From assembly GCA_026390735.1 (NCBI GenBank), contig JAPLFJ010000058.1, positions 1 to 62,017 on the forward strand: a stretch of DNA of 62,017 nt. Direction: 5' to 3'. Of this stretch, positions 1 to 62,017 are shown piece after piece (position 1 is the stretch's first letter; each line of letters begins with the position of its first letter). The notes under the pieces were generated by a model. The model did no database searches and was not told where the DNA came from. It worked only from the letters and a program-made list of their open reading frames with translations. The DNA comes from Ignavibacteriota bacterium. GTDB taxonomy: Bacteria; Bacteroidota; Ignavibacteria; Tepidaquicellales; Tepidaquicellaceae. A program made the position numbers and the translations under genes.

Positions 1-376
1 GTATTTTAAATGGAAAGAATATGCAGATTTTGTAAAAATGGATTTAACTGAAATATGGAGTAATAGATTCCAGTGTAAAACAATTTTTAGCCTAAATGCA
101 ATTATATATTTTACCAACTTAATAACGTTTAATGGCGTAACAAATGAATTAAATGAAAATTTAACTTCACATTATAATCATAAATTATTTGAAGGATGCT
201 TCACATCCAAAGAACAATTTGAATCTATATTCCCTTCTAATCAATTTTCTGAATTTATAATAATGCCAAGAAATTTAGTGAGATATTATTTTAAAGATAC
301 TAAACATATACAATATGGTTTAAATGTTGAGTTAGATGGTTGTGAGGCACTAGTTCCTTATGAATATTATAAATAA
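1..376 (+). CDS. Hypothetical protein, 3' part of a gene that crosses the circle junction
   Basis: This is the C-terminal part of a gene whose start lies at 61835. Bases 1-34 equal 61984-62017. After joining, the frame that begins at 61835 enters here with its next full codon at position 2 and passes in frame through the ATG at 38. The joined protein has about 174 residues. It is rich in aromatic residues, has no signal peptide and shows no motif I recognise. A start at the internal ATG 38 would give 112 residues, but the open upstream frame across the junction argues against it. Function unknown. The next gene starts 100 bp downstream on the same strand. Confidence 0.6.
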   Translation, partial: YFKWKEYADFVKMDLTEIWSNRFQCKTIFSLNAIIYFTNLITFNGVTNELNENLTSHYNHKLFEGCFTSKEQFESIFPSNQFSEFIIMPRNLVRYYFKDTKHIQYGLNVELDGCEALVPYEYYK

Positions 377-475
377 TATGATCCTACATTCATTAAATAT
401 TCAAAACTGTTAAGAACCTTAGAAATACTTTATAAACGAAGATGAAATTTTAGTTTAACTAACAATAATAACAAA

Positions 476-766
476 ATGAGAATAATCGGCTTTATCAACA
501 ACCCTTACACCCAAAGTGATTTCGCTATACATCTAAAAGATAATTACTCAGATGTTGGACTCGTATCCCCGCCTGTCAATACCGATAATATTGTACGCGC
601 CAAATCAGGGATACCTATACTCCAAATAGAATTTTGGAGCAACGATTTATTAAGACCTTACAAGTTTTTAGGTGAGCAATTATCTTATGTGTTAGACGAA
701 GATTCTGAATTCACCAAAGGGGGCAGTCCATGGCCTATATTTATGGAGGTTTACAATAGCTTTTAA
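476..766 (+). CDS. Hypothetical protein (96 aa)
   Basis: A small soluble protein with no signal peptide or membrane segment. It starts at an ATG after an A-rich leader with no clear Shine-Dalgarno. Its stop codon directly abuts the open frame of the following PHA-type protein, so the two genes are probably co-transcribed and may be translationally coupled. Codon use is less AT-extreme than in the neighbours. The sequence has no motif I can tie to a family. Confidence 0.6.
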   Translation: MRIIGFINNPYTQSDFAIHLKDNYSDVGLVSPPVNTDNIVRAKSGIPILQIEFWSNDLLRPYKFLGEQLSYVLDEDSEFTKGGSPWPIFMEVYNSF

Positions 767-799
767 ATGAGGTATATAATATCTTATACAAAAAGACTT

Positions 800-1108
800 A
801 TGCCAAAACTAGAAATTAATATACCTCACTCTCTTACAAAAGATGAAGCACTCACTCGCATTAAAACCTTCCTGCCTCAACTAAAGGAGCAAAATTCCGA
901 TAAGATTAAAGATTTAGAAGAATCCTGGAATGGTAACACCGGAGAATTTAAATTCAAAATATCAGGGTTTAAGGTGTCTGGGACTTTGCAGGTTGGTGAA
1001 AACTTTGTGTTGATAAACGGTGAGCTGCCTTTCGTTGCTTTACTTTTTAGGAGTACGATTGAAGAAACAATTCGTACTAAGGCGATGGAGTTACTGGAAA
1101 AGAAATGA
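800..1108 (+). CDS. Polyhydroxyalkanoic acid system-type small protein (PHA_gran_rgn-like)
   Basis: About 102 residues. The pattern fits the PHA granule-associated small protein family (PHA_gran_rgn): an N-terminal strand followed by a helix with ITKDEAL-like spacing, then a WNGN turn, a strand pair (FKFKISGFKVSG) and a long C-terminal helix. I chose the ATG at 800 because family members begin with MPxLxIxxPH. The open frame extends upstream to an ATG at 767 that touches the preceding stop. Family members are linked to PHA granules, but many exist without PHA synthase and none is visible here, so the role is uncertain. Confidence 0.6.
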   Translation: MPKLEINIPHSLTKDEALTRIKTFLPQLKEQNSDKIKDLEESWNGNTGEFKFKISGFKVSGTLQVGENFVLINGELPFVALLFRSTIEETIRTKAMELLEKK

Positions 1109-1341
1109 GCGGATAGCACTGCTTGTGTAGATTATCTATATTATAAATTGTGATTGCTAATTAAAGATATATTTAATTAATGCTACGACTATTAATTATA
1201 GATTTTGCATTATTATACTATTCAGTTATATTTTTATAATCAACATTAAAGTGAAAGGTATATACGATAGCGAACGTGAATCTTTATTAGAGACCTAAGA
1301 ATTGGTGAAAATAGTTAAATGATTGCAAAGTTTATATTCCC

Positions 1342-2742
1342 TTATTTAGATTTACTATTTCCAAACATTTCCAACTTTAAACTAAACCTTTCATCACGCA
1401 TAAATATTAGCTTTCGTTTCTTTAACAAAGTAATTGATTTTTCATAATCTCTTTCAGAATTTTCAGTTTCACCCAAATAATCATATGATTTACTGCGCTC
1501 TAAATACGCTTCTGCATAATTTGGATCAATTGATATTGCTTTATTAAAATTATTTATTGCTTTCGAATGACCCATACATCCTTTTTCATTCACAACACCC
1601 AAATAGAAATACGCTTTAGCGTTTCTGGGAAAAAGTTCTATAACTTTATTAAAATCATCAAATGCATTAATTAGATTGCCAAATTTTAAATGTATTTTAC
1701 CTCGGTATAAATAGGCCTTTAGAGAAAATCGATTTTCTTTTATTGCTGCTGTAAAATCTTCAACCGCTTTTTTGTATTTCCCCATTATTGAGTATATTTC
1801 TCCACGTCCACAAAGATAATCACAATGATCCGGAGTAATCTCTATTGCTTTATTAAAATCATCTATTGCATCTTCATATTTTCCAAGTTCAGAATATGCT
1901 TTTCCTCTGCAGGAATAACCATAGGAAGAACTAAAGGAAGAATGATTAAGGCTAATAGCTTGGGTATAATTAGAAATTGCATTATCAAAGTCCTTTAAGT
2001 CATAATATGTATCTCCACGATTGATATAAGCATAATAATAATTGGGATTTATTTCAATTATTTTGTTATAATCTAAAATAGCCTTTTCGTGATTTAATAA
2101 TTCATAATATGACTTTCCCCTAAAATTGTATGCTAATATATTTTTTGGTTTTAATATAATGGCTTTAGTATAATCATTTATCGCTTTTTTATATTTTAAT
2201 AGTCGTCTATAAATATCCCCTCTTAAAATATATGCATCTGAATATTTGAGATTATTTTTTATAGCAGTGCTAATATCGGATAAAGCTTTTTCATAAATAT
2301 CTTTGTTAGTCATATTAAAATGTTGCCTTATTGTAGCTGAAGATTCGAAAAAAAGCTTACCTCTCAAGTAATATGTTTCAGGGTCAAAAGAATTTAATAT
2401 TATAGCTTTATTAAAATCAGAAAGTGCATCTATAACATTATTTCTTAAGCTTGAAGCAATACCCCTTTTTTTGTATATATCTGCCGAATTTGGGATAATA
2501 TCTAAAACTTTTGTATACAAACTTATCCCTTTTTCATAATCGGCCCTACAGCTAATACTATTTATTTTTGAATACACAATACCTCGATTTACAAAGGCAT
2601 CGGCAAAATTATTGTTTAGATTTATTGCTTCAGAGTAAAACTCTATGGCAGAATCATAATTACCTAAATCATCTTCGTTTTTCCCTTTTTGGAAATATTC
2701 TTCAGCTTTTATTAAATTGTTCATATTTGATGCTTGATGCAA
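1342..2742 (-). CDS. TPR-repeat protein (466 aa)
   Basis: Almost the whole protein consists of about eleven tetratricopeptide repeats. The recurring pattern is YxxRGxxYxxLxxYxxAIxDFxxAIxxxPxxxxAY, for example around residues 20-60, 205-240 and 275-310. No signal peptide is visible, so it is probably cytoplasmic and acts as a protein-protein scaffold. The last 40 residues are basic and non-repetitive. It is followed on the same strand by no close partner; the DUF2971-like gene starts upstream at 3571. Two secreted TPR proteins (3708-4700 and 59549-60925) show that TPR expansion is a feature of this element. The partner cannot be deduced. Confidence 0.85.
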   Translation of the reverse strand: MHQASNMNNLIKAEEYFQKGKNEDDLGNYDSAIEFYSEAINLNNNFADAFVNRGIVYSKINSISCRADYEKGISLYTKVLDIIPNSADIYKKRGIASSLRNNVIDALSDFNKAIILNSFDPETYYLRGKLFFESSATIRQHFNMTNKDIYEKALSDISTAIKNNLKYSDAYILRGDIYRRLLKYKKAINDYTKAIILKPKNILAYNFRGKSYYELLNHEKAILDYNKIIEINPNYYYAYINRGDTYYDLKDFDNAISNYTQAISLNHSSFSSSYGYSCRGKAYSELGKYEDAIDDFNKAIEITPDHCDYLCGRGEIYSIMGKYKKAVEDFTAAIKENRFSLKAYLYRGKIHLKFGNLINAFDDFNKVIELFPRNAKAYFYLGVVNEKGCMGHSKAINNFNKAISIDPNYAEAYLERSKSYDYLGETENSERDYEKSITLLKKRKLIFMRDERFSLKLEMFGNSKSK

Positions 2743-2842
2743 ATTAAGTTTAAACCAAAATTAGATTCATTATTTTTATCATTTAAAGGTTTTTATGCTT
2801 TTACATAAACTTTTTTATGATTAATATTAATCAATTTCATAA

Positions 2843-3571
2843 TTATTGAATAAGAATAGTTTTCTTCACAAAAAGTAAGGATTTAGTAACTTTAATTTTA
2901 AATTGTTCAAGATATTCCTTCAAAGCTTTTTCTTCAGCTTTACAAACATTTGGATCTAATCTAATTTCTTCAATGATATCAGAGGGTATTAATTTAACTT
3001 TTCTTAGTCCACTTATTTTTGGCTGTGCCAGAATAAGTAATCGTATTTCTTCTTCATATTTAAATGGCATCCGTTTTAAATGAAACATATTCAAAAATAA
3101 ATCATTTGGTTCCTTTAGAAATAAGGATTGTTTAAGGCCAACAGTTTGGCTTAATTTTTCAACTAATATTTTCTCATAATTATATTTCATTCTTCCTATC
3201 CATATTTTGTTTTCCAATTTAGTAAGAATGCTGAGAAAATCCTTTGTTTTAATTTTTATTCTAACGCCATGTCCTTCGGGAGAATATGTTTTCCAATAAG
3301 CTTGGCTATGTGGATTAAGGGTGAAACAAAGTGAATATATTTTATTTAGAAAGGTATTGTTGATTTCTTTTTCATCTATAACTCTAAATAAGAAATTATC
3401 AAAAGTGTCCTTCCATTTTCTTGGACTAACAAATATCATTCTGTCATTTTGCAACATATCAAGTAACCGCTCCAATGGCAAAAAACGATATATGTATTTA
3501 TGTTCGTTACAAAATATGATTATTTCTTTATTGTTGGCTTCCACCAATCTATAATATTGACCTTCGTTCAT
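2843..3571 (-). CDS. DUF2971-like protein
   Basis: A 242-residue soluble protein. It shows the layout I associate with DUF2971: an N-terminal YRFLPLERLLDML segment, a WKDTFDN motif where family members have the fnDPfD motif, a central SLCFTLNPHSQAYWKTYSPEGHGV stretch (around residues 82-105) and a C-terminal PFKYEEEIRLL segment (around 173-185). DUF2971 proteins are widespread on mobile elements and near restriction systems, but their biochemical activity is not established to my knowledge. The start is the ATG at 3571. It lies between two TPR genes on the same strand, about 100 bp upstream of the 466-residue TPR protein. Confidence 0.55.
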   Translation of the reverse strand: MNEGQYYRLVEANNKEIIIFCNEHKYIYRFLPLERLLDMLQNDRMIFVSPRKWKDTFDNFLFRVIDEKEINNTFLNKIYSLCFTLNPHSQAYWKTYSPEGHGVRIKIKTKDFLSILTKLENKIWIGRMKYNYEKILVEKLSQTVGLKQSLFLKEPNDLFLNMFHLKRMPFKYEEEIRLLILAQPKISGLRKVKLIPSDIIEEIRLDPNVCKAEEKALKEYLEQFKIKVTKSLLFVKKTILIQ

Positions 3572-3707
3572 TTTGGTACTAATTTAAATAAATAAATGTT
3601 TATACTAGTTATATTCAAAAATAAATATTAAAAACACACTTAAATTTAATTATATCGTTAGTATTTTGTATTTATAATTTGTTTACTATTCCAAACATCC
3701 TAAATTA

Positions 3708-4700
3708 TCATTTATCAAATTTCTTCATTTCACAATAAATATTAATATCAAATAAATTAAATTTATTTGTCCCACACCAGTTCTTAAGCTTTTCTTGTGT
3801 TTTATTACTCAATGAATAAAACGGTAATCTAACTGCATCTTCTCCCATACTAAATGATACATAATGCTTATCTAAATTTTTACCTAAAATATTTACTGTT
3901 AAATAGTATGCACTAACCATCGGATCTATTCCCATTTCATTTTGAACATTTATAAACACCGAGTCATCATCTGTGTTTGCCAGAATACTAAATAATTTAT
4001 AAGTTATAGGACTATCAGAATCTACGTCTTTTAAGAAAGATGGATCGTACGATTGGAAGGAATATAGTAATTCATCCGCCTCTTGTTTCTTATAACCACT
4101 AATTTTACTCCAATCCTGACGAGCATCATTATCTTTTCCTAGAAAATAATATATTAACCCGCGACTGTACAAAGCATAATCATTCGATGGGTCCATCTTA
4201 ATAACCTTAGTAAAATCTAATATTGCCTTAGAGTAATCCTTTCGTTCATAAAAAACTATTCCACGGCTAAAGTATCCTTCTTTGTCATCTTTTTCCAGAT
4301 TTAGATAATTTGTCAAGTTATCTATAGCTTTCAAATATTCTTTCATATATTTATATGCAATCCCTCGGTTGTAGTAAGCTTTCGCATATTTCGGATTAAG
4401 CTCTATTGCTTTTGAGAAATCAGATATTGGGTTACCATAATAACCATATGGATATATAGAATTTTCTCCATTAATTATATAGTAATCAGCTAACCCACGA
4501 TTATAATATGCCTTAGCATTATTAGATTCCATTTCTATTGCCTTTGTAAACAGATCATAAGCCGCCTTATAGTTTTCAGTGCGGGCATATTCAATATTAA
4601 CTTTTTCAAAGCCCTGTTTAATATATTCATCTGCTGTTTGAGTATAAGCAGTAGAAAACACAAAAAATGTCATTAAGAAAAGTAAAAGTGGATTTGTCAT
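3708..4700 (-). CDS. Secreted TPR-repeat protein (330 aa)
   Basis: It begins with a signal peptide (hydrophobic residues 4-18, likely cleavage near TAYTQ), so it is exported. Residues 25-195 hold five TPR units with the AYYNRGxAxxY/AIExNPKYAKAY pattern. The C-terminal 120 residues are non-repetitive and include SFMGEDAVRLPF-like and CGTNKFNLF segments with two cysteines that may pair. It may be a periplasmic or surface scaffold. It is divergent from the 4884 operon; the 180-bp gap between them should hold both promoters. Two other secreted proteins with TPR or TPR-like organisation lie at the opposite end of the window near the circle junction. Confidence 0.8.
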   Translation of the reverse strand: MTNPLLLFLMTFFVFSTAYTQTADEYIKQGFEKVNIEYARTENYKAAYDLFTKAIEMESNNAKAYYNRGLADYYIINGENSIYPYGYYGNPISDFSKAIELNPKYAKAYYNRGIAYKYMKEYLKAIDNLTNYLNLEKDDKEGYFSRGIVFYERKDYSKAILDFTKVIKMDPSNDYALYSRGLIYYFLGKDNDARQDWSKISGYKKQEADELLYSFQSYDPSFLKDVDSDSPITYKLFSILANTDDDSVFINVQNEMGIDPMVSAYYLTVNILGKNLDKHYVSFSMGEDAVRLPFYSLSNKTQEKLKNWCGTNKFNLFDINIYCEMKKFDK

Positions 4701-4883
4701 ATGTATATACCTTCTAAGTTAATTGGTTAATAAAAAGTTTGTCAACCCTCACCAATTTCTATTAATTTAGTACTATTAATTGAAAAGTAAAATGTGAAAG
4801 TTTGTAGAAATAATTATTATCACGGAATGATAATTTCTTATTTTAGTTTTAAAGTATCTTTCTATAAATTAAATTAGACAGAG

Positions 4884-5165
4884 ATGATTAAACTGAATTA
4901 TCCTAAGACTATAGTAGAAGCAGTAGATATTCTGGAGCATATACTCCTGGATATTGAGAAGGAAGGTATAATGGATATGCCTGAGCAAGGTGTAATAGAT
5001 TTATATCTCGTTTATGGGCAATGGATAAAGAACAATCTGGGATTGTGTGATAGCAATTATGAACTTATAAGTGATTGTAATGCTACCGAGCCGGAAGAAG
5101 CTTCAATAGTAATCATTCAGGCTTTGTGGAAAACTCTTAACAGCCACAAAAATAATGAAAATTAA
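4884..5165 (+). CDS. Hypothetical protein (93 aa), first of a three-gene cluster
   Basis: A small acidic soluble protein, largely helical, with no signal peptide. The N-terminal half carries ILEHILLDIEKEGI and WIKNNLGL helices, and the second half ends in a lysine/asparagine-rich tail. It is followed after 12 bp by a 134-residue gene and then after 6 bp by a 184-residue gene, so the three form an operon. No family recognised. The divergent arrangement with the secreted TPR gene puts the promoter between 4701 and 4883. Confidence 0.6.
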   Translation: MIKLNYPKTIVEAVDILEHILLDIEKEGIMDMPEQGVIDLYLVYGQWIKNNLGLCDSNYELISDCNATEPEEASIVIIQALWKTLNSHKNNEN

Positions 5166-5177
5166 AACCATATTCTT

Positions 5178-5582
5178 ATGAACGAATTTCCATTTGATAC
5201 AACTTATTATTACAAAGGAGAGGAACGTGAAATGGCTGAACTGTTCCTTGACATTCCTGAACTATTTAAATCAGACAGTTCGGATTCAAGCTATTCTAAA
5301 GAGTCTAATGCCAAATACAGGTTTCTGGTTGATCACTTTTTAATAGATAAACTTTATGAGTTTATTAAACAGCCTCCTAGTGAAAGTTACTTAGGTGTAG
5401 AATGGAAAGAATCCGAAGGTGGTGTTGAGTATGCCAGTCTTAGGTATCTATACAAAAGCACTTTAAAATCACACAGAAATTATGTCGGTAAATTGGATAA
5501 AGTATTTGATAGCGATAAATTCAGGAAAGGATGTTTAAAGGATTTTGATAAAGCGTATGAAAAGAATAAGAAGAAATCTTAA
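5178..5582 (+). CDS. Hypothetical protein (134 aa)
   Basis: Second gene of the 4884-6143 operon. The protein is soluble, charged and without a signal peptide. It has a central VDHFLIDKLYEFIKQPP helix followed by a glutamate-rich stretch and a lysine-rich end. No motif identifies it. The spacing of 12 bp to the upstream gene and 6 bp to the downstream gene supports co-translation. It may act together with its two neighbours, but the sequence gives no direct clue to what they do. Confidence 0.6.
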   Translation: MNEFPFDTTYYYKGEEREMAELFLDIPELFKSDSSDSSYSKESNAKYRFLVDHFLIDKLYEFIKQPPSESYLGVEWKESEGGVEYASLRYLYKSTLKSHRNYVGKLDKVFDSDKFRKGCLKDFDKAYEKNKKKS

Positions 5583-5588
5583 TTAATC

Positions 5589-6143
5589 ATGAAAATTTAC
5601 TTTCCACATAATTTATCGCCTCAGGAAGTAAGAAGTTTAAGTAAGTACAAAAAACTTCTCTCTGATATAATAAAAGACGATTACCTCTTCTTTCATAATT
5701 ACACTGAGGATGAGGACGGTTCATTTATTGTTGGTGTAAAAAAGACTTCCTCATCTTTGTTAATATATTGGGAAACCTTCAGTGGAATGTATCTTAAGTT
5801 CAGACCAAGAAGCGGGATGAGCGTAGGGTATAAATTCGATCAGGAAGGATACATAGACTTTTTCATTAATGAAGATTTTCGGGATAAACATCCCGATTTA
5901 ATGGAGGATAACATTGGACAGTGGTTATTAGCGAAGAAATCATTCCCAAAATCAACCTACGTCACAAGACATAAGACACTCAAACCATACATTTACTGGT
6001 CACACGGTGAACCGTGCCTTCCAGAGCATATGTATTTGGAGATTAGTCTTCGTGGTGTAAAAGAACCACTAAAACTTATTAGGAAGTTTTACGGATGCGA
6101 TGCAAATATTCGTAAAATTACAAAATTCTTGAAAACCATTTAG
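5589..6143 (+). CDS. Hypothetical protein (184 aa)
   Basis: Third gene of the 4884 operon. The N-terminal third resembles an alternating strand domain with an acidic turn (HNYTEDEDGSF). The second half holds a conserved-looking YIYWSHGEPCLPEHMY segment around residues 137-152, with His and Cys residues. There is no signal peptide and no membrane segment. I do not recognise the family. Its close spacing to the preceding gene suggests a shared transcript that probably ends before the small membrane protein at 6221. Confidence 0.6.
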   Translation: MKIYFPHNLSPQEVRSLSKYKKLLSDIIKDDYLFFHNYTEDEDGSFIVGVKKTSSSLLIYWETFSGMYLKFRPRSGMSVGYKFDQEGYIDFFINEDFRDKHPDLMEDNIGQWLLAKKSFPKSTYVTRHKTLKPYIYWSHGEPCLPEHMYLEISLRGVKEPLKLIRKFYGCDANIRKITKFLKTI

Positions 6144-6220
6144 AATATTATCATTGAATGAGAGTGTTTTTATTATAGAAACTTATAACTTGAAGTACTT
6201 TTAATTTTAACTAAAATTAT

Positions 6221-6451
6221 ATGTACAACACAGCAAATTTTCAATATGACAGGACAAAGGTGCAAAGTCAGTCAATAATCCGTATATTACTAACAGCAGG
6301 GCTGGTGATTTTATTAGCTCTAATATCACCCTTCCTATTAATTTCTTTGTTATTTCAAGCTTATCCACTACTTCTTTTTATAAGTGCGATTGTAGGTTCG
6401 TCTATTTATTTGTTGATTAAGATAAACAATGATAAGGAAGGGTATTTCTAG
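6221..6451 (+). CDS. Small two-span membrane protein (76 aa)
   Basis: It has a short polar N-terminus, then two adjacent hydrophobic helices (about residues 20-45 and 47-66) and a charged tail ending in KEGYF. It is predicted to be an inner-membrane protein with both ends on the same side. It stands alone between the 4884 operon and the Mrr-like nuclease. Small membrane proteins beside restriction genes are sometimes effectors, but nothing in this sequence shows that. It could also be an unrelated passenger. Confidence 0.5.
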   Translation: MYNTANFQYDRTKVQSQSIIRILLTAGLVILLALISPFLLISLLFQAYPLLLFISAIVGSSIYLLIKINNDKEGYF

Positions 6452-6550
6452 TTTACTCTCAATGTATGTAAATATTGATAGTAGAATAAAATATGGGCAA
6501 TACGTATATTGTTAATTAATCTCTTTTATAAATTTTTAATGTTTATTAAA

Positions 6551-7477
6551 ATGAAGAAAATAAAACCAAGTAAAGTTCTTTTTATTAAATTAGGCGAAGG
6601 AGGGAAATATGAAAGAGGATGTATTGAGAAAGATCAAACCTTGAGGATTGGATACAATACAGTTAATCATCAATATTGTATTAAAAGAAACTGGGAAGCA
6701 GTTCATAATTATTTTACAACAAGGGAGGATTCAAAAAATTTTGTTGCGACAAGTCATACAAATCAAATAAAACAGTTTTACGTAGAGGACAAAAATACAC
6801 TTTGGATTACTTTTTATGCTAATAAACTTTGGTGGTGCTTTTCAAAACCATCTATAAAATTGTTATCAGATAAAACAAAAACAAGGCCCGTAATTGGTAA
6901 GTGGTCTGATAAAGATATTCATGGAAATGTTTTGCTTGCGGGTAATATCAGTGGAAAGTTATTAAAAACACAAGGTTTCAGGGGAACTATTTGTAGAGTT
7001 CCTGAAGAAAAATATGCATTAGCGAAAATTAATTGTGAACAATTAAAAGAAGTAGTTGAAGTTGAGAAAGCAATGCATAATCTTCAAATGAAACTCACTT
7101 ACCTCATACAACATTTGCAATGGAAGGATTTTGAAACTTTAGTTGATTTAATATTTAGACAAGCTGGTTGGCAACGTGCAGGAGACAAAGGGAAAACACA
7201 AAAATCTATAGATCTTGAACTTTTCGCACCTGTAACAGGTGAAAGAGCAATTGTTCAAATCAAATCACAATCAAACGCAAAGGAATTCGAAAGTTATCAA
7301 GAGAAATTTGCCCAAATGACTAATTACGATAAATTCTTTTACGTAGTTCATTCTGACAAAGGAACATTGAAAAATTATGAAAACGAAACAGAAACGATAT
7401 TATACACAGTAGAAAAGGTTGCTGAATTGACAATCTCCGCCGGGTTGGTCGATTGGGTAATAAAGAAAACATCTTAA
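6551..7477 (+). CDS. Mrr-like PD-(D/E)XK restriction endonuclease
   Basis: The C-terminal half (from about residue 190) matches the Mrr_cat nuclease fold: a FETLVDLIFRQAGW helix, an AGDKGKTQKSIDLEL strand with the metal-binding Asp221, and an AIVQIKSQ strand giving the Q-x-K (236/238) variant of ExK typical of Mrr-type enzymes. The N-terminal 180 residues are a separate domain, probably for DNA or modification recognition. Mrr-type enzymes cut DNA, often when it is methylated. I took the ATG at 6551; ATG 6539 and TTG 6509 are in frame upstream. It lies directly before the type I restriction genes, suggesting a defence island. Confidence 0.7.
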   Translation: MKKIKPSKVLFIKLGEGGKYERGCIEKDQTLRIGYNTVNHQYCIKRNWEAVHNYFTTREDSKNFVATSHTNQIKQFYVEDKNTLWITFYANKLWWCFSKPSIKLLSDKTKTRPVIGKWSDKDIHGNVLLAGNISGKLLKTQGFRGTICRVPEEKYALAKINCEQLKEVVEVEKAMHNLQMKLTYLIQHLQWKDFETLVDLIFRQAGWQRAGDKGKTQKSIDLELFAPVTGERAIVQIKSQSNAKEFESYQEKFAQMTNYDKFFYVVHSDKGTLKNYENETETILYTVEKVAELTISAGLVDWVIKKTS

Positions 7478-7728
7478 AATGAATACTTAAATTTATTTAT
7501 ATTTATTTAATTTATGAGTTACTTAAATGATATTTGTTATGAACAACAGCCCTAAGACGGTGAAATATAAAAGTTTGAAAGTAGAATGAATTTGTTCGGC
7601 GTTGTTTGTTGTATATACATTTCTATAAAGCTATTTTTGTTATGAAAGAAAAATTTTATGTGATATTCTAATAAATTGTATATCCCATGTTCACAAAAAA
7701 TTATAAAATATAAAATCCACAAAACAAA

Positions 7729-9291
7729 ATGACTAAAGAACAAGAACGTGAAGAATTACATAGCACTATTTGGCAAATAGCCACAGACTTACGGGGCAGT
7801 ATAGATGGCTGGGATTTTAAATCGTATGTACTAGGTATGTTGTTTTACCGCTTTATATCTGAAAACCTGACAACATACATCAATAAAGAAGAACAGCGAA
7901 CCGGTATTAAAGATTTTGATTATTCTAAACTTTCCGATAAAGATGCCGAATTTGGTAGAGCTGACACCGTGAAAGAAAAGGGCTTTTATATTTTGCCTTC
8001 AGAGTTATTTATAAATGTCAAGAGTAATGCTAAAAACGATGCAAATATAAATGAAACCTTGAGTACGATTTTTAAAAATATAGAAAACTCTGCCAAAGGT
8101 ACGGATAGCGAAGATGATCTCGAAGGTTTGTTTGAAGACATTGATGTGAATAGTAATAAACTTGGTGCGACCGTTCAAAAACGAAATGAAAAGTTAGTCA
8201 AAATCATTGAATCAATTGGTGACTTAGATTTGGGAGATTATCAGGACAATACCAATGATATTTTTGGTGATGCTTACGAGTTTTTAATGACAATGTATGC
8301 AAGCAATGCAGGAAAATCTGGAGGGGAATTTTTTACCCCACAAGAAGTATCCGAACTGCTTGCTCTAATTACTGTGGTAGGTAAAAAACAGGTAAATAAA
8401 GTTTATGACCCTGCTTGTGGCTCAGGCTCACTTTTATTGAAGTTTGCTAAAGTACTTGGAAAAGAAAATGTGCGGCAAGGATTTTTTGGACAGGAAACTA
8501 GTCTATCTATTTACAACCTTTGCCGTATCAATATGTTTCTGCATGACATTAATTATGAGAAATTTGATATTGCTCATGGTGATACATTGCTTGAACCCAA
8601 ACATTGGGACGACGAGCCTTTTGATGCTATCGTTTCCAATCCGCCTTATTCTATAAAATGGGACGGTGACAGCAATCCATTGCTTATTAACGACCCACGT
8701 TATTCTCCCGCAGGTGTGCTAGCTCCAAAATCTAAAGCAGACCTTGCTTTTACTATGCACATGCTTAGCTGGCTTTCTACTTCGGGAACAGCTGCTATAG
8801 TTGAATTTCCTGGTGTTCTTTACCGTGGCGGTGCTGAAATGAAAATACGGAAATACCTGATTGACAATAATTATATTGATACTGTTATACAACTGCCACA
8901 TGATTTATTCTTTGGTACCGGTATAACTACTTGTATTATTGTGCTTAAAAAGAGCAAAAAAGACAATGCAACACTTTTCATTGATGCTTCTGCTGAGTTT
9001 GTTCGAGAGGGAAATAAAAACAAACTGACAAAAACAAACAGAGATAAGATTCTTAAAACCTTTATTGAGCGAAAAGACATTCCTAATTTTTCAAAACTTT
9101 TACCTAACGACGATATTGCCACAAATGACTACAACATTGCTGTAGGAAGCTATGTGGAAAAGATTAATAATGAAGAAATTATTGATATTATAAAATTGAA
9201 TGCTTATTTAGCCGAGATTGTCGAAAGACAAAGCAAGCTACACAAAGATATTGATAAAATTATATTAGATTTAGAAGGAGGAAAAAAATGA
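7729..9291 (+). CDS. hsdM: Type I restriction-modification system, M subunit
   Basis: A 520-residue N6-adenine methyltransferase subunit. Residues 1-160 form the helical HsdM N-terminal domain. The catalytic domain contains GEFFTP (199-204), the SAM-binding DPACGSG (227-233) and the catalytic NPPY (304-307). The C-terminal helices (about 490-520) are a coiled coil for S-subunit contact. Length is normal for the family. Its stop overlaps the hsdS start by 4 bp (ATGA type), which indicates translational coupling. With HsdS it forms the methylase; with HsdS and HsdR it forms the restriction complex. All key motifs are intact. Confidence 0.95.
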   Translation: MTKEQEREELHSTIWQIATDLRGSIDGWDFKSYVLGMLFYRFISENLTTYINKEEQRTGIKDFDYSKLSDKDAEFGRADTVKEKGFYILPSELFINVKSNAKNDANINETLSTIFKNIENSAKGTDSEDDLEGLFEDIDVNSNKLGATVQKRNEKLVKIIESIGDLDLGDYQDNTNDIFGDAYEFLMTMYASNAGKSGGEFFTPQEVSELLALITVVGKKQVNKVYDPACGSGSLLLKFAKVLGKENVRQGFFGQETSLSIYNLCRINMFLHDINYEKFDIAHGDTLLEPKHWDDEPFDAIVSNPPYSIKWDGDSNPLLINDPRYSPAGVLAPKSKADLAFTMHMLSWLSTSGTAAIVEFPGVLYRGGAEMKIRKYLIDNNYIDTVIQLPHDLFFGTGITTCIIVLKKSKKDNATLFIDASAEFVREGNKNKLTKTNRDKILKTFIERKDIPNFSKLLPNDDIATNDYNIAVGSYVEKINNEEIIDIIKLNAYLAEIVERQSKLHKDIDKIILDLEGGKK

Positions 9292-9941
9292 ATAACGTAG
9301 AAAAGCTTATTGCACGGCATTGTCCAAAAGGTATTAAGTTTTGTGAATTGAGAGATATTGGTGATTTTTATGGTGGGCTTACTGGAAAAAGTAAAAAAGA
9401 CTTTCAAGGTGGAAATGCAAAATATGTAACGTATATGAATGTCTTTACTAACATTGCTGTAAACACGGATATTAACATTTTTGTCAAAATTGGCAAAAAG
9501 GAAACTCAAAATAGAGTTGAATATGGGGATGTGTTATTTACAGGTTCGTCAGAAACACCTAATGAATGTGGCATGTCTTCTGTTGTAACAGAAAAACTTA
9601 CTGAGTCTCTATATTTAAATAGCTTTTGCTTTGGTTTTAGGTTACGTGATAAAGAGCTAATGTTGCCGGATTTTTTAAAATATCTTTTTAGAGATGATAA
9701 TATAAGGAAGCAAATTGGTAAAACTGCAATGGGTGTAACAAGGTTTAATGTTTCAAAAAAACGATTTGCAAAAGTTATAATTCCTATTCCACCGATTCCT
9801 ATACAACAAGAGATTGCAAATATACTCGATAAGTTTACAAGGCTGGAGGCGGAACTGGAGGCGGAACTGGAGGCACGCAGGAAACAATACAAGTATTATA
9901 GAGGGAAACTTTTAGATTTTAAAAATGTAAATAATGGATAA
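9288..9941 (+). CDS. hsdS: Type I restriction-modification system, half-length S subunit
   Basis: At 217 residues this is about half the usual HsdS length. It has one target recognition domain (about residues 15-175) followed by one conserved helical spacer (about 176-210). Two such polypeptides would have to pair to bind a two-part site, giving a palindromic bipartite target. The spacer helix contains a tandem LEAE repeat encoded by 12-bp DNA repeats at 9843-9878. In EcoR124-type systems, changes in the number of such repeats alter the spacing of the recognised site. The gene overlaps hsdM by 4 bp and hsdR by 8 bp. No second hsdS gene is present in the window. Confidence 0.88.
   Translation: MNNVEKLIARHCPKGIKFCELRDIGDFYGGLTGKSKKDFQGGNAKYVTYMNVFTNIAVNTDINIFVKIGKKETQNRVEYGDVLFTGSSETPNECGMSSVVTEKLTESLYLNSFCFGFRLRDKELMLPDFLKYLFRDDNIRKQIGKTAMGVTRFNVSKKRFAKVIIPIPPIPIQQEIANILDKFTRLEAELEAELEARRKQYKYYRGKLLDFKNVNNG
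9843..9878 (+). repeat. 12-bp tandem repeat in the hsdS spacer
   Basis: The unit CTGGAGGCGGAA occurs twice exactly (9843-9854, 9855-9866), with a third degenerate copy (9867-9878). It is in frame and encodes Leu-Glu-Ala-Glu. It is GC-rich against an AT-rich background and is positioned where slipped-strand changes would lengthen or shorten the helix that sets DNA-site spacing. Confidence 0.85.
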
Positions 9942-12900
9942 ATATAACGTAGTCGCAGAAAACCCTGAAAGCACAGTGGTAGCCGAATATCAATCACCCT
10001 TTCATCGCGAAATAAATTACCAATCTGAAGCTGAGCTCGAAAAAGCATTTATTGAACAACTTCAAACGCAGGCATACGAGTATTTGGCTTTTACAACTGA
10101 ACAGGAATTAATTGCTAACTTGCGCCAACAATTGGGTATTCTGAATGATTATCAATTTTCTGATGCTGAATGGGAACAGTTTTTCAAAAACAAAATAGCA
10201 AATCAAAATAGTGGAATAGAGGAAAAAACAAGCTTCATACAGGAAGATCATATACAACTTTTAACCCGTGATGATGGATCAGTAAAAAATATCTATCTCA
10301 TTGATAAGAAAAACATCCACAACAACCGTTTGCAGGTAATTAATCAATATGTAGTTGATAACGGACAACGCATAAACCGCTATGATGTTACAATGCTGGT
10401 TAACGGTTTACCACTTGTGCATGTAGAACTCAAAAAACGAGGTGTAGATATTAAGGAAGCATTTAACCAAATCAATCGATATAATCGTGAATCGTTTTGG
10501 GCTGGCTGCGGGTTGTTTGAATATGTACAACTATTTGTGATTACAAACGGTACTTACACCAAATACTATAGTAATACTACACGTTTTACACATATCAAAG
10601 AAATAGGCAATAATATTGTTCGAAAAGGAAAACGAACAAGTAACAGTTTTGAATTTACTTCTTGGTGGGCTGATGCCAACAATCTCCCTATTATCGATTT
10701 GATGGATTTTGGTCGTACATTTTTTGCTAAACATACACTTCTTAATTTACTTATAAAGTATTGTGTTTATACTTCTGACAAAATGCTGCTTGCTATGCGC
10801 CCATATCAAATTGTCGCTACTGAGAAAATTTTGGGACAGATTAATGTTTCAAATAATTATAAGACTTATGGCACAATCAAAGGTGGGGGATATATCTGGC
10901 ATACCACTGGTAGTGGTAAAACTCTAACTTCATTTAAAACGGCACAATTGGCAAGCAAGCTATCATTTATTGATAAAGTGATGTTTGTAGTTGATAGAAA
11001 AGACCTTGACTACCAAACCATGAAGGAATACGACAAGTTCGAGAAAGGAGCGGCAAACAGCAATACAAACACCGCCATTCTTAAAAAGCAACTTGAAGAC
11101 ACGAAAGCAAACATTATCATTACCACCATTCAGAAATTATCTGTTCTTATTAAGAAATACAAAAATCATTCTTCTTATAATCAGCATATCGTAATAATTT
11201 TCGATGAGTGCCACCGCTCTCAGTTTGGTGATATGCACACTGCAATTACAAAGACTTTTAAAAAATATCACCTCTTTGGATTTACAGGAACACCAATTTT
11301 TGCTGTCAACTCAAGCAGCAACAGCCGAGCTGATTTGAGAACTACAGAGCAAGCTTTTGGCACTAAGTTACACACTTATACAATTGTCGATGCCATTACA
11401 GATAAAAATGTACTTCCGTTCCGAATTGACTATATAAGTACCATGAAAGAACAGGAAAATATACAAGACGAGAAAGTATGGAACATCGACAGGGAAAAAG
11501 CATTAGCCGCACCTGAGCGAATCGGTAACATTGTGAATTATATACGCGAGCATTTTGACCAAAAGACAAAACGTAATAGTTTCTATCAAATAAAAGATCG
11601 ACGATTGGCAGGGTTTAATTCTATATTTGCCGTTACATCTATTGATGTTGCTAAAAAGTATTATGCTGAGTTTCAAAAACAAATGAATGGATTGCCGAGC
11701 GATAGGCAACTGAAAATAGCTACTATTTATAGTTTTGGAGTAAATGAAGATGACCCGGAAATAGATGGAATTATCGAAGATGAAAACCTCGAAGATACAA
11801 GCAAATTAGACAAAAGTTCACGAGATTTTCTGGATGCAGCTATAAAAGATTATAATAAAATATTCAAAACCAATTTTGATACTTCGAGCGATAAATTTCA
11901 AAACTATTATAAAGATATATCGCAAAGAGTTAAAGACCGTGAAATAGATTTACTTATTGTGGTGAATATGTTTTTAACAGGCTTTGATGCAACTACTTTA
12001 AATACTCTTTGGGTAGATAAAAACTTGCGTTTGCATGGTCTATTGCAAGCCTATTCACGTACTAATCGTATTCTCAATAGTGTTAAAACTTTTGGAAATA
12101 TCGTTTGCTTCCGAAATTTAGAAAAAGCAACAAACGAGAGTATTGCACTCTTTGGAGATAAGGAAGCTTGTGGAATTGTTTTATTGAAAACCTTTGATGA
12201 ATATTATAATGGGTATAAAAATGGCGATAAAGATGTAAGAGGATATGCAAGCTTGGTAACTGAATTACTTGAGAAATATACAGTTGGAACGCAGATTATT
12301 GGAGAACAGAATCAGAAAAACTTTATCAGATTATATGGTTCTATACTGAAGGCAAAAAACATTCTTTCAGCATTCGACGAATTTGCAGGAAATGAGATTT
12401 TATCTGAACGCGATGTACAGGATTACCATAGTATGTATATCAACCTTTATAATGAATTTCGTGGTAAGAGTAAAGGAGACAATGAAAATGTAAATGATGA
12501 TATTGTCTTTGAAATGGAGTTAATTAAGCAAGTTGAAATTAATATTGATTTTATTCTAGCATTAATTAAGAAATTCCACGAAGGTCATTTAAAAGACAAG
12601 GAAATAGTTATAAGCATTAACAAAGCAATTGATTCCAGCGTTGAACTTCGTAACAAAAAAGAACTTATAGAACAATTTATTGATTCACTTACACCTTCAA
12701 CAAATGTTGATGACGATTGGCACTCCTTTGTTGATGTTAAAAAGTTAGAAGAGTTAGACAGTATTATTACGGTTGAAAAGTTAGACAAAGATGAAACATA
12801 CAAATTTATCAACAACGCTTTTCGTGATGGTTTTGTTCAACAAACAGGAACTGCTATTGCAAAAGTCTTGCCAGCGGTATCACGATTTAAACCCACTGGT

Positions 12901-12996
12901 GACCGTTCCAAGATAAGAGAAACAGTATTAGAGAAACTCATTGCATTTTTCAATAAGTTCTGGGATATATCTGGGGGAAGATTTTCAAAAGAATAG
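9934..12996 (+). CDS. hsdR: Type I restriction-modification system, R subunit
   Basis: A 1020-residue restriction and translocation subunit. The N-terminal PD-(D/E)XK nuclease has Asp151 and Glu165-x-Lys167 (in VELKK). The SF2 motor follows, with Walker A TGSGKT at 325-330, DECH at 424-427 and TGTP at 451-454; the second RecA domain includes the FLTGFDA and QAYSRTNR motifs. The C-terminal helical part (about 850-1020) binds the methylase core. It translocates DNA and cuts it after collision. Length and motifs indicate a functional enzyme. It begins inside the last codons of hsdS, so the three subunits form a tight operon. Confidence 0.95.
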   Translation: MDKYNVVAENPESTVVAEYQSPFHREINYQSEAELEKAFIEQLQTQAYEYLAFTTEQELIANLRQQLGILNDYQFSDAEWEQFFKNKIANQNSGIEEKTSFIQEDHIQLLTRDDGSVKNIYLIDKKNIHNNRLQVINQYVVDNGQRINRYDVTMLVNGLPLVHVELKKRGVDIKEAFNQINRYNRESFWAGCGLFEYVQLFVITNGTYTKYYSNTTRFTHIKEIGNNIVRKGKRTSNSFEFTSWWADANNLPIIDLMDFGRTFFAKHTLLNLLIKYCVYTSDKMLLAMRPYQIVATEKILGQINVSNNYKTYGTIKGGGYIWHTTGSGKTLTSFKTAQLASKLSFIDKVMFVVDRKDLDYQTMKEYDKFEKGAANSNTNTAILKKQLEDTKANIIITTIQKLSVLIKKYKNHSSYNQHIVIIFDECHRSQFGDMHTAITKTFKKYHLFGFTGTPIFAVNSSSNSRADLRTTEQAFGTKLHTYTIVDAITDKNVLPFRIDYISTMKEQENIQDEKVWNIDREKALAAPERIGNIVNYIREHFDQKTKRNSFYQIKDRRLAGFNSIFAVTSIDVAKKYYAEFQKQMNGLPSDRQLKIATIYSFGVNEDDPEIDGIIEDENLEDTSKLDKSSRDFLDAAIKDYNKIFKTNFDTSSDKFQNYYKDISQRVKDREIDLLIVVNMFLTGFDATTLNTLWVDKNLRLHGLLQAYSRTNRILNSVKTFGNIVCFRNLEKATNESIALFGDKEACGIVLLKTFDEYYNGYKNGDKDVRGYASLVTELLEKYTVGTQIIGEQNQKNFIRLYGSILKAKNILSAFDEFAGNEILSERDVQDYHSMYINLYNEFRGKSKGDNENVNDDIVFEMELIKQVEINIDFILALIKKFHEGHLKDKEIVISINKAIDSSVELRNKKELIEQFIDSLTPSTNVDDDWHSFVDVKKLEELDSIITVEKLDKDETYKFINNAFRDGFVQQTGTAIAKVLPAVSRFKPTGDRSKIRETVLEKLIAFFNKFWDISGGRFSKE

Positions 12997-13056
12997 AAAC
13001 GTATTTGAGAGAAAAAAAGGATTTGTTTGGTTTATAATGGTCAATTATTTAGTTGT

Positions 13057-13203
13057 TTAATATTTAACGACTCCCCAAAAGTAGTCGGTGCCAGCACCAA
13101 AAGGGTTAAAGAACTTAGCAACTATATTTTGTTTCTCCATATCAGCACCAAGATGATACTGAGCCTGTGCCTTGGCCAAAATAGCATTCGTAAATAGCTT
13201 CAT
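13057..13203 (-). pseudogene. Truncated DUF2958 gene, copy 1 (48 aa)
   Basis: The reading frame starts MKLFTNAILAKAQAQYHLGA and continues to FFNPFGAGTDYFWGVV, then stops. The start and the FFNPxGAGT segment are typical of DUF2958 proteins, which are normally about 100 residues. The central part seems shortened and the C-terminal half is missing. The same start region occurs at 13953-14033, and both lie in a duplicated block that includes the upstream leader. I therefore regard it as a decayed copy, although a short expressed peptide cannot be excluded. Confidence 0.6.
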
Positions 13204-13288
13204 TTATGTTAAGTGTTAAATTTATAAAATGGTTAGTTTAAATGGACTGTTTTATTTAATCCGTTTTGAAATGGTACTATGGGGAGCC
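13145..13288. repeat. 144-bp imperfect direct repeat, copy 1 (partner 13975-14118)
   Basis: The block covers the first about 20 codons of a DUF2958 frame plus about 85 bp of its upstream leader. It matches 13975-14118 along its full length with scattered substitutions and essentially no gaps. Both copies end at the same sequence (TACTATGG-GAGCC). Conservation of the leader suggests that the repeat carries a promoter or RNA element used on the minus strand. Copy 2 is at 13975-14118. Confidence 0.8.
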
Positions 13289-13380
13289 CTAATCAAGACA
13301 ATAATTAGTTATCAGACATAAAGATTATGACTAAAATATTGTTGATGTTAATGTTAAGATCAAAGAAAAATAAAAATATA

Positions 13381-13812
13381 TTAGAAACAATTTTTTAGAA
13401 ATTTAGCCTTCAGGATATATTCTAATTTAGTATATCTAAGTCCCTGAAAAGACATTCCATTGTTATTATTAATTGGCCCTATTCGTTTTGGTACATCAAA
13501 TTTTATTACATAACGAGCTTTGTTAAATTCAAATTTTATTTGTGTGATTTTGGCATAATGTGTTATCGCAGATACTGGACTTGTTCGGTAACAAACTATA
13601 TATTTTAATTTTTTAATAGAATTTTCAGAGAATCTTTCTGCGTACCATTCGTTTTTATTTATAAAAACTTCATTAAATCCATCATTATGTGCTGGGAAAA
13701 CTATAGTATCATATTCCTCCCGTTTTTTTAACTTTTGGACAATTTTTCTTTCTAATTTTCTGTTTTCCTTCATAAACTCCTTATGTTCTTGGAGTAAATC
13801 ATTTTTTCCCAT
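13381..13812 (-). CDS. Hypothetical protein (143 aa) with a predicted coiled-coil start
   Basis: A basic, soluble protein. Residues 1-30 form a charged helix (EHKEFMKENRKLERKI). The core contains PAHNDGFNEVF and YRTSPVSAITHYAKI segments, with a central beta-rich part ending near MSFQGLRYTKLEYILKA. I have seen similar PVSAITHYA-type proteins beside mobile and restriction genes but cannot name a family with certainty. It lies between the two DUF2958 repeat blocks, separate from the type I operon, on the opposite strand. Confidence 0.55.
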   Translation of the reverse strand: MGKNDLLQEHKEFMKENRKLERKIVQKLKKREEYDTIVFPAHNDGFNEVFINKNEWYAERFSENSIKKLKYIVCYRTSPVSAITHYAKITQIKFEFNKARYVIKFDVPKRIGPINNNNGMSFQGLRYTKLEYILKAKFLKNCF

Positions 13813-13952
13813 ATTTCAATAATATATTTACATAAAAACCTTTTCTAAGGGTATCTTGCTTTGTTTAAAATTATTACTTCTGATTTTTTGTATTTAAATA
13901 CTTTCTTAATTTATTAAATAATCTATAAACTTGAAAGTTATATTTAAATTAT

Positions 13953-14033
13953 TTAGCTAAAATTTTCCCTATCAGAGCCAAGATGATACTGAGCCTGTGC
14001 CTTGGCTTCGATTTCTTTTGTAAATAACTTCAT
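13953..14033 (-). pseudogene. Truncated DUF2958 gene, copy 2 (26 aa)
   Basis: Only the first about 22 codons match DUF2958 (MKLFTKEIEAKAQAQYHLGS). The frame then meets unrelated sequence and stops after 26 residues. It sits in the second copy of the 144-bp duplicated block (13975-14118). Its N-terminus is closer to the family consensus (LFTKEIE) than copy 1, so it looks like a remnant created when the downstream coding part was lost. Confidence 0.6.
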
Positions 14034-14118
14034 TTTTGTTAAGTGTTAAATTTATAAAGTGGTTAGTGAAAACGGACCATCTTAAATACTCCGTTTTGAA
14101 ATAGTACTATGGAGAGCC
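13975..14118. repeat. 144-bp imperfect direct repeat, copy 2 (partner 13145-13288)
   Basis: Second copy of the DUF2958 start-plus-leader block. The distance between the copies is about 830 bp, and the 143-residue gene at 13381 lies between them. Recombination between the copies could delete that gene. Confidence 0.8.
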
Positions 14119-14197
14119 GGGGACTCGTTCGAAAATAGTTTAAAATGTTGTAAAACTGGCTTTCGGCTATTCGGTGTAAAAATTTTACTATTATTAA

Positions 14198-14232
14198 AAA
14201 GACGGCATTTTGTGGATGAATGCCGCCTTCTT
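14198..14232 (-). terminator. Rho-independent terminator of the ubiquitin-like operon
   Basis: An 11-bp stem with one mismatch (AAGACGGCATT against AATGCCGCCTT) is followed, in the minus direction, by a run of five T. It lies just past the last gene of the minus-strand cassette that starts near 17996. Confidence 0.75.
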
Positions 14233-14254
14233 GAGTTACTTCCTTTTGCCCAAT

Positions 14255-14452
14255 CTATCGATTATTAATACTTGAATCAGAAAGATTGCTATTTTCTTTA
14301 CTATTTCCAGTGGTACGCGTGGCGGAATTGTCATCTAGTAAAATCCTTTCTTCTGTTTTAGTTTCGTAAATATTTCTCATAGACTTTAGAACTTCTATCC
14401 CTAAGGTAAACATCAGCAGAACATTTTCTTTACTTAAAAGTGGTTTCTTCAT
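14255..14452 (-). CDS. Small hypothetical protein (65 aa) at the end of the ubiquitin-like operon
   Basis: The last gene before the terminator at 14198-14232, about 50 bp downstream of the JAB peptidase gene. It has a hydrophobic helix around residues 10-25 and a polar, serine/asparagine-rich, low-complexity tail. No family recognised. Its position makes it a candidate component or substrate of the conjugation cassette, but that is inference from context only. It could also be an independent small protein. Confidence 0.5.
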   Translation of the reverse strand: MKKPLLSKENVLLMFTLGIEVLKSMRNIYETKTEERILLDDNSATRTTGNSKENSNLSDSSINNR

Positions 14453-14501
14453 AATCGTGTATGGTTAATAGTTTTGGAGGTATAATATACATATGTAAGA
14501 A

Positions 14502-15386
14502 TCAGAATGGTTCATCTATACCGCTCGTCATAGGATATGGACTGTGAAACATAACATCTTCAATTTGGTCAAGACGATAGTTAACATTCTGAAGATTCTC
14601 TTCGACATCGCCGAGTAAATGGCCCCTCATTAATTCATAATCAAATGTCTCTTCAGGGAATAACTTCTCAGATTTGAACGGAGTTGAATTATCGAATATA
14701 TCTTTGTCTGTTCTCCATTCATCTAACTTAAAAGAATCCTTTCTCTTCTTATCTCTTGAGAACGAGGACAATAGAAAATCTTCCCTTTCAATATTTGATA
14801 TATCTACTTCGTCGATGTTATTATCAACAAAGACTTCACATGGTACTTGTATTAAGTAGTCATTATGATTTATGTTGAAAATCCCAGCCACAAAACCTCC
14901 TTCACGGGTGAATAATAACGACAGTTCAAAATTCTGATTAATATATTTATTATCTGTTCCACTAAATGAGTTCATACCATCAGGGTGGCGATGTATAACA
15001 CAATTAGCTTTATAATCGTCTGGAAGGTACTCTATGCTTGTATGAGCTACTTTCTGCTTCGGTATGTAGAACTCTTCATCTAAGATTAAAACATCGTTAA
15101 CTCGTTCTTTGATGTTCGTTACTAAGGAGAACTCATCACCTCTCAACTTATCCGAGATTTGATTACAAACAAGTAACAGCTTGAGAGGCAAAACTACATC
15201 TACTTTCGTTAACAGTTTAATACCGGATTCCCACGCTTCATTCTTTGATTCTTTTACATCGAGCTTTGTAGACTTGTTACTTTTTTTCCTGTCTTTGTGA
15301 TTATTCACTTTTGCTTCGTTTTCTTTAACATTCTTAATCTTCTCATCAGTGTTAATGTCCTTTAGGTTGATTGCTTGATTTTCCAT
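14502..15386 (-). CDS. JAB/JAMM-fold metallopeptidase of a ubiquitin-like cassette
   Basis: A 294-residue protein with a lysine-rich, probably disordered start (residues 15-50). The peptidase domain carries the zinc signature H132-x-H134-P followed by S142-x-x-D145, with Glu85 a candidate for the upstream acid. Prokaryotic JAB enzymes in ubiquitin-like clusters trim the modifier or remove it from targets. The last 80 residues form a charged extension ending in GIDEPF. It lies 36 bp downstream of the E1-like gene on the same transcript. All zinc ligands expected for an active enzyme are visible. Confidence 0.8.
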   Translation of the reverse strand: MENQAINLKDINTDEKIKNVKENEAKVNNHKDRKKSNKSTKLDVKESKNEAWESGIKLLTKVDVVLPLKLLLVCNQISDKLRGDEFSLVTNIKERVNDVLILDEEFYIPKQKVAHTSIEYLPDDYKANCVIHRHPDGMNSFSGTDNKYINQNFELSLLFTREGGFVAGIFNINHNDYLIQVPCEVFVDNNIDEVDISNIEREDFLLSSFSRDKKRKDSFKLDEWRTDKDIFDNSTPFKSEKLFPEETFDYELMRGHLLGDVEENLQNVNYRLDQIEDVMFHSPYPMTSGIDEPF

Positions 15387-15422
15387 TTCAATTAAATTTA
15401 GTTTATGAATAAATGTTTTAGG

Positions 15423-16097
15423 TCACATCTTCACTTTGTTATATTCTTCCATTGTTGTTAGTATCTTCTTGACGTTAAAGTGTACCGTCTTTGATTGTTT
15501 TTTCCGTTTAAGAATCATTTCTATTATGGCTATTGAAGCTAGTATAGATGGAGTACCAAAGAACGAAGGTGTTATAGAATATGAACTTGGATCTTCACCC
15601 CATAAACCCGAATCAAAATTGTTTATGGAGACAGTACCTTCATATCCATCATAACCTAATTTTACGTATTGAGGTATATTACCGCTTGTATCGTTAACGA
15701 ACTGAGCTATTGCATTACGAAGGATTAACTTATCAGTGCAATCGAATATATGATCTACATTCTGATATTTCTTTAAGTGCTCGATTGTAAATAACTCATT
15801 GTTTGTTAAGACGATTGTATCTTTCCTTCGCTCAGAGATAAGTTCTTTCACGGCTGTACATTTATATTGCCCCACCTGCGATAATTTAAATAACGTTCGA
15901 TTTAGGTTTGAATTCTCAATCCTATCATCGTCAAATAGAATCAGATTGCCAACTCCCAACAACGAGAGATTTATTCCGCACCATGATCCTATTCCGCCAA
16001 GGCCTACAATTAAAACAGTAGTGTTGGAGTAATCACCTATAAGATTCTTTTGTCTGTTGTTTATTTCTTCAGTTGAAGATATTACGCCGTCTTCCAT
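15423..16097 (-). CDS. Minimal E1-like/ThiF adenylating enzyme
   Basis: A 224-residue Rossmann-fold protein of the ThiF/MoeB/E1 superfamily. The nucleotide loop is GLGGIG (32-37). It is followed by an acidic strand end (FDDDRIE, 55-61), NLNR with Arg67, Lys79 near QYK, and DCTDK at 119-123. Such enzymes adenylate the C-terminus of a ubiquitin-like protein. It is shorter than typical MoeB (about 250), has no CxxC zinc pair and no cysteine in the C-terminal crossover region; the only cysteines are 40, 80 and 120. The start overlaps the E2-like gene by 16 bp, so the two are translationally coupled. Confidence 0.85.
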   Translation of the reverse strand: MEDGVISSTEEINNRQKNLIGDYSNTTVLIVGLGGIGSWCGINLSLLGVGNLILFDDDRIENSNLNRTLFKLSQVGQYKCTAVKELISERRKDTIVLTNNELFTIEHLKKYQNVDHIFDCTDKLILRNAIAQFVNDTSGNIPQYVKLGYDGYEGTVSINNFDSGLWGEDPSSYSITPSFFGTPSILASIAIIEMILKRKKQSKTVHFNVKKILTTMEEYNKVKM

Positions 16098-16882
16098 ATC
16101 TGATCATCCTTTCGTTTTGTGAATTCAATAGTGGGGGTATAATAAGTAGATTCAATATGAAATCGTTCGTAGGTAGATGATATTTCATTGAGAAGTTCAA
16201 GAAGTAAATCTGGATTTTCTAAAGGAATACTTCTTCCTTCTAACGATCCGGTACAACAGCTACCTAGCCCGCTATGATCCACATTCGGATGTTGGCCATC
16301 GGACGATAACTGTATTGAGCCATATCCAATTTTTGAATGTAAGATATTCAAGAAAATACATTTTAAGTAACAAATCGGAGAAGCGTATTCCTGAACATAA
16401 CCTTTTTCAGAGAACCCCTCTGTAACCTCTAACATTGGACTGTAGAACTTACATAGATTAACAGAATTCTGCTTCATTACTAGAAACCAACCTGCTGAAG
16501 ATACTTTCCTTACTATATCGATTAAACTCTGTCCAACCAGGTTTCTACGATAGAGTTCGTTTATTTTGGCAAGCTCGTTTACGTATAAATCATTTAGCTT
16601 CTCTGTTACTTCCTTCAACTGGTCTTTGTATACGGTTCTGAGTTGTTTGATACTGTTGATTACCTCTATCTCGCTTTCAAGTACTACTTCACGAATAGTT
16701 ACTTTTTCCTGCTTCGAACTCATTAACTTATCCGTAAACTCTTTCATCTTGATTTCTTTGTTTAGGACTTTACGTAATGAGTCTTCTGGAATTATACTGC
16801 TTAGGTCTTCATCATTTTCCCCCATTCTTCTAAAGAAATTGCTATCCAATGGAGGCTGAATTGATTTTATTACTTCGTTCAT
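16082..16882 (-). CDS. E2-like ubiquitin-conjugating fold protein
   Basis: A 266-residue protein. Residues 40-115 form a long charged helical or coiled-coil region. The C-terminal part (about 128-255) has the order of an E2/UBC fold: a strand pair, a cysteine-containing helix region, then HPN (198-200) followed by a candidate catalytic cysteine pair at 209-210 (SCCTG) and a long helix (LLLELLNEI). The HPN-to-Cys spacing of about nine residues agrees with E2 enzymes. It resembles the prokaryotic E2 families linked with ThiF and JAB genes, such as those of PRTRC-type cassettes. It overlaps the E1-like gene downstream. Confidence 0.75.
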   Translation of the reverse strand: MNEVIKSIQPPLDSNFFRRMGENDEDLSSIIPEDSLRKVLNKEIKMKEFTDKLMSSKQEKVTIREVVLESEIEVINSIKQLRTVYKDQLKEVTEKLNDLYVNELAKINELYRRNLVGQSLIDIVRKVSSAGWFLVMKQNSVNLCKFYSPMLEVTEGFSEKGYVQEYASPICYLKCIFLNILHSKIGYGSIQLSSDGQHPNVDHSGLGSCCTGSLEGRSIPLENPDLLLELLNEISSTYERFHIESTYYTPTIEFTKRKDDQIWKTA

Positions 16883-16965
16883 AGAATAATTTGTTTGTTT
16901 AAAATAGTTTATTGTTTATAAATTTAAAAACAGGTTATTACCAATATCTAATTACTTAGAAAGAA

Positions 16966-16997
16966 GGAATGCCGTGCTCAGGCGGCATCCCTTTTTT
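16966..16997. terminator. Intergenic hairpin between the ubiquitin-like and E2-like genes
   Basis: A nine-pair stem with one mismatch (GGAATGCCG / CGGCATCCC) has a strong T6 run on the plus side and a weaker TTCTTTCT tract on the minus side. Genes here run on the minus strand, so it probably causes partial termination or stabilises the upstream RNA. This would make more modifier than conjugating enzymes. Its ATGCCG core is shared with the terminator at 14198. Confidence 0.55.
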
Positions 16998-17166
16998 GTG
17001 TTACGTTGGAGTTTATGATTTAACGTTTAATTGAAACATTGACCTATAAACGATGTTAATAATACTATGAAGTAAATCAATAAACTAATTTATTGGATGG
17101 AAGGATGTTCTTCTTTTATAGTTAGTAATTAATATTAGGGTAAATCAAATTGAAAGCAGGACTAGT

Positions 17167-17421
17167 CTAGGCTGCCACGTTGAATCTCACCAGTGATAAG
17201 TCCCCTGTGAAATTACCGTTCTCAATATCAGATGGTGAAAGTGTGTTCTGATTTGAGTCCAGCACGTCAAATTTACTGATGTCATTCTGCTTTGCACAGT
17301 CTTTCAGCTTCTGCACTAACCCTTGTCCCTGAAGGCCGGTTATATTGTATTGGTTTCCGTTACAATGAACGAATCTTTCTTCTGTTGTGGTAGTATTATT
17401 ACCAGTTGTGTTCCAAGCCAT
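17167..17421 (-). CDS. Candidate ubiquitin-like (beta-grasp) modifier ending in Ala-Ala
   Basis: An 84-residue protein. After a polar threonine-rich start (1-15), the order is strand (RFVHCNG), strand (QYNITG), helix (QGLVQKLKDCAKQN), then strands FDVLDS and LSLVRFNV. This matches the beta-beta-alpha-beta-beta order of beta-grasp modifiers, with the chain ending soon after the last strand. It lies upstream of E2-, E1- and JAB-like genes, which supports the assignment. It ends Val-Ala-Ala instead of Gly-Gly. Alternatives are a mature Ala-Ala modifier or a non-conjugated partner. The fold is inferred from pattern and context. Confidence 0.65.
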   Translation of the reverse strand: MAWNTTGNNTTTTEERFVHCNGNQYNITGLQGQGLVQKLKDCAKQNDISKFDVLDSNQNTLSPSDIENGNFTGDLSLVRFNVAA

Positions 17422-17496
17422 TTTGTGTATCCTTTCTTTTTGTTTTAGGTTGTTAATTATAAAATGGTTTTTGTTAAATCTTGTTGCTGTAACTTT

Positions 17497-17799
17497 TTAA
17501 ATAAGGCACAATTCCTCAATGAACAAACACGGTATGAACATAGGAGAATTTGTGTTTGAATTATTAGAATCTGAGTTTGGGCTTTCCACATCCTCTTGAT
17601 CGAGTGAAATATCACTTTCAGAAAAATCATATTCTGTAGAGCTGTCACTATCCGAATCATCTTCCCAGTCTTCCGAATATCTATCTTCCTCATTGTAACA
17701 AAGATCTTCGGCTTCTTCGGTATCTTCTGCATAAACATAACATGTTAGCGTACCATAGCGGCTATATGAATAAGGAATCTTGACACTATAACGATTCAC
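17497..17799 (-). CDS. Acidic hypothetical protein (100 aa) of the ubiquitin-like operon
   Basis: Residues 1-35 form a small alternating-strand domain (YSVKIPYSYSRYG ... YVYAEDTEEAEDL), similar in style to short VxVxAxdxeEA domains found with phage and plasmid regulators. Residues 36-85 are extremely acidic and serine-rich, so this part is likely disordered. The short end is hydrophobic with two cysteines. Its ATG overlaps the stop of the ribbon-helix-helix gene. It could be a target, an adaptor or a DNA-mimic. The 93-codon frame overlapping it at 17457-17738 is a shadow. Confidence 0.6.
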   Translation of the reverse strand: MNRYSVKIPYSYSRYGTLTCYVYAEDTEEAEDLCYNEEDRYSEDWEDDSDSDSSTEYDFSESDISLDQEDVESPNSDSNNSNTNSPMFIPCLFIEELCLI

Positions 17800-17996
17800 A
17801 CTGCCTCCTTCTCTAAGTTATGAATATCGGAAGAATATACCTCCAATTTATTTTCAGCACATTTGTTGGGTTGTAATTCCAGTGATAAGTGTTCTGATAG
17901 TATTTCGTTGACTAGGCGGGTCATTGGAATCCCTCGTTGTTTTGCTTGGTGGTAGAGCGGTGAAATTAGTTCTTCTGAAATCTTTGGCGAATACAT
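17796..17996 (-). CDS. Ribbon-helix-helix-like small protein, first gene of the ubiquitin-like operon
   Basis: A 66-residue protein whose first 40 residues fit a ribbon-helix-helix: a short strand (SPKISEEL), helix (ISPLYHQAKQRG), the turn IPMTR and a second helix (LVNEILSEHL). The tail is glutamate-rich. RHH proteins usually bind operator DNA as dimers, so it may regulate its own operon. It has a clear Shine-Dalgarno (AAGGAG, eight to nine bases before the ATG) and sits about 45 bp after an extended -10 promoter. It overlaps the next gene by 4 bp. Confidence 0.6.
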   Translation of the reverse strand: MYSPKISEELISPLYHQAKQRGIPMTRLVNEILSEHLSLELQPNKCAENKLEVYSSDIHNLEKEAV

Positions 17997-18041
17997 TTTT
18001 TAAACTCCTTTTTAATTAGTTGTTTTGTTTTCTCTATATAT

Positions 18042-18069
18042 ATTATACCAGAAAACTGAGCTCAACAAT
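18042..18069 (-). promoter_or_regulatory. Extended -10 promoter of the ubiquitin-like operon
   Basis: Read on the minus strand, TGGTATAAT (18042-18050) is a perfect extended -10. A weak -35-like ATTGTT lies 16 bp upstream (18064-18069). It precedes the RHH gene start at 17996. The same extended -10 on the minus strand recurs at 58069-58077 and 59509-59517. Confidence 0.55.
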
Positions 18070-18929
18070 AATTGTTATTTAAGAACGAATACAATAATCA
18101 ATATCAGAATTGTCAATATTTTTTTATATTTTTTTATAATTTAACATAAAAAAATAAGTATGAAAATAATTCTTTATTATTAAAATAAATATTATTAAAT
18201 TTGATTTGCAATTAGGGATTGGGAAGATTGACATTTATGATATTTCGTTCTTTTAGAAGACCGGATATAATTTATACATATTTTAAAATTATAAACGCTT
18301 GACCCAATTGTTAATTACAATACATTATCTCGCTTTATACTATTCTAGAATTTACTCTTAATGTCAACACATAAAATTTTAATTTGGGATTAAGCTTCTT
18401 TAAAAAAGACAGAACTACTTATTCGATAAATGTTACCTGATAAAAGTCTAAGAATGAGTATTCTGTATTTTATAAACGTAACATTTATAAGGAGGCCAAA
18501 TGAGAAAAGGACCATAGACACAAGGTAATAAATTATAGGGGTTCAAAATTCTATACTCATTAGAAGGGAGTTCAAGACACAACAATAATGATTTGTAAAA
18601 GGAGCTGACACATTCAAAAGAATCGCCCTGGTCGGATTGATTCAATTAAAATTATAGTAAAACTATAATATTTTGATGAGTCAGCATCCTTTGAAGATGA
18701 AGTTAATGGAATTTGAATAAACTTTAAATGATGTTAGTGCAAAATAAAGACCAGTTCGTTTAAAATTCAATATCGTAAAATTAGACCTGAAATAGCATAT
18801 ATATGGTATTGTAATCCATATTAAATTATTTCGAAAAGCTTTTATTAAATATTATTGAGTTTTAATTGTAACAAACAATCAATTAGTTGTCAAATAATTT
18901 ATTAACAATTCAAAATATAGGAAAATATT
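18070..18929. other. Long intergenic region, no confident gene
   Basis: An AT-rich stretch of about 860 bp between the divergent ubiquitin-like operon and the secreted peptidase gene. A 65-codon minus frame (18448-18645) exists but has no ribosome-binding site or recognisable sequence. The 90 bp before 18930 are extremely AT-rich and probably hold the promoter of the secreted gene. I see no tRNA, repeat array or strong hairpin. Confidence 0.5.
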
Positions 18930-20777
18930 ATGAAAAAGAAATTTAGTTTAAAGAATATAGTAATAACTATTCTACTTTTAATATTAGCACCAATATTGAT
19001 AAATGCACAGGATTATTATTATCAGGACTATATTATTTCTAATAATAAAGTTCCAAGACAGGAATATGATGCCTTCGATCAAAATGGTCTTCCAAAAGTT
19101 AGGTCAACGGAGGTTGTATTTATTTATTTAGATTTTCCTGATGGAAGACTTAATGGTAATATTCCTCTATCAAATCAAGATCTTTTAGCAATCGCAAATA
19201 ATGGAGGTTCTTTGGACGCAGTTGGTGAAATAGGATTAACAAATATAAATAGCCCTTTCCCAACTACTGGAAATCCAAATTTGTTTGCAAATCTATTTAA
19301 GTATAAATGGTCGGATAGATGGAACATGCTTTTCTCTACTGGAGGAGTATATCAAGGTAGTGCACATCCAGATTATTCTTCACATAATGGGTACATGAAT
19401 TTAAGCAAAGAGGCCTATGGTAGTTTTAGAGAATATTGGAAAGAGGTTTCAAACTTGAATTATGATGTTTTGCCAGGATTAACTCATTCAAATGAAACGG
19501 AAACAATGTATAGGACAGGAATAGCTAATAATATTAGAAATTATAACGGTGAAAGAGTTATCGAAAGTATTATGCTACCTCTAAAGAAATATGATTTAAA
19601 TTCGAGTAATGGTTATTTTCCAGATTTTAATAGCCTACATACTGGTGGAATGGATAAGATGTTAGAGGATGCTCATACGGTTGTTGAAAATATGCATGCA
19701 AATAATACTTTAGAGTTTGATATAAATAATTTTAATGGAATAGTTGTTTTTGTAATTGCAGGCTCCCATAGCAAATTTAAAGGTAGAGGTATGGGAAGCG
19801 AGACAATAGTTAGAGGTATGTACGATCAAATAAGTTCAGATTATGCAGTGATAGATGGTATAACATGCCTTACTCATGAATTTGCTCATTTGGCTTTTGG
19901 GTGGCATCATACAATAGCAGGGCGCAATTGCTTAATGAACCCAAACCAAACTAAAGATATCAATTGTCCTTCGCATCCTAATCCTATATTAAAATTAAGG
20001 GAAGGATGGGCTACACCAATCCATTTAAATTCAAATCTTAATAATATCGAACTTCAACCTGTTGAGACAAGTATGCAAGTTGGAATCATAACAATTTATG
20101 GGAACCCGTCTGCCGCACCTGATCATTTGTCAGGCGAATGTTACGTGGTTGAGAATAGAAGGCAAATAGGATTTGACAAAAGACTTACGAACGAAGGTGA
20201 GTTTCCATATTTCAAAGGTGGTTTGTTAATATGGCATTATGGTCCGTATGGAGAATTCAATTTTCCTTCGGGATTGGATTTAGAAGTAAATGCGTATAAA
20301 TTAATAACCCCTAATGATGTAGACCCGAATTTAATTTTCCAAAGTCAAGGAAACCAAGAGTACTATTTTGCCTACAAGAATGGTTTGGCAAATCAGAATT
20401 TTTATAACTTAATTCAAAGCAGAACTTTTTCTCAGGAAAATTTGAAAACCGGAATTCAGTATACAGGCATCCATCAATCTAATGATGGAGATATAAATAG
20501 CAGTGTTTTATTTAATTTGAGCTATAATATTTCTTTGCCACCTCAATATGATTATACTGTCTTGAATTATACTAATCAATCAGGGAATCATCTCGTTTCT
20601 ACTTCTGGCAAGATATATTTCCACAAAGCAAATAATTATGACTATTTTAGACTCTATCCAGGGGCAAAATTTGATATAGCACCAAATACGTACTTTAGAG
20701 CCAAAGGAATTAAAGCAATTGGTGAAGAGGCGAATAAAATTATATTTTCAAGTCCAGGTTATGAATCAATTAATTAA
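18930..20777 (+). CDS. Secreted zinc metallopeptidase (M6-like), 5' part of a stop-interrupted gene
   Basis: A 615-residue product. It has a signal peptide (residues 8-26, ending INAQ) and a metallopeptidase domain with H316-E-F-A-H320 in a LTHEFAHLAFGWHH context, like immune-inhibitor/M6 secreted peptidases. It then ends at a TAA at 20775-20777. The next 99 bases stay open in the same frame and run into the 20877-23120 frame, which carries beta-helix repeats and a T9SS tail. Together they make one 1396-residue protein interrupted by a single stop. As it stands, this product has the catalytic domain but no sorting signal, so it may be stranded in the periplasm. Confidence 0.75.
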   Translation: MKKKFSLKNIVITILLLILAPILINAQDYYYQDYIISNNKVPRQEYDAFDQNGLPKVRSTEVVFIYLDFPDGRLNGNIPLSNQDLLAIANNGGSLDAVGEIGLTNINSPFPTTGNPNLFANLFKYKWSDRWNMLFSTGGVYQGSAHPDYSSHNGYMNLSKEAYGSFREYWKEVSNLNYDVLPGLTHSNETETMYRTGIANNIRNYNGERVIESIMLPLKKYDLNSSNGYFPDFNSLHTGGMDKMLEDAHTVVENMHANNTLEFDINNFNGIVVFVIAGSHSKFKGRGMGSETIVRGMYDQISSDYAVIDGITCLTHEFAHLAFGWHHTIAGRNCLMNPNQTKDINCPSHPNPILKLREGWATPIHLNSNLNNIELQPVETSMQVGIITIYGNPSAAPDHLSGECYVVENRRQIGFDKRLTNEGEFPYFKGGLLIWHYGPYGEFNFPSGLDLEVNAYKLITPNDVDPNLIFQSQGNQEYYFAYKNGLANQNFYNLIQSRTFSQENLKTGIQYTGIHQSNDGDINSSVLFNLSYNISLPPQYDYTVLNYTNQSGNHLVSTSGKIYFHKANNYDYFRLYPGAKFDIAPNTYFRAKGIKAIGEEANKIIFSSPGYESIN

Positions 20778-20876
20778 TCTTATTATTGCAAAAGCAATGG
20801 ATTTGATAATGCAAATTACTTCGATATATTTAGTGATGTTGATGGTGTAACATTTAAGAATATCCACTTTTCAAAC

Positions 20877-23120
20877 GTGAATGATAATAAAGCAAAGATA
20901 GCAATGTCTTATGGTGCATCAAGCATTAAATATCCCATAGAAATTGAGAACGTCTCGTCTGATAATCCATGTAATAACAAAAATTATTATGACATATATT
21001 TAATTGGTGCATTAATTAATAAGATAAATGTTGATGGTTTAAGCACAAAATTTGTTCAAATTCAAACAACCCCGCAATGTAACATCAATTTGTCCAATAC
21101 GTATTCGGGTTTTTATGCAATAAATACATTTTCCAGTAATGCAAATGTTATTTTTACTAATTGCAATTTAGTCAATGGTTCTTCTACAATGCTAAAACCC
21201 ATAGATGGAAGTATATGGCAGGGATTAAAGGTATACGGTGGTGGAATTAATTTCAATACTGCTCAGATAAAAGGTGCAACTATCGGAATTACTTTAAATG
21301 ATTTGATAAATGAATTGAAAATTATAAATTGCACTTTTGATAACTTAAATCAAGATATAACTATTAACAATTATTTGTTTGATAAAACCCCCGATAATGG
21401 TAGGATTTATAATAATCACTTTACTCCTTCTGGAAACAATACACCAATTCACATATGGGTTACAAACACAAAATACATTTTAATAGATAATAATGAAATG
21501 TTTAATGTAAAAGCAACAGGCATTTCGTTATTCAACTGCAACATGCCCAATGTTATCAACAATACAATCCAAGGTTCGGGAGGTGATCAACTTGGAATTG
21601 TCAGCTATTCATCAGGAGGGACATACCAATGTAATTCAATTTCCAATTGTTATGAAGGTATAGAACTTGACAATTCACAACCTCTACTTTACCAAAATAA
21701 CGTACATACAAACGGAATTGGAATGTTCATTACTAACAGCTCATGTCCTATTATGTCACCAGCATATTCTGGGAATGAAACAAATAATTTAGCTGGTTAC
21801 AATCACTTCTATAATAATTCAGGGCAGGAAATATATATTCATAATACAGAAAATGCACTATGCAATTTATTAATGAATGATGGATATAATATGATAGAAG
21901 ATGATGTCAATAACGATTACCTAATATATATTAATAATGAAGGATGGACTCCTCCAGATGTTGTAGAATGTACAAATAATTATTGGGGTAACATAAGCAA
22001 TCCTGGCGATAAATTGTTTCCTTCAGAATACTTTAATTTTAATCCATTTTTAATTTCAAAACCATCGCCACCTACAAATTGCCAAATTACAACTGTTAGT
22101 GAAAATAATTCTTCCAAATCACAACAAACATTACTTTTGGGTGATGCATTGAAATCAAACCTGAATAATGACTTTATAAGTGCCGCTAATTATTCGCAAC
22201 AATTAACAAATATTGGAGGAAGTCAGGTTTATCGAAAAACCGGATCAAGGTTGTTTTTTAGCAACAAATATGCCGAAGGAACAGGGATATCATATCTTCC
22301 TTCATACTATGAAAATCTTATTGCTACAAATGTAAGTGATACATTATTACAAAAGTACTTTAGAGGATTAAAAATTGAATCAAAGGTCATAAATGAATCA
22401 TTACAAAGCGCACTTACAGAGCTTGATATTATTATTGCTAATGCAACAAACTCATATGAGTTATTATATGCACACCTTGATAAACTAAGAATCATAAGTA
22501 TGCTTGAAAGTTCTTATAGTGGAGATAATCATAATAGTAATATATCGTTACCAGAAGTCTATAAGCTATTAAAATCTGATTTAAGAAAAACATCTGAAAA
22601 CTCTAAATCTATAATAAATAAAACGCAACAGCAGTCTAAACTTAAATCAAACTCTTCGAGGTATAATTTCCTTCTGAATCGTATTCCTGATAACTTAGAG
22701 AATTTAAGCAATAAATCTGCTAATCAGATAAATGAAATAATAAAAGATAAGATTTTGTATGAAATATTAAATAATAACTTTGTTCCTAATGTTCCTCCAA
22801 TTAGAAGTGAAGAGTATAAATCAAAGAATAAGTCAGGCTTAAACAACAATTTTCCAACAAAGTTTGAGCTTTCACAAAACTATCCAAACCCGTTTAATCC
22901 TTCAACAACTATTAACTATGCATTACCAAAAGAAGGATTTGTTACTTTAAAGATATATGACATTACTGGAAGGGAAGTTAAAACCCTAGTAAATGAAATT
23001 CGAAAAACGGGTTTTTATTCAATTACTTTTAATGTTTCTGAATTGTCATCCGGTATTTATTTCTACAAATTACAGGCTGGCAGTTTTAATCAAACAAAAA
23101 GAATGGTATTAATCAAATAA
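20877..23120 (+). CDS. Beta-helix plus T9SS sorting domain, 3' part of a stop-interrupted gene
   Basis: The 747-codon frame begins at a GTG only because the frame is open there. Open sequence extends back to just after the TAA at 20775, in the same phase as the 18930 gene. Residues 1-400 are right-handed beta-helix-like (repeated NxI/NxF turns such as NNTIQGSG and NYWGNISNPGD). Residues 430-620 are helical, and the last 85 residues are a type A T9SS sorting domain (NYPNPFNPSTTINY, ITGREVKTLV, GIYFYKL). There is no signal peptide, so on its own it could not be exported. Most likely it is the second half of a former single gene. Confidence 0.7.
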   Translation: MNDNKAKIAMSYGASSIKYPIEIENVSSDNPCNNKNYYDIYLIGALINKINVDGLSTKFVQIQTTPQCNINLSNTYSGFYAINTFSSNANVIFTNCNLVNGSSTMLKPIDGSIWQGLKVYGGGINFNTAQIKGATIGITLNDLINELKIINCTFDNLNQDITINNYLFDKTPDNGRIYNNHFTPSGNNTPIHIWVTNTKYILIDNNEMFNVKATGISLFNCNMPNVINNTIQGSGGDQLGIVSYSSGGTYQCNSISNCYEGIELDNSQPLLYQNNVHTNGIGMFITNSSCPIMSPAYSGNETNNLAGYNHFYNNSGQEIYIHNTENALCNLLMNDGYNMIEDDVNNDYLIYINNEGWTPPDVVECTNNYWGNISNPGDKLFPSEYFNFNPFLISKPSPPTNCQITTVSENNSSKSQQTLLLGDALKSNLNNDFISAANYSQQLTNIGGSQVYRKTGSRLFFSNKYAEGTGISYLPSYYENLIATNVSDTLLQKYFRGLKIESKVINESLQSALTELDIIIANATNSYELLYAHLDKLRIISMLESSYSGDNHNSNISLPEVYKLLKSDLRKTSENSKSIINKTQQQSKLKSNSSRYNFLLNRIPDNLENLSNKSANQINEIIKDKILYEILNNNFVPNVPPIRSEEYKSKNKSGLNNNFPTKFELSQNYPNPFNPSTTINYALPKEGFVTLKIYDITGREVKTLVNEIRKTGFYSITFNVSELSSGIYFYKLQAGSFNQTKRMVLIK

Positions 23121-23135
23121 ATTCTAAATATAAAA

Positions 23136-23165
23136 TGGGTTGGTTGTTTTAAACACCAACCCATA
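23136..23165 (+). terminator. Strong hairpin after the T9SS gene
   Basis: A perfect 10-bp stem ATGGGTTGGT / ACCAACCCAT with a 10-base loop begins 15 bp after the stop codon at 23120. It lacks a long T run, so it may act as a weak terminator or as an RNA-stabilising hairpin. Confidence 0.6.
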
Positions 23166-23359
23166 TTAAAAATGTATATTATAAACTATTATTATTGCCC
23201 CAGCAATATGTTTTTGATTCGAAGAGATAAAGATTATGCACTACAATTATTATTGGTATTTTCTATATTTAACAACAATAGATTTAAAACGTAATATTCC
23301 TAAACACTATATCTTATTGTTTGAATGTATTTGCTTTTATAATTAAATAATTATTACAA

Positions 23360-24850
23360 ATGAAAACTATCATATTAATATTGCTTATTGTTTTTCCAAA
23401 TCTATTGAAATCTCAACTTGTAAACGATTTCAGGGTTAACACTGATACGAATTTATCTGTCCCAAAATACTTTGCTAAAGTATCATCAAATACAAAAGGA
23501 AACTCAGTTGTTGTTTGGGAAAATAATAACTCACCTATTGATATTTATGCTCAAATTTTTGATAGCAGCTTTAATAGAGTAGGAAATAATTTTAAGGTTA
23601 GTACCTTAAGTGGTTCAATGAATGCCGATGTTGTTGTAAGAAAGGATGGATCGTTTGGTGTTGTTTGGAAGGCTATTTCTGTGAGTCCTAGTGGATCTTT
23701 GATTCTCTTAAAAATATTTAATAAATATGGTGCACCCGTTACTCAAGAAATTCAAATAAATGATACAATCAAAGGATTTGACCCTAACATAAGAATTGGA
23801 ACAGATAACTTAAATAGATTCATTATTACATTCGATTATTCAGCATCTGTTTCATATTTAAAGGATATCTTTTACCAAATAGTAGATTCAAATGGTATAA
23901 AAGTTGGCAACAATATTAAGGTTAATCAATTTTCGGGTTTAGGAAGACCAGCACTCAGTGTCCAAAAAAATGGGGGCTTCTTAATTTCTTGGGAAGGGTA
24001 TAATTCTCCCGTTCCACGATATGATTTATTCTGTCAGATGTATTCGGCGAACGGCTCACCAATCGGTAATAATCAACAAGTAAATGACATTGAATCTGAT
24101 ATTGACACATTAAATAATCAAGATTTTTGTGATATTGCGACTGATTCATCCGGAAATTTCATTATAGCATTTAGTGAAACGCCTTACAGTACAGGGGTTG
24201 ACAGAATAAGATATCAAAGGTTCAATTATTCCGGAACAAAAATTGGTAGTAATAAAACAGTTGGGCTTTTTGAATCAGCTTATATCAGTTCGGATGATGT
24301 TGGAAACCTAATTTTCTTATTAAGTTCTAGTGGAAGCAGTATAGATTATATAAATGATTTAAGAATCGATAAAAATGATAATATTATAGGAGGTTATTTC
24401 CCCGTTACAAACCAATTTCCAAATAGTAGCAAAGGTGGTTCTGATGTTCTATTAATTAATAATAAGATAGTAAATGTATGGAGAGATTACCGTCTAAGCA
24501 ATCAACCACAAATATTTTTAAATGTGCGATCCTATCCTAACCCAGATAGTGTTGTATCTGTAAGTAACATAAGTACAGAAATACCCACGAAGTATACTTT
24601 ACACCAAAACTATCCAAATCCATTTAACTCAGTCACAAAAATAAAGTTTAATGTTGCAATATTTGGTGATATAAAGGTCAAAATATATGATGCTTTGGGC
24701 AGAGAAGTTCAAACCCTTGTGAATGAATCACTTGAACCAGGAACCTATGAAACATCGTTTGATGGGAGTATGTTGAACAGTGGAGTTTATTTTTATAGAA
24801 TAATAGCGGGAGAGTTTACGGAGACTAAAAAAATGTTGTTAATTAAATGA
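23360..24850 (+). CDS. Secreted T9SS cargo protein with beta repeats
   Basis: A 496-residue protein with a signal peptide (residues 1-19, LLKSQ). Residues 30-390 contain repeated strand units with the pattern SFNRVGNNFKVS / NGIKVGNNIKVN / NGSPIGNNQQVN, each preceded by a FxxV/IxWE segment. This resembles a beta-propeller-like surface repeat. The last 80 residues are a type A T9SS sorting domain (NYPNPFNSVTKI, DALGREVQTLV, GVYFYRI). It is expected on the cell surface. The stop is followed one base later by the start of a conserved 55-residue gene, suggesting translational coupling. Confidence 0.8.
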   Translation: MKTIILILLIVFPNLLKSQLVNDFRVNTDTNLSVPKYFAKVSSNTKGNSVVVWENNNSPIDIYAQIFDSSFNRVGNNFKVSTLSGSMNADVVVRKDGSFGVVWKAISVSPSGSLILLKIFNKYGAPVTQEIQINDTIKGFDPNIRIGTDNLNRFIITFDYSASVSYLKDIFYQIVDSNGIKVGNNIKVNQFSGLGRPALSVQKNGGFLISWEGYNSPVPRYDLFCQMYSANGSPIGNNQQVNDIESDIDTLNNQDFCDIATDSSGNFIIAFSETPYSTGVDRIRYQRFNYSGTKIGSNKTVGLFESAYISSDDVGNLIFLLSSSGSSIDYINDLRIDKNDNIIGGYFPVTNQFPNSSKGGSDVLLINNKIVNVWRDYRLSNQPQIFLNVRSYPNPDSVVSVSNISTEIPTKYTLHQNYPNPFNSVTKIKFNVAIFGDIKVKIYDALGREVQTLVNESLEPGTYETSFDGSMLNSGVYFYRIIAGEFTETKKMLLIK

Positions 24851-24851
24851 A

Positions 24852-25019
24852 ATGAAACTTAAAAAAACAAAAGACGATGAATCACCAACAAAGTTAGCTA
24901 AAGAATACATCCGCAACAAATATTATTCTAAGGAAACTAAGTCCGTTTTGCCACTTGGACTAAAGTTTGTGATTACCAATCCAAAGATCAATCAAATACA
25001 GTTGAAATCTGACAAATAA
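24852..25019 (+). CDS. Conserved 55-residue protein downstream of a secreted protein gene
   Basis: A short frame starting two bases after the T9SS gene stop. It encodes a basic peptide with ESPTKLAKEYIRNKY and SVLPLGLKFVIT segments. The same arrangement (ESPANLAKEYIHNKY, SVVPIGPKFVIT) is found at the N-terminus of the FISUMP protein at 35243, which again directly follows a very large secreted gene. Conservation of sequence and position in two places argues that it is translated. There is no signal peptide. Function unknown; it may help export of, or regulate, the secreted protein encoded just upstream. Confidence 0.65.
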   Translation: MKLKKTKDDESPTKLAKEYIRNKYYSKETKSVLPLGLKFVITNPKINQIQLKSDK

Positions 25020-25167
25020 TATGAAAACGTATCAATTGACAACCAGCGATTTGATTTTGCCGAAATGGAGTATTATTTAATGTGTATAGATAAAAATTAA
25101 ATAAAGATATATTATTAAGAAGAAAACTTAGTTTTTTAATAACATTATTAACTTAAATAATTACAAA

Positions 25168-25986
25168 ATGAAAAGACAAATTCTATTTACATTAGTAATC
25201 ATATTTTTCTTCTGTTTAAATACTTATAGTCAAATGATAGATATTGACTACTCAAGACAAAAAACGACAAAAAAGATAGTTCTTTATGATACGATAGATA
25301 GTGATAAAGCTGGAGATAAACTAGAAGTATTGGGAAGAAGTTTTGTCGATTTATTCTCAAATGGTAATATGCAGGGGACAGCTCAAATATTGAAAGTCAA
25401 TATAGGCGAACCTAAGGGTTTCTATATACCATTTTATTTTTTAATTGGCGCATCTGGAAATGGAATAGGCTCACAAAAGAAAAATGAAAATACTGTTTCA
25501 AATTTACTAAATCCTGTTGGAGGTTTATTAAATGGAACTTTCAATGGTAGAAATAATCTTTATGCTTCAAAATCAGGAATAACCTCTTTAAAACTTTCTT
25601 ATCAAATATCCGGTAAATTAATTAATGCACAAGATTCGATAACTGGTAGTAGCAAATTATTTGGTACAGGTTACGGTAACTTTGGTTTATTTTTTCAAAC
25701 TGGTGCGTGGGAGGATCTTGGCGAAAAAGATAACATGGGAGTGTTTTGGTTGCAAGTTAAAACAATAGCTTCTCTTGCATTTGATAATGCAACTATTAAA
25801 GAAATTTTTGGTAATAATGCTTCGTCAAATTACTTTTTGGGATATGCAATTGATTTAGGACTAGAAATAAATAATAGGGTTAATCTTAAAGCCGGTTTAT
25901 ATCAATATTTAAACAACCAAGAAATAGAGTTAGTTAAAAAACCAGTATTTAAATTTTCACTCGATTATAACTTAAAAAAGAATTAA
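25168..25986 (+). CDS. Exported hypothetical protein, possible outer-membrane protein (272 aa)
   Basis: A signal peptide (hydrophobic residues 5-20, ending TYSQ) is followed by a beta-rich protein. It has glycine-rich and aromatic-ended strands (YGNFGLFFQTG, LGLEINNRVNLKAGLY, VFKFSLDYNL) typical of outer-membrane barrels in this phylum. The last residues, DYNLKKN, lack a T9SS tail. Probable location is the outer membrane. Its role is unknown. Downstream of it lies a fragment of a DNA polymerase IV gene, so the flank has been rearranged. Confidence 0.6.
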   Translation: MKRQILFTLVIIFFFCLNTYSQMIDIDYSRQKTTKKIVLYDTIDSDKAGDKLEVLGRSFVDLFSNGNMQGTAQILKVNIGEPKGFYIPFYFLIGASGNGIGSQKKNENTVSNLLNPVGGLLNGTFNGRNNLYASKSGITSLKLSYQISGKLINAQDSITGSSKLFGTGYGNFGLFFQTGAWEDLGEKDNMGVFWLQVKTIASLAFDNATIKEIFGNNASSNYFLGYAIDLGLEINNRVNLKAGLYQYLNNQEIELVKKPVFKFSLDYNLKKN

Positions 25987-26007
25987 CATTCGCAGGAGAC
26001 CGAACAA

Positions 26008-26089
26008 TTAGATTTCGATGTCTTCTATGCTCAGGTAGATCAAAGAGACAATCCTAATCCGAGAGGTAAACCTGTATCGGTTGGATGCG
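26008..26089 (+). pseudogene. DNA polymerase IV (dinB) gene fragment
   Basis: About 27 codons translate to LDFDVFYAQVDQRDNP followed by PRGKPVSVG. This matches residues 53-77 of the intact DinB at 38285 (IDFDAFYAQVEQRDNP), including the first catalytic-motif aspartates. No start, no upstream homology and no downstream homology are visible. It is a relic of a recombination between repeats or of a former copy. The rest of the gap (to 26478) shows no gene. Confidence 0.8.
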
Positions 26090-26478
26090 GTCTATTATTT
26101 TTTTGTAGTATTAACCTATTGGGTTTCTTCTATTTATCGTATCAATTTTCACGAATATTGCCTAATTTCTATTAGGGTCAAGAAATAACTAGGGAAGTGT
26201 GTCAAAAGTTCTTTGACATCATTTGATTTATTTCTAATCAACAATAGTTGAATGCAGTTATATTGCCCTAATCGAAAAAACAATCCTCTACCAGTAATCA
26301 TTTAAATAAAACAGCGAATTCAAGAAAAAGTCCTTTCAGATGACAATAGTAAATTGCCTTTAGGTTTATTCAAATAATTATTAAACCGAAATAGAATAAA
26401 TTTCTGATGTTAAATATAATAAAATACAAATAATGCCTTAAAAAAGGTGTTTTATATTATCCAAATCAAAGCAGTTAT

Positions 26479-29400
26479 ATGGAGTATGGTAATAAGTCAT
26501 CGAGAAAATCTTTTGAAAGAATATTACAGGTTATAATAATTGTAATTATCATTTCGACTTTAGTTTCTATTGCATCAGCAGCGAATGATTATTCGTTATT
26601 TAAAGATAATGAAGTAATAAACGTTGTTTTTGAAGCAAATAATTTGGGCAGAAATATTATAGAAAAAAGTCACTCACCAAATAAGACCACTAATACAATT
26701 ACTTCAACAACAACTGGTGGAAACTGGGATAATCCATTAACCTGGGTAGGGAATGTAGTTCCAGGAGCAAATGACGATGTTATTATTGATGGACTTGTTA
26801 ATGTGACTGGTAATTCATGCAATAATATAACAATAAATTCGGGTGACACATTACAAAACAGGTTACTTTTTAACTGCAACAATGATTGGTTCACATTGAC
26901 CGTAAACGGTAATATTACAAATAATGGTATTATAAAAAATTATGATGTATTTGTGTGCAATGGTTGGGGAAACACCGAAAGAGATAAATTAATTTTAAAT
27001 GTAAAAGGAAATATTACAAATAATGGTATTTGGGTACCCGAAGTAACGAATATAACGGGAAATACAACACAAACAATAACCTCTACTCAAGATAAAGTAT
27101 ATCAAGGCAGTTTTTATCTGCAAGATTCCACGATTACTGTAGCCGCAGGTACCGACTTAAGGTTTTTCTCTTTAGATATGCAATATGGAAAGATGTATCT
27201 GAATGGCAAATCTTTGATAAATTCCGGGGTTATAAATGGAAAAATAGAAAATGGAAAAATTAATAATTCAAGCATTGCTAATATAACGTTTACGGGGAAA
27301 ATGGATTTTCAGAATGGAAAATTAAATCAAGTTACTTGTAACGGCAGAGCAAATATTTTTGGTAAAGTAGGTGTGGATAATGGTGTAATTTTTAAGGATT
27401 CTTTAATAGTTATAGATACACTTCAATGTATTTTGTGGAATAATTGTGCAGATGATTGGTTCACATTAACGGTAAATGGTGTTATCTTAAATAATGGAGT
27501 AATTAAAAACCAAGATCCTTTTGCATGCAATGGTTGGGGTGCTTATGAAAACGATAAATTGGCAATAAATGCCAAAGGAAATATCATTAATAATGGGATT
27601 TGGGCTGCAGGAACGACAAGGTTGATTGGGAATCCAGATCAAACTATACATTCAGCGCCAAACAAAAATTATCAGGGGGCTTTTTATTTATTAGATTCAA
27701 CAACAATAGTTAATGCCGGGACTGATTTAAGTTTTGTCAATCTGAATTTGCAATATGGTAAAATAAATATGGGAGGGAAAGCCCTTACAAATAGTGCAGT
27801 AATATATGGAACAATAAATAACTCTAAAATTTATAATTCTTCAGTATATAACATCACACTAACAGGAGGAGTTGACTTTTTCAATGGAGCATTGGGTCAA
27901 ATAATTTGTAACAGTAAAGCAAATATTTATGGTGTCGTAAATATAGACAACGGGGTTACTTTTAATGATACTTTGATAATAATAGACACTCTTCGGTGTA
28001 GATTATGGAATAACTGTGCAGATGATATTTTTACAATGACAGTAAATGGTGTTATATTAAATAATGGAGTAATTAAAAACCAAGATCCATATGCTTGTAA
28101 CGGATGGGGTGCTTATGAAAATGATAAATTAGCAATAAATTCAACAAAGAATATAATAAACAATAAGAGCTGGAATATTTACGATACAAAACTCACTTTT
28201 AAAAAATTAGAATTAAAAACAATCAGATTATACAACCCATCGTCTAATAATATAATTATCGATACTATATATATTAACGGACAAAACATGGGAAACTTTA
28301 ATGTTACAACCGGAAACACAAATGTTGTAATACCCCCTTTTGGCAATTATTCTATAACAACCCAATTTAATTCAACTGACACCTTAGAAAAATATGCGAC
28401 TCTCAATATAATAAGTAACAACATTGGTTCCTTAAACCACATCACGCTTTACGGTAAAGTAAATACAAGCAAAATATTAGTAACGACACCAAATGGAGGA
28501 GAAAATTTAATTGTTGGAATACCAACAAACATAACATGGACAAGTTCAGAGGTTCAGAATGCAAAGATTGAACTGACGACAAACAATGGTTCAAGCTGGT
28601 CGACGATTGTTTCAGGATATCCTGCTTTGTTGCGAAGTTATGCTTGGACAGTTCCAAATTATATTTCTACAGCCTGTAAGATCCGCATAAGTGATGTTTT
28701 AAATCCATCAATAAATGATTTAAGTAATAATACTTTTTCTATTACTAATTTGATTCTTGGTAATGGACTCATCGCGTATTATCCATTTGAAGGAAATGGG
28801 AATGATTACAGCGGGAATGGGAATAATGGAATTATAGTGAATAATTGTACATTTGACGAAGGAATACTTGGAACGGGAGTAAGGACTTATGGGAGTGACG
28901 TTTACAATCAAGGAAGTTATGTTAAACTACCTTCTTTCAATTTTCAGACCCGGCAGAATTTTACTATTTCGATGTGGGTAAAAGAGGAGTCAATGGCACA
29001 TCCGCACGGAGATGCATATTTCTGGAGCGGCTTTCATGATATTGGATGGCTTGGAATTGGTCATTTTATGGATTCATTGAGGTTTGCAGTTGGTGGAACA
29101 TTGTGGCAAAACACTATTGCGTATCCGTTTGATAATACAGATTTAAATAAGTTTGTTTTTTATTCAATGGTATATGACAACGGTATAATGAAAGCATATA
29201 AAAATGCTACATTGATAGGTACGAAAGCTTCATCTGTAAATATTTTTTATAAAGACTCTACGGCTTTAAATAAAATCTGGTGGGGAAATTTTAATACTAT
29301 GAATCAAGCTGTTTCAAGATTAAATGGTGTTTTTGATGAGGTTAGGATTTACAACAGATCATTGACTTTAACAGAAATACAACAGCTTTATAATCAGGTG

Positions 29401-32400
29401 CCGAATCTTTCATTACTTTATCCGAATGGAGGAGAAAACATACAAGCAGGAGACTTTAAATATATAACATGGAACTATGGAGAAGTGAACCAAGTAATAC
29501 TTGAATACACGACAAATAACGGAACAAATTGGATCCCAATAGAAACATTACCCGCAAGTACAAAGCAATATTTCTGGAATGTTCCAGAAGTAAACTCAAA
29601 TCAATGCAAGGTCAGAATAAGCAATCAGAATGACCCAACAATGAATGATGTAAGTAATAATACTTTTACTATCAAACCACAAAACAACACAAATGTTGCT
29701 CTTAATTTTAAAATATTTGATCCTTTTAATAGCGTAAGGAAAGTAAGAATAATTTCATTTGCCATTGGGAAAATAACAGATAGTGAGCATTTCAATTTAG
29801 ATACACTAAAAAAAGATGTAAATTTAACTAGTAATTCAGTAAGTATATTATTTAATGAACTTATACCAATAGTTAACCCAAGAGAGGTTACAAACTATGG
29901 AATAAATTACTACAAACAAATCAGACGGATTGAGTTAATTGACCAGAGCGAAAATATAGTTGGTCATATCAATTACAAATATACAATTGACGACATTATT
30001 GCAACATTAAGAAAAGAGGCCATCATATACGTTGATCCCGATATGACAGCCGGTACAGTTGGAAAAGGTGCAAATCCCGGATGGGAGTATTACAGAAATA
30101 ATAATGAGAAATTAGTGTCGATGTTAGTTCCTCCAAATAATTTATTTGACAATATTAACTATAACAATTCACCAACATTATTTGTACATGGTGTTTCTGC
30201 TTTTTTTCCTGCCTGGGATTTTTCAATTTTATCAACAGTTAATAATAGTGGGTACGATTGCTGGCAATTTTATTATCCATATGATCAAAACATTGTATAT
30301 AGCGGAATTCAATTACGCAAAGTGATAGATAAAATACTTATGAGTGGTGGGCCAATTGGAACAGGAACATATAATAGTGCTGGTGTAAACATTGTTGCTC
30401 ATAGCATGGGAGGTCTTGTCACGAGATCTTACATTCAAAGCAATCAATATACAAATAACATTAAAAAGTTTTTAATGCTTGGAACCCCAAATCATGGGTC
30501 TTTTTCTGCATATAATCAAGTTCATGGCTTCTTTTGGGGTGAACTTGGCGAAATAATTGGAAAAGACAAGGAGGCACCTGCGTATAGAGATTTATCCATA
30601 TCAAGCAATTTTATATACGAGATAAACTCTAATGACATAAAACCATTGTTCACAGGATCGTCTAATTATAAGACCTATTTAGTGATTGCAGGTACAAGTG
30701 ATCAAATTAAGTTTGTTGTTGATGAAATTTTTAAGCAGGAAGACGGAGTTGTAGCGGTATCAAGTGCGGGATTGTTAGATCGCAATATTCCATTGGGTAC
30801 TTTGGATTTAAAGCATACAGAACTTACAAAAAATATCTCACCAAATATTATAATAAATTTTTTAGACCAAAATTATAACCCCGTTAATGCTTCTAACACA
30901 GAATATAATAATCTCATTAATAATCTTTTAGCTTTTTGGCTTAATGAAAATGACAAAAGAAAATTTGATTATGGGGGTTGGAATTATTTTAATGAATCAT
31001 CAGGGATTACGTGTTTTAAATTCAATGGAATAAATTATGACAACAACTTTGTTGTTTCACAAAAACTTTTTAATCCCAATAAATATTATTTTACCGTATC
31101 AACACACGAAGGAAATAATCCGGTTTTAACAAAAAGTGTTGATAATACAGCTTACTTTTCATTAATCAATTCAAACCCTAAACAAATCGGAATTGATTTT
31201 AACGATAATGGCACAAAATCCTTTGTTATTAGAAATTTTATTGATATGAGGTATTTATATGGAACGGAGAAAAATTTTTATTTCAAAAGGCTTCAAACTA
31301 ATTTATATACTTATGAATTAAGTTCTTTGGATAAGTCCTTATTAGATGCCAAAGGTTGGCTTTCGGGTATTTTCTCAAAATTGAACAAACAGTTGAATTT
31401 ATCTTCAAACCAATTTTATATAGATAATTCATTAGACTCTGTTTTATTCTATTTGTCTTGTGAAGAAGGAGATACCGCATTTACAAATAACAACTTTACA
31501 TTAAAAACTCCTTCTAATATAGTTATAGATTCCGTATATGCTTCAACCCATTCAAATATTACTTATACTAAAAATCCAGATTATGCCTATGTATCATTTT
31601 TTGTGAGGAATCCAGAACAGGGAAACTGGACGGTGCAATATAATTCAAATTTAAAAAAAACAAAGGTAATTGCGCCAATAAACAGCAATATATATGCGAG
31701 TATTATTTTAAAAGATTCCACATTTTCTGTAAATGATAGTGTATCCTTTGAAATTCCATTGCCAAAACCGATTAACTATACAAACATAAATTTCTCATCA
31801 ACCTTGGATTATATGCTGAGCGAAAACGATTCTGCGATAACTTTAGGGAGCATAAATATTGTTCAGAAAAACGATAGCACATACGGGGGAAAATTTAAAC
31901 CATTGAGTAAAGGAATTTATACAGTTAATTTAACTTTCACTTGTAATACAACAACAGACAATATAACAAGAAAAACAGCCGAAAATATTTTTGTTACAGG
32001 CTTAAGAGAACCAACTTTGAAATATCCCCCACAAGATACAAACAACTTACCTGTCAATTTAACATTAAAATGGAATAGGAGTGTTTTGTCGACAAACTAC
32101 AGGCTTCAAGTATTTAAAAATAGTGATACATCTGCTACGATTGATTTAAATAATATATCAGATACAACATATAATGTTGTAGGGTTGACAAACACGGCAC
32201 AATATATTTGGAGGGTTTTAGCTTTTAACAATTCTGACACAAGCAAATTTAGCGGATTCAGCAGCTTTTCGGTAATTGAATCAAAACCAATGGCACCAAT
32301 ACTTATAGAGCCGCCAACAAATAGTGCCGGATTTACAAATCCACTAACGTTTAAATGGAATAGAGACTTAAATGCAAGTAAGTATATTCTGGAAATTGCA

Positions 32401-35232
32401 GAGGATTCGTTATTCTCAACTTTTGTGAGTAAAGATACAGTATTAATTGATACTTCAAAGACATATTTGTCTTTCCAAAATTATCAAACATATTACTGGA
32501 GGGTAAAAGCAATTAATACAGGCGGAGAAAGTGAGTTTTCTGAAAAATGGAATTTTAAAATGCTTGGGGCACCTTATTCAATAAATTTATTATATCCTAC
32601 AAATAATGCACTTAATCTTCCGGTTAACTTATCTTTTAAATGGGAGAGAATACAAGATCAAATTCTTATCAAGAACAAAAAACAAGAGAAGACATATTTA
32701 AATTATCATTATTGGTTCGAAATTGTAACAGACACTCTATTGTTATCTAATTTGCAAAAAGACACAAGTTTGGTTGATACAACTAAAAATTTGGTTGCAC
32801 TGCTAGATGACACAACATATTACTGGCGCGTGAAAGGATACAATAACGCAGGGTGGGGTAATTTCTCAAATTGGAACAAATTTTCAACCATTGTTGCTGC
32901 ACCAAATGTTCCAACACTCAGTTCCCCTATTAATTATTCTGTTGGTAATGTAGTTTCACCAACTTTGGTATGGAGAAAAACATTTAAATCAAATTCGTAC
33001 ACATTACAATTATCAACAGATTCTACTTTCAATAATATATTAATAATGGATTCAACTTTAACGGACACTATGAGAAATGTGACAGGTCTTCAACCATTAA
33101 CAAAGCACTATTGGAGGGTTAAGGCAAAAAACATCGGCGGTGAGTCTGAATATTCAAATACATATAATTTCAAAACGAAAGGAATACCTAATACTGTTAA
33201 TTTGTATTATCCGCAAAGAAACGGCCAAAATATTGATACTGCACTAAATTTTGTCTGGTTTAAACCGAATGATATCACCAATTATAAAAACAGTATCAAG
33301 AATAATAAAAACGACAAAAAAACTTCCACAATTACAAAAACAATCAATAAAATTGATAACTTCAGTCAGATATACTGGTTTGAGCTTGTAAGAGATACAT
33401 TAACATTGCAAGGTCTTGTCTCGGATACAACCGTTGCAGACACATTAAAAAGTATTGCAGGATTAAGCAGGTTGACCAATTATTATTGGAGGGTTAAAAG
33501 CAAGAACGATATTGGATGGAATGACTTTTCTCAATGGTCGAAATTTACAACTGTTTTACCAGCTCCTTTAAGTCCTGTATATTTTGCACCACAAAACAAT
33601 TCAACAGGACAGGAATTGTCATTTAATTTTGTGTGGAATAAATCATTAACAGCAATTAAATACCAGTTACAGGTTTCAAGTGATTCAAGTTTTAGTTCTT
33701 ATGCTGTGAATGATTCAACTTTAACGGATAGTTTGAAATATGTATCAGGATTAGCACCATTAACGAATTATTACTGGCGGCTAAGGGCTTTTAATGCAGG
33801 CGGGTGGTCTGCATTTGGAAGTGCATGGAAATTTAAAACTCTTGGGCAACCTACGCAAGTGCAGTTGTATCAGCCGGGGAATAATAGTGTTAATCAACCT
33901 ACAACGCTATCGTTTATCTGGAGGCGTGCGATAGATCAGACATTTTTAGATAGAGGAGTAGAGACAATCAACAAAGGCGAAAGCACTGAACGCAGGGTTA
34001 AGAGTAGTAAAGAAGAAAGTGGTATAAATCAGAAAGATAAAAAAGAGAGTAACACAAATATTGCAAGTGACTCACCAAATAGTGTATCGAACTACTGGTT
34101 TGAACTTGCGACTGATTCGATGTTTGTTTCTACGGTAGTCAGAGACTCTTCATTAAGCGATACTACCAAGTTAGTGTCATCGCTTACAAATTCGACAAAC
34201 TATTACTGGAGAGTGAAGGGGAAGAACCAGGTTGGATGGGCACCATTTAGCACGATATGGAAGTTTACAACTGTTCAGAATGTACCGATTGCGCCAACAC
34301 TGACGCTGCCATTAAATAATTCTAATGAAATATCATTAACACCTACGCTGACGTGGGGAGTAATAAGCGGTGCAGCAAGTTACAGGATACAGGTTTCAAC
34401 AGACAGCTTATTTGCAACAACGCAGTTTGATACTTCGGGAGTTACATCATTAACAGTAAACATTCCTACAGGAAAACTCACAGGATTAACAAAATATTAC
34501 TGGAGAGTAAATGCGAGCAATGCAGGCGGAACAAGTATATGGTCAAACGTATGGAACTTCAGAACATTACAAAATCTAACACTAAACCTGAAATTATATC
34601 TTGAAGGATTCTGGGATGGAGTAACACAGGTATCCGATACAACTATGATTTATCTAGCTAACTCAACAAACTTCACTTTTGTTGATAGCGCAAAGATAGT
34701 TCTATCAACAACAGGAACTGCACTTGTTAACTTTACAAAAGCACCGAATGGAAGTTATTATATTGTAGTAAACCACAGAAACCACCTTGAAACATGGAGT
34801 ACAGTTGGACAATTCTTTGTGACTAATATTATGGTAAATTATGATTTTACGACTGCCGCCAATAAAGCATTCGGTAACAACATGAAACAGGTTGGTTCAG
34901 TGTGGGTGCTTTACGGAGGTGATGCGAACAGGGACGGTTCGGTAGATGCACTTGATGTAATACTTGTTGTAAATCAGTTTGGCACACAAGGATACTTAGA
35001 GGCCGATTTCAACGGAGATCAGGATATAAATGGAAATGATATTATAGTTTTTGTTCCAAATTTCGGAATGACAAAAATAGTGCCTTCATTAATAGTATCA
35101 CCAGTATTAAAGAATAAAGATTATGATATTTCCAGAATTGGCAACAAGCAGAAAGTAATGGAGCAAAAGAAACAAACCAATATCATACCAGAAAAGAATG
35201 ATAAGGGGCCAAAAACAAAGAAGAATAATTAA
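26479..35232 (+). CDS. Giant secreted multidomain protein with lipase-like and fibronectin-type repeats (2917 aa)
   Basis: After an N-terminal hydrophobic segment (residues 15-33), three related repeats (about 70-560; each with CNGWG and NN-GVI patterns) resemble parallel-beta surface repeats. Next come PNGGEN Ig-like units (about 670 and 975), a LamG/concanavalin-like domain (about 760-970) and an alpha/beta-hydrolase of lipase type (about 1230-1450) with the nucleophile motif AHS1309MGG after FVHGV. From about 1845 to 2700 at least seven fibronectin-III-like units recur, each ending YYWRVKxxNxxG. A dockerin-like calcium pair (GDANRDG, DFNGDQD) lies near 2814-2865. The C-terminus is lysine-rich without a T9SS tail. 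Likely surface adhesion plus ester hydrolysis. Confidence 0.8.
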   Translation: MEYGNKSSRKSFERILQVIIIVIIISTLVSIASAANDYSLFKDNEVINVVFEANNLGRNIIEKSHSPNKTTNTITSTTTGGNWDNPLTWVGNVVPGANDDVIIDGLVNVTGNSCNNITINSGDTLQNRLLFNCNNDWFTLTVNGNITNNGIIKNYDVFVCNGWGNTERDKLILNVKGNITNNGIWVPEVTNITGNTTQTITSTQDKVYQGSFYLQDSTITVAAGTDLRFFSLDMQYGKMYLNGKSLINSGVINGKIENGKINNSSIANITFTGKMDFQNGKLNQVTCNGRANIFGKVGVDNGVIFKDSLIVIDTLQCILWNNCADDWFTLTVNGVILNNGVIKNQDPFACNGWGAYENDKLAINAKGNIINNGIWAAGTTRLIGNPDQTIHSAPNKNYQGAFYLLDSTTIVNAGTDLSFVNLNLQYGKINMGGKALTNSAVIYGTINNSKIYNSSVYNITLTGGVDFFNGALGQIICNSKANIYGVVNIDNGVTFNDTLIIIDTLRCRLWNNCADDIFTMTVNGVILNNGVIKNQDPYACNGWGAYENDKLAINSTKNIINNKSWNIYDTKLTFKKLELKTIRLYNPSSNNIIIDTIYINGQNMGNFNVTTGNTNVVIPPFGNYSITTQFNSTDTLEKYATLNIISNNIGSLNHITLYGKVNTSKILVTTPNGGENLIVGIPTNITWTSSEVQNAKIELTTNNGSSWSTIVSGYPALLRSYAWTVPNYISTACKIRISDVLNPSINDLSNNTFSITNLILGNGLIAYYPFEGNGNDYSGNGNNGIIVNNCTFDEGILGTGVRTYGSDVYNQGSYVKLPSFNFQTRQNFTISMWVKEESMAHPHGDAYFWSGFHDIGWLGIGHFMDSLRFAVGGTLWQNTIAYPFDNTDLNKFVFYSMVYDNGIMKAYKNATLIGTKASSVNIFYKDSTALNKIWWGNFNTMNQAVSRLNGVFDEVRIYNRSLTLTEIQQLYNQVPNLSLLYPNGGENIQAGDFKYITWNYGEVNQVILEYTTNNGTNWIPIETLPASTKQYFWNVPEVNSNQCKVRISNQNDPTMNDVSNNTFTIKPQNNTNVALNFKIFDPFNSVRKVRIISFAIGKITDSEHFNLDTLKKDVNLTSNSVSILFNELIPIVNPREVTNYGINYYKQIRRIELIDQSENIVGHINYKYTIDDIIATLRKEAIIYVDPDMTAGTVGKGANPGWEYYRNNNEKLVSMLVPPNNLFDNINYNNSPTLFVHGVSAFFPAWDFSILSTVNNSGYDCWQFYYPYDQNIVYSGIQLRKVIDKILMSGGPIGTGTYNSAGVNIVAHSMGGLVTRSYIQSNQYTNNIKKFLMLGTPNHGSFSAYNQVHGFFWGELGEIIGKDKEAPAYRDLSISSNFIYEINSNDIKPLFTGSSNYKTYLVIAGTSDQIKFVVDEIFKQEDGVVAVSSAGLLDRNIPLGTLDLKHTELTKNISPNIIINFLDQNYNPVNASNTEYNNLINNLLAFWLNENDKRKFDYGGWNYFNESSGITCFKFNGINYDNNFVVSQKLFNPNKYYFTVSTHEGNNPVLTKSVDNTAYFSLINSNPKQIGIDFNDNGTKSFVIRNFIDMRYLYGTEKNFYFKRLQTNLYTYELSSLDKSLLDAKGWLSGIFSKLNKQLNLSSNQFYIDNSLDSVLFYLSCEEGDTAFTNNNFTLKTPSNIVIDSVYASTHSNITYTKNPDYAYVSFFVRNPEQGNWTVQYNSNLKKTKVIAPINSNIYASIILKDSTFSVNDSVSFEIPLPKPINYTNINFSSTLDYMLSENDSAITLGSINIVQKNDSTYGGKFKPLSKGIYTVNLTFTCNTTTDNITRKTAENIFVTGLREPTLKYPPQDTNNLPVNLTLKWNRSVLSTNYRLQVFKNSDTSATIDLNNISDTTYNVVGLTNTAQYIWRVLAFNNSDTSKFSGFSSFSVIESKPMAPILIEPPTNSAGFTNPLTFKWNRDLNASKYILEIAEDSLFSTFVSKDTVLIDTSKTYLSFQNYQTYYWRVKAINTGGESEFSEKWNFKMLGAPYSINLLYPTNNALNLPVNLSFKWERIQDQILIKNKKQEKTYLNYHYWFEIVTDTLLLSNLQKDTSLVDTTKNLVALLDDTTYYWRVKGYNNAGWGNFSNWNKFSTIVAAPNVPTLSSPINYSVGNVVSPTLVWRKTFKSNSYTLQLSTDSTFNNILIMDSTLTDTMRNVTGLQPLTKHYWRVKAKNIGGESEYSNTYNFKTKGIPNTVNLYYPQRNGQNIDTALNFVWFKPNDITNYKNSIKNNKNDKKTSTITKTINKIDNFSQIYWFELVRDTLTLQGLVSDTTVADTLKSIAGLSRLTNYYWRVKSKNDIGWNDFSQWSKFTTVLPAPLSPVYFAPQNNSTGQELSFNFVWNKSLTAIKYQLQVSSDSSFSSYAVNDSTLTDSLKYVSGLAPLTNYYWRLRAFNAGGWSAFGSAWKFKTLGQPTQVQLYQPGNNSVNQPTTLSFIWRRAIDQTFLDRGVETINKGESTERRVKSSKEESGINQKDKKESNTNIASDSPNSVSNYWFELATDSMFVSTVVRDSSLSDTTKLVSSLTNSTNYYWRVKGKNQVGWAPFSTIWKFTTVQNVPIAPTLTLPLNNSNEISLTPTLTWGVISGAASYRIQVSTDSLFATTQFDTSGVTSLTVNIPTGKLTGLTKYYWRVNASNAGGTSIWSNVWNFRTLQNLTLNLKLYLEGFWDGVTQVSDTTMIYLANSTNFTFVDSAKIVLSTTGTALVNFTKAPNGSYYIVVNHRNHLETWSTVGQFFVTNIMVNYDFTTAANKAFGNNMKQVGSVWVLYGGDANRDGSVDALDVILVVNQFGTQGYLEADFNGDQDINGNDIIVFVPNFGMTKIVPSLIVSPVLKNKDYDISRIGNKQKVMEQKKQTNIIPEKNDKGPKTKKNN

Positions 35233-35242
35233 TAAAATAGCT

Positions 35243-36013
35243 ATGAAACCTAAAAACCTAAAAGACCCGGAATCGCCAGCGAATTTAGCGAAAGAATACA
35301 TTCATAACAAATACGAATCAAAGAAATCAAAATCCGTTGTGCCAATAGGACCAAAGTTTGTGATTACTCAGCCAAGGGTGGCTCAGGTAAAGGCAGAATT
35401 AAACATAATTCTACTTTCTATTATGATGTTTGCTATGTTTTATTCTTTCGGTTGCAATAAAACCGTTACAATAAGTAAACTGGAATGGACAGCCGAAAAC
35501 CTGAACGTTGAACACTATCGCAATGGCGATGTTATTCCGCAAGTGCAGGATGCTGATGTTTGGTCAAAATTAACAACGGGTGCATGGTGTTATTATGAAA
35601 ATAATTCTGAAAACGGAAAAACCTACGGCAAACTTTACAATTGGTACGCAGTAAATGACAAGCGCGGTCTCGCTCCCGAAGGCTGGCATATTCCAAGTGA
35701 TGCAGAGTGGACAGTACTTGTAACCTTTTTGGGTGGTGATTCTATAGCAGGCGGGAAACTTAAAGCTACAACATTATGGGCAAGTCCAAACACGGGAGCA
35801 ATGAACAGTAGCGGATTTGCCGCGTTTCCCAGTGGTTCCCGTCTCACCAATGGGTATTTCCAAAACATTGGCAAGGATGGTAACTTCTGGTCGTCTTCGG
35901 AGGTCTTTACCGACCTAGCATGGAACCGCTTACTGAATTTCAACTATTCGGATGTGACCCGCCCCATCAACCTTAAGAGAAATGGGTACTCTGTGCGTTG
36001 CGTTAAGGATTAA
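35243..36013 (+). CDS. FISUMP-domain protein fused to a short conserved leader and internal lipobox
   Basis: The start at ATG 35243 is chosen because the sequence then parallels the 55-residue gene at 24852 (ESPANLAKEYIHNKY, KFVIT). This segment is followed by a hydrophobic stretch ending FYSFGC that looks like a lipoprotein signal, about residues 53-74. The rest is a Fibrobacter-succinogenes-major-paralogue (FISUMP) domain with W-x-x-ENL-NV, GAWCYY, YGKLYNWYAV, GWHIPSD and the final GYSVRCVKD. FISUMP proteins are surface proteins of unclear role. The gene follows the giant protein by 10 bp. The internal lipobox suggests a fusion of two genes. Confidence 0.75.
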   Translation: MKPKNLKDPESPANLAKEYIHNKYESKKSKSVVPIGPKFVITQPRVAQVKAELNIILLSIMMFAMFYSFGCNKTVTISKLEWTAENLNVEHYRNGDVIPQVQDADVWSKLTTGAWCYYENNSENGKTYGKLYNWYAVNDKRGLAPEGWHIPSDAEWTVLVTFLGGDSIAGGKLKATTLWASPNTGAMNSSGFAAFPSGSRLTNGYFQNIGKDGNFWSSSEVFTDLAWNRLLNFNYSDVTRPINLKRNGYSVRCVKD

Positions 36014-36173
36014 ACATAAAGATAACTATTGAAATAAATTTATAATACACATTTGTTTGGAAAGTAATACGTTTTTTTACAAGATAAGGAAGAATAATTG
36101 TCAGGAGTAAAAAACATTAAGATAAATTCCTATTTACTAAAGAAGTTATTATCGATAATAGAAATATAGCAGA

Positions 36174-36632
36174 ATGAAAGGAAAAGGCATTTTGAAAAAT
36201 TTATTATACTTAATATTAGTTATGATTTGCTTTAATAATTTATATTCTCAAGATCTTGAAGAAAAGGAAGACATAAGAAGAAAAGTAAAAATGATGAAAA
36301 AATATGGATATACATTGTATATGAATTGTAATGATATATTTGAAGGACGGCAAGTTTCCGAGGGAATGAATATTCTTAGTCGTACTGGATATACATTGCA
36401 TTCTATAGGTGACACTATGCAATATCAGAAATATTTTTATTGTAATAATGATGGAATATTCACCGGTGAAGAAAATTATGAAAATTATATTCTGTTTATA
36501 GTATCTATCTGGCGTTCACGGGAATCTTGGAATTATAATTATCAGCCTAATTATTCTATTGTATTTAATAGGAAAATGTATCTTGATCGAAATAAACGAT
36601 TAGAACCTGATTATGAATTATTTGGTAAATAA
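36174..36632 (+). CDS. Exported hypothetical protein (152 aa)
   Basis: A signal peptide (residues 8-26, ending LYSQ) is followed by a charged helix (LEEKEDIRRKVKMMKKYG), then an aromatic, beta-rich domain. The domain contains two parallel GYTLYMNCND / GYTLHSIGDT segments that may be an internal repeat. Likely periplasmic. No known family. It stands between the FISUMP gene and a secreted YCF48/BNR-repeat gene on the same strand, but gaps of 70-160 bp leave an operon unproven. Confidence 0.6.
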   Translation: MKGKGILKNLLYLILVMICFNNLYSQDLEEKEDIRRKVKMMKKYGYTLYMNCNDIFEGRQVSEGMNILSRTGYTLHSIGDTMQYQKYFYCNNDGIFTGEENYENYILFIVSIWRSRESWNYNYQPNYSIVFNRKMYLDRNKRLEPDYELFGK

Positions 36633-36701
36633 ATTATTAATCAAAAGAAGAATCACATAATAAATAGAAATAGGTAAAAATAAAACAAAATTGATCTTAT
36701 T

Positions 36702-38150
36702 ATGGTAAACTCAAAATTCAAACTGATATTTAATATAATATTTATTAAGAGAATATTATTCTTTGCAACATTATTATTCTTTGCTTGCTTTAGCTTATTG
36801 TATTCACAGTCAGGTTGGAATAAACAAGTTTACTCGGATAAACATGAAGAGTGGAGTATTAAATTTGTTAATTCTAATACTGGTTATATTTATGGAAATA
36901 GTAAAGGTACAATTTTAAAAACAACAAACCGTGGTGATAACTGGACTGATATTTCACAAGGTCTAGATCTTTTTAAACAATCTTTTTACAAAAAGGTCTC
37001 CTTTTGGTCAATCTATTTTGTTGGGAATAATGCAGGCTGGGCAATAGGAGAATATAATGTAAGTTCCTCTTTTACGTCTCCTTTTAATCGTATGGTACTA
37101 AAGACAACTAATGATGGTAAAAGTTGGAAAATAATACTCGACGAATCGAAGGCAACTTATCATAAATTGTATTTCATTGATAGTAATATCGGTTGGATTC
37201 TTGGATTTGGGAATTGTTTTAAAACTACAAATGGTGGTAGTAATTGGTCTAAACAAATATCTAATATTGATGTAAATTTAATGGACGTCTATTTCATAAA
37301 TCATTCAACTGGATGGATTGTCGGAGAAAATGGAATAATACTTAACACGACGAATGGGGGTGGGAATTGGGATAAACAAACAAGTTATTCGAACAATTCT
37401 TTATATTCAGTTTACTTTGTTAACGATTATGAGGGCTGGATAGTTGGTACGAATGGGACAATTATTAATACTACAAATCGGGGTAATAATTGGATAATAA
37501 ATAAGATAAGTATTAATGATGATAAAAAATTAGGATTATATTCGATTTATTTTGCTAATTCTAATACAGGTTGGATTGCTGGATCAGGACAAGTATCCAA
37601 TTTAATTCCTTTTTATGGAGCTATCTTTAAAACAACAAATAAGGGTGAAAATTGGGAATTAGAATTGAGATATGACACTGCTAATTTTTACTCTGCCTGT
37701 TTTCTTGATGCTGAAACAGGATGGATCGGAGGTTCTTCTAAGTCAGGTATGGCCTTATATAAAACTATAACTGGAGGCAACGTTAAAAAAGAATTAGTAG
37801 ATGAAAATAACTCCAATGAATCTGATAATACGAACAATATTGATCATTCGGAAATGATTAACTACTATAAGCCTGAAATGGACAGAGTTGCTTCCGAGAA
37901 AGCTAAATCTTTACATCTGTTTACAAATATAACTAAGGTTTCAAGCAAGGAATACGATATTATTATTCAAAAATATGATTATCTTGAAGTAAGTAAAAAT
38001 TATTCAATAAGTTTGATTGGATCCATATTTGGCATAGATAAATATAAAATCAAACTGTCCGTTATTTCAATTTATGAAAAACTATATAATGGTAGTTGGA
38101 AATTCTCAATAAAAGATATAGAAATCATTAGCGATGATAAGTTAAATTAA
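36702..38150 (+). CDS. Secreted YCF48/BNR-repeat protein (482 aa)
   Basis: It begins with a signal/anchor (about residues 15-35, ending LLYSQ). Residues 40-365 hold about seven beta-propeller repeats with the signature IYFxNxxTGWIxGxxGxIxxTTNGGxNW, as in YCF48/photosystem-II-stability-type and BNR proteins. The last 110 residues are a separate domain (from DHSEMINYYKPEMDRV) with mixed helix and strand. Such propellers usually bind proteins or sugars. No T9SS tail. It is related to the repeat parts of the proteins at 40376 and 42986, but those have a different N-terminus. Confidence 0.8.
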   Translation: MVNSKFKLIFNIIFIKRILFFATLLFFACFSLLYSQSGWNKQVYSDKHEEWSIKFVNSNTGYIYGNSKGTILKTTNRGDNWTDISQGLDLFKQSFYKKVSFWSIYFVGNNAGWAIGEYNVSSSFTSPFNRMVLKTTNDGKSWKIILDESKATYHKLYFIDSNIGWILGFGNCFKTTNGGSNWSKQISNIDVNLMDVYFINHSTGWIVGENGIILNTTNGGGNWDKQTSYSNNSLYSVYFVNDYEGWIVGTNGTIINTTNRGNNWIINKISINDDKKLGLYSIYFANSNTGWIAGSGQVSNLIPFYGAIFKTTNKGENWELELRYDTANFYSACFLDAETGWIGGSSKSGMALYKTITGGNVKKELVDENNSNESDNTNNIDHSEMINYYKPEMDRVASEKAKSLHLFTNITKVSSKEYDIIIQKYDYLEVSKNYSISLIGSIFGIDKYKIKLSVISIYEKLYNGSWKFSIKDIEIISDDKLN

Positions 38151-38284
38151 TACTGATATATAAGAACACATATTATTTAATTTTAGTGTTTAAATTATCA
38201 ACAAAAACACAACAAAATAAGTTGTGACTTGCTAAATTAACAATTACCATATAAATTTAAGGTAATCAATAAAACCTTAAGAAT

Positions 38285-39586
38285 ATGGATAAAATCAGCT
38301 CTTCTTTCTTTATACCAAGAAACGAACAAGGATATGAATCAATTTACAAGAGAATCAGGCTTATGCCTTTGTATTCTTTTCCTCATTACAAAGAATTAAA
38401 GCCTCATTTAAAAAATCTAGTCCCAAAAGTATTCCTTCATATTGACTTCGATGCTTTTTACGCTCAGGTGGAACAAAGAGATAACCCTAACCTGAGAGGT
38501 AAACCTGTGTCTGTCGGTTCTACTACAGGAAACAAAGGTATAGTTATGACTGCGAGTTATGAAGCAAGAGCATTCGGAATAGAAACGGGGATGTCTCAGT
38601 GGGAAGCCAGACAAATATGCCCACAGCTTATATCACTGCCTTGTTACGGTCCGAAGTATGAAGTGATTATGATTAATCTGATGAAAGGTTTACGTGAATT
38701 TGTTCCAGATGAATTTATTGAACAATACAGTGTGGATGAATACTTCTTAGACATAACCTATTTTGTGAGAAACTTCAAGCAGGCAGAACAACTCGGTTAC
38801 AAAGTAAAGGAAAGAATAATCGAAATGGAAAATCTTACCTGCTCGGTGGGGGTTTCTTACAACAAATCTTATGCTAAGATGGCCACTAAGTTTATGAAAC
38901 CAAATGGGCTCAGTTTAGTTACACCGGAAGATCGCGAAACGAAGATTTACCCGTTACCTGTGAAAAAGATTTGGGGTGTGGGTACACGAATAAACAGGAG
39001 GCTGAGCATTATGAATATATTTACGATTGGTGACTTAGCGAATGCTTCGGAATACGTTTTGAAAAAGGAATTCGGAATAAATGGAATAGTCTTTCGGAAG
39101 CTGGCACGGGGAGAGGACACATCAGGGATATTCAATAGAGTTGTACATGAGAAATCTTTAAATCACGGACATACACTTACGAATACTATTTATGATTTAA
39201 GTGAAGTGAAGAATGAAATCAGGAAAATAGCCGAATACTTATGTAGAAAACTTCGGGATAAGAAACTTGTAGCAGGTTACTTATACTTTGTACTGAGGTA
39301 TGATAATCTTAGATACGCATCTGGGGATATACACTTGGATCATCACTCAAATGATGACAGGATTCTTTATGAAGCTGCGGTGGATGTGTTTAAGAGCTTT
39401 CCACAGCCTAATGAGTGTTTACAGGTTAGAATGTTTGGGATGGGAGTTTTTAGTTTACACCAAGATACGAAAGATTGTAATTTGGAGTTATTTAAGAATC
39501 GAGTGAAGGTGCCTTTTTATGCGCTTGATAAGTTGAAGCAAAAGTATGGTGAGGGGATTATTAGGATTGGGTTGGGTGGTGGGTAA
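38285..39586 (+). CDS. dinB: DNA polymerase IV (Y-family translesion polymerase)
   Basis: A 433-residue Y-family polymerase. The palm contains HIDFDAFYAQVE with catalytic Asp54 and Asp56, and YSVDEYFLD with Asp151/Glu152. The TASYEARAFGI finger motif (about 89-99) and a helix-hairpin-helix-type region around 215-245 (VKKIWGVG) follow. The little-finger domain ends the chain. A 45-residue N-terminal extension precedes the catalytic core. It copies damaged DNA with low fidelity, acting at the replication fork. Several mobile elements carry such polymerases. A separate fragment of a related gene lies at 26008-26089. No LexA box could be confirmed by eye. Confidence 0.9.
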   Translation: MDKISSSFFIPRNEQGYESIYKRIRLMPLYSFPHYKELKPHLKNLVPKVFLHIDFDAFYAQVEQRDNPNLRGKPVSVGSTTGNKGIVMTASYEARAFGIETGMSQWEARQICPQLISLPCYGPKYEVIMINLMKGLREFVPDEFIEQYSVDEYFLDITYFVRNFKQAEQLGYKVKERIIEMENLTCSVGVSYNKSYAKMATKFMKPNGLSLVTPEDRETKIYPLPVKKIWGVGTRINRRLSIMNIFTIGDLANASEYVLKKEFGINGIVFRKLARGEDTSGIFNRVVHEKSLNHGHTLTNTIYDLSEVKNEIRKIAEYLCRKLRDKKLVAGYLYFVLRYDNLRYASGDIHLDHHSNDDRILYEAAVDVFKSFPQPNECLQVRMFGMGVFSLHQDTKDCNLELFKNRVKVPFYALDKLKQKYGEGIIRIGLGGG

Positions 39587-39876
39587 AATATTATGTATCT
39601 ATAATATTATCTTGAAAGTTTAAGAATATTAGAATAATTTCTGTTAAATGATTATGTGATTCGTTTCCCTCCTTCAATACACATAGTTGACCGCACTTTG
39701 GATTGGGAATGGTACTTTTTGTAACAAATATATTTTGTAATACTAGCGATATTCCAATAAAATAATATTGCTATTAGCTCTTAAGTATAAAATTTGAACA
39801 ATTTCTATTTCTAAAAATTAAATATATCTAATAATTAGAATTTATATTACTATTAATAAATAGAAAGGAATTACAG

Positions 39877-40206
39877 ATGGCAAACATTTTTAAAAACTTC
39901 TTCAATTTTAATAAGTTGGTTACAACTCAACTTATAAAAGTAATTTATATAATTGGTATTATTATTATAATACTTGGTTTTGTAATCACTATTTTATTTC
40001 AGGTGTTAACCCTTTTAGGCGTTTCTAATGTTGCCACAGTTAAAGAATTTGGGTTTGGTGTTATGGGGATAATTGGTTTTATTATTCTTGGATTCATACT
40101 CACATTCATTTTTTTACTAATGTGGAGAATGTTTTGTGAAGGCATAATATTGAAATTTATTACCTATGAAAAATTAGTGTCAATAGATGCGAAGTTGAGC
40201 AAATGA
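39877..40206 (+). CDS. DUF4282-like small membrane protein (109 aa)
   Basis: It has a short cytoplasmic start (FFNFNKLVTTQLIKV), two long hydrophobic helices (about 20-48 and 65-92) and an RMFCEGIILKF segment where DUF4282 proteins carry the conserved WR-E-L/IxxFKI motif. It is an inner-membrane protein of unknown function. It has a purine-rich leader (GAAAGGAAT) before the ATG. It precedes a degraded zinc-finger fragment and the first YCF48/zinc-finger module. Confidence 0.65.
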   Translation: MANIFKNFFNFNKLVTTQLIKVIYIIGIIIIILGFVITILFQVLTLLGVSNVATVKEFGFGVMGIIGFIILGFILTFIFLLMWRMFCEGIILKFITYEKLVSIDAKLSK

Positions 40207-40237
40207 TATGACATGTTAAATAATACTGTAAGAAAGG

Positions 40238-40351
40238 AGGATTTTAGATTGCTGCATCGGTACGGGTGCTTGTTCAGTATATTATGGTAAAGGAGTTTGT
40301 CAGGGATGTAATGGTACGAGTAAAATTTTCGAAGAACAATGGGTAAAGTAA
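40238..40351 (+). pseudogene. Remnant of a CxxCxG zinc-finger gene
   Basis: The frame ending at TAA 40349-40351 reads CCIGTGACS...YGKGVCQGCNGTSKIFEEQWVK. It matches the end of the zinc-finger region of the protein at 44138 (GKGVCPTCRGKGKIVEEKW). The upstream part of that gene is absent. It directly precedes the first YCF48 copy, at the same relative position that the intact zinc-finger gene 41560 has before later genes. This suggests that the module once existed in more copies. Confidence 0.7.
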
Positions 40352-40375
40352 ATAAATCTATGATAAATTATTATA

Positions 40376-41512
40376 ATGAATAAGTTTCTAGAATATCTAT
40401 TAGCTTTCAAAGTATTAACTTTGAACTCTGCTAAGGCAGCACCTTCAGGTTGTTCGGGTTGTTTGGGAAGTTCTAAGTTTTTAGTAAGCATAGGTGGTAT
40501 TTTTGTAATTGGAGCTTTAATATATTTTTTAGGACTTGGAGATACACTAACAGGGATTCTTCATTTTATGGATAGGGGTCCTTCAGCATTTGAGACAAAA
40601 AACCCAGGTAACTTTTGGTTAAAACAATCAACAGATACAAAATATGATTTTAATAATGTATTTTTTATTAATCCTGAAACGGGTTGGGCTGTAGGAACAA
40701 ATTGTGCTTTCTACAAAACTAAAAGTATGGGATTAACTTGGGTGGCGGATTCTTTACCTGTTGATGAATATCTACAATATATAAAGTTTTTTGATGAAGA
40801 TAATGGCATATTATTAGGGGGAGATAAATATTTATCTACTAGTAATGGAGGTAAGAAATGGAACGTAAATAAAACCCCCATTAAAGTTAAATGGTCAGTT
40901 AGAAATGCTTATTTTTTTGATGTAAATACAGGATGGGTAATTGATAATTATGAGGGTGATTATTTGATTAAAACAACAAATGCCGGTAAATCCTGGGTAA
41001 AACAAAATACAAATGTCAAACACGATTTTGAGAATTTATATTTCTTCGATAATAAAACAGGATGGGTATGTTGTGAAGATGGGTGGTTGGCTTATACTTC
41101 GAACGGAGGCAAAAAATGGAAAAGTGTATACACGCGTATTAAAAAGGATTTTAGCGCAGTTTACTTTATTAATGAATATACCGGATGGGTTGTTGGTGAG
41201 GATATTACAATTATAAGAACAACTGATGGGGGTAATAATTGGACACCAATTTCCACTTATGAAAAAAGTTTGGCAGAAGGTATGAGTAGGAGATCATATC
41301 TTAAAGATGTTAAATTTCTAAATGATTTAACAGGTTATACAATTGGTGAAGATGGAATAATATACAGCACATCAGATGGAGGAAATAATTGGCTAACAGA
41401 TCGTGTTACAGGCTATAAAACTTTGAATAAATTGTTTATTCTGGATGAAAAGAATGCTTGGATAGCGGCTAATGAAGGTGTAATATATAAATTGCTATAT
41501 TCAAAAAAATGA
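40376..41512 (+). CDS. Membrane-anchored YCF48/BNR-repeat protein, copy A
   Basis: A 378-residue protein. The start MNKFLEYLLAFKVLTLN leads to a GCSGCL cysteine motif (about residues 24-29) and one hydrophobic helix (about 36-56), so it is membrane-anchored with a large domain outside. Residues 75-378 are about seven propeller repeats with TGWAVGxN, TxNGGxKW-like motifs. It is a close paralogue of the protein at 42986 along its whole length, and the first 130 bases of coding DNA are nearly identical. The two copies flank a zinc-finger membrane protein and a nuclease-like gene. Role unknown; propellers often assist assembly of protein complexes. Confidence 0.8.
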   Translation: MNKFLEYLLAFKVLTLNSAKAAPSGCSGCLGSSKFLVSIGGIFVIGALIYFLGLGDTLTGILHFMDRGPSAFETKNPGNFWLKQSTDTKYDFNNVFFINPETGWAVGTNCAFYKTKSMGLTWVADSLPVDEYLQYIKFFDEDNGILLGGDKYLSTSNGGKKWNVNKTPIKVKWSVRNAYFFDVNTGWVIDNYEGDYLIKTTNAGKSWVKQNTNVKHDFENLYFFDNKTGWVCCEDGWLAYTSNGGKKWKSVYTRIKKDFSAVYFINEYTGWVVGEDITIIRTTDGGNNWTPISTYEKSLAEGMSRRSYLKDVKFLNDLTGYTIGEDGIIYSTSDGGNNWLTDRVTGYKTLNKLFILDEKNAWIAANEGVIYKLLYSKK

Positions 41513-41559
41513 GCACAATTATTTTATTAACAATATTCTCAAATTTAAATTAATTAGTT

Positions 41560-42303
41560 ATGAGCCTAACAAAACAATATTTAAAAAAACCAGATATTTC
41601 TGATTTTAAAGGAGAGTATGAAAGTTACGCTTTTTTTCTTAAAAATAAATGGGGAGGATTTTTAAGAGTTTTAGTCTTTATTTCTTTATTTCTATTTCTA
41701 CTTACATTACTTATACTAAAGCTCGTGGATCACAGTGCTAGTTTTATCCAAGAAGCAATCTACTTATATTTTATTCTTCCATTTCCTTTGCTTATTTTGC
41801 TATCTTATATACCTTATTATATAATCAACTCAAAATCCAATTATAAAAAAGCAACTCAAGAATATAATAATAAAGTTAAAGATTTAAAAGCACAAGGGTT
41901 TGTCTATGGGAAAGCTACCGTAACCTGTCCAGCATGCAACGGAGCCAAGAAATCATTTAGTACAAATTGCCCGGAATGTAAAGGTGCACCAGCATCTACC
42001 CAAACGACAACTTGCTCAGAATGTAATGGCAGTACATTTTGTCCGATTTGTGGCAGAACAGGTAGATGTGTAAGATGTGGCGGCTCTGGATATCGGAATG
42101 GGCATGAATGTAATGACTGTTTTGGTATAGGTACTTGCAGGTTATGCGGTGGCAAGGGTGTATGTTATAAATGCAAAGGAGTTGGCAAAGGTGTTTTTCA
42201 ATGTCCAACATGTAAGGGAGTGGGCCAAATAAAAACCGAATCCTGTTATAGATGTAATGATTCAGGAACTATTATTTCTGATGAAGAGTGTTGGTACAAA
42301 TAA
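41560..42303 (+). CDS. Membrane protein with DnaJ-type CxxCxG zinc fingers
   Basis: A 247-residue protein. Two hydrophobic helices (about 34-56 and 67-88) are followed by a cytoplasmic or exposed cysteine-rich domain (about 122-245). The domain has at least nine CxxC pairs, many in the CxxCxGxG form typical of the DnaJ zinc-binding region (CVRCGGSG, CRLCGGKG, CYKCKGVG, CPTCKGVG). Without a J domain this part probably binds zinc and unfolded or partner proteins. It lies 47 bp after YCF48 copy A. Related cysteine-rich sequence occurs in the protein at 44138 and the remnant at 40238. Antisense frames here are shadows. Confidence 0.8.
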   Translation: MSLTKQYLKKPDISDFKGEYESYAFFLKNKWGGFLRVLVFISLFLFLLTLLILKLVDHSASFIQEAIYLYFILPFPLLILLSYIPYYIINSKSNYKKATQEYNNKVKDLKAQGFVYGKATVTCPACNGAKKSFSTNCPECKGAPASTQTTTCSECNGSTFCPICGRTGRCVRCGGSGYRNGHECNDCFGIGTCRLCGGKGVCYKCKGVGKGVFQCPTCKGVGQIKTESCYRCNDSGTIISDEECWYK

Positions 42304-42336
42304 CTTAAATAATTATAGAATTTAACTACCAATTAT

Positions 42337-42936
42337 ATGGAAAAATATTTAGAAAGAGATTTATTGAATTATTTATACTTCGATTTAAATCGGATGAGAT
42401 ATATTATAGCAGATGAAATATTTGAATATGATGTTCAGGCTAGTGCACACATTTTTCTTAAGAATAGATTAAAAGGTAAAAGTGTTACTGTTCAAAGAGA
42501 AAGTAATGGAAAGGTTGACAATGTTATTAATGAATATGACACAGAAGGTAATTTAGTAAATTGTTCATTGATTGAAATGAAATCCTTTATAAAGAAAAAT
42601 GAAAAATTAAATTACAGTAAAATTCTAGGAGATATAAAAAAACTTAAGAACAAAATAGAGTCAAACATATTTGGATATTTTATACTAGTTATTAAAGAAA
42701 CACATTTTAAACACAAATACAAAAACAAACGGAATTTAAAAAAGTTATTAAACGCATTATCGGGAAATAAGAAGAGTTATGATTTTATTGCCGAAGGAAC
42801 AACAATAAAAACAAGAATAATCAGATCTTTTAAAACGGAGTACAAAGGGGGTAAAAATAAAACCATAGTACACAACCAGCAAGTTCGTTTGTTTATGTTT
42901 CAAATTATAAAGGTAACTAGCAATAGGAAGTCGTGA
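42337..42936 (+). CDS. Hypothetical protein with possible PD-(D/E)XK nuclease core (199 aa)
   Basis: A basic, soluble protein. Around residues 60-95 it has Asp in KVDNVINEYD followed by a strand SLIEMKSFIKK that contains E-x-K, then a helix and a FGYFILVIKE strand. This order is compatible with a PD-(D/E)XK nuclease fold, but the match rests on a few residues only. It could equally be a non-enzymatic protein. It lies in a cluster with zinc-finger and YCF48 genes, 33 bp after the former. No signal peptide. Confidence 0.45.
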   Translation: MEKYLERDLLNYLYFDLNRMRYIIADEIFEYDVQASAHIFLKNRLKGKSVTVQRESNGKVDNVINEYDTEGNLVNCSLIEMKSFIKKNEKLNYSKILGDIKKLKNKIESNIFGYFILVIKETHFKHKYKNKRNLKKLLNALSGNKKSYDFIAEGTTIKTRIIRSFKTEYKGGKNKTIVHNQQVRLFMFQIIKVTSNRKS

Positions 42937-42985
42937 TTTGATGAATATTGCGGATATGTTTTAAACTATTATTTTCACCCATTTA

Positions 42986-44116
42986 ATGAATAAATTTCTG
43001 GAATATATATTAGCTTTCAAAGTATTAACTTTGAACTCTACTAGGACAACGCCTTCGGGTTGCTCTGGCTGCTTGGTCAGTTCTAAGTTTTTAACCAGCA
43101 TAGGTGGAATATTTGTAATCGGTGCATTAATATATTTTTTAGGTCTCGGAGATATGATATCAGGAATACTGCACTTCTTTGATAAAGGACCTTCCGCGAT
43201 TCTAAATAATAATCCAGGTAGGAATTGGACAAAAATATCAATGGATACAAGAATAGATTTCAACAATATATATTTTCTTAATTCTGAAACAGGATGGGCT
43301 ATTGGTAACACTGATGCTTTTTACAAAACCGAAAAAAACGGGATATGGGAAAAACAATCTTTACCGATAGAAGAATATTGGCATTTTATGAAGTTCTTTG
43401 ATGAAAAGAATGGAATATTGTTAGGTGGTAAAAAATTTCTATATACTAACGATGGCGGAAAGGAATGGAATTTAAAAAAGTCAGAAATTAAAACTGAATG
43501 GGGGATTAGGAATGCTTTTTTTGTTAACGAAAGAAAAGGTTGGGTTATAGACTGGAATGATTGTGAGTATGTATTTAAAACGTCAAATGCAGGTAATTCA
43601 TGGATTAAGCAAAACACAAAATCAAAACACGACACAAGGGATTTATACTTCGCTAATGATAATACTGGCTGGGTTGCCTGTGAGGATGGTTATATACTTC
43701 ATACATCGAACGGTGGAAATAAATGGACAAGCACATTCACAGGGGTTACAAAAGATTTAAACGCAGTATATTTTATAGATTTTCTTACAGGGTGGGTTGT
43801 TGGGAATGATGTCACTATTATAAAAACAACTGATGGCGGTATCAATTGGATGATTATATCCACTTATGAAAAAAGTGTAGCCGAAGGTATGAGCAGATCA
43901 TCACAACTAAAAGATATAAAGTTTCTAAATGCAAATACTGGATGGACAGTAGGTGCTGATGGTACGATTTTTAGTTCAACGGATGGTGGTAATAATTGGC
44001 TTAAGGATAATAGTAAAGGGTATAAAGAGTTGAACAAAATATTCATTCTAGATGAAAAGAATATTTGGATAGCTGCTGGTGAAGGAACAGTATATAAATT
44101 AGAACATAATAAATAG
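42986..44116 (+). CDS. Membrane-anchored YCF48/BNR-repeat protein, copy B
   Basis: A 376-residue paralogue of the protein at 40376. It has the same N-terminal LAFKVLTLNS, GCSGCL motif, single membrane helix (about 36-56) and repeats (NSETGWAIGN, TSNGGNKWTS, TGWVVGNDVTII). DNA identity is highest in the first 130 bases and in parts of the repeats, so the duplication is fairly recent. Its last codon is 22 bp before the FISUMP/zinc-finger fusion at 44138, so the two are probably co-expressed. Confidence 0.8.
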   Translation: MNKFLEYILAFKVLTLNSTRTTPSGCSGCLVSSKFLTSIGGIFVIGALIYFLGLGDMISGILHFFDKGPSAILNNNPGRNWTKISMDTRIDFNNIYFLNSETGWAIGNTDAFYKTEKNGIWEKQSLPIEEYWHFMKFFDEKNGILLGGKKFLYTNDGGKEWNLKKSEIKTEWGIRNAFFVNERKGWVIDWNDCEYVFKTSNAGNSWIKQNTKSKHDTRDLYFANDNTGWVACEDGYILHTSNGGNKWTSTFTGVTKDLNAVYFIDFLTGWVVGNDVTIIKTTDGGINWMIISTYEKSVAEGMSRSSQLKDIKFLNANTGWTVGADGTIFSSTDGGNNWLKDNSKGYKELNKIFILDEKNIWIAAGEGTVYKLEHNK

Positions 44117-44137
44117 TTTAAATTTAATAATTATAAT

Positions 44138-45700
44138 ATGTCAGATTACAGATCAAAATTAACAATAAACGCATCAAAGGACAAAATTATTTTAATATGT
44201 AGGCACATAATAAAAGAGCAAGGATATAAAGTAATTTCGGATGATGGTCAATTAATAAGGGTAAAAGGATCATTCGGTGCCTTCACAAATCCGGTTACTA
44301 TATATATCGAGATTAAGGATACCACACCTGATTCAACAATAAATTTTTTCGGAAATAATACTGGAATGGGTCCGATACAGAACTCGCATGTAAAAAAGAG
44401 TGTTGAAAATTTAATTACTGGAATTTATAACAATCTTATAGCCATTAAAGCAGATAAAGAGAAGAGAGAAGTAGAAACAGCATTATTGAAAAAGAAGAAA
44501 GAAGAAGAAATCACTTTTTTTAATAAATTGAAATCTGAAGGATACCTATATGGTAAAGTTGAGGTTGAATGTTCTATTTGTGAAAGTACGACGTTCTGTC
44601 CAAGGTGTGGTCGAACTGGGAAGTGTACAAAATGTGGTGGAAATGGTTTTTTAAATGGAAGAGAATGTTCTAGATGTTATGGAAGAGGAGTGTGTGATTA
44701 CTGTGGTGGAAAAGGTGTTTGCCCAACATGCAGAGGTAAAGGCAAAATAGTTGAAGAAAAATGGTTTAAAAACGAAGGCGAAAACTCTGTTAAAGTAATA
44801 ACACCAGATTTATATAACAAATTTCTAAATGAAGCAAAGATGCTTCAAAACAAAATTAACAATCAAAAGGAATCAGGAAATATCAATGAGGAACTTAATG
44901 AAAAGAGAGAGTCTAATAATTTAGATGACAAATGGACAAAAGAAAATCTCGATGTTGAAAATTACCAAAACGGTGATCTTATACCACAGATCCAAGACTC
45001 GGTTGAATGGAAAAAACTAACTACAGGTGCATGGTGTTATTATGATAATGATTCGGAAAACGGAAAAACATATGGCAAGTTATATAATTGGTATGCAGTG
45101 AATGATCCACGTGGATTAGCACCTAAAGGTTGGCATATTCCAAGTGACGAGGAATGGACACAACTAATTAATGCTATAGGTGGAAGTGGTGTTGCGGGAC
45201 TTAAACTTAAAGCTACAATGTTATGGGATAAAGATAGTTCAATTGATAAGACCGACCATAAAGTTACAAACGAAATTGGTTTTTCAGCACTTCCAGGTGG
45301 TTATCGAACTTACGATGGAAAATTCCAGTCTATTGGTAAAAATGCATCTTTTTGGACCTCTTTGGGGGAAGGGAATTTAAGTGCTTGGTCATGGGGGTTT
45401 AACTCATATTTTCCAAATTATGTTGTTCGCGTAAATAAAGTTAAAGGAAGTGGCTTTTCTTGTCGCTGTATCAAAGATAATGTTGATACAGAAATTATTA
45501 ATAACGATTTAGTTAATAAAAAAAATGAGTCACTTAACAATGAATCAGTAACTCGAGAGTTTGAGGAAAAGGTACTAAGTTCTTACAAATACTATAATAA
45601 TCGAGATAAAACAATTAAATATTTAAGAAATGCTTGTGGTTTAAATCACAATGATGCTATCCAGTGGGTAGATTTCATTATTAAGAAATATTTAATATAA
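44138..45700 (+). CDS. Zinc-finger/FISUMP fusion protein (520 aa)
   Basis: Four parts are visible. Residues 1-110 are an alpha/beta domain (SKLTINASKDKIILICRHI) of unknown type. After a helix, about 145-210 hold CxxCxG zinc-binding pairs (CPRCGRTGKC, CTKCGGNG, CDYCGGKG, CPTCRGKG). About 265-450 form a FISUMP domain very close to that at 35243, with GAWCYYDND, YGKLYNWYAV and GWHIPSD, ending in SCRCIKD. The last 70 residues are a small helical domain ending in IIKKYLI. The combination of zinc-binding and FISUMP parts in one chain without a signal peptide is unusual, because FISUMP domains are otherwise found on exported proteins. Confidence 0.75.
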   Translation: MSDYRSKLTINASKDKIILICRHIIKEQGYKVISDDGQLIRVKGSFGAFTNPVTIYIEIKDTTPDSTINFFGNNTGMGPIQNSHVKKSVENLITGIYNNLIAIKADKEKREVETALLKKKKEEEITFFNKLKSEGYLYGKVEVECSICESTTFCPRCGRTGKCTKCGGNGFLNGRECSRCYGRGVCDYCGGKGVCPTCRGKGKIVEEKWFKNEGENSVKVITPDLYNKFLNEAKMLQNKINNQKESGNINEELNEKRESNNLDDKWTKENLDVENYQNGDLIPQIQDSVEWKKLTTGAWCYYDNDSENGKTYGKLYNWYAVNDPRGLAPKGWHIPSDEEWTQLINAIGGSGVAGLKLKATMLWDKDSSIDKTDHKVTNEIGFSALPGGYRTYDGKFQSIGKNASFWTSLGEGNLSAWSWGFNSYFPNYVVRVNKVKGSGFSCRCIKDNVDTEIINNDLVNKKNESLNNESVTREFEEKVLSSYKYYNNRDKTIKYLRNACGLNHNDAIQWVDFIIKKYLI

Positions 45701-45723
45701 CAAAACATACGTAAGCATCTAAC

Positions 45724-45894
45724 GTCAAAATAGAAAACGGAAAGTTATTCATAGAAATTGATTTACAGGAGCCAACTCCTAGTGCATCTGGGAAAACTTT
45801 AGTAGTCGCCACTACGCACGTCAATGTTGTCACTGAATGCATCGTTGATGGTAAACCTGTGGTGATTGGGTTGAATGCTTATGTTAAGAAATAG
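45724..45894 (+). pseudogene. Remnant of a small conserved plasmid/phage-type protein gene
   Basis: The frame encodes KIENGKLFIEIDLQEPTP, then SASGKTLVVATTHVN and DGKPVVIGLNAYVKK, then a TAG stop. The text is well ordered, but no ATG, GTG or TTG start exists between the upstream in-frame TAA (45712-45714) and the conserved region. It is probably start-less debris, unless a non-standard codon is used. I recognise the ASGKTLVVAxxHxN pattern from small hypothetical proteins on mobile elements. Confidence 0.6.
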
Positions 45895-46074
45895 ATTTCT
45901 TGCCATACTACATATAGTAATTTGATAATTTAAAATATATACTTTTAAACATTAATGTGTTGCATTTCCTTCTTGCCAAATCATAAAATTAGAATAAAGA
46001 TATAGATTGAAAGGCATGAAACATTTATTTTAATAATTATATATTTAGTTTTATAAGTCTAAACAAATATAATA

Positions 46075-46623
46075 ATGAAACTTATAATTGATTTATTTTG
46101 GTCAGATTTAAAACCAATTAATAATATTGATTATAGCAAATCGGAAATAGGTGTATATATTTGGGGATTCAAATATAATGGAATATTCATACCCTATTAT
46201 GTTGGCAATGCAATAAACATTCAAAAAAGGTTAACTCAACATGTTAGCTATTTAATCAGTGGGCAATACTGTATAATTGACTCATCATGCCTTAAAGAGT
46301 TTTATAAATATAAAGGACCTACAACAAATAAGGGACTGCTTTATATACCCAATTACCCTAAAGGGTACAAATCTTTTTTAGAAAAAAGAAAATTCTTACA
46401 GCCACATATTGATAATATGGTTGACCGAATGTGTTATTCCTATTCAGTTTTTAGGGATGCATCTACTAATAGTATAAAATATTTATGTCAAATTGAAAAT
46501 GAATGCATTAATAGAATCGGAATTACAAAACTTTGGAATAAACAATGTGGTAAAAACAACGAAATAATATTTAACAGTATAAAGGGTGATAAACAAGTTG
46601 TTGGCCTTTTCCCTAAAATATGA
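46075..46623 (+). CDS. GIY-YIG nuclease-domain protein
   Basis: A 182-residue protein. It has GVYIWG (26-31), then YYVGNAINIQKRLTQH (41-56), the paired GIY and YIG elements with the conserved arginine Arg52. A CxxxxxS segment and basic helix follow, and Glu166 in the C-terminal region is a possible metal ligand. GIY-YIG enzymes cut DNA as homing, repair or restriction nucleases. Here it lies just left of the integration module. It may be a selfish nuclease or a defence component; the sequence does not decide. Confidence 0.65.
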   Translation: MKLIIDLFWSDLKPINNIDYSKSEIGVYIWGFKYNGIFIPYYVGNAINIQKRLTQHVSYLISGQYCIIDSSCLKEFYKYKGPTTNKGLLYIPNYPKGYKSFLEKRKFLQPHIDNMVDRMCYSYSVFRDASTNSIKYLCQIENECINRIGITKLWNKQCGKNNEIIFNSIKGDKQVVGLFPKI

Positions 46624-46775
46624 AATCCCGAGCGCTTTTTTTTGGGCATCTTAACGAATATCTGTTTCCGAAACCAAACTACTTGAGCAAAAACTGACCG
46701 CTTTTTAGTATTCCGGAAATTTCGTTTAATAGAAACTTAATAATACCATTATTAATTAAACAAAAGGAAAATAAA

Positions 46776-47288
46776 TTGGAATACGCAGGAGATCCAACAT
46801 TCGACTCAATTTTTACCAGCCGTAAAGTAACAAACATATTCGAAAGTCTGTCCAAGGATGAAAATATTTTAGAAACTGATTTATTCAATATAGTTGATGG
46901 CGACATCATAGTTCCTTATTATGTTGAAACCTTTATCATGGATGATTGTGCTGTCTGTTATTTTAAGAATTTTCATCAAAAGACTTTATTCGCTCCTTAC
47001 ATCCGAGTTTACAGTAAGAACAAAATACACTTTGGTTGCCGAGCGGAGTTCCCACCACCTGCATTTTACAATAAAACATTTTCAAATGTCCCACAGAGAT
47101 ATATCAAGATGAATGGTGATGATATTCACTATGTGTTTGATTTGTTATCGATTAAAAAAGAGTTAATGCCTTTCGCGATATATGATTTTTTAACGCACTT
47201 CGAGGAGTTTTACTTTCCTGTCGAAGGGCAATTTTTAAGTGAGTTTGTGATGAGGTATTTGGGGAAGTATAGGGTAAAGGGGAGGTGA
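46776..47288 (+). CDS. Hypothetical protein (170 aa) with TTG start
   Basis: The frame opens at TTG 46776, preceded by AAAGGAAAAT at a suitable distance, and no ATG lies near the conserved start. The protein is soluble, acidic at the start (DPTFDSIF) and has a central CAVCYF segment and aromatic patches (FPPPAFYNKTF). No family recognised. It ends about 35 bp before the putative arm-site repeats of the integration region. Confidence 0.5.
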   Translation: MEYAGDPTFDSIFTSRKVTNIFESLSKDENILETDLFNIVDGDIIVPYYVETFIMDDCAVCYFKNFHQKTLFAPYIRVYSKNKIHFGCRAEFPPPAFYNKTFSNVPQRYIKMNGDDIHYVFDLLSIKKELMPFAIYDFLTHFEEFYFPVEGQFLSEFVMRYLGKYRVKGR

Positions 47289-47322
47289 ATTTATCTTTGT
47301 TATTGTAAAAAAGTTTTGCCAA

Positions 47323-47352
47323 AGTTATGCTGAGTTATGCTAAAGTTATGCT
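47323..47352. repeat. Three direct repeats AGTTATGCT, possible integrase arm sites
   Basis: AGTTATGCT occurs at 47323-47331, 47333-47341 and 47344-47352, with 1-2 base spacers. The set sits about 130 bp left of the tRNA-Pro half-gene, on the opposite side from the integrase. Closely spaced direct repeats at this place are typical for arm-type binding sites of tyrosine integrases. Confidence 0.55.
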
Positions 47353-47483
47353 AATGCAGGTTCATTTAGGTCAATTTAGACCGCTTTTCAGCGTGTTTTG
47401 TTTTTTGTAATAGGAAAATAAAATATTAAAATATGACTCAAAAGTTTAATTTTTAAGCATTATATTACATTAATTGTGTAATA

Positions 47484-47522
47484 CGGGATGTAGCACAGCC
47501 TGGTAGCGCGCTTCGTTCGGGA
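47484..47522 (+). pseudogene. 5' half of a tRNA-Pro(CGG) gene, probable attachment site
   Basis: The 39 bases carry the acceptor 5' strand, D arm (AGCCTGGTAGCGC) and the anticodon stem-loop left side CTTCG + TTCGGGA, with anticodon CGG. They match bacterial tRNA-Pro(CGG) until position 38, where homology stops abruptly and element sequence begins. The D stem has one A-C mismatch. No 3' half follows. It lies 100 bp from the integrase stop. It therefore looks like an attP core with crossover in the anticodon loop, not a working tRNA. Confidence 0.75.
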
Positions 47523-47553
47523 TCAAACTGACAAAAAATTTTAAATATAGAAT

Positions 47554-47587
47554 AAAGCCCAGTAAATTCAATAGTTTACTGGGCTTT
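47554..47587. terminator. Bidirectional rho-independent terminator
   Basis: A perfect 13-bp stem (AAAGCCCAGTAAA / TTTACTGGGCTTT) with an 8-base loop. The plus side continues with T residues. It lies between the tRNA-Pro half and the end of the integrase gene on the minus strand, so it ends the integrase transcript and shields the att region. Confidence 0.85.
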
Positions 47588-47608
47588 TTAGTTCTTAAAA
47601 TTTTACTG

Positions 47609-47627
47609 TTTTGCTAATATTTTGCTA
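47609..47627. repeat. Two direct repeats TTTTGCTA beside the integrase stop, possible arm sites
   Basis: TTTTGCTA is found at 47609-47616 and 47620-47627, overlapping the last codon of the integrase gene. With AGTTATGCT on the other side of the tRNA half they form a plausible P/P' arm pair. Confidence 0.4.
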
Positions 47628-48701
47628 GTACTTAACGATGTCCTGATTCTCATCAAATTTATCCATCTTATTTCTTACGTTGTCTACTATGGTATTAGCG
47701 TAAAAGGATTTTGTGGTTTCAACTTCATCGTGTCCAAGTAAATAAGCCACATCTTGTATATTAAGACTTTTAGCATAATGAGTCGCGAAGTTTCTTCTGA
47801 ATGTTTTTAAGTTAAAAGCATATTTCTCTTTTATGCCCAATCTCTTTTTAAGCCTTCTGAATCGACAACCTAACCTTGCAACCGAGTAACCCGGAAACAC
47901 TAATTGTTCTTGATCTTGTTCGATTACATAATTCATGTTTTTTATTATAAACGCATAAAGCGTTTGCGACAGCGGTATGTAAATTTCCTTATTGGTTTTT
48001 GAAATCCTTATATGAATTCTCCTGTCTGCGAAATTAATATCTCCGGTTTTTAACCTTAATAAGTCAATAGGTCTTAATCCGGTCAGAAGTAAAAGAGATA
48101 GAATGTTGAAAAACATTAAATCGGATTTTTGTGCTGCCAATAAAATTTCACTAAGCATATTATTGTCGAATACGATAATAGCTTTTTTCGTTTTACGTGG
48201 TAACACATCTGCTGATAATGGCGAACTATTTAAATGTTTATTCTTAACAAGGAACAGAAATAATACTTTGACATGGTCAAAATATGACCTTACGGATGCA
48301 TTACTTAAATTTTGATCAGTAAGAAGTTTAACAAACCTCAATGAATGTTCATATGTAACTTTACTTGCCTTCATATTCCTTGGAACAATTTTATAAAAGT
48401 TATTCATTGAAATATCAAAACGAGTTTGGTAGCCCTTAGATGTCAATGCTAACTTAAATTTATATATCTCTACCGCTTTTTCAACAGTAATGTCCTTCGT
48501 GTTTTCGAAGGACGATAATATGTTTCTGTACTTCATATCGCCAATCTTAATCTCAACTTTTTCTTCGATTTTTTTCTTAAGGGCTTCTGCTTTGAGCAGA
48601 TTTTCTTCAGTTGCCTCAAGATTTGTTTTTAAGGATTTTCTCTTATCTAATAAGCGATATTGGATATAGATTTTTCCTTTTTGAATATTAAAATTTGCCA
48701 A
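47625..48701 (-). CDS. Tyrosine recombinase/integrase
   Basis: A 358-residue integrase. The N-terminal half has an Arm/SAM-like DNA-binding region (about 70-165). The catalytic domain has Arg210 (TGLRPID), Lys236, Arg302 in FRRNFAT, His324 (LLGHDE) and the nucleophile Tyr334. In the usual H-x-x-R motif the first histidine is replaced by Lys299, which is a known tolerated variation in tyrosine recombinases. It catalyses site-specific insertion and excision. The gene ends beside a tRNA-Pro half and repeats. The upstream HTH gene begins at 49061 and its stop abuts the ATG of this gene, so the two are co-expressed. Confidence 0.9.
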   Translation of the reverse strand: MANFNIQKGKIYIQYRLLDKRKSLKTNLEATEENLLKAEALKKKIEEKVEIKIGDMKYRNILSSFENTKDITVEKAVEIYKFKLALTSKGYQTRFDISMNNFYKIVPRNMKASKVTYEHSLRFVKLLTDQNLSNASVRSYFDHVKVLFLFLVKNKHLNSSPLSADVLPRKTKKAIIVFDNNMLSEILLAAQKSDLMFFNILSLLLLTGLRPIDLLRLKTGDINFADRRIHIRISKTNKEIYIPLSQTLYAFIIKNMNYVIEQDQEQLVFPGYSVARLGCRFRRLKKRLGIKEKYAFNLKTFRRNFATHYAKSLNIQDVAYLLGHDEVETTKSFYANTIVDNVRNKMDKFDENQDIVKY

Positions 48702-49061
48702 CTATATTCCTCCTTTGTTAAATTCTCTCAATATTTTATTTGCCATAGCAACAGATTCTTCTTCACTTATAATTTCGTTTTCTTCGACCTGCCATTCTTC
48801 CTTTGACTTCATACCATAAACATACTCCTGAATGCTAACGTATGGAATCTTGTCTCTCTTATTACCTTGGATTATTTTTATCTTTCCTTTCTCTATTAGT
48901 TTATTTAAGGCATCATTTCCTATCCTTAATTCAGCCCTTGCTTTCCTTTTTGAAAGCAAAGCTAATTCACCGTAACCTTCACTGTAAAGAAGGCTCTGTG
49001 GCTGTAATAATCTAATGCCCTCTGAACCATTAGAGCCTACAGACATACTTGTAGTTTGCAT
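48702..49061 (-). CDS. Excisionase-like helix-turn-helix protein
   Basis: A 119-residue protein with a HTH_17/excisionase-type winged helix near the middle: KARAELRIGNDALNKLIEKG followed by a basic wing (NKRDKIPYVSIQEYVYG). The ATG at 49061 is preceded by AAGGAAAA at a good spacing; a TTG at 49085 is in frame upstream. The stop is directly adjacent to the integrase start, so the two are coupled. Xis proteins bend DNA at att sites and tip the integrase toward excision. A general DNA-binding regulator is possible. Confidence 0.7.
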   Translation of the reverse strand: MQTTSMSVGSNGSEGIRLLQPQSLLYSEGYGELALLSKRKARAELRIGNDALNKLIEKGKIKIIQGNKRDKIPYVSIQEYVYGMKSKEEWQVEENEIISEEESVAMANKILREFNKGGI

Positions 49062-49098
49062 AATATTTTCCTTTTTCTTATTCAAGTATATTATGCCA

Positions 49099-49941
49099 TT
49101 ATTTTAGCTGTTTGTAACGTTTTAAAGCGATCTGTAAATACTCTGCTTCTGTATCTATTCCGATAAACCTTCTATTACCTGTTCGCGCTACAGCAACACC
49201 CGTTGTACCGCTTCCACAAAATGGATCGAGTATTACATCCCCTGCCTTCGTAGAAGCCGCTACGATTCTGTTTAATAAGTCAATCGGTTTCTGAGTCGGA
49301 TGCTTACCGAACAACTTCTCTGATTTTCTCGGAGGCGGTATGGACCAAACTGAACGCATTTGTTTACCAGGATTTTTAAGTTTGTCGTTTGTGTAATCAC
49401 CGTTTTTCATTAAATCATAATCGAAGTAATGCTTCGTTGCTTTGCCCTTTTTAGCCCAGATTATTGTCTCATGGCTTGCTGTGAAGTAACGGCAACTTAT
49501 GTTTGGTGAAGCATTTGGTTTGAACCAGGCTATGTCATTTATTATTTCAAAGTTCTGTTTCTGTAATAAGTAACCACATTGATAAATACTGTGATATGTT
49601 CCGCTTATCCAAATCGTACCTTCTGGTTTGAGGATTCTACCTGCTGATTGAATCCATTTAGAATGAAATTTTTCGTTTTCTGAAAAACCACGACTGGAGT
49701 CCCAATCACCTTTGTTTACCGAAACCATTTTACCTGATTTACATGTAATTCCATTGTTCGACAGAAAATACGGCGGGTCTGCGAAAATCATATCGACTGA
49801 GTTTTCAGGCAGGCCCGCCATTACTTTAATGCAATCATCGTTGTACAATACAAAACCATCCTCCTCAAAGTAAGGAGGTACTAAGACCTCCTCGCTTTGG
49901 GAGTGTGATACGGGATTATATTTTCTGATTGCGTCTGTCAA
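49099..49941 (-). CDS. DNA adenine-type methyltransferase, beta class
   Basis: A 280-residue enzyme. The catalytic motif DPPY (55-58) precedes the SAM-binding DPFCGSGTTG (239-248), the order of beta-class N6-adenine or N4-cytosine methyltransferases. A KHPTQKP segment near 220 is typical for this group. It methylates DNA at a short recognised site. No matching restriction enzyme is adjacent, so it is probably an orphan methylase that protects or regulates the element. Its stop lies 14 bp before the excisionase frame, and it starts only 5 bp after the next methylase gene, showing one operon. Confidence 0.9.
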   Translation of the reverse strand: MTDAIRKYNPVSHSQSEEVLVPPYFEEDGFVLYNDDCIKVMAGLPENSVDMIFADPPYFLSNNGITCKSGKMVSVNKGDWDSSRGFSENEKFHSKWIQSAGRILKPEGTIWISGTYHSIYQCGYLLQKQNFEIINDIAWFKPNASPNISCRYFTASHETIIWAKKGKATKHYFDYDLMKNGDYTNDKLKNPGKQMRSVWSIPPPRKSEKLFGKHPTQKPIDLLNRIVAASTKAGDVILDPFCGSGTTGVAVARTGNRRFIGIDTEAEYLQIALKRYKQLK

Positions 49942-49945
49942 AGTT

Positions 49946-50419
49946 TTAACTTAAGGCAAGATTAATATTACCTTTATAATCTCTTTTATAATAAACGCAT
50001 CCCAGTTGAAAACCGAATTGAGGAAATTCTTTAGGGGTATCTACGAAGTACATTTCCTTAATGCTGAAATTGTTTGTTGCAATATCACGTAAACGTGCTT
50101 TATAAAATGTTGCATTTATTAACTGTAAGAATACAATATTGTCTGCTACTTCCATGGATTTTAATAAAAAATCCCTATATTTTGAATATGGTGGGTTTGT
50201 TATTATCCAATCCCATTTACCCTTTGTTTTTAAAAAATCTAGACCCTTGTCTATTTCACAGTAATCTGCATTTGGTAAGTACTGTAAAAATGCTCCTGTT
50301 CCACAACAAGGCTCTAATATTTTTCCGTTTGGACGGAAATGATTAACAATCTTCTCCGCCAACCATGAAGGAGTCATTATTTTATCGTTCCCGTTATTTT
50401 TTACTATTGCTTTTCCCAC
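49946..50419 (-). CDS. Short N6-adenine methyltransferase-like protein
   Basis: A 157-residue protein with a GTG start. It carries MTPSWLAEKIV, the SAM-binding EPCCGTG (36-42), an acidic strand end (CEIDK) and the catalytic NPPY (75-78) followed by FLLK. It lacks the C-terminal target-recognition part of larger enzymes. Similar short proteins occur in phages and plasmids as DNA methylase-like genes. It may act on DNA with help of a partner, perhaps the enzyme encoded 5 bp downstream. A protein or RNA target cannot be excluded. Confidence 0.75.
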   Translation of the reverse strand: MGKAIVKNNGNDKIMTPSWLAEKIVNHFRPNGKILEPCCGTGAFLQYLPNADYCEIDKGLDFLKTKGKWDWIITNPPYSKYRDFLLKSMEVADNIVFLQLINATFYKARLRDIATNNFSIKEMYFVDTPKEFPQFGFQLGCVYYKRDYKGNINLALS

Positions 50420-50460
50420 TTGTTTAACCTCATAATTTTATATCCTTTCATTTTAAATTT

Positions 50461-51885
50461 TTAAATTCTACTTCCAACGAGTACTTTCATCTTATCTTCG
50501 AGCTTGTATAAGTCAGTCGCGAAGTCCCGATACAAATTCTCGCTGGTTACATCTTTATTTCCTATTTCAATTGCTTTTACATGAGTCATAAGTTCAGTCG
50601 CTATGTAATGAACTATTCTCTCTGTAAATTCGTAATAACCTTTAGCCGATTCGTGAAATCGTTTCTGGAATTCTTCGTGTTTCTTAAAAAGAACTATTGT
50701 GTTATCACTGATGATTGAACGAAGTGACTGTTCATTTGCATCTTTAAACGGGTCACTTGTGTCGTCAATCTTAAATCTAAGGCTACAGCTGTCGTTGTTA
50801 GTACCGCCTCGTGCTGGAAATCTAACTGTAACCTTATTGTTCCTTTCCCTTCTTCTAGGAGTTGGAGTTACAATTCGTGTAATTGGCTCTTTTTCAGGTT
50901 GTGGTGTTTCATTACCTCCTTCTTTATTTTCACGAATTCTGTAACCATTGATTGAGTACTCTTTAAAAGATTCCTCGCTCTTTCTGCCATCATCGTTTAC
51001 TATATACTCACTCAGGATTTCATTTATCTTACCTTCAATCTCTACAAATCTCTGAGATGATGATGTATCTGTTTGGCTTTCTATGTATTTCAGAATCTCA
51101 TCTTCATACTTCAGTAGTGTAAAGAAGAAGGCTTTCGATAGTTCTGTTTTCTTGAAGTCCTTCCTCGTAGGGGTCGTTTCCAATACTCCGGATACATCAA
51201 TGAACCCGCTTAAATTATATCTACCCCAAAGTGAAGATTTCTTGTATGACCTGAATTGTTCCGCATTCGTAACTTCCAGGATTCTTCGACCTTTTATTAC
51301 AAAGAAAGGTTCTCTCTTTAATTCTCTGTTCTTGGCTAAAACCAGGAATATCCTCACTGGATTAGCACTTATATCGTATGGGATTAAAGTGTTGTACTTC
51401 TTTGATTTTGTCCTGTATAAGGTGTTAATAGTCAAAGTAAACGGTGTGTCACAATAGTCACTGTACTTAAAACTTTCACACACCTTTTCCTCTCCATCAT
51501 TTTCTCTTAGTACAATCTTTATACCTTTACGACTGAGTATCCCTTCGAAGTGCTTCTCGATTTCCTTCTTTAATGTCCCAAAATCTAAGTCCTCGAAAAC
51601 ACCTTCCTTGAAACCAGACAGAGTAACCTTAGTGCCAGACGATAAGTCATTTTTCAATGGCTTTTCTTCAGTAATGTCAACTTCAGGTGGTCCTTTGTTA
51701 GTCCTTTTAAATAACGTGGAGCTGTAAGTGTATCTGTATATCTTACCTGTTCTTTGCTTTGTTTCAATCGATATATCTTTACATATCGAAAACCCTGAAA
51801 ACATTCCCATACCATGCATCCCGTTCGTTCTTGAATCATTACGCTTTGAGGAACGAAAGATTGTATAATCTTTATATGTGTTCAT
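50461..51885 (-). CDS. GHKL/HSP90-like ATPase, 3' part of a frame-split gene
   Basis: A 474-residue product with HGMGMFSG (24-31), the glycine-rich lid, and SGTKV (83-87), the second glycine box of GHKL ATPases. The middle resembles an S5-like transducer domain, with R-rich and RILEVTNAEQF segments. The C-terminus is a long helical region. The essential N-box with ENxxD-type residues lies in the separate 51915-52124 frame. The DN-x-G motif (KDNCTG) lies in the upstream extension of this frame, before the ATG. The parts are connected by a -1 shift. Without it this product could not bind ATP. Confidence 0.7.
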   Translation of the reverse strand: MNTYKDYTIFRSSKRNDSRTNGMHGMGMFSGFSICKDISIETKQRTGKIYRYTYSSTLFKRTNKGPPEVDITEEKPLKNDLSSGTKVTLSGFKEGVFEDLDFGTLKKEIEKHFEGILSRKGIKIVLRENDGEEKVCESFKYSDYCDTPFTLTINTLYRTKSKKYNTLIPYDISANPVRIFLVLAKNRELKREPFFVIKGRRILEVTNAEQFRSYKKSSLWGRYNLSGFIDVSGVLETTPTRKDFKKTELSKAFFFTLLKYEDEILKYIESQTDTSSSQRFVEIEGKINEILSEYIVNDDGRKSEESFKEYSINGYRIRENKEGGNETPQPEKEPITRIVTPTPRRRERNNKVTVRFPARGGTNNDSCSLRFKIDDTSDPFKDANEQSLRSIISDNTIVLFKKHEEFQKRFHESAKGYYEFTERIVHYIATELMTHVKAIEIGNKDVTSENLYRDFATDLYKLEDKMKVLVGSRI

Positions 51886-51914
51886 CTTTATTCCCGTGCA
51901 ATTGTCTTTAATTA

Positions 51915-52124
51915 TTACTTCTCTGATTTCTTACCTCCTGTTATTGTTATTTCAATGATTATTTCTTTACTGTATTCTTGAGTGACAGGGTCAAAGAAAT
52001 CCTCTGCCGAGTCGATACTGTTATCTATGTACTCCATTATTACCCTGTATTCATCAGTGTAATTCTGTACCTGCTGAATTATACCTTCGCTATCGTATTT
52101 TATTTTCTGTTTATACTTTTTCAT
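51915..52124 (-). CDS. GHKL ATPase N-terminal fragment (frame-split)
   Basis: A 69-residue frame. The helix EYIDNSIDSAED (Glu31, Asn35, Asp38) is the N-box of HSP90/MutL/MORC-type ATPases. It is followed by a long strand (KEIIIEITITGG) and a premature stop. In the other frame directly behind lies REVIIKDNCTGIKMN, which carries the DN-x-G box, and this continues into the 50461-51885 product. A single -1 shift near 51925 restores the full ATPase. It is probably a frameshifted gene, an assembly error or a recoded gene. Confidence 0.65.
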   Translation of the reverse strand: MKKYKQKIKYDSEGIIQQVQNYTDEYRVIMEYIDNSIDSAEDFFDPVTQEYSKEIIIEITITGGKKSEK

Positions 52125-52140
52125 AATTTTCTTTAATAAA

Positions 52141-52172
52141 GCGGAGAGGTGCTCTCCCCGCTGTATTGTTTT
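52141..52172. terminator. Intergenic hairpin between the 226-aa gene and the ATPase fragment
   Basis: GCGGAGAG pairs with CTCTCCCCGC (two-base bulge, loop of 3). A T run follows on the plus side and a short TTTATT on the minus side. It sits between two minus-strand genes and may attenuate or protect the transcript. Confidence 0.5.
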
Positions 52173-52174
52173 TA

Positions 52175-52855
52175 TTATTCCTTATCATCCTGTTTAATTT
52201 TTCTCAACCACAAATAGGCAGGATCCCCTTCTAACGTATATCCCACGTAAGACAAATAGTATATTTTAATATCTTCGACCTCGGACAATTTCGAGTTATC
52301 AGATAATTCAAATGGTACTATATGTGCTTCTTCAGGATTACCCTTACTCAATTCTTCAGTTGTTTCTTCGTAAGAGGCGTTATTCTTAGAATACACTATG
52401 GATTGATTCGCTAACCACTCTGCTTCATCCATTAAGAAAATTGGTTCACCGTTAGTTTGAAAACCTTGGGATTCAGTAAGAAGGGGAAAACTCTCTTCAC
52501 AATTCTTCAAGTGGATTGCGGTCATGAATGACTGACATTGTACAATTTCCGATTCGAATTTTCTGAACGGAATGAATATCCAGTCCTCATTTTTATCATT
52601 ATGAATGTAGGCATCAAAACATCCTGTGGGGATATCCCACTTTATGTTAGCTCCAAACTCAGAATCCCCTATAGATGTTAGTACAACCTTCCCTGATCTT
52701 ATAATGAAGTTTTTAATCACATTATTATAGCTGTTAATAACATTCTTCATTTCTTCGTATTTTAAAATAGCCATCTCTCCAAATTTTTCACCGGTTTCTA
52801 ATTCAATATAAAATTCAAACTTGTCCCCTTTAATTTTGCTTTTAATAATTTTCAT
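52175..52855 (-). CDS. Hypothetical protein (226 aa)
   Basis: A soluble, acidic protein. The N-terminal 100 residues are probably beta-rich (KFEFYIELETGEKFGE, SGKVVLTSIGDSEFG) and the second half contains helices and an EETTEELSKGNPEE low-complexity linker. There is no signal peptide and no known motif. It lies between the ClpP-like gene and the split ATPase, with an intergenic hairpin on each side. A structural or regulatory role for the operon is possible but not shown. Confidence 0.6.
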   Translation of the reverse strand: MKIIKSKIKGDKFEFYIELETGEKFGEMAILKYEEMKNVINSYNNVIKNFIIRSGKVVLTSIGDSEFGANIKWDIPTGCFDAYIHNDKNEDWIFIPFRKFESEIVQCQSFMTAIHLKNCEESFPLLTESQGFQTNGEPIFLMDEAEWLANQSIVYSKNNASYEETTEELSKGNPEEAHIVPFELSDNSKLSEVEDIKIYYLSYVGYTLEGDPAYLWLRKIKQDDKE

Positions 52856-52886
52856 TTAAATCTCTTTATTTAAATTTTAATAAATA

Positions 52887-52909
52887 GCGGATGAGTAATA
52901 CCCATCCGC
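52887..52909. terminator. Intergenic hairpin downstream of the ClpP-like gene
   Basis: A 7-bp stem GCGGATG / CATCCGC lies between the ClpP-like gene (ends 52921) and the gene starting at 52855. On the minus strand it is followed by TATTTATT. It is probably an attenuator or 3'-end stabiliser. Confidence 0.5.
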
Positions 52910-52920
52910 CGTTGTTTCTC

Positions 52921-53580
52921 TTAAGCACTGGTGCTCTTTTTTCTTCCTCTTTTTTTCGGAGCACTTTCTGTTATGTTCGTCTGAATAGCACCAGTACTTA
53001 TTTCTTGTGTACTTGGTGTTGCTGGAGCAACCTGAGTGGCAGGTAAAACTGCACTCTTTGGGGTTTTCGGTATTAAGTATTTACTTGTGAATCCCGCGAC
53101 AGAATCAATAATCCCACATTTTCTTGCTTCTTTAACAGAGATTGGCCCGCCTTTGATGATAGCATCAAGTATATTTTTTCTTCTTCCGGTTAAAGCCGAC
53201 AAAGTCTGATAAACAACTTTGTCTTCTTCTTCCAGATCGCTAGCCTTGGTGCCTCCTTCGTACGCGTCCCCCGCATTCAGAATAAATGTGGTGCCCATTA
53301 AAGCGATACGGCTTCCAGGCTTACCGGAAGCACTAATAATGGCAGCTGAAACATCATTAGCGCCACTCGATTCGGTTTCAAGATCAACATTTTTTGAGCC
53401 GTGAAATGATGCTGCTATTTCAAGCCCAAATTCTGGTTTACCTTTTACTCCTTGTAATTTTATCTTTATCATTTGATTACTGATGCCGGATGCTTCTCTC
53501 TCTTCGACGCGCCTTACAATATCCGAAGTTTTCGAAGCGTCTAATACACCGACAACAGGAATATAATCATGGTTTTGCAT
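52921..53580 (-). CDS. ClpP/crotonase-fold protein, apparently without catalytic residues
   Basis: A 219-residue protein. Residues 35-165 follow the ClpP-type order: a strand, a GAND-VSAAIISASG helix (72-86), a SRIALMGTTFILNAG strand (90-104), a long helix, then TGRRKNILDAI ... ISVKEARKCGIIDSV (131-161), as in the C-terminal EA-GLID region of ClpP. The places of the ClpP serine and histidine are taken by Asp76 and Asn102, so it should not cut peptides in the usual way. The tail is proline/threonine-rich and ends with a basic patch (KKRGRKK). It overlaps the 48-residue gene by 14 bp. Confidence 0.55.
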   Translation of the reverse strand: MQNHDYIPVVGVLDASKTSDIVRRVEEREASGISNQMIKIKLQGVKGKPEFGLEIAASFHGSKNVDLETESSGANDVSAAIISASGKPGSRIALMGTTFILNAGDAYEGGTKASDLEEEDKVVYQTLSALTGRRKNILDAIIKGGPISVKEARKCGIIDSVAGFTSKYLIPKTPKSAVLPATQVAPATPSTQEISTGAIQTNITESAPKKRGRKKSTSA

Positions 53581-53713
53581 GATACTTACCTTTCTTAAAT
53601 ATTAATTTATAATTCCCCTTTAAAGGGCTTAATTTAATTGCTGTATTATCCTCCGCAGCTTGACCGGAGAAGATGGCTTTCACACCTTTGCTTTTTCTGA
53701 GACCAATTTTCAT
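53567..53713 (-). CDS. Small basic hypothetical protein (48 aa)
   Basis: Starts at ATG 53713 after a near-perfect Shine-Dalgarno (AAAGGAGA, 5 bp spacing) and ends inside the ClpP-like gene start, overlapping it by 14 bp. The peptide is lysine-rich, with MKIGLRKSKG at the start and NYKLIFKKGKYHA near the end. The strong ribosome-binding site and overlap argue for expression. It is the first gene of the operon that runs to the integrase. Function unknown. Confidence 0.65.
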   Translation of the reverse strand: MKIGLRKSKGVKAIFSGQAAEDNTAIKLSPLKGNYKLIFKKGKYHAKP

Positions 53714-54066
53714 TGTATCTCCTTTCTGCCACAAGCTCTATGGCTTTACTATTAATAAAATATTTGCTATGTTTATTAAGTATCAACTCTGATACAGTTA
53801 ACTCACATCATTTCATTTATATAAAAGAACTCCTTCAACTTATTCATTCTGGTATACAAAATCTTAATGTGACATAATTGTGGCATTGGCAAAAATAACT
53901 TTTATTATTGCCTTTTATAGATATGGAAGTTTGGGTCTTTGGTGAAAAAGTGATTATAGAACTAATGATAAGAATGGTTTTGGTTTAAATAAACCAGGAA
54001 TACGATTAATGGTTTTTATGTTAATAAGACGAACTTAGAACTGTTATTTATGGCAAGAGATTATCA
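53714..54066. other. Intergenic region with the promoter of the methylase/ATPase operon
   Basis: About 350 bp between the 48-residue gene and the end of the 638-residue gene, both on the minus strand. The promoter of the operon that runs left must be here, but no -10/-35 pair is clear to me. No RNA gene, repeat or frame with a ribosome-binding site was seen. Confidence 0.4.
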
Positions 54067-55983
54067 CTACTGAATTATTATTTTATCTGACGGATATTTT
54101 ATACCATATGAATATTTTCTATCCGGATTATTTATTATAGTAAGGCTTTCTATTAATTTATCGTCTAAAATATTATTCAATGTTTCTTGAAGGGCTTTCT
54201 TAATCCTGCTTTGATAAGAAGCGAACGTAGTAATTTTAGAGGTTTGCTTTCGTGCTAATTTATCTTCCAGTCTTTTCCTGTTTCCATCATCGTGAAAAGA
54301 GTCTTTATGGTATTTAATAATTTTTGGTATAATTTGAGAGGATATTATTGGCTTATTATCGTAGTCAGATCCTTCAACATTCTTATAATATTCAGAGCCG
54401 AGAGCTTCTCTTATGTCTTCAAACCCTAAATTATTCATTGCCCTCTCTGCAAAATATCGGTAATAACAAAACAAAGTAGCATCTAATTTGACATGTATTT
54501 CACCTATATACAGCTTTCCGTTTTCAAGATTAATATTAATCTTCGGTCTCGGATCAATAATTGTTTTGTTGTCGCTATCAACTTGTTTTAATAAACAGTC
54601 AATAACATTTCCAACAAATCTTTTATTGTCACACAAAGGATCATTAAGATAATCATCGCTACAAATATTTCCAGATAATATAGAGTACATATTTCTTTTG
54701 TCAGTATCAAGAACTCCAAATACAGGAGCAAGATCAGTTAGTAAATATTTTTCTAAATGAGACATTAGTATATCTTCTCGATATTTTTCAGGATTGGAGA
54801 CTCTTTCATAATAGGACTCTTTTAATTTGAATTTAAAATTCTTTTTTGAGTGAAATTCTGTCCAGGATTTAATTTTGAATCTATTTCCGTTTCTGTCTAA
54901 ACAGTAATCTATATCCTCAATCCCTATATCCTCAACATGATTAAATGCGCTGTCTGCAATCTTTTTGACATCAGTATAATATTTATCTTCCCAATTAACA
55001 AAGAGCTTTGTTGTCTTTTTATTCCCGGCTAAAAGAGTTTTATGATTATCCTTTATTCCATCTTTATTTATAGGGATTAATTGAAGTGGATGATTTAGGT
55101 ATAAAGTATTTACATCTTTAAATAGAAACGAGTAGTTTTTAATTTGGGATTTATATTCGCTATTAATTTTAATTATAAACATTTTAGGTATATTACCCAA
55201 GCTTGATTTAATATCAATACCGGTCAATAATCCGTGAAATAATTCACCTTCGTCTTTATTATCTTCTTTTGTTAAGCCATTGTAAAGCGCAAATTGTGAT
55301 ATATGCAGCCTTTCCAATACCTCATTATAACGATACAACAATTTATCGTCCCAATTAACTATATCTGTACTATAATCCATCAGGAAAAGTAATTTTTTGT
55401 TTGAACGTAATAAATCCGAAAGAATGTTAGGTGAAATTTTATATTCAACATGTGAGGTTACATGTTTTGGGTCGTCATACAAATCATAACTTTTGCGCTT
55501 CGGGATTGAATAATTAAGAATGTAATTCTTGTAATTAATGTATGTTGCTAGATTTTCTATAACTATTAACTCGTAATTTATTAATTCATCTTCTTTTATA
55601 AATATTTTAGATTTCCGTTTTGATTGTAATATTTTCGAAATAGATTTATCTTTAACAAAATCATAACCCAGATTCACCAAATAATTTATCAAACACTGTC
55701 TTAATATAAAATCCTTATTATCGGATTCATCATAACAAGGATCTATACCGTAATCATAAATAATTCTGTCAGAGAAGTTCACATTTCGAGCTACATTTCC
55801 GGAGAAATTCCTAGAGAAATCTATCATATCAGCAAATTTTAAGTCACCAAAATCCTCTTTGATTTTATCAGGCAATACATAATTAAAAAAATCCACATAG
55901 TATCGTTCTGATAGCAATTTATAAAATGCTTTCTTTTGACTACCAATATTACCAATATATAGTAACTTAATTTTTTTGCCCAT
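54067..55983 (-). CDS. Hypothetical protein (638 aa), possible C-terminal winged helix
   Basis: A large soluble protein. The N-terminus (IKLLYIGNIGSQKKAF) could be the first strand and loop of a Rossmann-like domain. The middle has no motif I know. The C-terminal 140 residues contain KLDATLFCYYRYFAERA (499-515), a basic helix, and SRIKKALQETLNNIL ... YGIKYPSDKIII. This layout reminds me of the winged-helix ends of some CRISPR-linked CARF proteins, a weak impression. No ATP-binding or nuclease motif is visible. It stands alone on the minus strand, divergent from the replication genes. Confidence 0.6.
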   Translation of the reverse strand: MGKKIKLLYIGNIGSQKKAFYKLLSERYYVDFFNYVLPDKIKEDFGDLKFADMIDFSRNFSGNVARNVNFSDRIIYDYGIDPCYDESDNKDFILRQCLINYLVNLGYDFVKDKSISKILQSKRKSKIFIKEDELINYELIVIENLATYINYKNYILNYSIPKRKSYDLYDDPKHVTSHVEYKISPNILSDLLRSNKKLLFLMDYSTDIVNWDDKLLYRYNEVLERLHISQFALYNGLTKEDNKDEGELFHGLLTGIDIKSSLGNIPKMFIIKINSEYKSQIKNYSFLFKDVNTLYLNHPLQLIPINKDGIKDNHKTLLAGNKKTTKLFVNWEDKYYTDVKKIADSAFNHVEDIGIEDIDYCLDRNGNRFKIKSWTEFHSKKNFKFKLKESYYERVSNPEKYREDILMSHLEKYLLTDLAPVFGVLDTDKRNMYSILSGNICSDDYLNDPLCDNKRFVGNVIDCLLKQVDSDNKTIIDPRPKININLENGKLYIGEIHVKLDATLFCYYRYFAERAMNNLGFEDIREALGSEYYKNVEGSDYDNKPIISSQIIPKIIKYHKDSFHDDGNRKRLEDKLARKQTSKITTFASYQSRIKKALQETLNNILDDKLIESLTIINNPDRKYSYGIKYPSDKIIIQ

Positions 55984-56118
55984 AATTAAAGATATGATTA
56001 TAAGTAAAATAATTAATTTCTGGCATATTATTTATGCATAAAAACTCGTGCCACTTTCAACCATAAACTGTCAAATAGTATTTAATCTTTTACGAATTAA
56101 ACATAAAGGATTAATACC

Positions 56119-56307
56119 ATGTCGATAGAAACAACATACTACGAATACGAAGATAATGAACAAGCTCGTATGGCTCGTGATATTCTAAACGAATTGATGA
56201 AAGAATACGGTAGTATACTAAAACAAAAAAATTACTATAAACACCTAGAATATTATTATGAGCAGTTAAATAAAGATGTTGGAGTGGAAGAAATGTATTA
56301 TGAATAA
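56119..56307 (+). CDS. Small hypothetical protein (62 aa)
   Basis: It starts at an ATG with AAAGGATT ahead. The chain is helical and very rich in tyrosine and glutamate (DNEQARMARDILNELMKEYG, LEYYYEQLNKD). No known family. It lies 68 bp before the Pol A palm protein on the same strand and may be co-expressed, as a small replication accessory. The antisense frame 56111-56332 is a shadow of it. Confidence 0.55.
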   Translation: MSIETTYYEYEDNEQARMARDILNELMKEYGSILKQKNYYKHLEYYYEQLNKDVGVEEMYYE

Positions 56308-56375
56308 ATTCTATTATGCTGAATAGATACATTTAAAATCATTAAGAAATAAAGTAATTTTACAGATATAGAATA

Positions 56376-57713
56376 ATGTTAGAAAAAGAACCCGAATATA
56401 TCGACTGGGACCTAACCGGATCAGACCCCCGAATAAAAGGACTCGTAGAGTTTCTTTACGAAGATTTAGATTTGGGTCGGCTAAAAGTTACTGCTAAAAA
56501 GGAGTTACTCACCACTATACTAATGAATTTATTGTTATCGGTTAGTAAAAAAAGAGGAATCCAGTATCCGAGAAATAACGCTTGGTATCAAAGCGTACCT
56601 GCTAAATACAAATATTACTTCGTGACACATCACTTTGTGACGACTGTAGTAGATGCGCTTATAGCTAAAGACTACATAGTACACAGAATAGGCTCCTGGG
56701 ATATGCTAGCTCAATTAAAAGAGTCAAGTGTTATGAAACCCTCGGTTAAACTATTGGCTTTGTTTTCAGTTCTTTCAACTGAGGTAATAGAAAACCGACA
56801 ACCTGCTCAGACTGTTTTATTAAGGGGTATAGAAAGATTGAAAGTACTCAATCCTAAAACGGGCAGGCTGAATTCTAAGAAAGTGAAGACACCTTTGGAC
56901 TACGAAGACACGCCTGCTATTGTAAAAATGCGAGCTGTGATAAAAAAGTGGAATGACTTACGTGGCCGTACAATAGTAACGCTATCATTGCCTAAAGCAT
57001 TAGTGGTAGGTGAAGCCGAGTATATGATGCGTTTTACTGATATTATAAGTGAGACGGAAGAGATTGTCGAATACAAAGTAAAACCCAAGTATTCTCACAG
57101 AGTTTTTAATAATAATTTTGCTACATATGGCCGGTTTGCTGGTGCGAGTGAAACGCTTTTCTACAGAGATTACAGACCGTATTTTCGGATTAATAATGAG
57201 GCTACCGTTGAAGCAGATTTTGAAGCTTTTCATACAAGAATGTTGTATAACATAGAAGGTATAGATTACCAGCGGGATCCGTATCAGATTGCGGCTGATT
57301 CTTATAGTGAGGCACAATACAAAGTACGTAAATATTTTAAGAAAATAGGGTTGATGTCTATTAATGCACCTACAGCAGAATCAGCTAAAAAAGCTGTGAG
57401 TAAAAAATTAGTGAAGGAAAACACGGTTATACCATACGGAGAATTAACCCGTATGCTCGACCACTGGTTATTAACACACCAGCCAATAGCTAAGTACTTG
57501 TGCACGAATAAGGGGTTGGAGTTAATGTATTTAGATTCACAGATTGCTGAAAAGGTAATAAAGCACTTTACGGACTTAGGAATAATGGTTCTTTGTGTCC
57601 ATGATAGTTTTATTATACAGGAAAGGTATAAAGAAGATTTACGCTCTGTAATGGAAAGCGCTTACCAAGAAGTGATGGGGACTACTTATAACGTCCCTAT
57701 AGATTATAAATAA
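56376..57713 (+). CDS. Family A polymerase palm-like protein, candidate plasmid replication protein
   Basis: A 445-residue protein. The first 230 residues are a basic, helical region without known motifs. The C-terminal part has polymerase-like elements: YGRFAG (251-256), motif A as VEADFEAFHTRMLYN with Asp281, DPY (301-303), a helix with basic residues (320s), and motif C as LCVHDSF with Asp410. These correspond to the two metal-binding aspartates of family A polymerases. It lacks exonuclease and usual thumb domains. Similar proteins occur on plasmids as hypotheticals. Seven iteron-like repeats follow 77 bp downstream, which supports a role in replication. Confidence 0.6.
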   Translation: MLEKEPEYIDWDLTGSDPRIKGLVEFLYEDLDLGRLKVTAKKELLTTILMNLLLSVSKKRGIQYPRNNAWYQSVPAKYKYYFVTHHFVTTVVDALIAKDYIVHRIGSWDMLAQLKESSVMKPSVKLLALFSVLSTEVIENRQPAQTVLLRGIERLKVLNPKTGRLNSKKVKTPLDYEDTPAIVKMRAVIKKWNDLRGRTIVTLSLPKALVVGEAEYMMRFTDIISETEEIVEYKVKPKYSHRVFNNNFATYGRFAGASETLFYRDYRPYFRINNEATVEADFEAFHTRMLYNIEGIDYQRDPYQIAADSYSEAQYKVRKYFKKIGLMSINAPTAESAKKAVSKKLVKENTVIPYGELTRMLDHWLLTHQPIAKYLCTNKGLELMYLDSQIAEKVIKHFTDLGIMVLCVHDSFIIQERYKEDLRSVMESAYQEVMGTTYNVPIDYK

Positions 57714-57790
57714 CTTATTATAAGTAAGATTATTTAGCTCTGAAGTAAAGCAAAAAAAAGTGGGTTTACTAAACAGAGACGAATTTATTT

Positions 57791-57923
57791 TTTTCTCTTT
57801 ACTACTTCTTTTCTCTTTACTACTTCTTTTCTCTTTACTACTTCTTTTCTCTTTACTACTTCTTTCTCTTTACTACTTCTTTCTCTTTACTACTTCTTTC
57901 TCATTACTACTTCTTTTCTCTCT
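57791..57923. repeat. Seven iteron-like 17-18 bp tandem repeats, candidate replication origin
   Basis: Four exact copies of TTTTCTCTTTACTACTTC (57791-57862) are followed by three 17-bp copies missing one T (57863-57913; the last has a one-base change) and a partial eighth. One strand is pure pyrimidine except A in TTTACTAC. The repeats lie 77 bp after the Pol A palm gene. Size and copy number fit plasmid iterons. The 64-codon frame across it (57760-57954) is an artefact. Confidence 0.7.
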
Positions 57924-58064
57924 AATAACCCTATATACAGTAAAAAGTGATTAATACAAGCCTGAATCGAAGGATTTTTGGAATTCTAGAAACATGTCAA
58001 AAATGACAAAAATAATCAAAGAATATGAAAACACGCAAAAATCATTCTATTTCGGATAAGTAAA

Positions 58065-58084
58065 CGATATTATACCAAATATCG
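58065..58084 (-). promoter_or_regulatory. Inverted repeat over an extended -10 promoter
   Basis: CGATATT (58065-58071) and AATATCG (58078-58084) flank ATACCA. On the minus strand the same bases contain the extended -10 TGGTATAAT (58069-58077). A promoter inside a palindrome is typical for an autoregulated operator. It points left, toward the iterons, where no minus-strand gene is seen, so it may make an untranslated or priming RNA. Confidence 0.45.
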
Positions 58085-58210
58085 ATAAGATATTGCCCTA
58101 CATCATATAAATTATTGTATTATCAGTAAGATAATCCAATTAAATGGAAAATTCAAAAAATAACACCCTTATAAATAAGATACTTATAATTTCTTCACGG
58201 TTTGCCTCCA

Positions 58211-58246
58211 ATATTCCACTTTTCGTAAAAAAGTGGAATATCTTTT
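58211..58246 (+). terminator. Strong hairpin, probable rho-independent terminator
   Basis: A perfect 13-bp stem ATATTCCACTTTT / AAAAGTGGAATAT with a 5-base loop (58224-58228), followed by CTTTTAAT. It separates the iteron region from the UDG-like gene. Confidence 0.7.
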
Positions 58247-58379
58247 AATACAATAATAGTGTGTAGTTGCTAAAAAAATAAAGCTTATTCTATTACCACC
58301 AAAAATACTCCCTGGAATAAAATCCATTTACTTTTACAAGAAAACCTATTACTTTTATCAAAACGAAATTAACACGAAT

Positions 58380-59153
58380 ATGAATTACGAAGATTGCCAA
58401 TACCCATTCGGTTCCCCTCTTACAAAAGTAGAACAGTCTAACCGTTCCCCAAAACAAGCATTTGTCCTGGGTGTATACGCCAGCGCAGTCCATGCTCGTT
58501 GGTCAGGGCCGGCCGGTGATTTACTAGTCGCTGCATTGGCCGTAGCCAGTGAGCCTGAGATATTCTGGAGTGGTGACCCGGCACAAGCCTCTAACACAAT
58601 ATCCCAGATAACAATACCGCCAGAATTAGGGGTATTAAAACCTGCTGCGAAGGCTAACAACGGACCGAGTGGTAGAGCTTTGGATGATTTAATACTAACC
58701 CCTCTGAACCTAAAACGCGACAATACTTGGTTATGTGATTTAATACCTTACTCTTTGGCCAACGAAAATCAGCTTAGGGTTATAACCGAAAAATATTTAC
58801 CGTTAGTCGAACAATACGATCTGCCTGTACCCAGTATTCCTCCTGTACCTTCTCAATTAACCGATGCGGATAGAAGGTCAGCTATTCTAACAGAACTGGA
58901 GACCTCTCAAGCAGAGATATTGATACTATTAGGTGATAAACCGATTCAATGGTTTCTCTATTATTACTTAGATACTAAAATCTGTAGGTTGGCCGACTTT
59001 ACTGACAATTACGGTGCTAGCCATATTTTACAAATCAACGGCCGGCACTATTCCGTTTACGCTTTTGCTCATCCAAGACAAATTGCCGGTTTAGGTTTTC
59101 ACAGTGGCAAATGGTTTGACCTGCACCAAAAGTGGTTAGCTAGTCAGTCTTGA
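58380..59153 (+). CDS. Uracil-DNA glycosylase superfamily-like protein
   Basis: A 257-residue protein less AT-rich than its neighbours. LGVYASAVHARW (30-41) corresponds to the first UDG motif (GxDPYxxxxxAxG), which has no catalytic Asp/His here. The central part has NNGPSGRALDDLI (about 91-103) and a strand LILLGDKPIQW, and the end has AHPRQIAGLG (230-239), the place of the HPS leucine-loop motif. This suggests a divergent UDG fold used for base removal or DNA binding. It follows the iterons and polymerase-like gene, so a link with element replication or protection is plausible. Confidence 0.6.
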   Translation: MNYEDCQYPFGSPLTKVEQSNRSPKQAFVLGVYASAVHARWSGPAGDLLVAALAVASEPEIFWSGDPAQASNTISQITIPPELGVLKPAAKANNGPSGRALDDLILTPLNLKRDNTWLCDLIPYSLANENQLRVITEKYLPLVEQYDLPVPSIPPVPSQLTDADRRSAILTELETSQAEILILLGDKPIQWFLYYYLDTKICRLADFTDNYGASHILQINGRHYSVYAFAHPRQIAGLGFHSGKWFDLHQKWLASQS

Positions 59154-59399
59154 AATAGTTTTACTCTCCAACACCACGAACAAAAAAGAGGAAGGTAAAT
59201 TCCCCTTCTATTATATTATATCCGAAAATAATTTACATTTTTATATTTATTAAAACTTACTACTTTACATTATATTAATAATCTGATTTCTGAAACAAGA
59301 GGTTATTACGTTCTTTACATAAGATTTTGTACGTAGCTTATAAGCGTTTCTAACGAAAACTGGTAATCTTCAAAAACAAAGAAAACGTGGAATAAGGCT

Positions 59400-59497
59400 G
59401 CGTCCTATTAATTTAGGACGCGCTTTACTGACACGCTTCTTTGTGCCTATACCAGTAGGTCGTTAGGACGTGGCTTTAGAGTTAGCGTCCTTTTTTT
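59400..59497. ncRNA. Multi-hairpin intergenic RNA candidate with GCGTCC elements
   Basis: GCGTCCTA (59400-59407) and TAGGACGC (59414-59421) form one perfect 8-bp hairpin. Further right AGGACG (59465-59470) and CGTCCT (59486-59491) form another, followed on the plus strand by seven T. The four segments can pair in alternative ways, as in an attenuator. GC content is much higher than in the flanks. It precedes the secreted TPR gene at 59549. It may be a small RNA or leader; the terminator-like end favours the plus strand. Confidence 0.45.
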
Positions 59498-59548
59498 ATT
59501 GCATTAATATTATACCAGAATACTTTAATTAATTAATATTTACTAATT

Positions 59549-60925
59549 ATGAGGCTAAAAAGATTATTGTTATTAAGTGCTTTCATTTTTTTGTCAAATG
59601 TTCTTTTTTCTCAAAGTTATCAAGATGATTATCTTAAAGGTTATAAACTCCTTGAAAAAGCAAATTATGAGGAGTCCATAAAATATTTCACTAAAAGTAT
59701 TAATTCAAAACCGTCATTTTATTATTCTTATGTGAGAAGAGGAATAGCTAATTATTATCTTAACAATACCGATGCTGCCTTAAAAGATATTGAAGAAGGT
59801 ATAAAAGCAATTGACGATATGCCGGGAGGAGCATTATACGACCCAAATTATGGTAGCTCGTCTGTTGACTTTGATATTTATTATAAATCATCAACAATTC
59901 CAATAGAGGCATTCTACTATAAAGGATTAATTCTAGAAACGGGAAATTTTTCAGAAGCCCTTAAATGTTTTATTAAAGCAAATGATTTTGTTGATGAAGA
60001 AGCCGATAAAAAATTATCATACTTAATATATTATCATATCGGTATGTGCCATTTCAATTTAGGTGACTTAGAAAACTCAATCACTTTTTTAGTACGTTCA
60101 ACAATTGTAAATGAATATGCACCATCTTATTTTCAAATTGGTTTGTGCTATTTGAGATTAAACGACAACTCTGAAGCGTGTAAGTACTTTAGAAAGGCTA
60201 AAATACTTGGTTCCAATGAAGCTGCTCAATACATATCATCTAATTGTGGCTCCAACAGCAAAGACCAAGGAATAGCCGACAGTTATTTTAATCAGGGAAT
60301 AGAAAATTATAATAGGGATTATTATAGAGAAGCTATTACTTTTTTTAAAAAAGCAATCAAGTATAATCCGGATATGAATGAAGCTTATTTTTACGAGGGG
60401 TATTGCTACGAGAAACTAAACGAATATAATGACGCAGTAAATTGTTATACAATTGCAATTACTTATTGCGACTCAGCAAAGTATTACTTTAGAAGAGGGA
60501 TTTCTTACCATTATTTAAAACAAACAGAATTAAAGATAAAAGACTACAAGAAAGTTGTAGAAATAAACCCTAATCATTATTTAGCTTTTGATAATTTAGG
60601 TTGGTCATATTTGGAGAATTATTATTCATGGATATTATCTACTAAACGTGGGTTAGAAAAAGACATTAATAATTCTGTACAATATTTTTTAAAGGCCTTA
60701 GAATTAAGACCAAATGACTTAGATGTGTTAATTGGTCTATCCTCTGCATTTTATATTTATGATAAAGAAAACAAATGTAAGGAATATTTAAAAAAAGCTT
60801 TTTCTGTTGAGCCAAAACTCAAGAGTGGATTTAATAAAGTAAATGTATTAGAGAATATGGGTTACTTCTATTCTGAGACAGAAAAGAGATTAATAAGTGA
60901 AATGTTTGACAAGATGAAAAAATAA
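59549..60925 (+). CDS. Secreted TPR-repeat protein (458 aa)
   Basis: A signal peptide (hydrophobic residues 5-21, ending LFSQ) is followed by two TPR blocks (about 25-225 and 240-400). They carry patterns such as YYSYVRRGIANYYL and AYFYEGYCYEKLNEYNDAVNCYTIAI. A CGSNSKDQG linker separates them. It is probably periplasmic or surface-exposed and serves as a scaffold. The gene follows the hairpin region at 59400-59497, which may control it. A 38-bp gap separates it from the next exported protein, so both may share a transcript. Confidence 0.8.
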   Translation: MRLKRLLLLSAFIFLSNVLFSQSYQDDYLKGYKLLEKANYEESIKYFTKSINSKPSFYYSYVRRGIANYYLNNTDAALKDIEEGIKAIDDMPGGALYDPNYGSSSVDFDIYYKSSTIPIEAFYYKGLILETGNFSEALKCFIKANDFVDEEADKKLSYLIYYHIGMCHFNLGDLENSITFLVRSTIVNEYAPSYFQIGLCYLRLNDNSEACKYFRKAKILGSNEAAQYISSNCGSNSKDQGIADSYFNQGIENYNRDYYREAITFFKKAIKYNPDMNEAYFYEGYCYEKLNEYNDAVNCYTIAITYCDSAKYYFRRGISYHYLKQTELKIKDYKKVVEINPNHYLAFDNLGWSYLENYYSWILSTKRGLEKDINNSVQYFLKALELRPNDLDVLIGLSSAFYIYDKENKCKEYLKKAFSVEPKLKSGFNKVNVLENMGYFYSETEKRLISEMFDKMKK

Positions 60926-60963
60926 ACAATCGGATTTTATAAAATTAAAACACATTTAAATAT

Positions 60964-61392
60964 ATGAAATCATTATCCCTAATAACGTTTTTGTTGTTAT
61001 TAATTTACTCAAACAGCAAATGTTTTTCGCAGGAAAGCAATATGGATCTTGAATTAATATTTGATGATTTCACAAAAACGGTCTTTTATGATAAAAGTAG
61101 TATAATTGATGATGGTGACTCAATTACAGTGATGATAGTAACCAATCATAATACCCCTGTTAAACTTAAAGGAGAAAAGGGCAAATACTATAAAACTTCT
61201 ATGAAAAGAGTTAAATATTATTGTGGCAAATCTCAAGAGATTGTTTATGAATGGTTTGTAGGATTAACTGACGGGTCTGTCAGAGTTCTTATTAATCGTG
61301 ATATAGAAACATATTATGTAAAAGAAGAAACATCAAGCACAGTTTATCGTTACTTTTGTGAACTTTGTAAAGGATGTTATAGACAAAAATAA
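60964..61392 (+). CDS. Exported hypothetical protein (142 aa)
   Basis: A signal peptide (residues 1-23, ending CFSQ) precedes a beta-rich domain of about 115 residues with a charged turn (KLKGEKGKYYKTSMKRVKYYCGKS). Three cysteines at the end (YFCELCKGC) may bind a metal or form disulfides. No known family. It lies 38 bp after the secreted TPR gene on the same strand. Confidence 0.6.
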   Translation: MKSLSLITFLLLLIYSNSKCFSQESNMDLELIFDDFTKTVFYDKSSIIDDGDSITVMIVTNHNTPVKLKGEKGKYYKTSMKRVKYYCGKSQEIVYEWFVGLTDGSVRVLINRDIETYYVKEETSSTVYRYFCELCKGCYRQK

Positions 61393-61471
61393 ACTTATGC
61401 TGACATTATATGGTATCTTATAATGTATCAACTAAATTGAGATACAAACAATTAAAATATATTTATATTTA

Positions 61472-61783
61472 ATGAAATTCATATCAATATTAATATTACT
61501 ACTATTATCCTCGGTAACACTTTACGCACAACGAGAAGTGCAACTTGATACTAACGTTGTTAATTCCAATTATGCTGTTATAAGAGTTAAAACACTCGAA
61601 GTAAGCGAGACTGTAACTGTATGGACCCCTTCTCCCAGCCACGGATGGATTCTTATAGCCCAAAAATTCTACGGAAATACAGGCTGGCATCAGATAACCT
61701 TGAACGTTAAAAAGGGGTGGAATGATTTTACAGTTTGCATGGAAGGTGGCATAGAACAAAAACTACAAATATTTAGGTATTAG
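61472..61783 (+). CDS. Small exported hypothetical protein (103 aa)
   Basis: A signal peptide (residues 1-19, ending LYAQ) is followed by a compact beta-sandwich-like domain (YAVIRVKTLEVSETVTVW, FYGNTGWHQITLNVKKGWNDF). Three alternating strands and aromatic residues suggest a small surface or periplasmic domain. No known family. It is followed by the gene that crosses the circle junction, 51 bp downstream. Confidence 0.6.
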   Translation: MKFISILILLLLSSVTLYAQREVQLDTNVVNSNYAVIRVKTLEVSETVTVWTPSPSHGWILIAQKFYGNTGWHQITLNVKKGWNDFTVCMEGGIEQKLQIFRY

Positions 61784-61834
61784 ACAAATGAGAGTGATTA
61801 CCTTTACATACTACAATAACCCATATTTAATATT

Positions 61835-62017
61835 ATGAGAACATTTCTTATCGTAGATAAACTTCAAATGAAACCTGGGATATATAACTTTGGGGTTATT
61901 TCATACAAAAAAATGTATATGTGGAAAATATATATGCCAGCTGATTGGTTTGACATTTGGTTTTACCATACAAAAATTAAAAAGTATTTTAAATGGAAAG
62001 AATATGCAGATTTTGTA
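61835..62017 (+). CDS. Hypothetical protein, 5' part of a gene that crosses the circle junction
   Basis: The gene starts at ATG 61835 with MRTFLIVDKLQMKPGIYNFG and stays open to the end of the window. The last 34 bases equal bases 1-34, and the frame continues at position 2 to a stop at 374-376, giving about 174 residues. It is rich in aromatic residues, without signal peptide. No family recognised. Confidence 0.65.
   Translation, partial: MRTFLIVDKLQMKPGIYNFGVISYKKMYMWKIYMPADWFDIWFYHTKIKKYFKWKEYADFV

Follow-up and report, generated by a model that had tools for sequence, protein, structure and literature searches.

The window, a 62,017-nucleotide stretch of contig JAPLFJ010000058.1 from an Ignavibacteriota bacterium, carries on its minus strand a seven-gene cassette running from position 17996 to 14255. 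In the order of transcription, the genes encode an RHH protein, an acidic protein, a ubiquitin-like modifier (Ubl), an E2-like protein, an E1, a JAB/JAMM peptidase and a small tail protein. All seven reading frames proposed in a first-pass annotation are present in the ORF list of the window, at the place and on the strand given there. Of the overlaps it described, those between the RHH and acidic genes (4 bp) and between the E2 and E1 genes (16 bp) stand, whereas no other gene pair overlaps, and Ubl and E2 are separated by 284 bp. The cassette does have its own terminator, a hairpin at 14200..14232 on the minus strand (stem GGCGGCATT/AATGCCGTC, then TTTTT), but the promoter also assigned to it was not borne out by a sigma-70 scan, which stayed near background (36 found vs 30 expected). 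Genes for Ubl, E1, E2 and JAMM peptidase thus stand together in one operon, the combination that defines bacterial Ubl-conjugation operons. As predicted from sequence, this is a complete bacterial ubiquitin-like tagging operon with a tag and with activating, transfer and removal enzymes.

The modifier and its predicted enzymes

The Ubl (17167..17421, minus strand) has 84 amino acids and a conserved C terminus, RFNVAA, in which R79, N81, A83 and A84 are invariant in an alignment of 12 homologs; it also matches a profile of phage Ubls. Its model has the strand and helix order of a single beta-grasp domain, the fold on which the first-pass reading of this protein depended, with weak Foldseek support: the best match is chain 8tyz_B (probability 0.97, E only 0.06) of PDB 8tyz, a bacterial E1-E2-Ubl complex that we take to be a Bil complex. 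For both Ubl and E2, the fold matches are weak and the predicted models have a pLDDT of about 74. Between one and six residues follow the Ala-Ala or Ala-Gly end in 6 of the 12 aligned bacterial Ubls and in several phage Ubls.

The E2-like protein (16082..16882, minus strand) consists of an N-terminal coiled coil and a C-terminal UBC-like domain. The HPN motif noticed at the outset (198-200) is invariant among 15 homologs, as is C210, the predicted catalytic cysteine, which is followed by xGSLxxR; C209, which had been named beside it, varies. Residues 113-257 of the model superpose on known E2s (UBE2S, Z 5.4 over 119 residues; BubB of 9eae, Z 4.6) at a Foldseek E of about 1. No useful match to the E2 was found in the family libraries scanned, a single-sequence search of the genome contigs with it found nothing, and it was absent from the phage and plasmid collections searched. 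Against the chains of the PDB, neither E2 nor Ubl gives a significant match in sequence. By these searches, the two belong to families with no meaningful entry in Pfam, NCBIfam, PADLOC or PHROGs.

The E1 (15423..16097, minus strand; 224 amino acids) is of the ThiF/MoeB type and carries the GLGGIG motif, and its early identification as E1-like is supported by Pfam PF00899 (ThiF, E 5.1e-25). It has one ThiF domain, and a survey of 31 E1s found no invariant cysteine; the cysteine of a DCTD motif, found in 28 of them, could play a part in the reaction. Among the cassette proteins the E1 alone is matched by PADLOC 2.0.0, by generic E1-E2 models over the ThiF domain (best 1.7e-14), and its matches in the phage collection are generic ThiF proteins or crAss/Fpv E1s. 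The predicted JAB/JAMM isopeptidase (14502..15386, minus strand) matches Pfam Prok-JAB at E 4.8e-4, under the gathering score, and nothing in the plasmid collection. The HxHP and SxxD motifs recognized in it at first reading hold up well, with E85, H132, R133, H134, P135, S142 and D145 invariant in 15 homologs.

Three smaller proteins complete the cassette. The RHH protein (17796..17996, minus strand), a probable autoregulator of CopG-like type with a weak match to Pfam CopG_antitoxin (E 6.8e-4), has homologs in six other loci (L020, L021, L022, L032, L033 and L035). The acidic protein (17497..17799, minus strand; pI 4.05, GTG start) has no meaningful match in Pfam, NCBIfam or PADLOC; nearly all loci retain its gene ahead of Ubl, and some have it in duplicate. 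The tail protein (14255..14452, minus strand) is conserved in the closest loci only (L020-L024).

A further element, absent from the first-pass annotation, is a terminator-like hairpin in the Ubl-E2 gap (16964..16995, minus strand; gap z -3.52). All 13 of the bacterial gaps that were tested contain it, with a mean z of -3.1, whereas a neighbouring control gap was flat (mean z +0.13). Because this hairpin separates Ubl from E2, the Ubl is probably made in excess of its enzymes.

Conservation and relation to known systems

We know of 17 bacterial loci of this family, all in MAGs of Ignavibacteria/Bacteroidetes and with a common gene order wherever it is readable. A search for the same order in other genomes, suggested at the outset, found it to be identical in all sufficiently long loci (nine genomes and two further MAGs), and a search of the genome contigs with the JAB alignment gave 11 loci. 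Since the entire gene order is conserved elsewhere, a chance assemblage of these genes is ruled out. The genome of the window holds three copies of the cassette, and low dN/dS values between paralogs (0.03-0.21) indicate purifying selection on the cassette genes.

Like PRTRC, the cassette encodes Ubl, E2, E1 and JAB separately, its E1 is related (hhalign E 4.7e-8), and both systems lie near DUF932 on mobile-type DNA, flavobacterial PRTRC loci being adjacent to DUF932. However, the cassette lacks the PRTRC E and F genes, and its Ubl ends in RFNVAA rather than in the GTKG of PRTRC_C. In a scan of NCBIfam, the models of PRTRC A (JAB), B (E2) and C (Ubl) gave no match at E up to 1, and PRTRC_ThiF scored 31 bits for the E1 against a cut-off of 144.75; nor did hhalign match flavobacterial PRTRC B and C. 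No ParB was recognized in the ORF lists around the cassettes or among those neighbours that were scanned with Pfam.

The cassette shares with Bil a separate Ubl, E1, E2 and JAB. Bil has two Ubl domains in BilA, an inactive and an active adenylation domain plus a Cys domain in BilD, and a CEHH motif in BilB (PMC11354881), whereas here the Ubl is one beta-grasp domain, the E1 one ThiF domain, and the spacing of CEHH is not conserved among the 15 E2 homologs. Of the five types described by Iyer et al. 2006 (PMC1779556), 6a-6c have fused E2-E1 proteins, the E2s of 6d, the type grouped here with PRTRC, lack a His at the usual place, and in 6e either JAB is fused to E1 or the E2 is inactive; none fits a cassette in which all proteins are separate and the E2 has HPN. 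The E1 resembles BubCD of the Citrobacter Bub system (E 2e-11), and the E2 model superposes on BubB as noted above, but BubCD is a single chain of 458 residues, about 181-295 of which form the E1-like part, whereas the E1 here is a protein by itself. Loci of crAss-like phages and Fipvunavirus likewise join a phage-borne E1 to a JAB gene, but these E1s form a separate long branch, the E2-like candidate is much larger and the Ubl-like protein is longer. Apart from the generic E1-E2 models that the E1 hits, the cassette proteins match no model of a known anti-phage system in PADLOC 2.0.0. On the features compared (models, domain counts and motifs), the suggestion of a type beyond PRTRC and Bil is therefore upheld.

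The nearest relatives that we found, judged from sequence, are cassettes beside the sliding-clamp gene of T4-like phages. On IMG/VR contigs the same four genes, Ubl-E2-E1-JAB, occur in the same order, and in all 19 readable contigs, about 16 of them distinct, the gene immediately upstream of Ubl encodes the sliding clamp; clamp and clamp-loader genes were identified by PHROGs. Bacterial and phage profiles match for E1 (E 3.8e-34), JAB (E 2.3e-10) and Ubl (E 1.8e-6), and in the E1 tree the bacterial cassettes and the phage cassettes each form one clade, the two joining to the exclusion of PRTRC and crAss-type E1s. The phage E2 (about 290 amino acids) is also a coiled-coil protein with a His ahead of the Cys, and a hairpin likewise lies in the Ubl-E2 gap of most phage cassettes (7 of the 8 gaps tested have z below -2). 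However, the phage E2 has HYH...CWG in place of HPN...CxG and no significant profile match to the bacterial E2 (hhalign E 0.15-0.24), such that the proposed link between the two draws on gene position and active-site layout. The phage Ubls mostly end in [RK]xYxVAG, with Gly or a tail beyond it where the Ubl of the window has Ala-Ala, and no RHH or acidic gene was seen. The early description as a Ubl-E2-E1-JAB cassette with a single-domain modifier thus stands, but "minimal" is to be replaced by a distinct lineage.

Mobile elements, mechanism and possible role

Bacterial cassettes are carried on integrase-bearing mobile elements. In one genome, a 46-bp tRNA-Thr repeat and an integrase delimit a 23.4-kb element containing the cassette. 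The window holds no tRNA. It encodes a tyrosine integrase assigned to the element that probably hosts the cassette (47625..48701, minus strand; Pfam Phage_integrase, E 6.2e-23), next to a small, probably excisionase-like protein (48702..49085, minus strand) that has no Pfam match and a homolog beside the integrase of locus L082. No second att site emerged from repeat searches beside the tRNA-Ala of genome G010 or beside further integrases. The restriction system first noticed beside the cassette is a convergent Type I restriction-modification system on its 3' side (7729..12996, plus strand; M, S and R, PADLOC E 2.5e-132, 1.3e-45 and 0). Defence genes were found by PADLOC 3' of the cassette in 10 of 14 readable loci, comprising Type I RM (five times), Type III RM with SIR2-HerA, Type IIG, Druantia, Sng/BREX-like and a Type II MTase; N6-methylases within 10 kb on this side number 6, against 0.19 expected (P about 6e-8, uniform model).

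We consider it very probable, from sequence features, that the cassette is a working Ubl-conjugation system. The RHH protein would control the operon, and the internal hairpin would end (or cap) most transcripts past the Ubl gene, leaving Ubl in excess. The E1 would adenylate the C-terminal Ala84, and because the E1s have no invariant Cys, the adenylate may pass directly to Cys210 of E2, with HPN aiding catalysis. A target would then receive the Ubl through the coiled-coil E2. As half of the aligned bacterial Ubls and several phage Ubls have residues beyond the Ala-Ala or Ala-Gly end, JAB would have a trimming task, and it may also strip Ubl off targets.

Use of this system in anti-phage defence is the proposal that we favour over the others, though at even odds, and we give the same even weight to the full reading, in which a complete conjugation and deconjugation system is cargo of tRNA-inserting integrase elements and, by way of presumed catalysis and Ubl excess, would serve such defence. 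The earlier suggestion of a role in defence or element maintenance is compatible with the mobility and the neighbouring defence genes. These defence systems could be mere fellow cargo of the same element, and the cassette need not be anti-phage because its sister cassettes sit in phages. Directly 3' of JAB lies DUF2958 in 6 of 11 copies (nine genomes), and DUF932 or Gam-like genes follow in other copies; these neighbours are element or phage genes and fit an element function equally well.

A less favoured but still plausible alternative is that the cassette works for its mobile element, a role also presumed for PRTRC, by tagging element or host proteins for replication, excision, transfer or stability, with the defence genes as separate cargo. 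The genes that follow JAB, the DUF932 shared with flavobacterial PRTRC, and the recurrence of integrase, excisionase-like, GHKL-ATPase-like and C14 genes on the same elements agree with such a service. The uncharacterised gene C14 (56376..57713, plus strand, in the window) is linked to cassettes in other genomes, 7 of its 10 copies lying 4-40 kb from one. However, three copies are on elements without a cassette, and C14 was not found in four cassette-bearing genomes (G002, G008, G020 and G030); since the two occur separately, the cassette is not a fixed part of the element backbone. In addition, no ParB-like or partition gene was noticed by the cassettes in the ORF lists. A pathway of the ThiS/MoaD sulfur-carrier or cofactor type would agree with a ThiF/MoeB-type E1 that has no Cys domain, but we reject it as highly improbable, given a Ubl that ends in Ala-Ala and not Gly-Gly, the UBC-like E2 (HPN...Cys) and JAB that always accompany it, and the absence of any sulfur or cofactor gene noticed nearby.

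It is also conceivable, if unlikely, that such cassettes originally served to modify the replication machinery: that of T4-like phages would tag the sliding clamp, and the bacterial version, derived from it, would act on a clamp or replisome, whether that of the host, of the element or of an incoming phage. The constant clamp-Ubl adjacency and the joint E1 clade speak for this, but the adjacency may mean only shared timing of expression, no bacterial cassette was seen beside a clamp gene, and the E2s are joined by no significant profile match. We hold with similar reserve the wider idea of one lineage common to T4-like phages and integrative elements, whose phage form tags its own clamp and whose Ala-Ala/Ala-Gly tag passes from a Cys-less E1 straight to E2.

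In conclusion, few types of bacterial Ubl system have been characterised in what is still a recent field, and the cassette described here matters for its own E2 and Ubl families, its Ala-Ala end, the connection it makes between phages and mobile elements, and the conserved RNA hairpin dividing the tag from its enzymes. Eukaryotes tag PCNA; clamp tagging by the phage form, if true, would be a prokaryotic counterpart of PCNA ubiquitylation and SUMOylation. The clamp-Ubl gene pair makes it directly testable whether phages tag their own replication machinery.

Gene content and predicted chemistry

The first-pass annotation had placed seven ORFs on the minus strand at 17996-14255 (RHH, acidic protein, Ubl, E2-like, E1, JAB and a small tail protein). 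All are present there; of the overlaps it described, those of RHH with the acidic gene and of E2 with E1 hold, but the remaining gene pairs do not overlap. In Pfam, the E1 clearly matches the ThiF domain (E 5.1e-25), the Prok-JAB match of the JAB is sub-threshold (20.4 bits) and the CopG match of RHH is weak. Scans of Pfam, NCBIfam and PADLOC gave no match to the Ubl and only irrelevant weak models for the acidic protein and E2. With a pLDDT of 74.5, the Ubl model runs strand-strand-helix-strand-strand. Its top Foldseek match is chain B of 8tyz, a "bacterial E1-E2-Ubl complex" (E 0.06, probability 0.97), and VIA-align matched SUMO, UFM1, RBD and ubiquitin structures (Z 5.7-6.8). The E2 model (pLDDT 73.7 overall, about 85-90 in the C-terminal part) has a long helix at residues 71-129 followed by a UBC-like domain, and known E2s superpose on residues 113-257. 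Matches include UBE2S (Z 5.4, 119 residues, rmsd 4.7) and BubB of 9eae (Z 4.6), beside apparently unrelated capping proteins (Z 5.9). These model matches fit beta-grasp and E2 identities and are supportive, not conclusive.

The proposed E2 motif, HPN with Cys209/210, narrows to one cysteine: H198, P199, N200 and C210 are invariant in 15 sequences, whereas C209 is variable. For the HxHP/SxxD motif of the JAB, alignment bore out the assignment, with E85, H132, H134, S142 and D145 invariant as a full JAMM set. The Ubl C terminus, R-[FY]-N-x-A-A, is kept in all 12 sequences, with one to four extra residues (A, L, EVNI or SIAV) beyond A-A in six (loci L025, L026 and L030-L033). No Cys is invariant among the 31 bacterial and phage E1s compared, the best-kept column being the DCTD Cys (28/31); from this we infer that the Ubl adenylate would most likely be transferred directly onto E2 Cys210. 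The dN/dS values are 0.03-0.08 among own-genome paralogs and reach 0.21 among others. As read from sequence, the parts would make up a complete Ubl cascade, and working conjugation by the cassette is highly probable.

Distribution and phage relatives

A search of 148 genomes with the E2 protein found three copies in the own genome (contigs C30, C7 and C25) and copies in eight others, seven of the same family as the window and one of the same order; genomes G008, G010, G016 and G017 have two each. Among 395 genomes of the phylum, a profile search was positive for the own genome and G030 and no others, so the cassette has a patchy, lineage-limited distribution. Eleven loci in genome_contigs matched the JAB profile, several of them the same contigs, and all are titled as Ignavibacteria(e), Bacteroidetes, Sphingobacteriia or Chlorobi MAGs. 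Gene order is conserved elsewhere: acidic-Ubl-E2-E1-JAB occurs in every contig of sufficient length, with RHH preceding in some loci only.

The bacterial JAB profile also matched viral contigs, in which the gene row reads clamp loader, sliding clamp, Ubl, E2, E1, JAB. A wider scan gave 21 phage contigs. A clamp gene precedes Ubl in 19/19 of sufficient length, about 16 of these 19 being distinct because L103-L106 are near-copies, and PHROGs identify the clamp and both loader genes. Bacterial and phage profiles match for E1 (3.8e-34), JAB (2.3e-10) and Ubl (1.8e-6); the E2 profiles align over 172 columns with active sites in register, the match being non-significant. Against the bacterial E1 profile, phage E1s score about 100 bits; the best ThiF in the PDB reaches 68.6 and BubCD 46.8. 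In an E1 tree that included PRTRC and crAss-type E1s and left out Bil, Bub and MoeB sequences, bacterial and phage cassettes each form one clade, and the two group together.

In phage contig L104 (5180-5620) the E2 is truncated to 146 aa, versus 301 aa in near-identical contigs, by a sequencing error or a real break. Flavobacterium phage Fpv3 (L059, 1116-5127) and crAss-like phage cr128_1 (L060, 1096-5148) have an E1 adjoining a JAB, preceded by genes for a Ubl-like protein and a large candidate E2; these genes, annotated ThiF or hypothetical, are read as another phage Ubl system.

A stable hairpin lies in 13/13 bacterial Ubl-E2 gaps (z -1.65 to -4.78, mean -3.05), in most with a T-rich stretch 3' of it, whereas acidic-Ubl gaps in the same loci, taken as control, have a mean z of +0.13. 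Phage Ubl-E2 gaps gave z < -2 in seven of eight tested, and two further ones, L095 and L099, have little structure. Stem sequence varies from locus to locus. Most simply, the hairpin would act as an intrinsic terminator or an mRNA cap and let more Ubl than enzymes be made.

Mobile elements and the role of the cassette

The window encodes a tyrosine integrase (47625-48701), and integrases of this kind lie close to cassettes in G010, G015, G016 and G017. The G015 integrase adjoins tRNA-Thr (C49:91071-91144), the 3' part of which recurs as a 46-bp copy at C49:114504; the cassette lies between the two, at 106.4-109.2 kb, on a 23.4-kb integrative element running from tRNA-Thr to the 46-bp repeat. 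Shorter partial tRNA-Thr att repeats (20 and 17 bp) at L030:13648 and L030:15342, besides the 46-bp one, might be left from tandem element insertion. The G010 integrase abuts tRNA-Ala, from which a repeat search gave no second site. Near integrase-bearing elements in G017, a tRNA-Lys-like gene is represented by two 5' halves (L078 19035, L080 15731), which suggests insertion within that gene. Seven of ten copies of C14 (window 56376-57713) lie 4-40 kb from a cassette; its relatives in L027, L033, L078 and L081-L083, about 430 aa and without Pfam match, are linked to integrase and cassette, and C14 may act in replication or mobilisation. The genes 3' of JAB come in varying sets and encode DUF2958, DUF932, a Mu Gam-like protein and an unknown protein. 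ATPases called GHKL/MORC-like by eye, from an EFVDNSIDA-type motif, adjoin the integrase in L078 (15685-17346), L033 (17496-19169) and L083 (16920-18728). The main rival to a defence role is that the cassette serves the mobile element itself.

PADLOC placed a defence system 3' of the cassette in 10/14 readable loci, L027 and L028 being judged from ORF lists only: Type I RM in the window, L021 (M and S), L026, L029 and L031; Type III RM with SIR2-HerA in L020; Druantia in L022; Type IIG in L030; SngB/SngC-type genes in L032; and a Type II methyltransferase in L038. It named none 3' in L025 (candidate-only matches) or L033. Six N6-methylases lie within 10 kb 3' of a cassette against 0.19 expected under uniform placement, whose P value overstates the excess because defence genes cluster anyway. 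The window (38-1108) and L020 (G000:C7, 13841-14569) share a gene pair at one contig end, the protein searched being 60% identical; the cassette is nearer the opposite end, with Type I RM between in the window and Type III RM with SIR2-HerA in L020. The two sites may be equivalent, with their defence cargo exchanged. Probably secreted proteins lie beside the window's cassette (18930-20777 and the very long, 2917-aa 26479-35232), the tail of nearby ORFs such as 20877-23120, PNPFNPSTTI..., resembles a sorting signal, and the L021 and L027 cassettes also have large secreted-looking proteins near them.

By the features tested the cassette is neither PRTRC nor Bil, and it fits none of the five operon types of Iyer et al. 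2006, 6d being closest. Later Bub/Bil-era classifications could include it, which is the main risk to its newness. Flavobacterial-type PRTRC loci (L067-L069; SSB, DUF932, PRTRC E, C, F, B, ThiF) occur in two genomes of the window's phylum and are useful as an outgroup. Bil has a defence role. Precedents are thus at hand in Bil systems (PMC11354881) and in the Ubl-like conjugation of CBASS (PMC10097602). Given these precedents and the variable defence neighbours, a role of the cassette in defence is favoured over service to the element.
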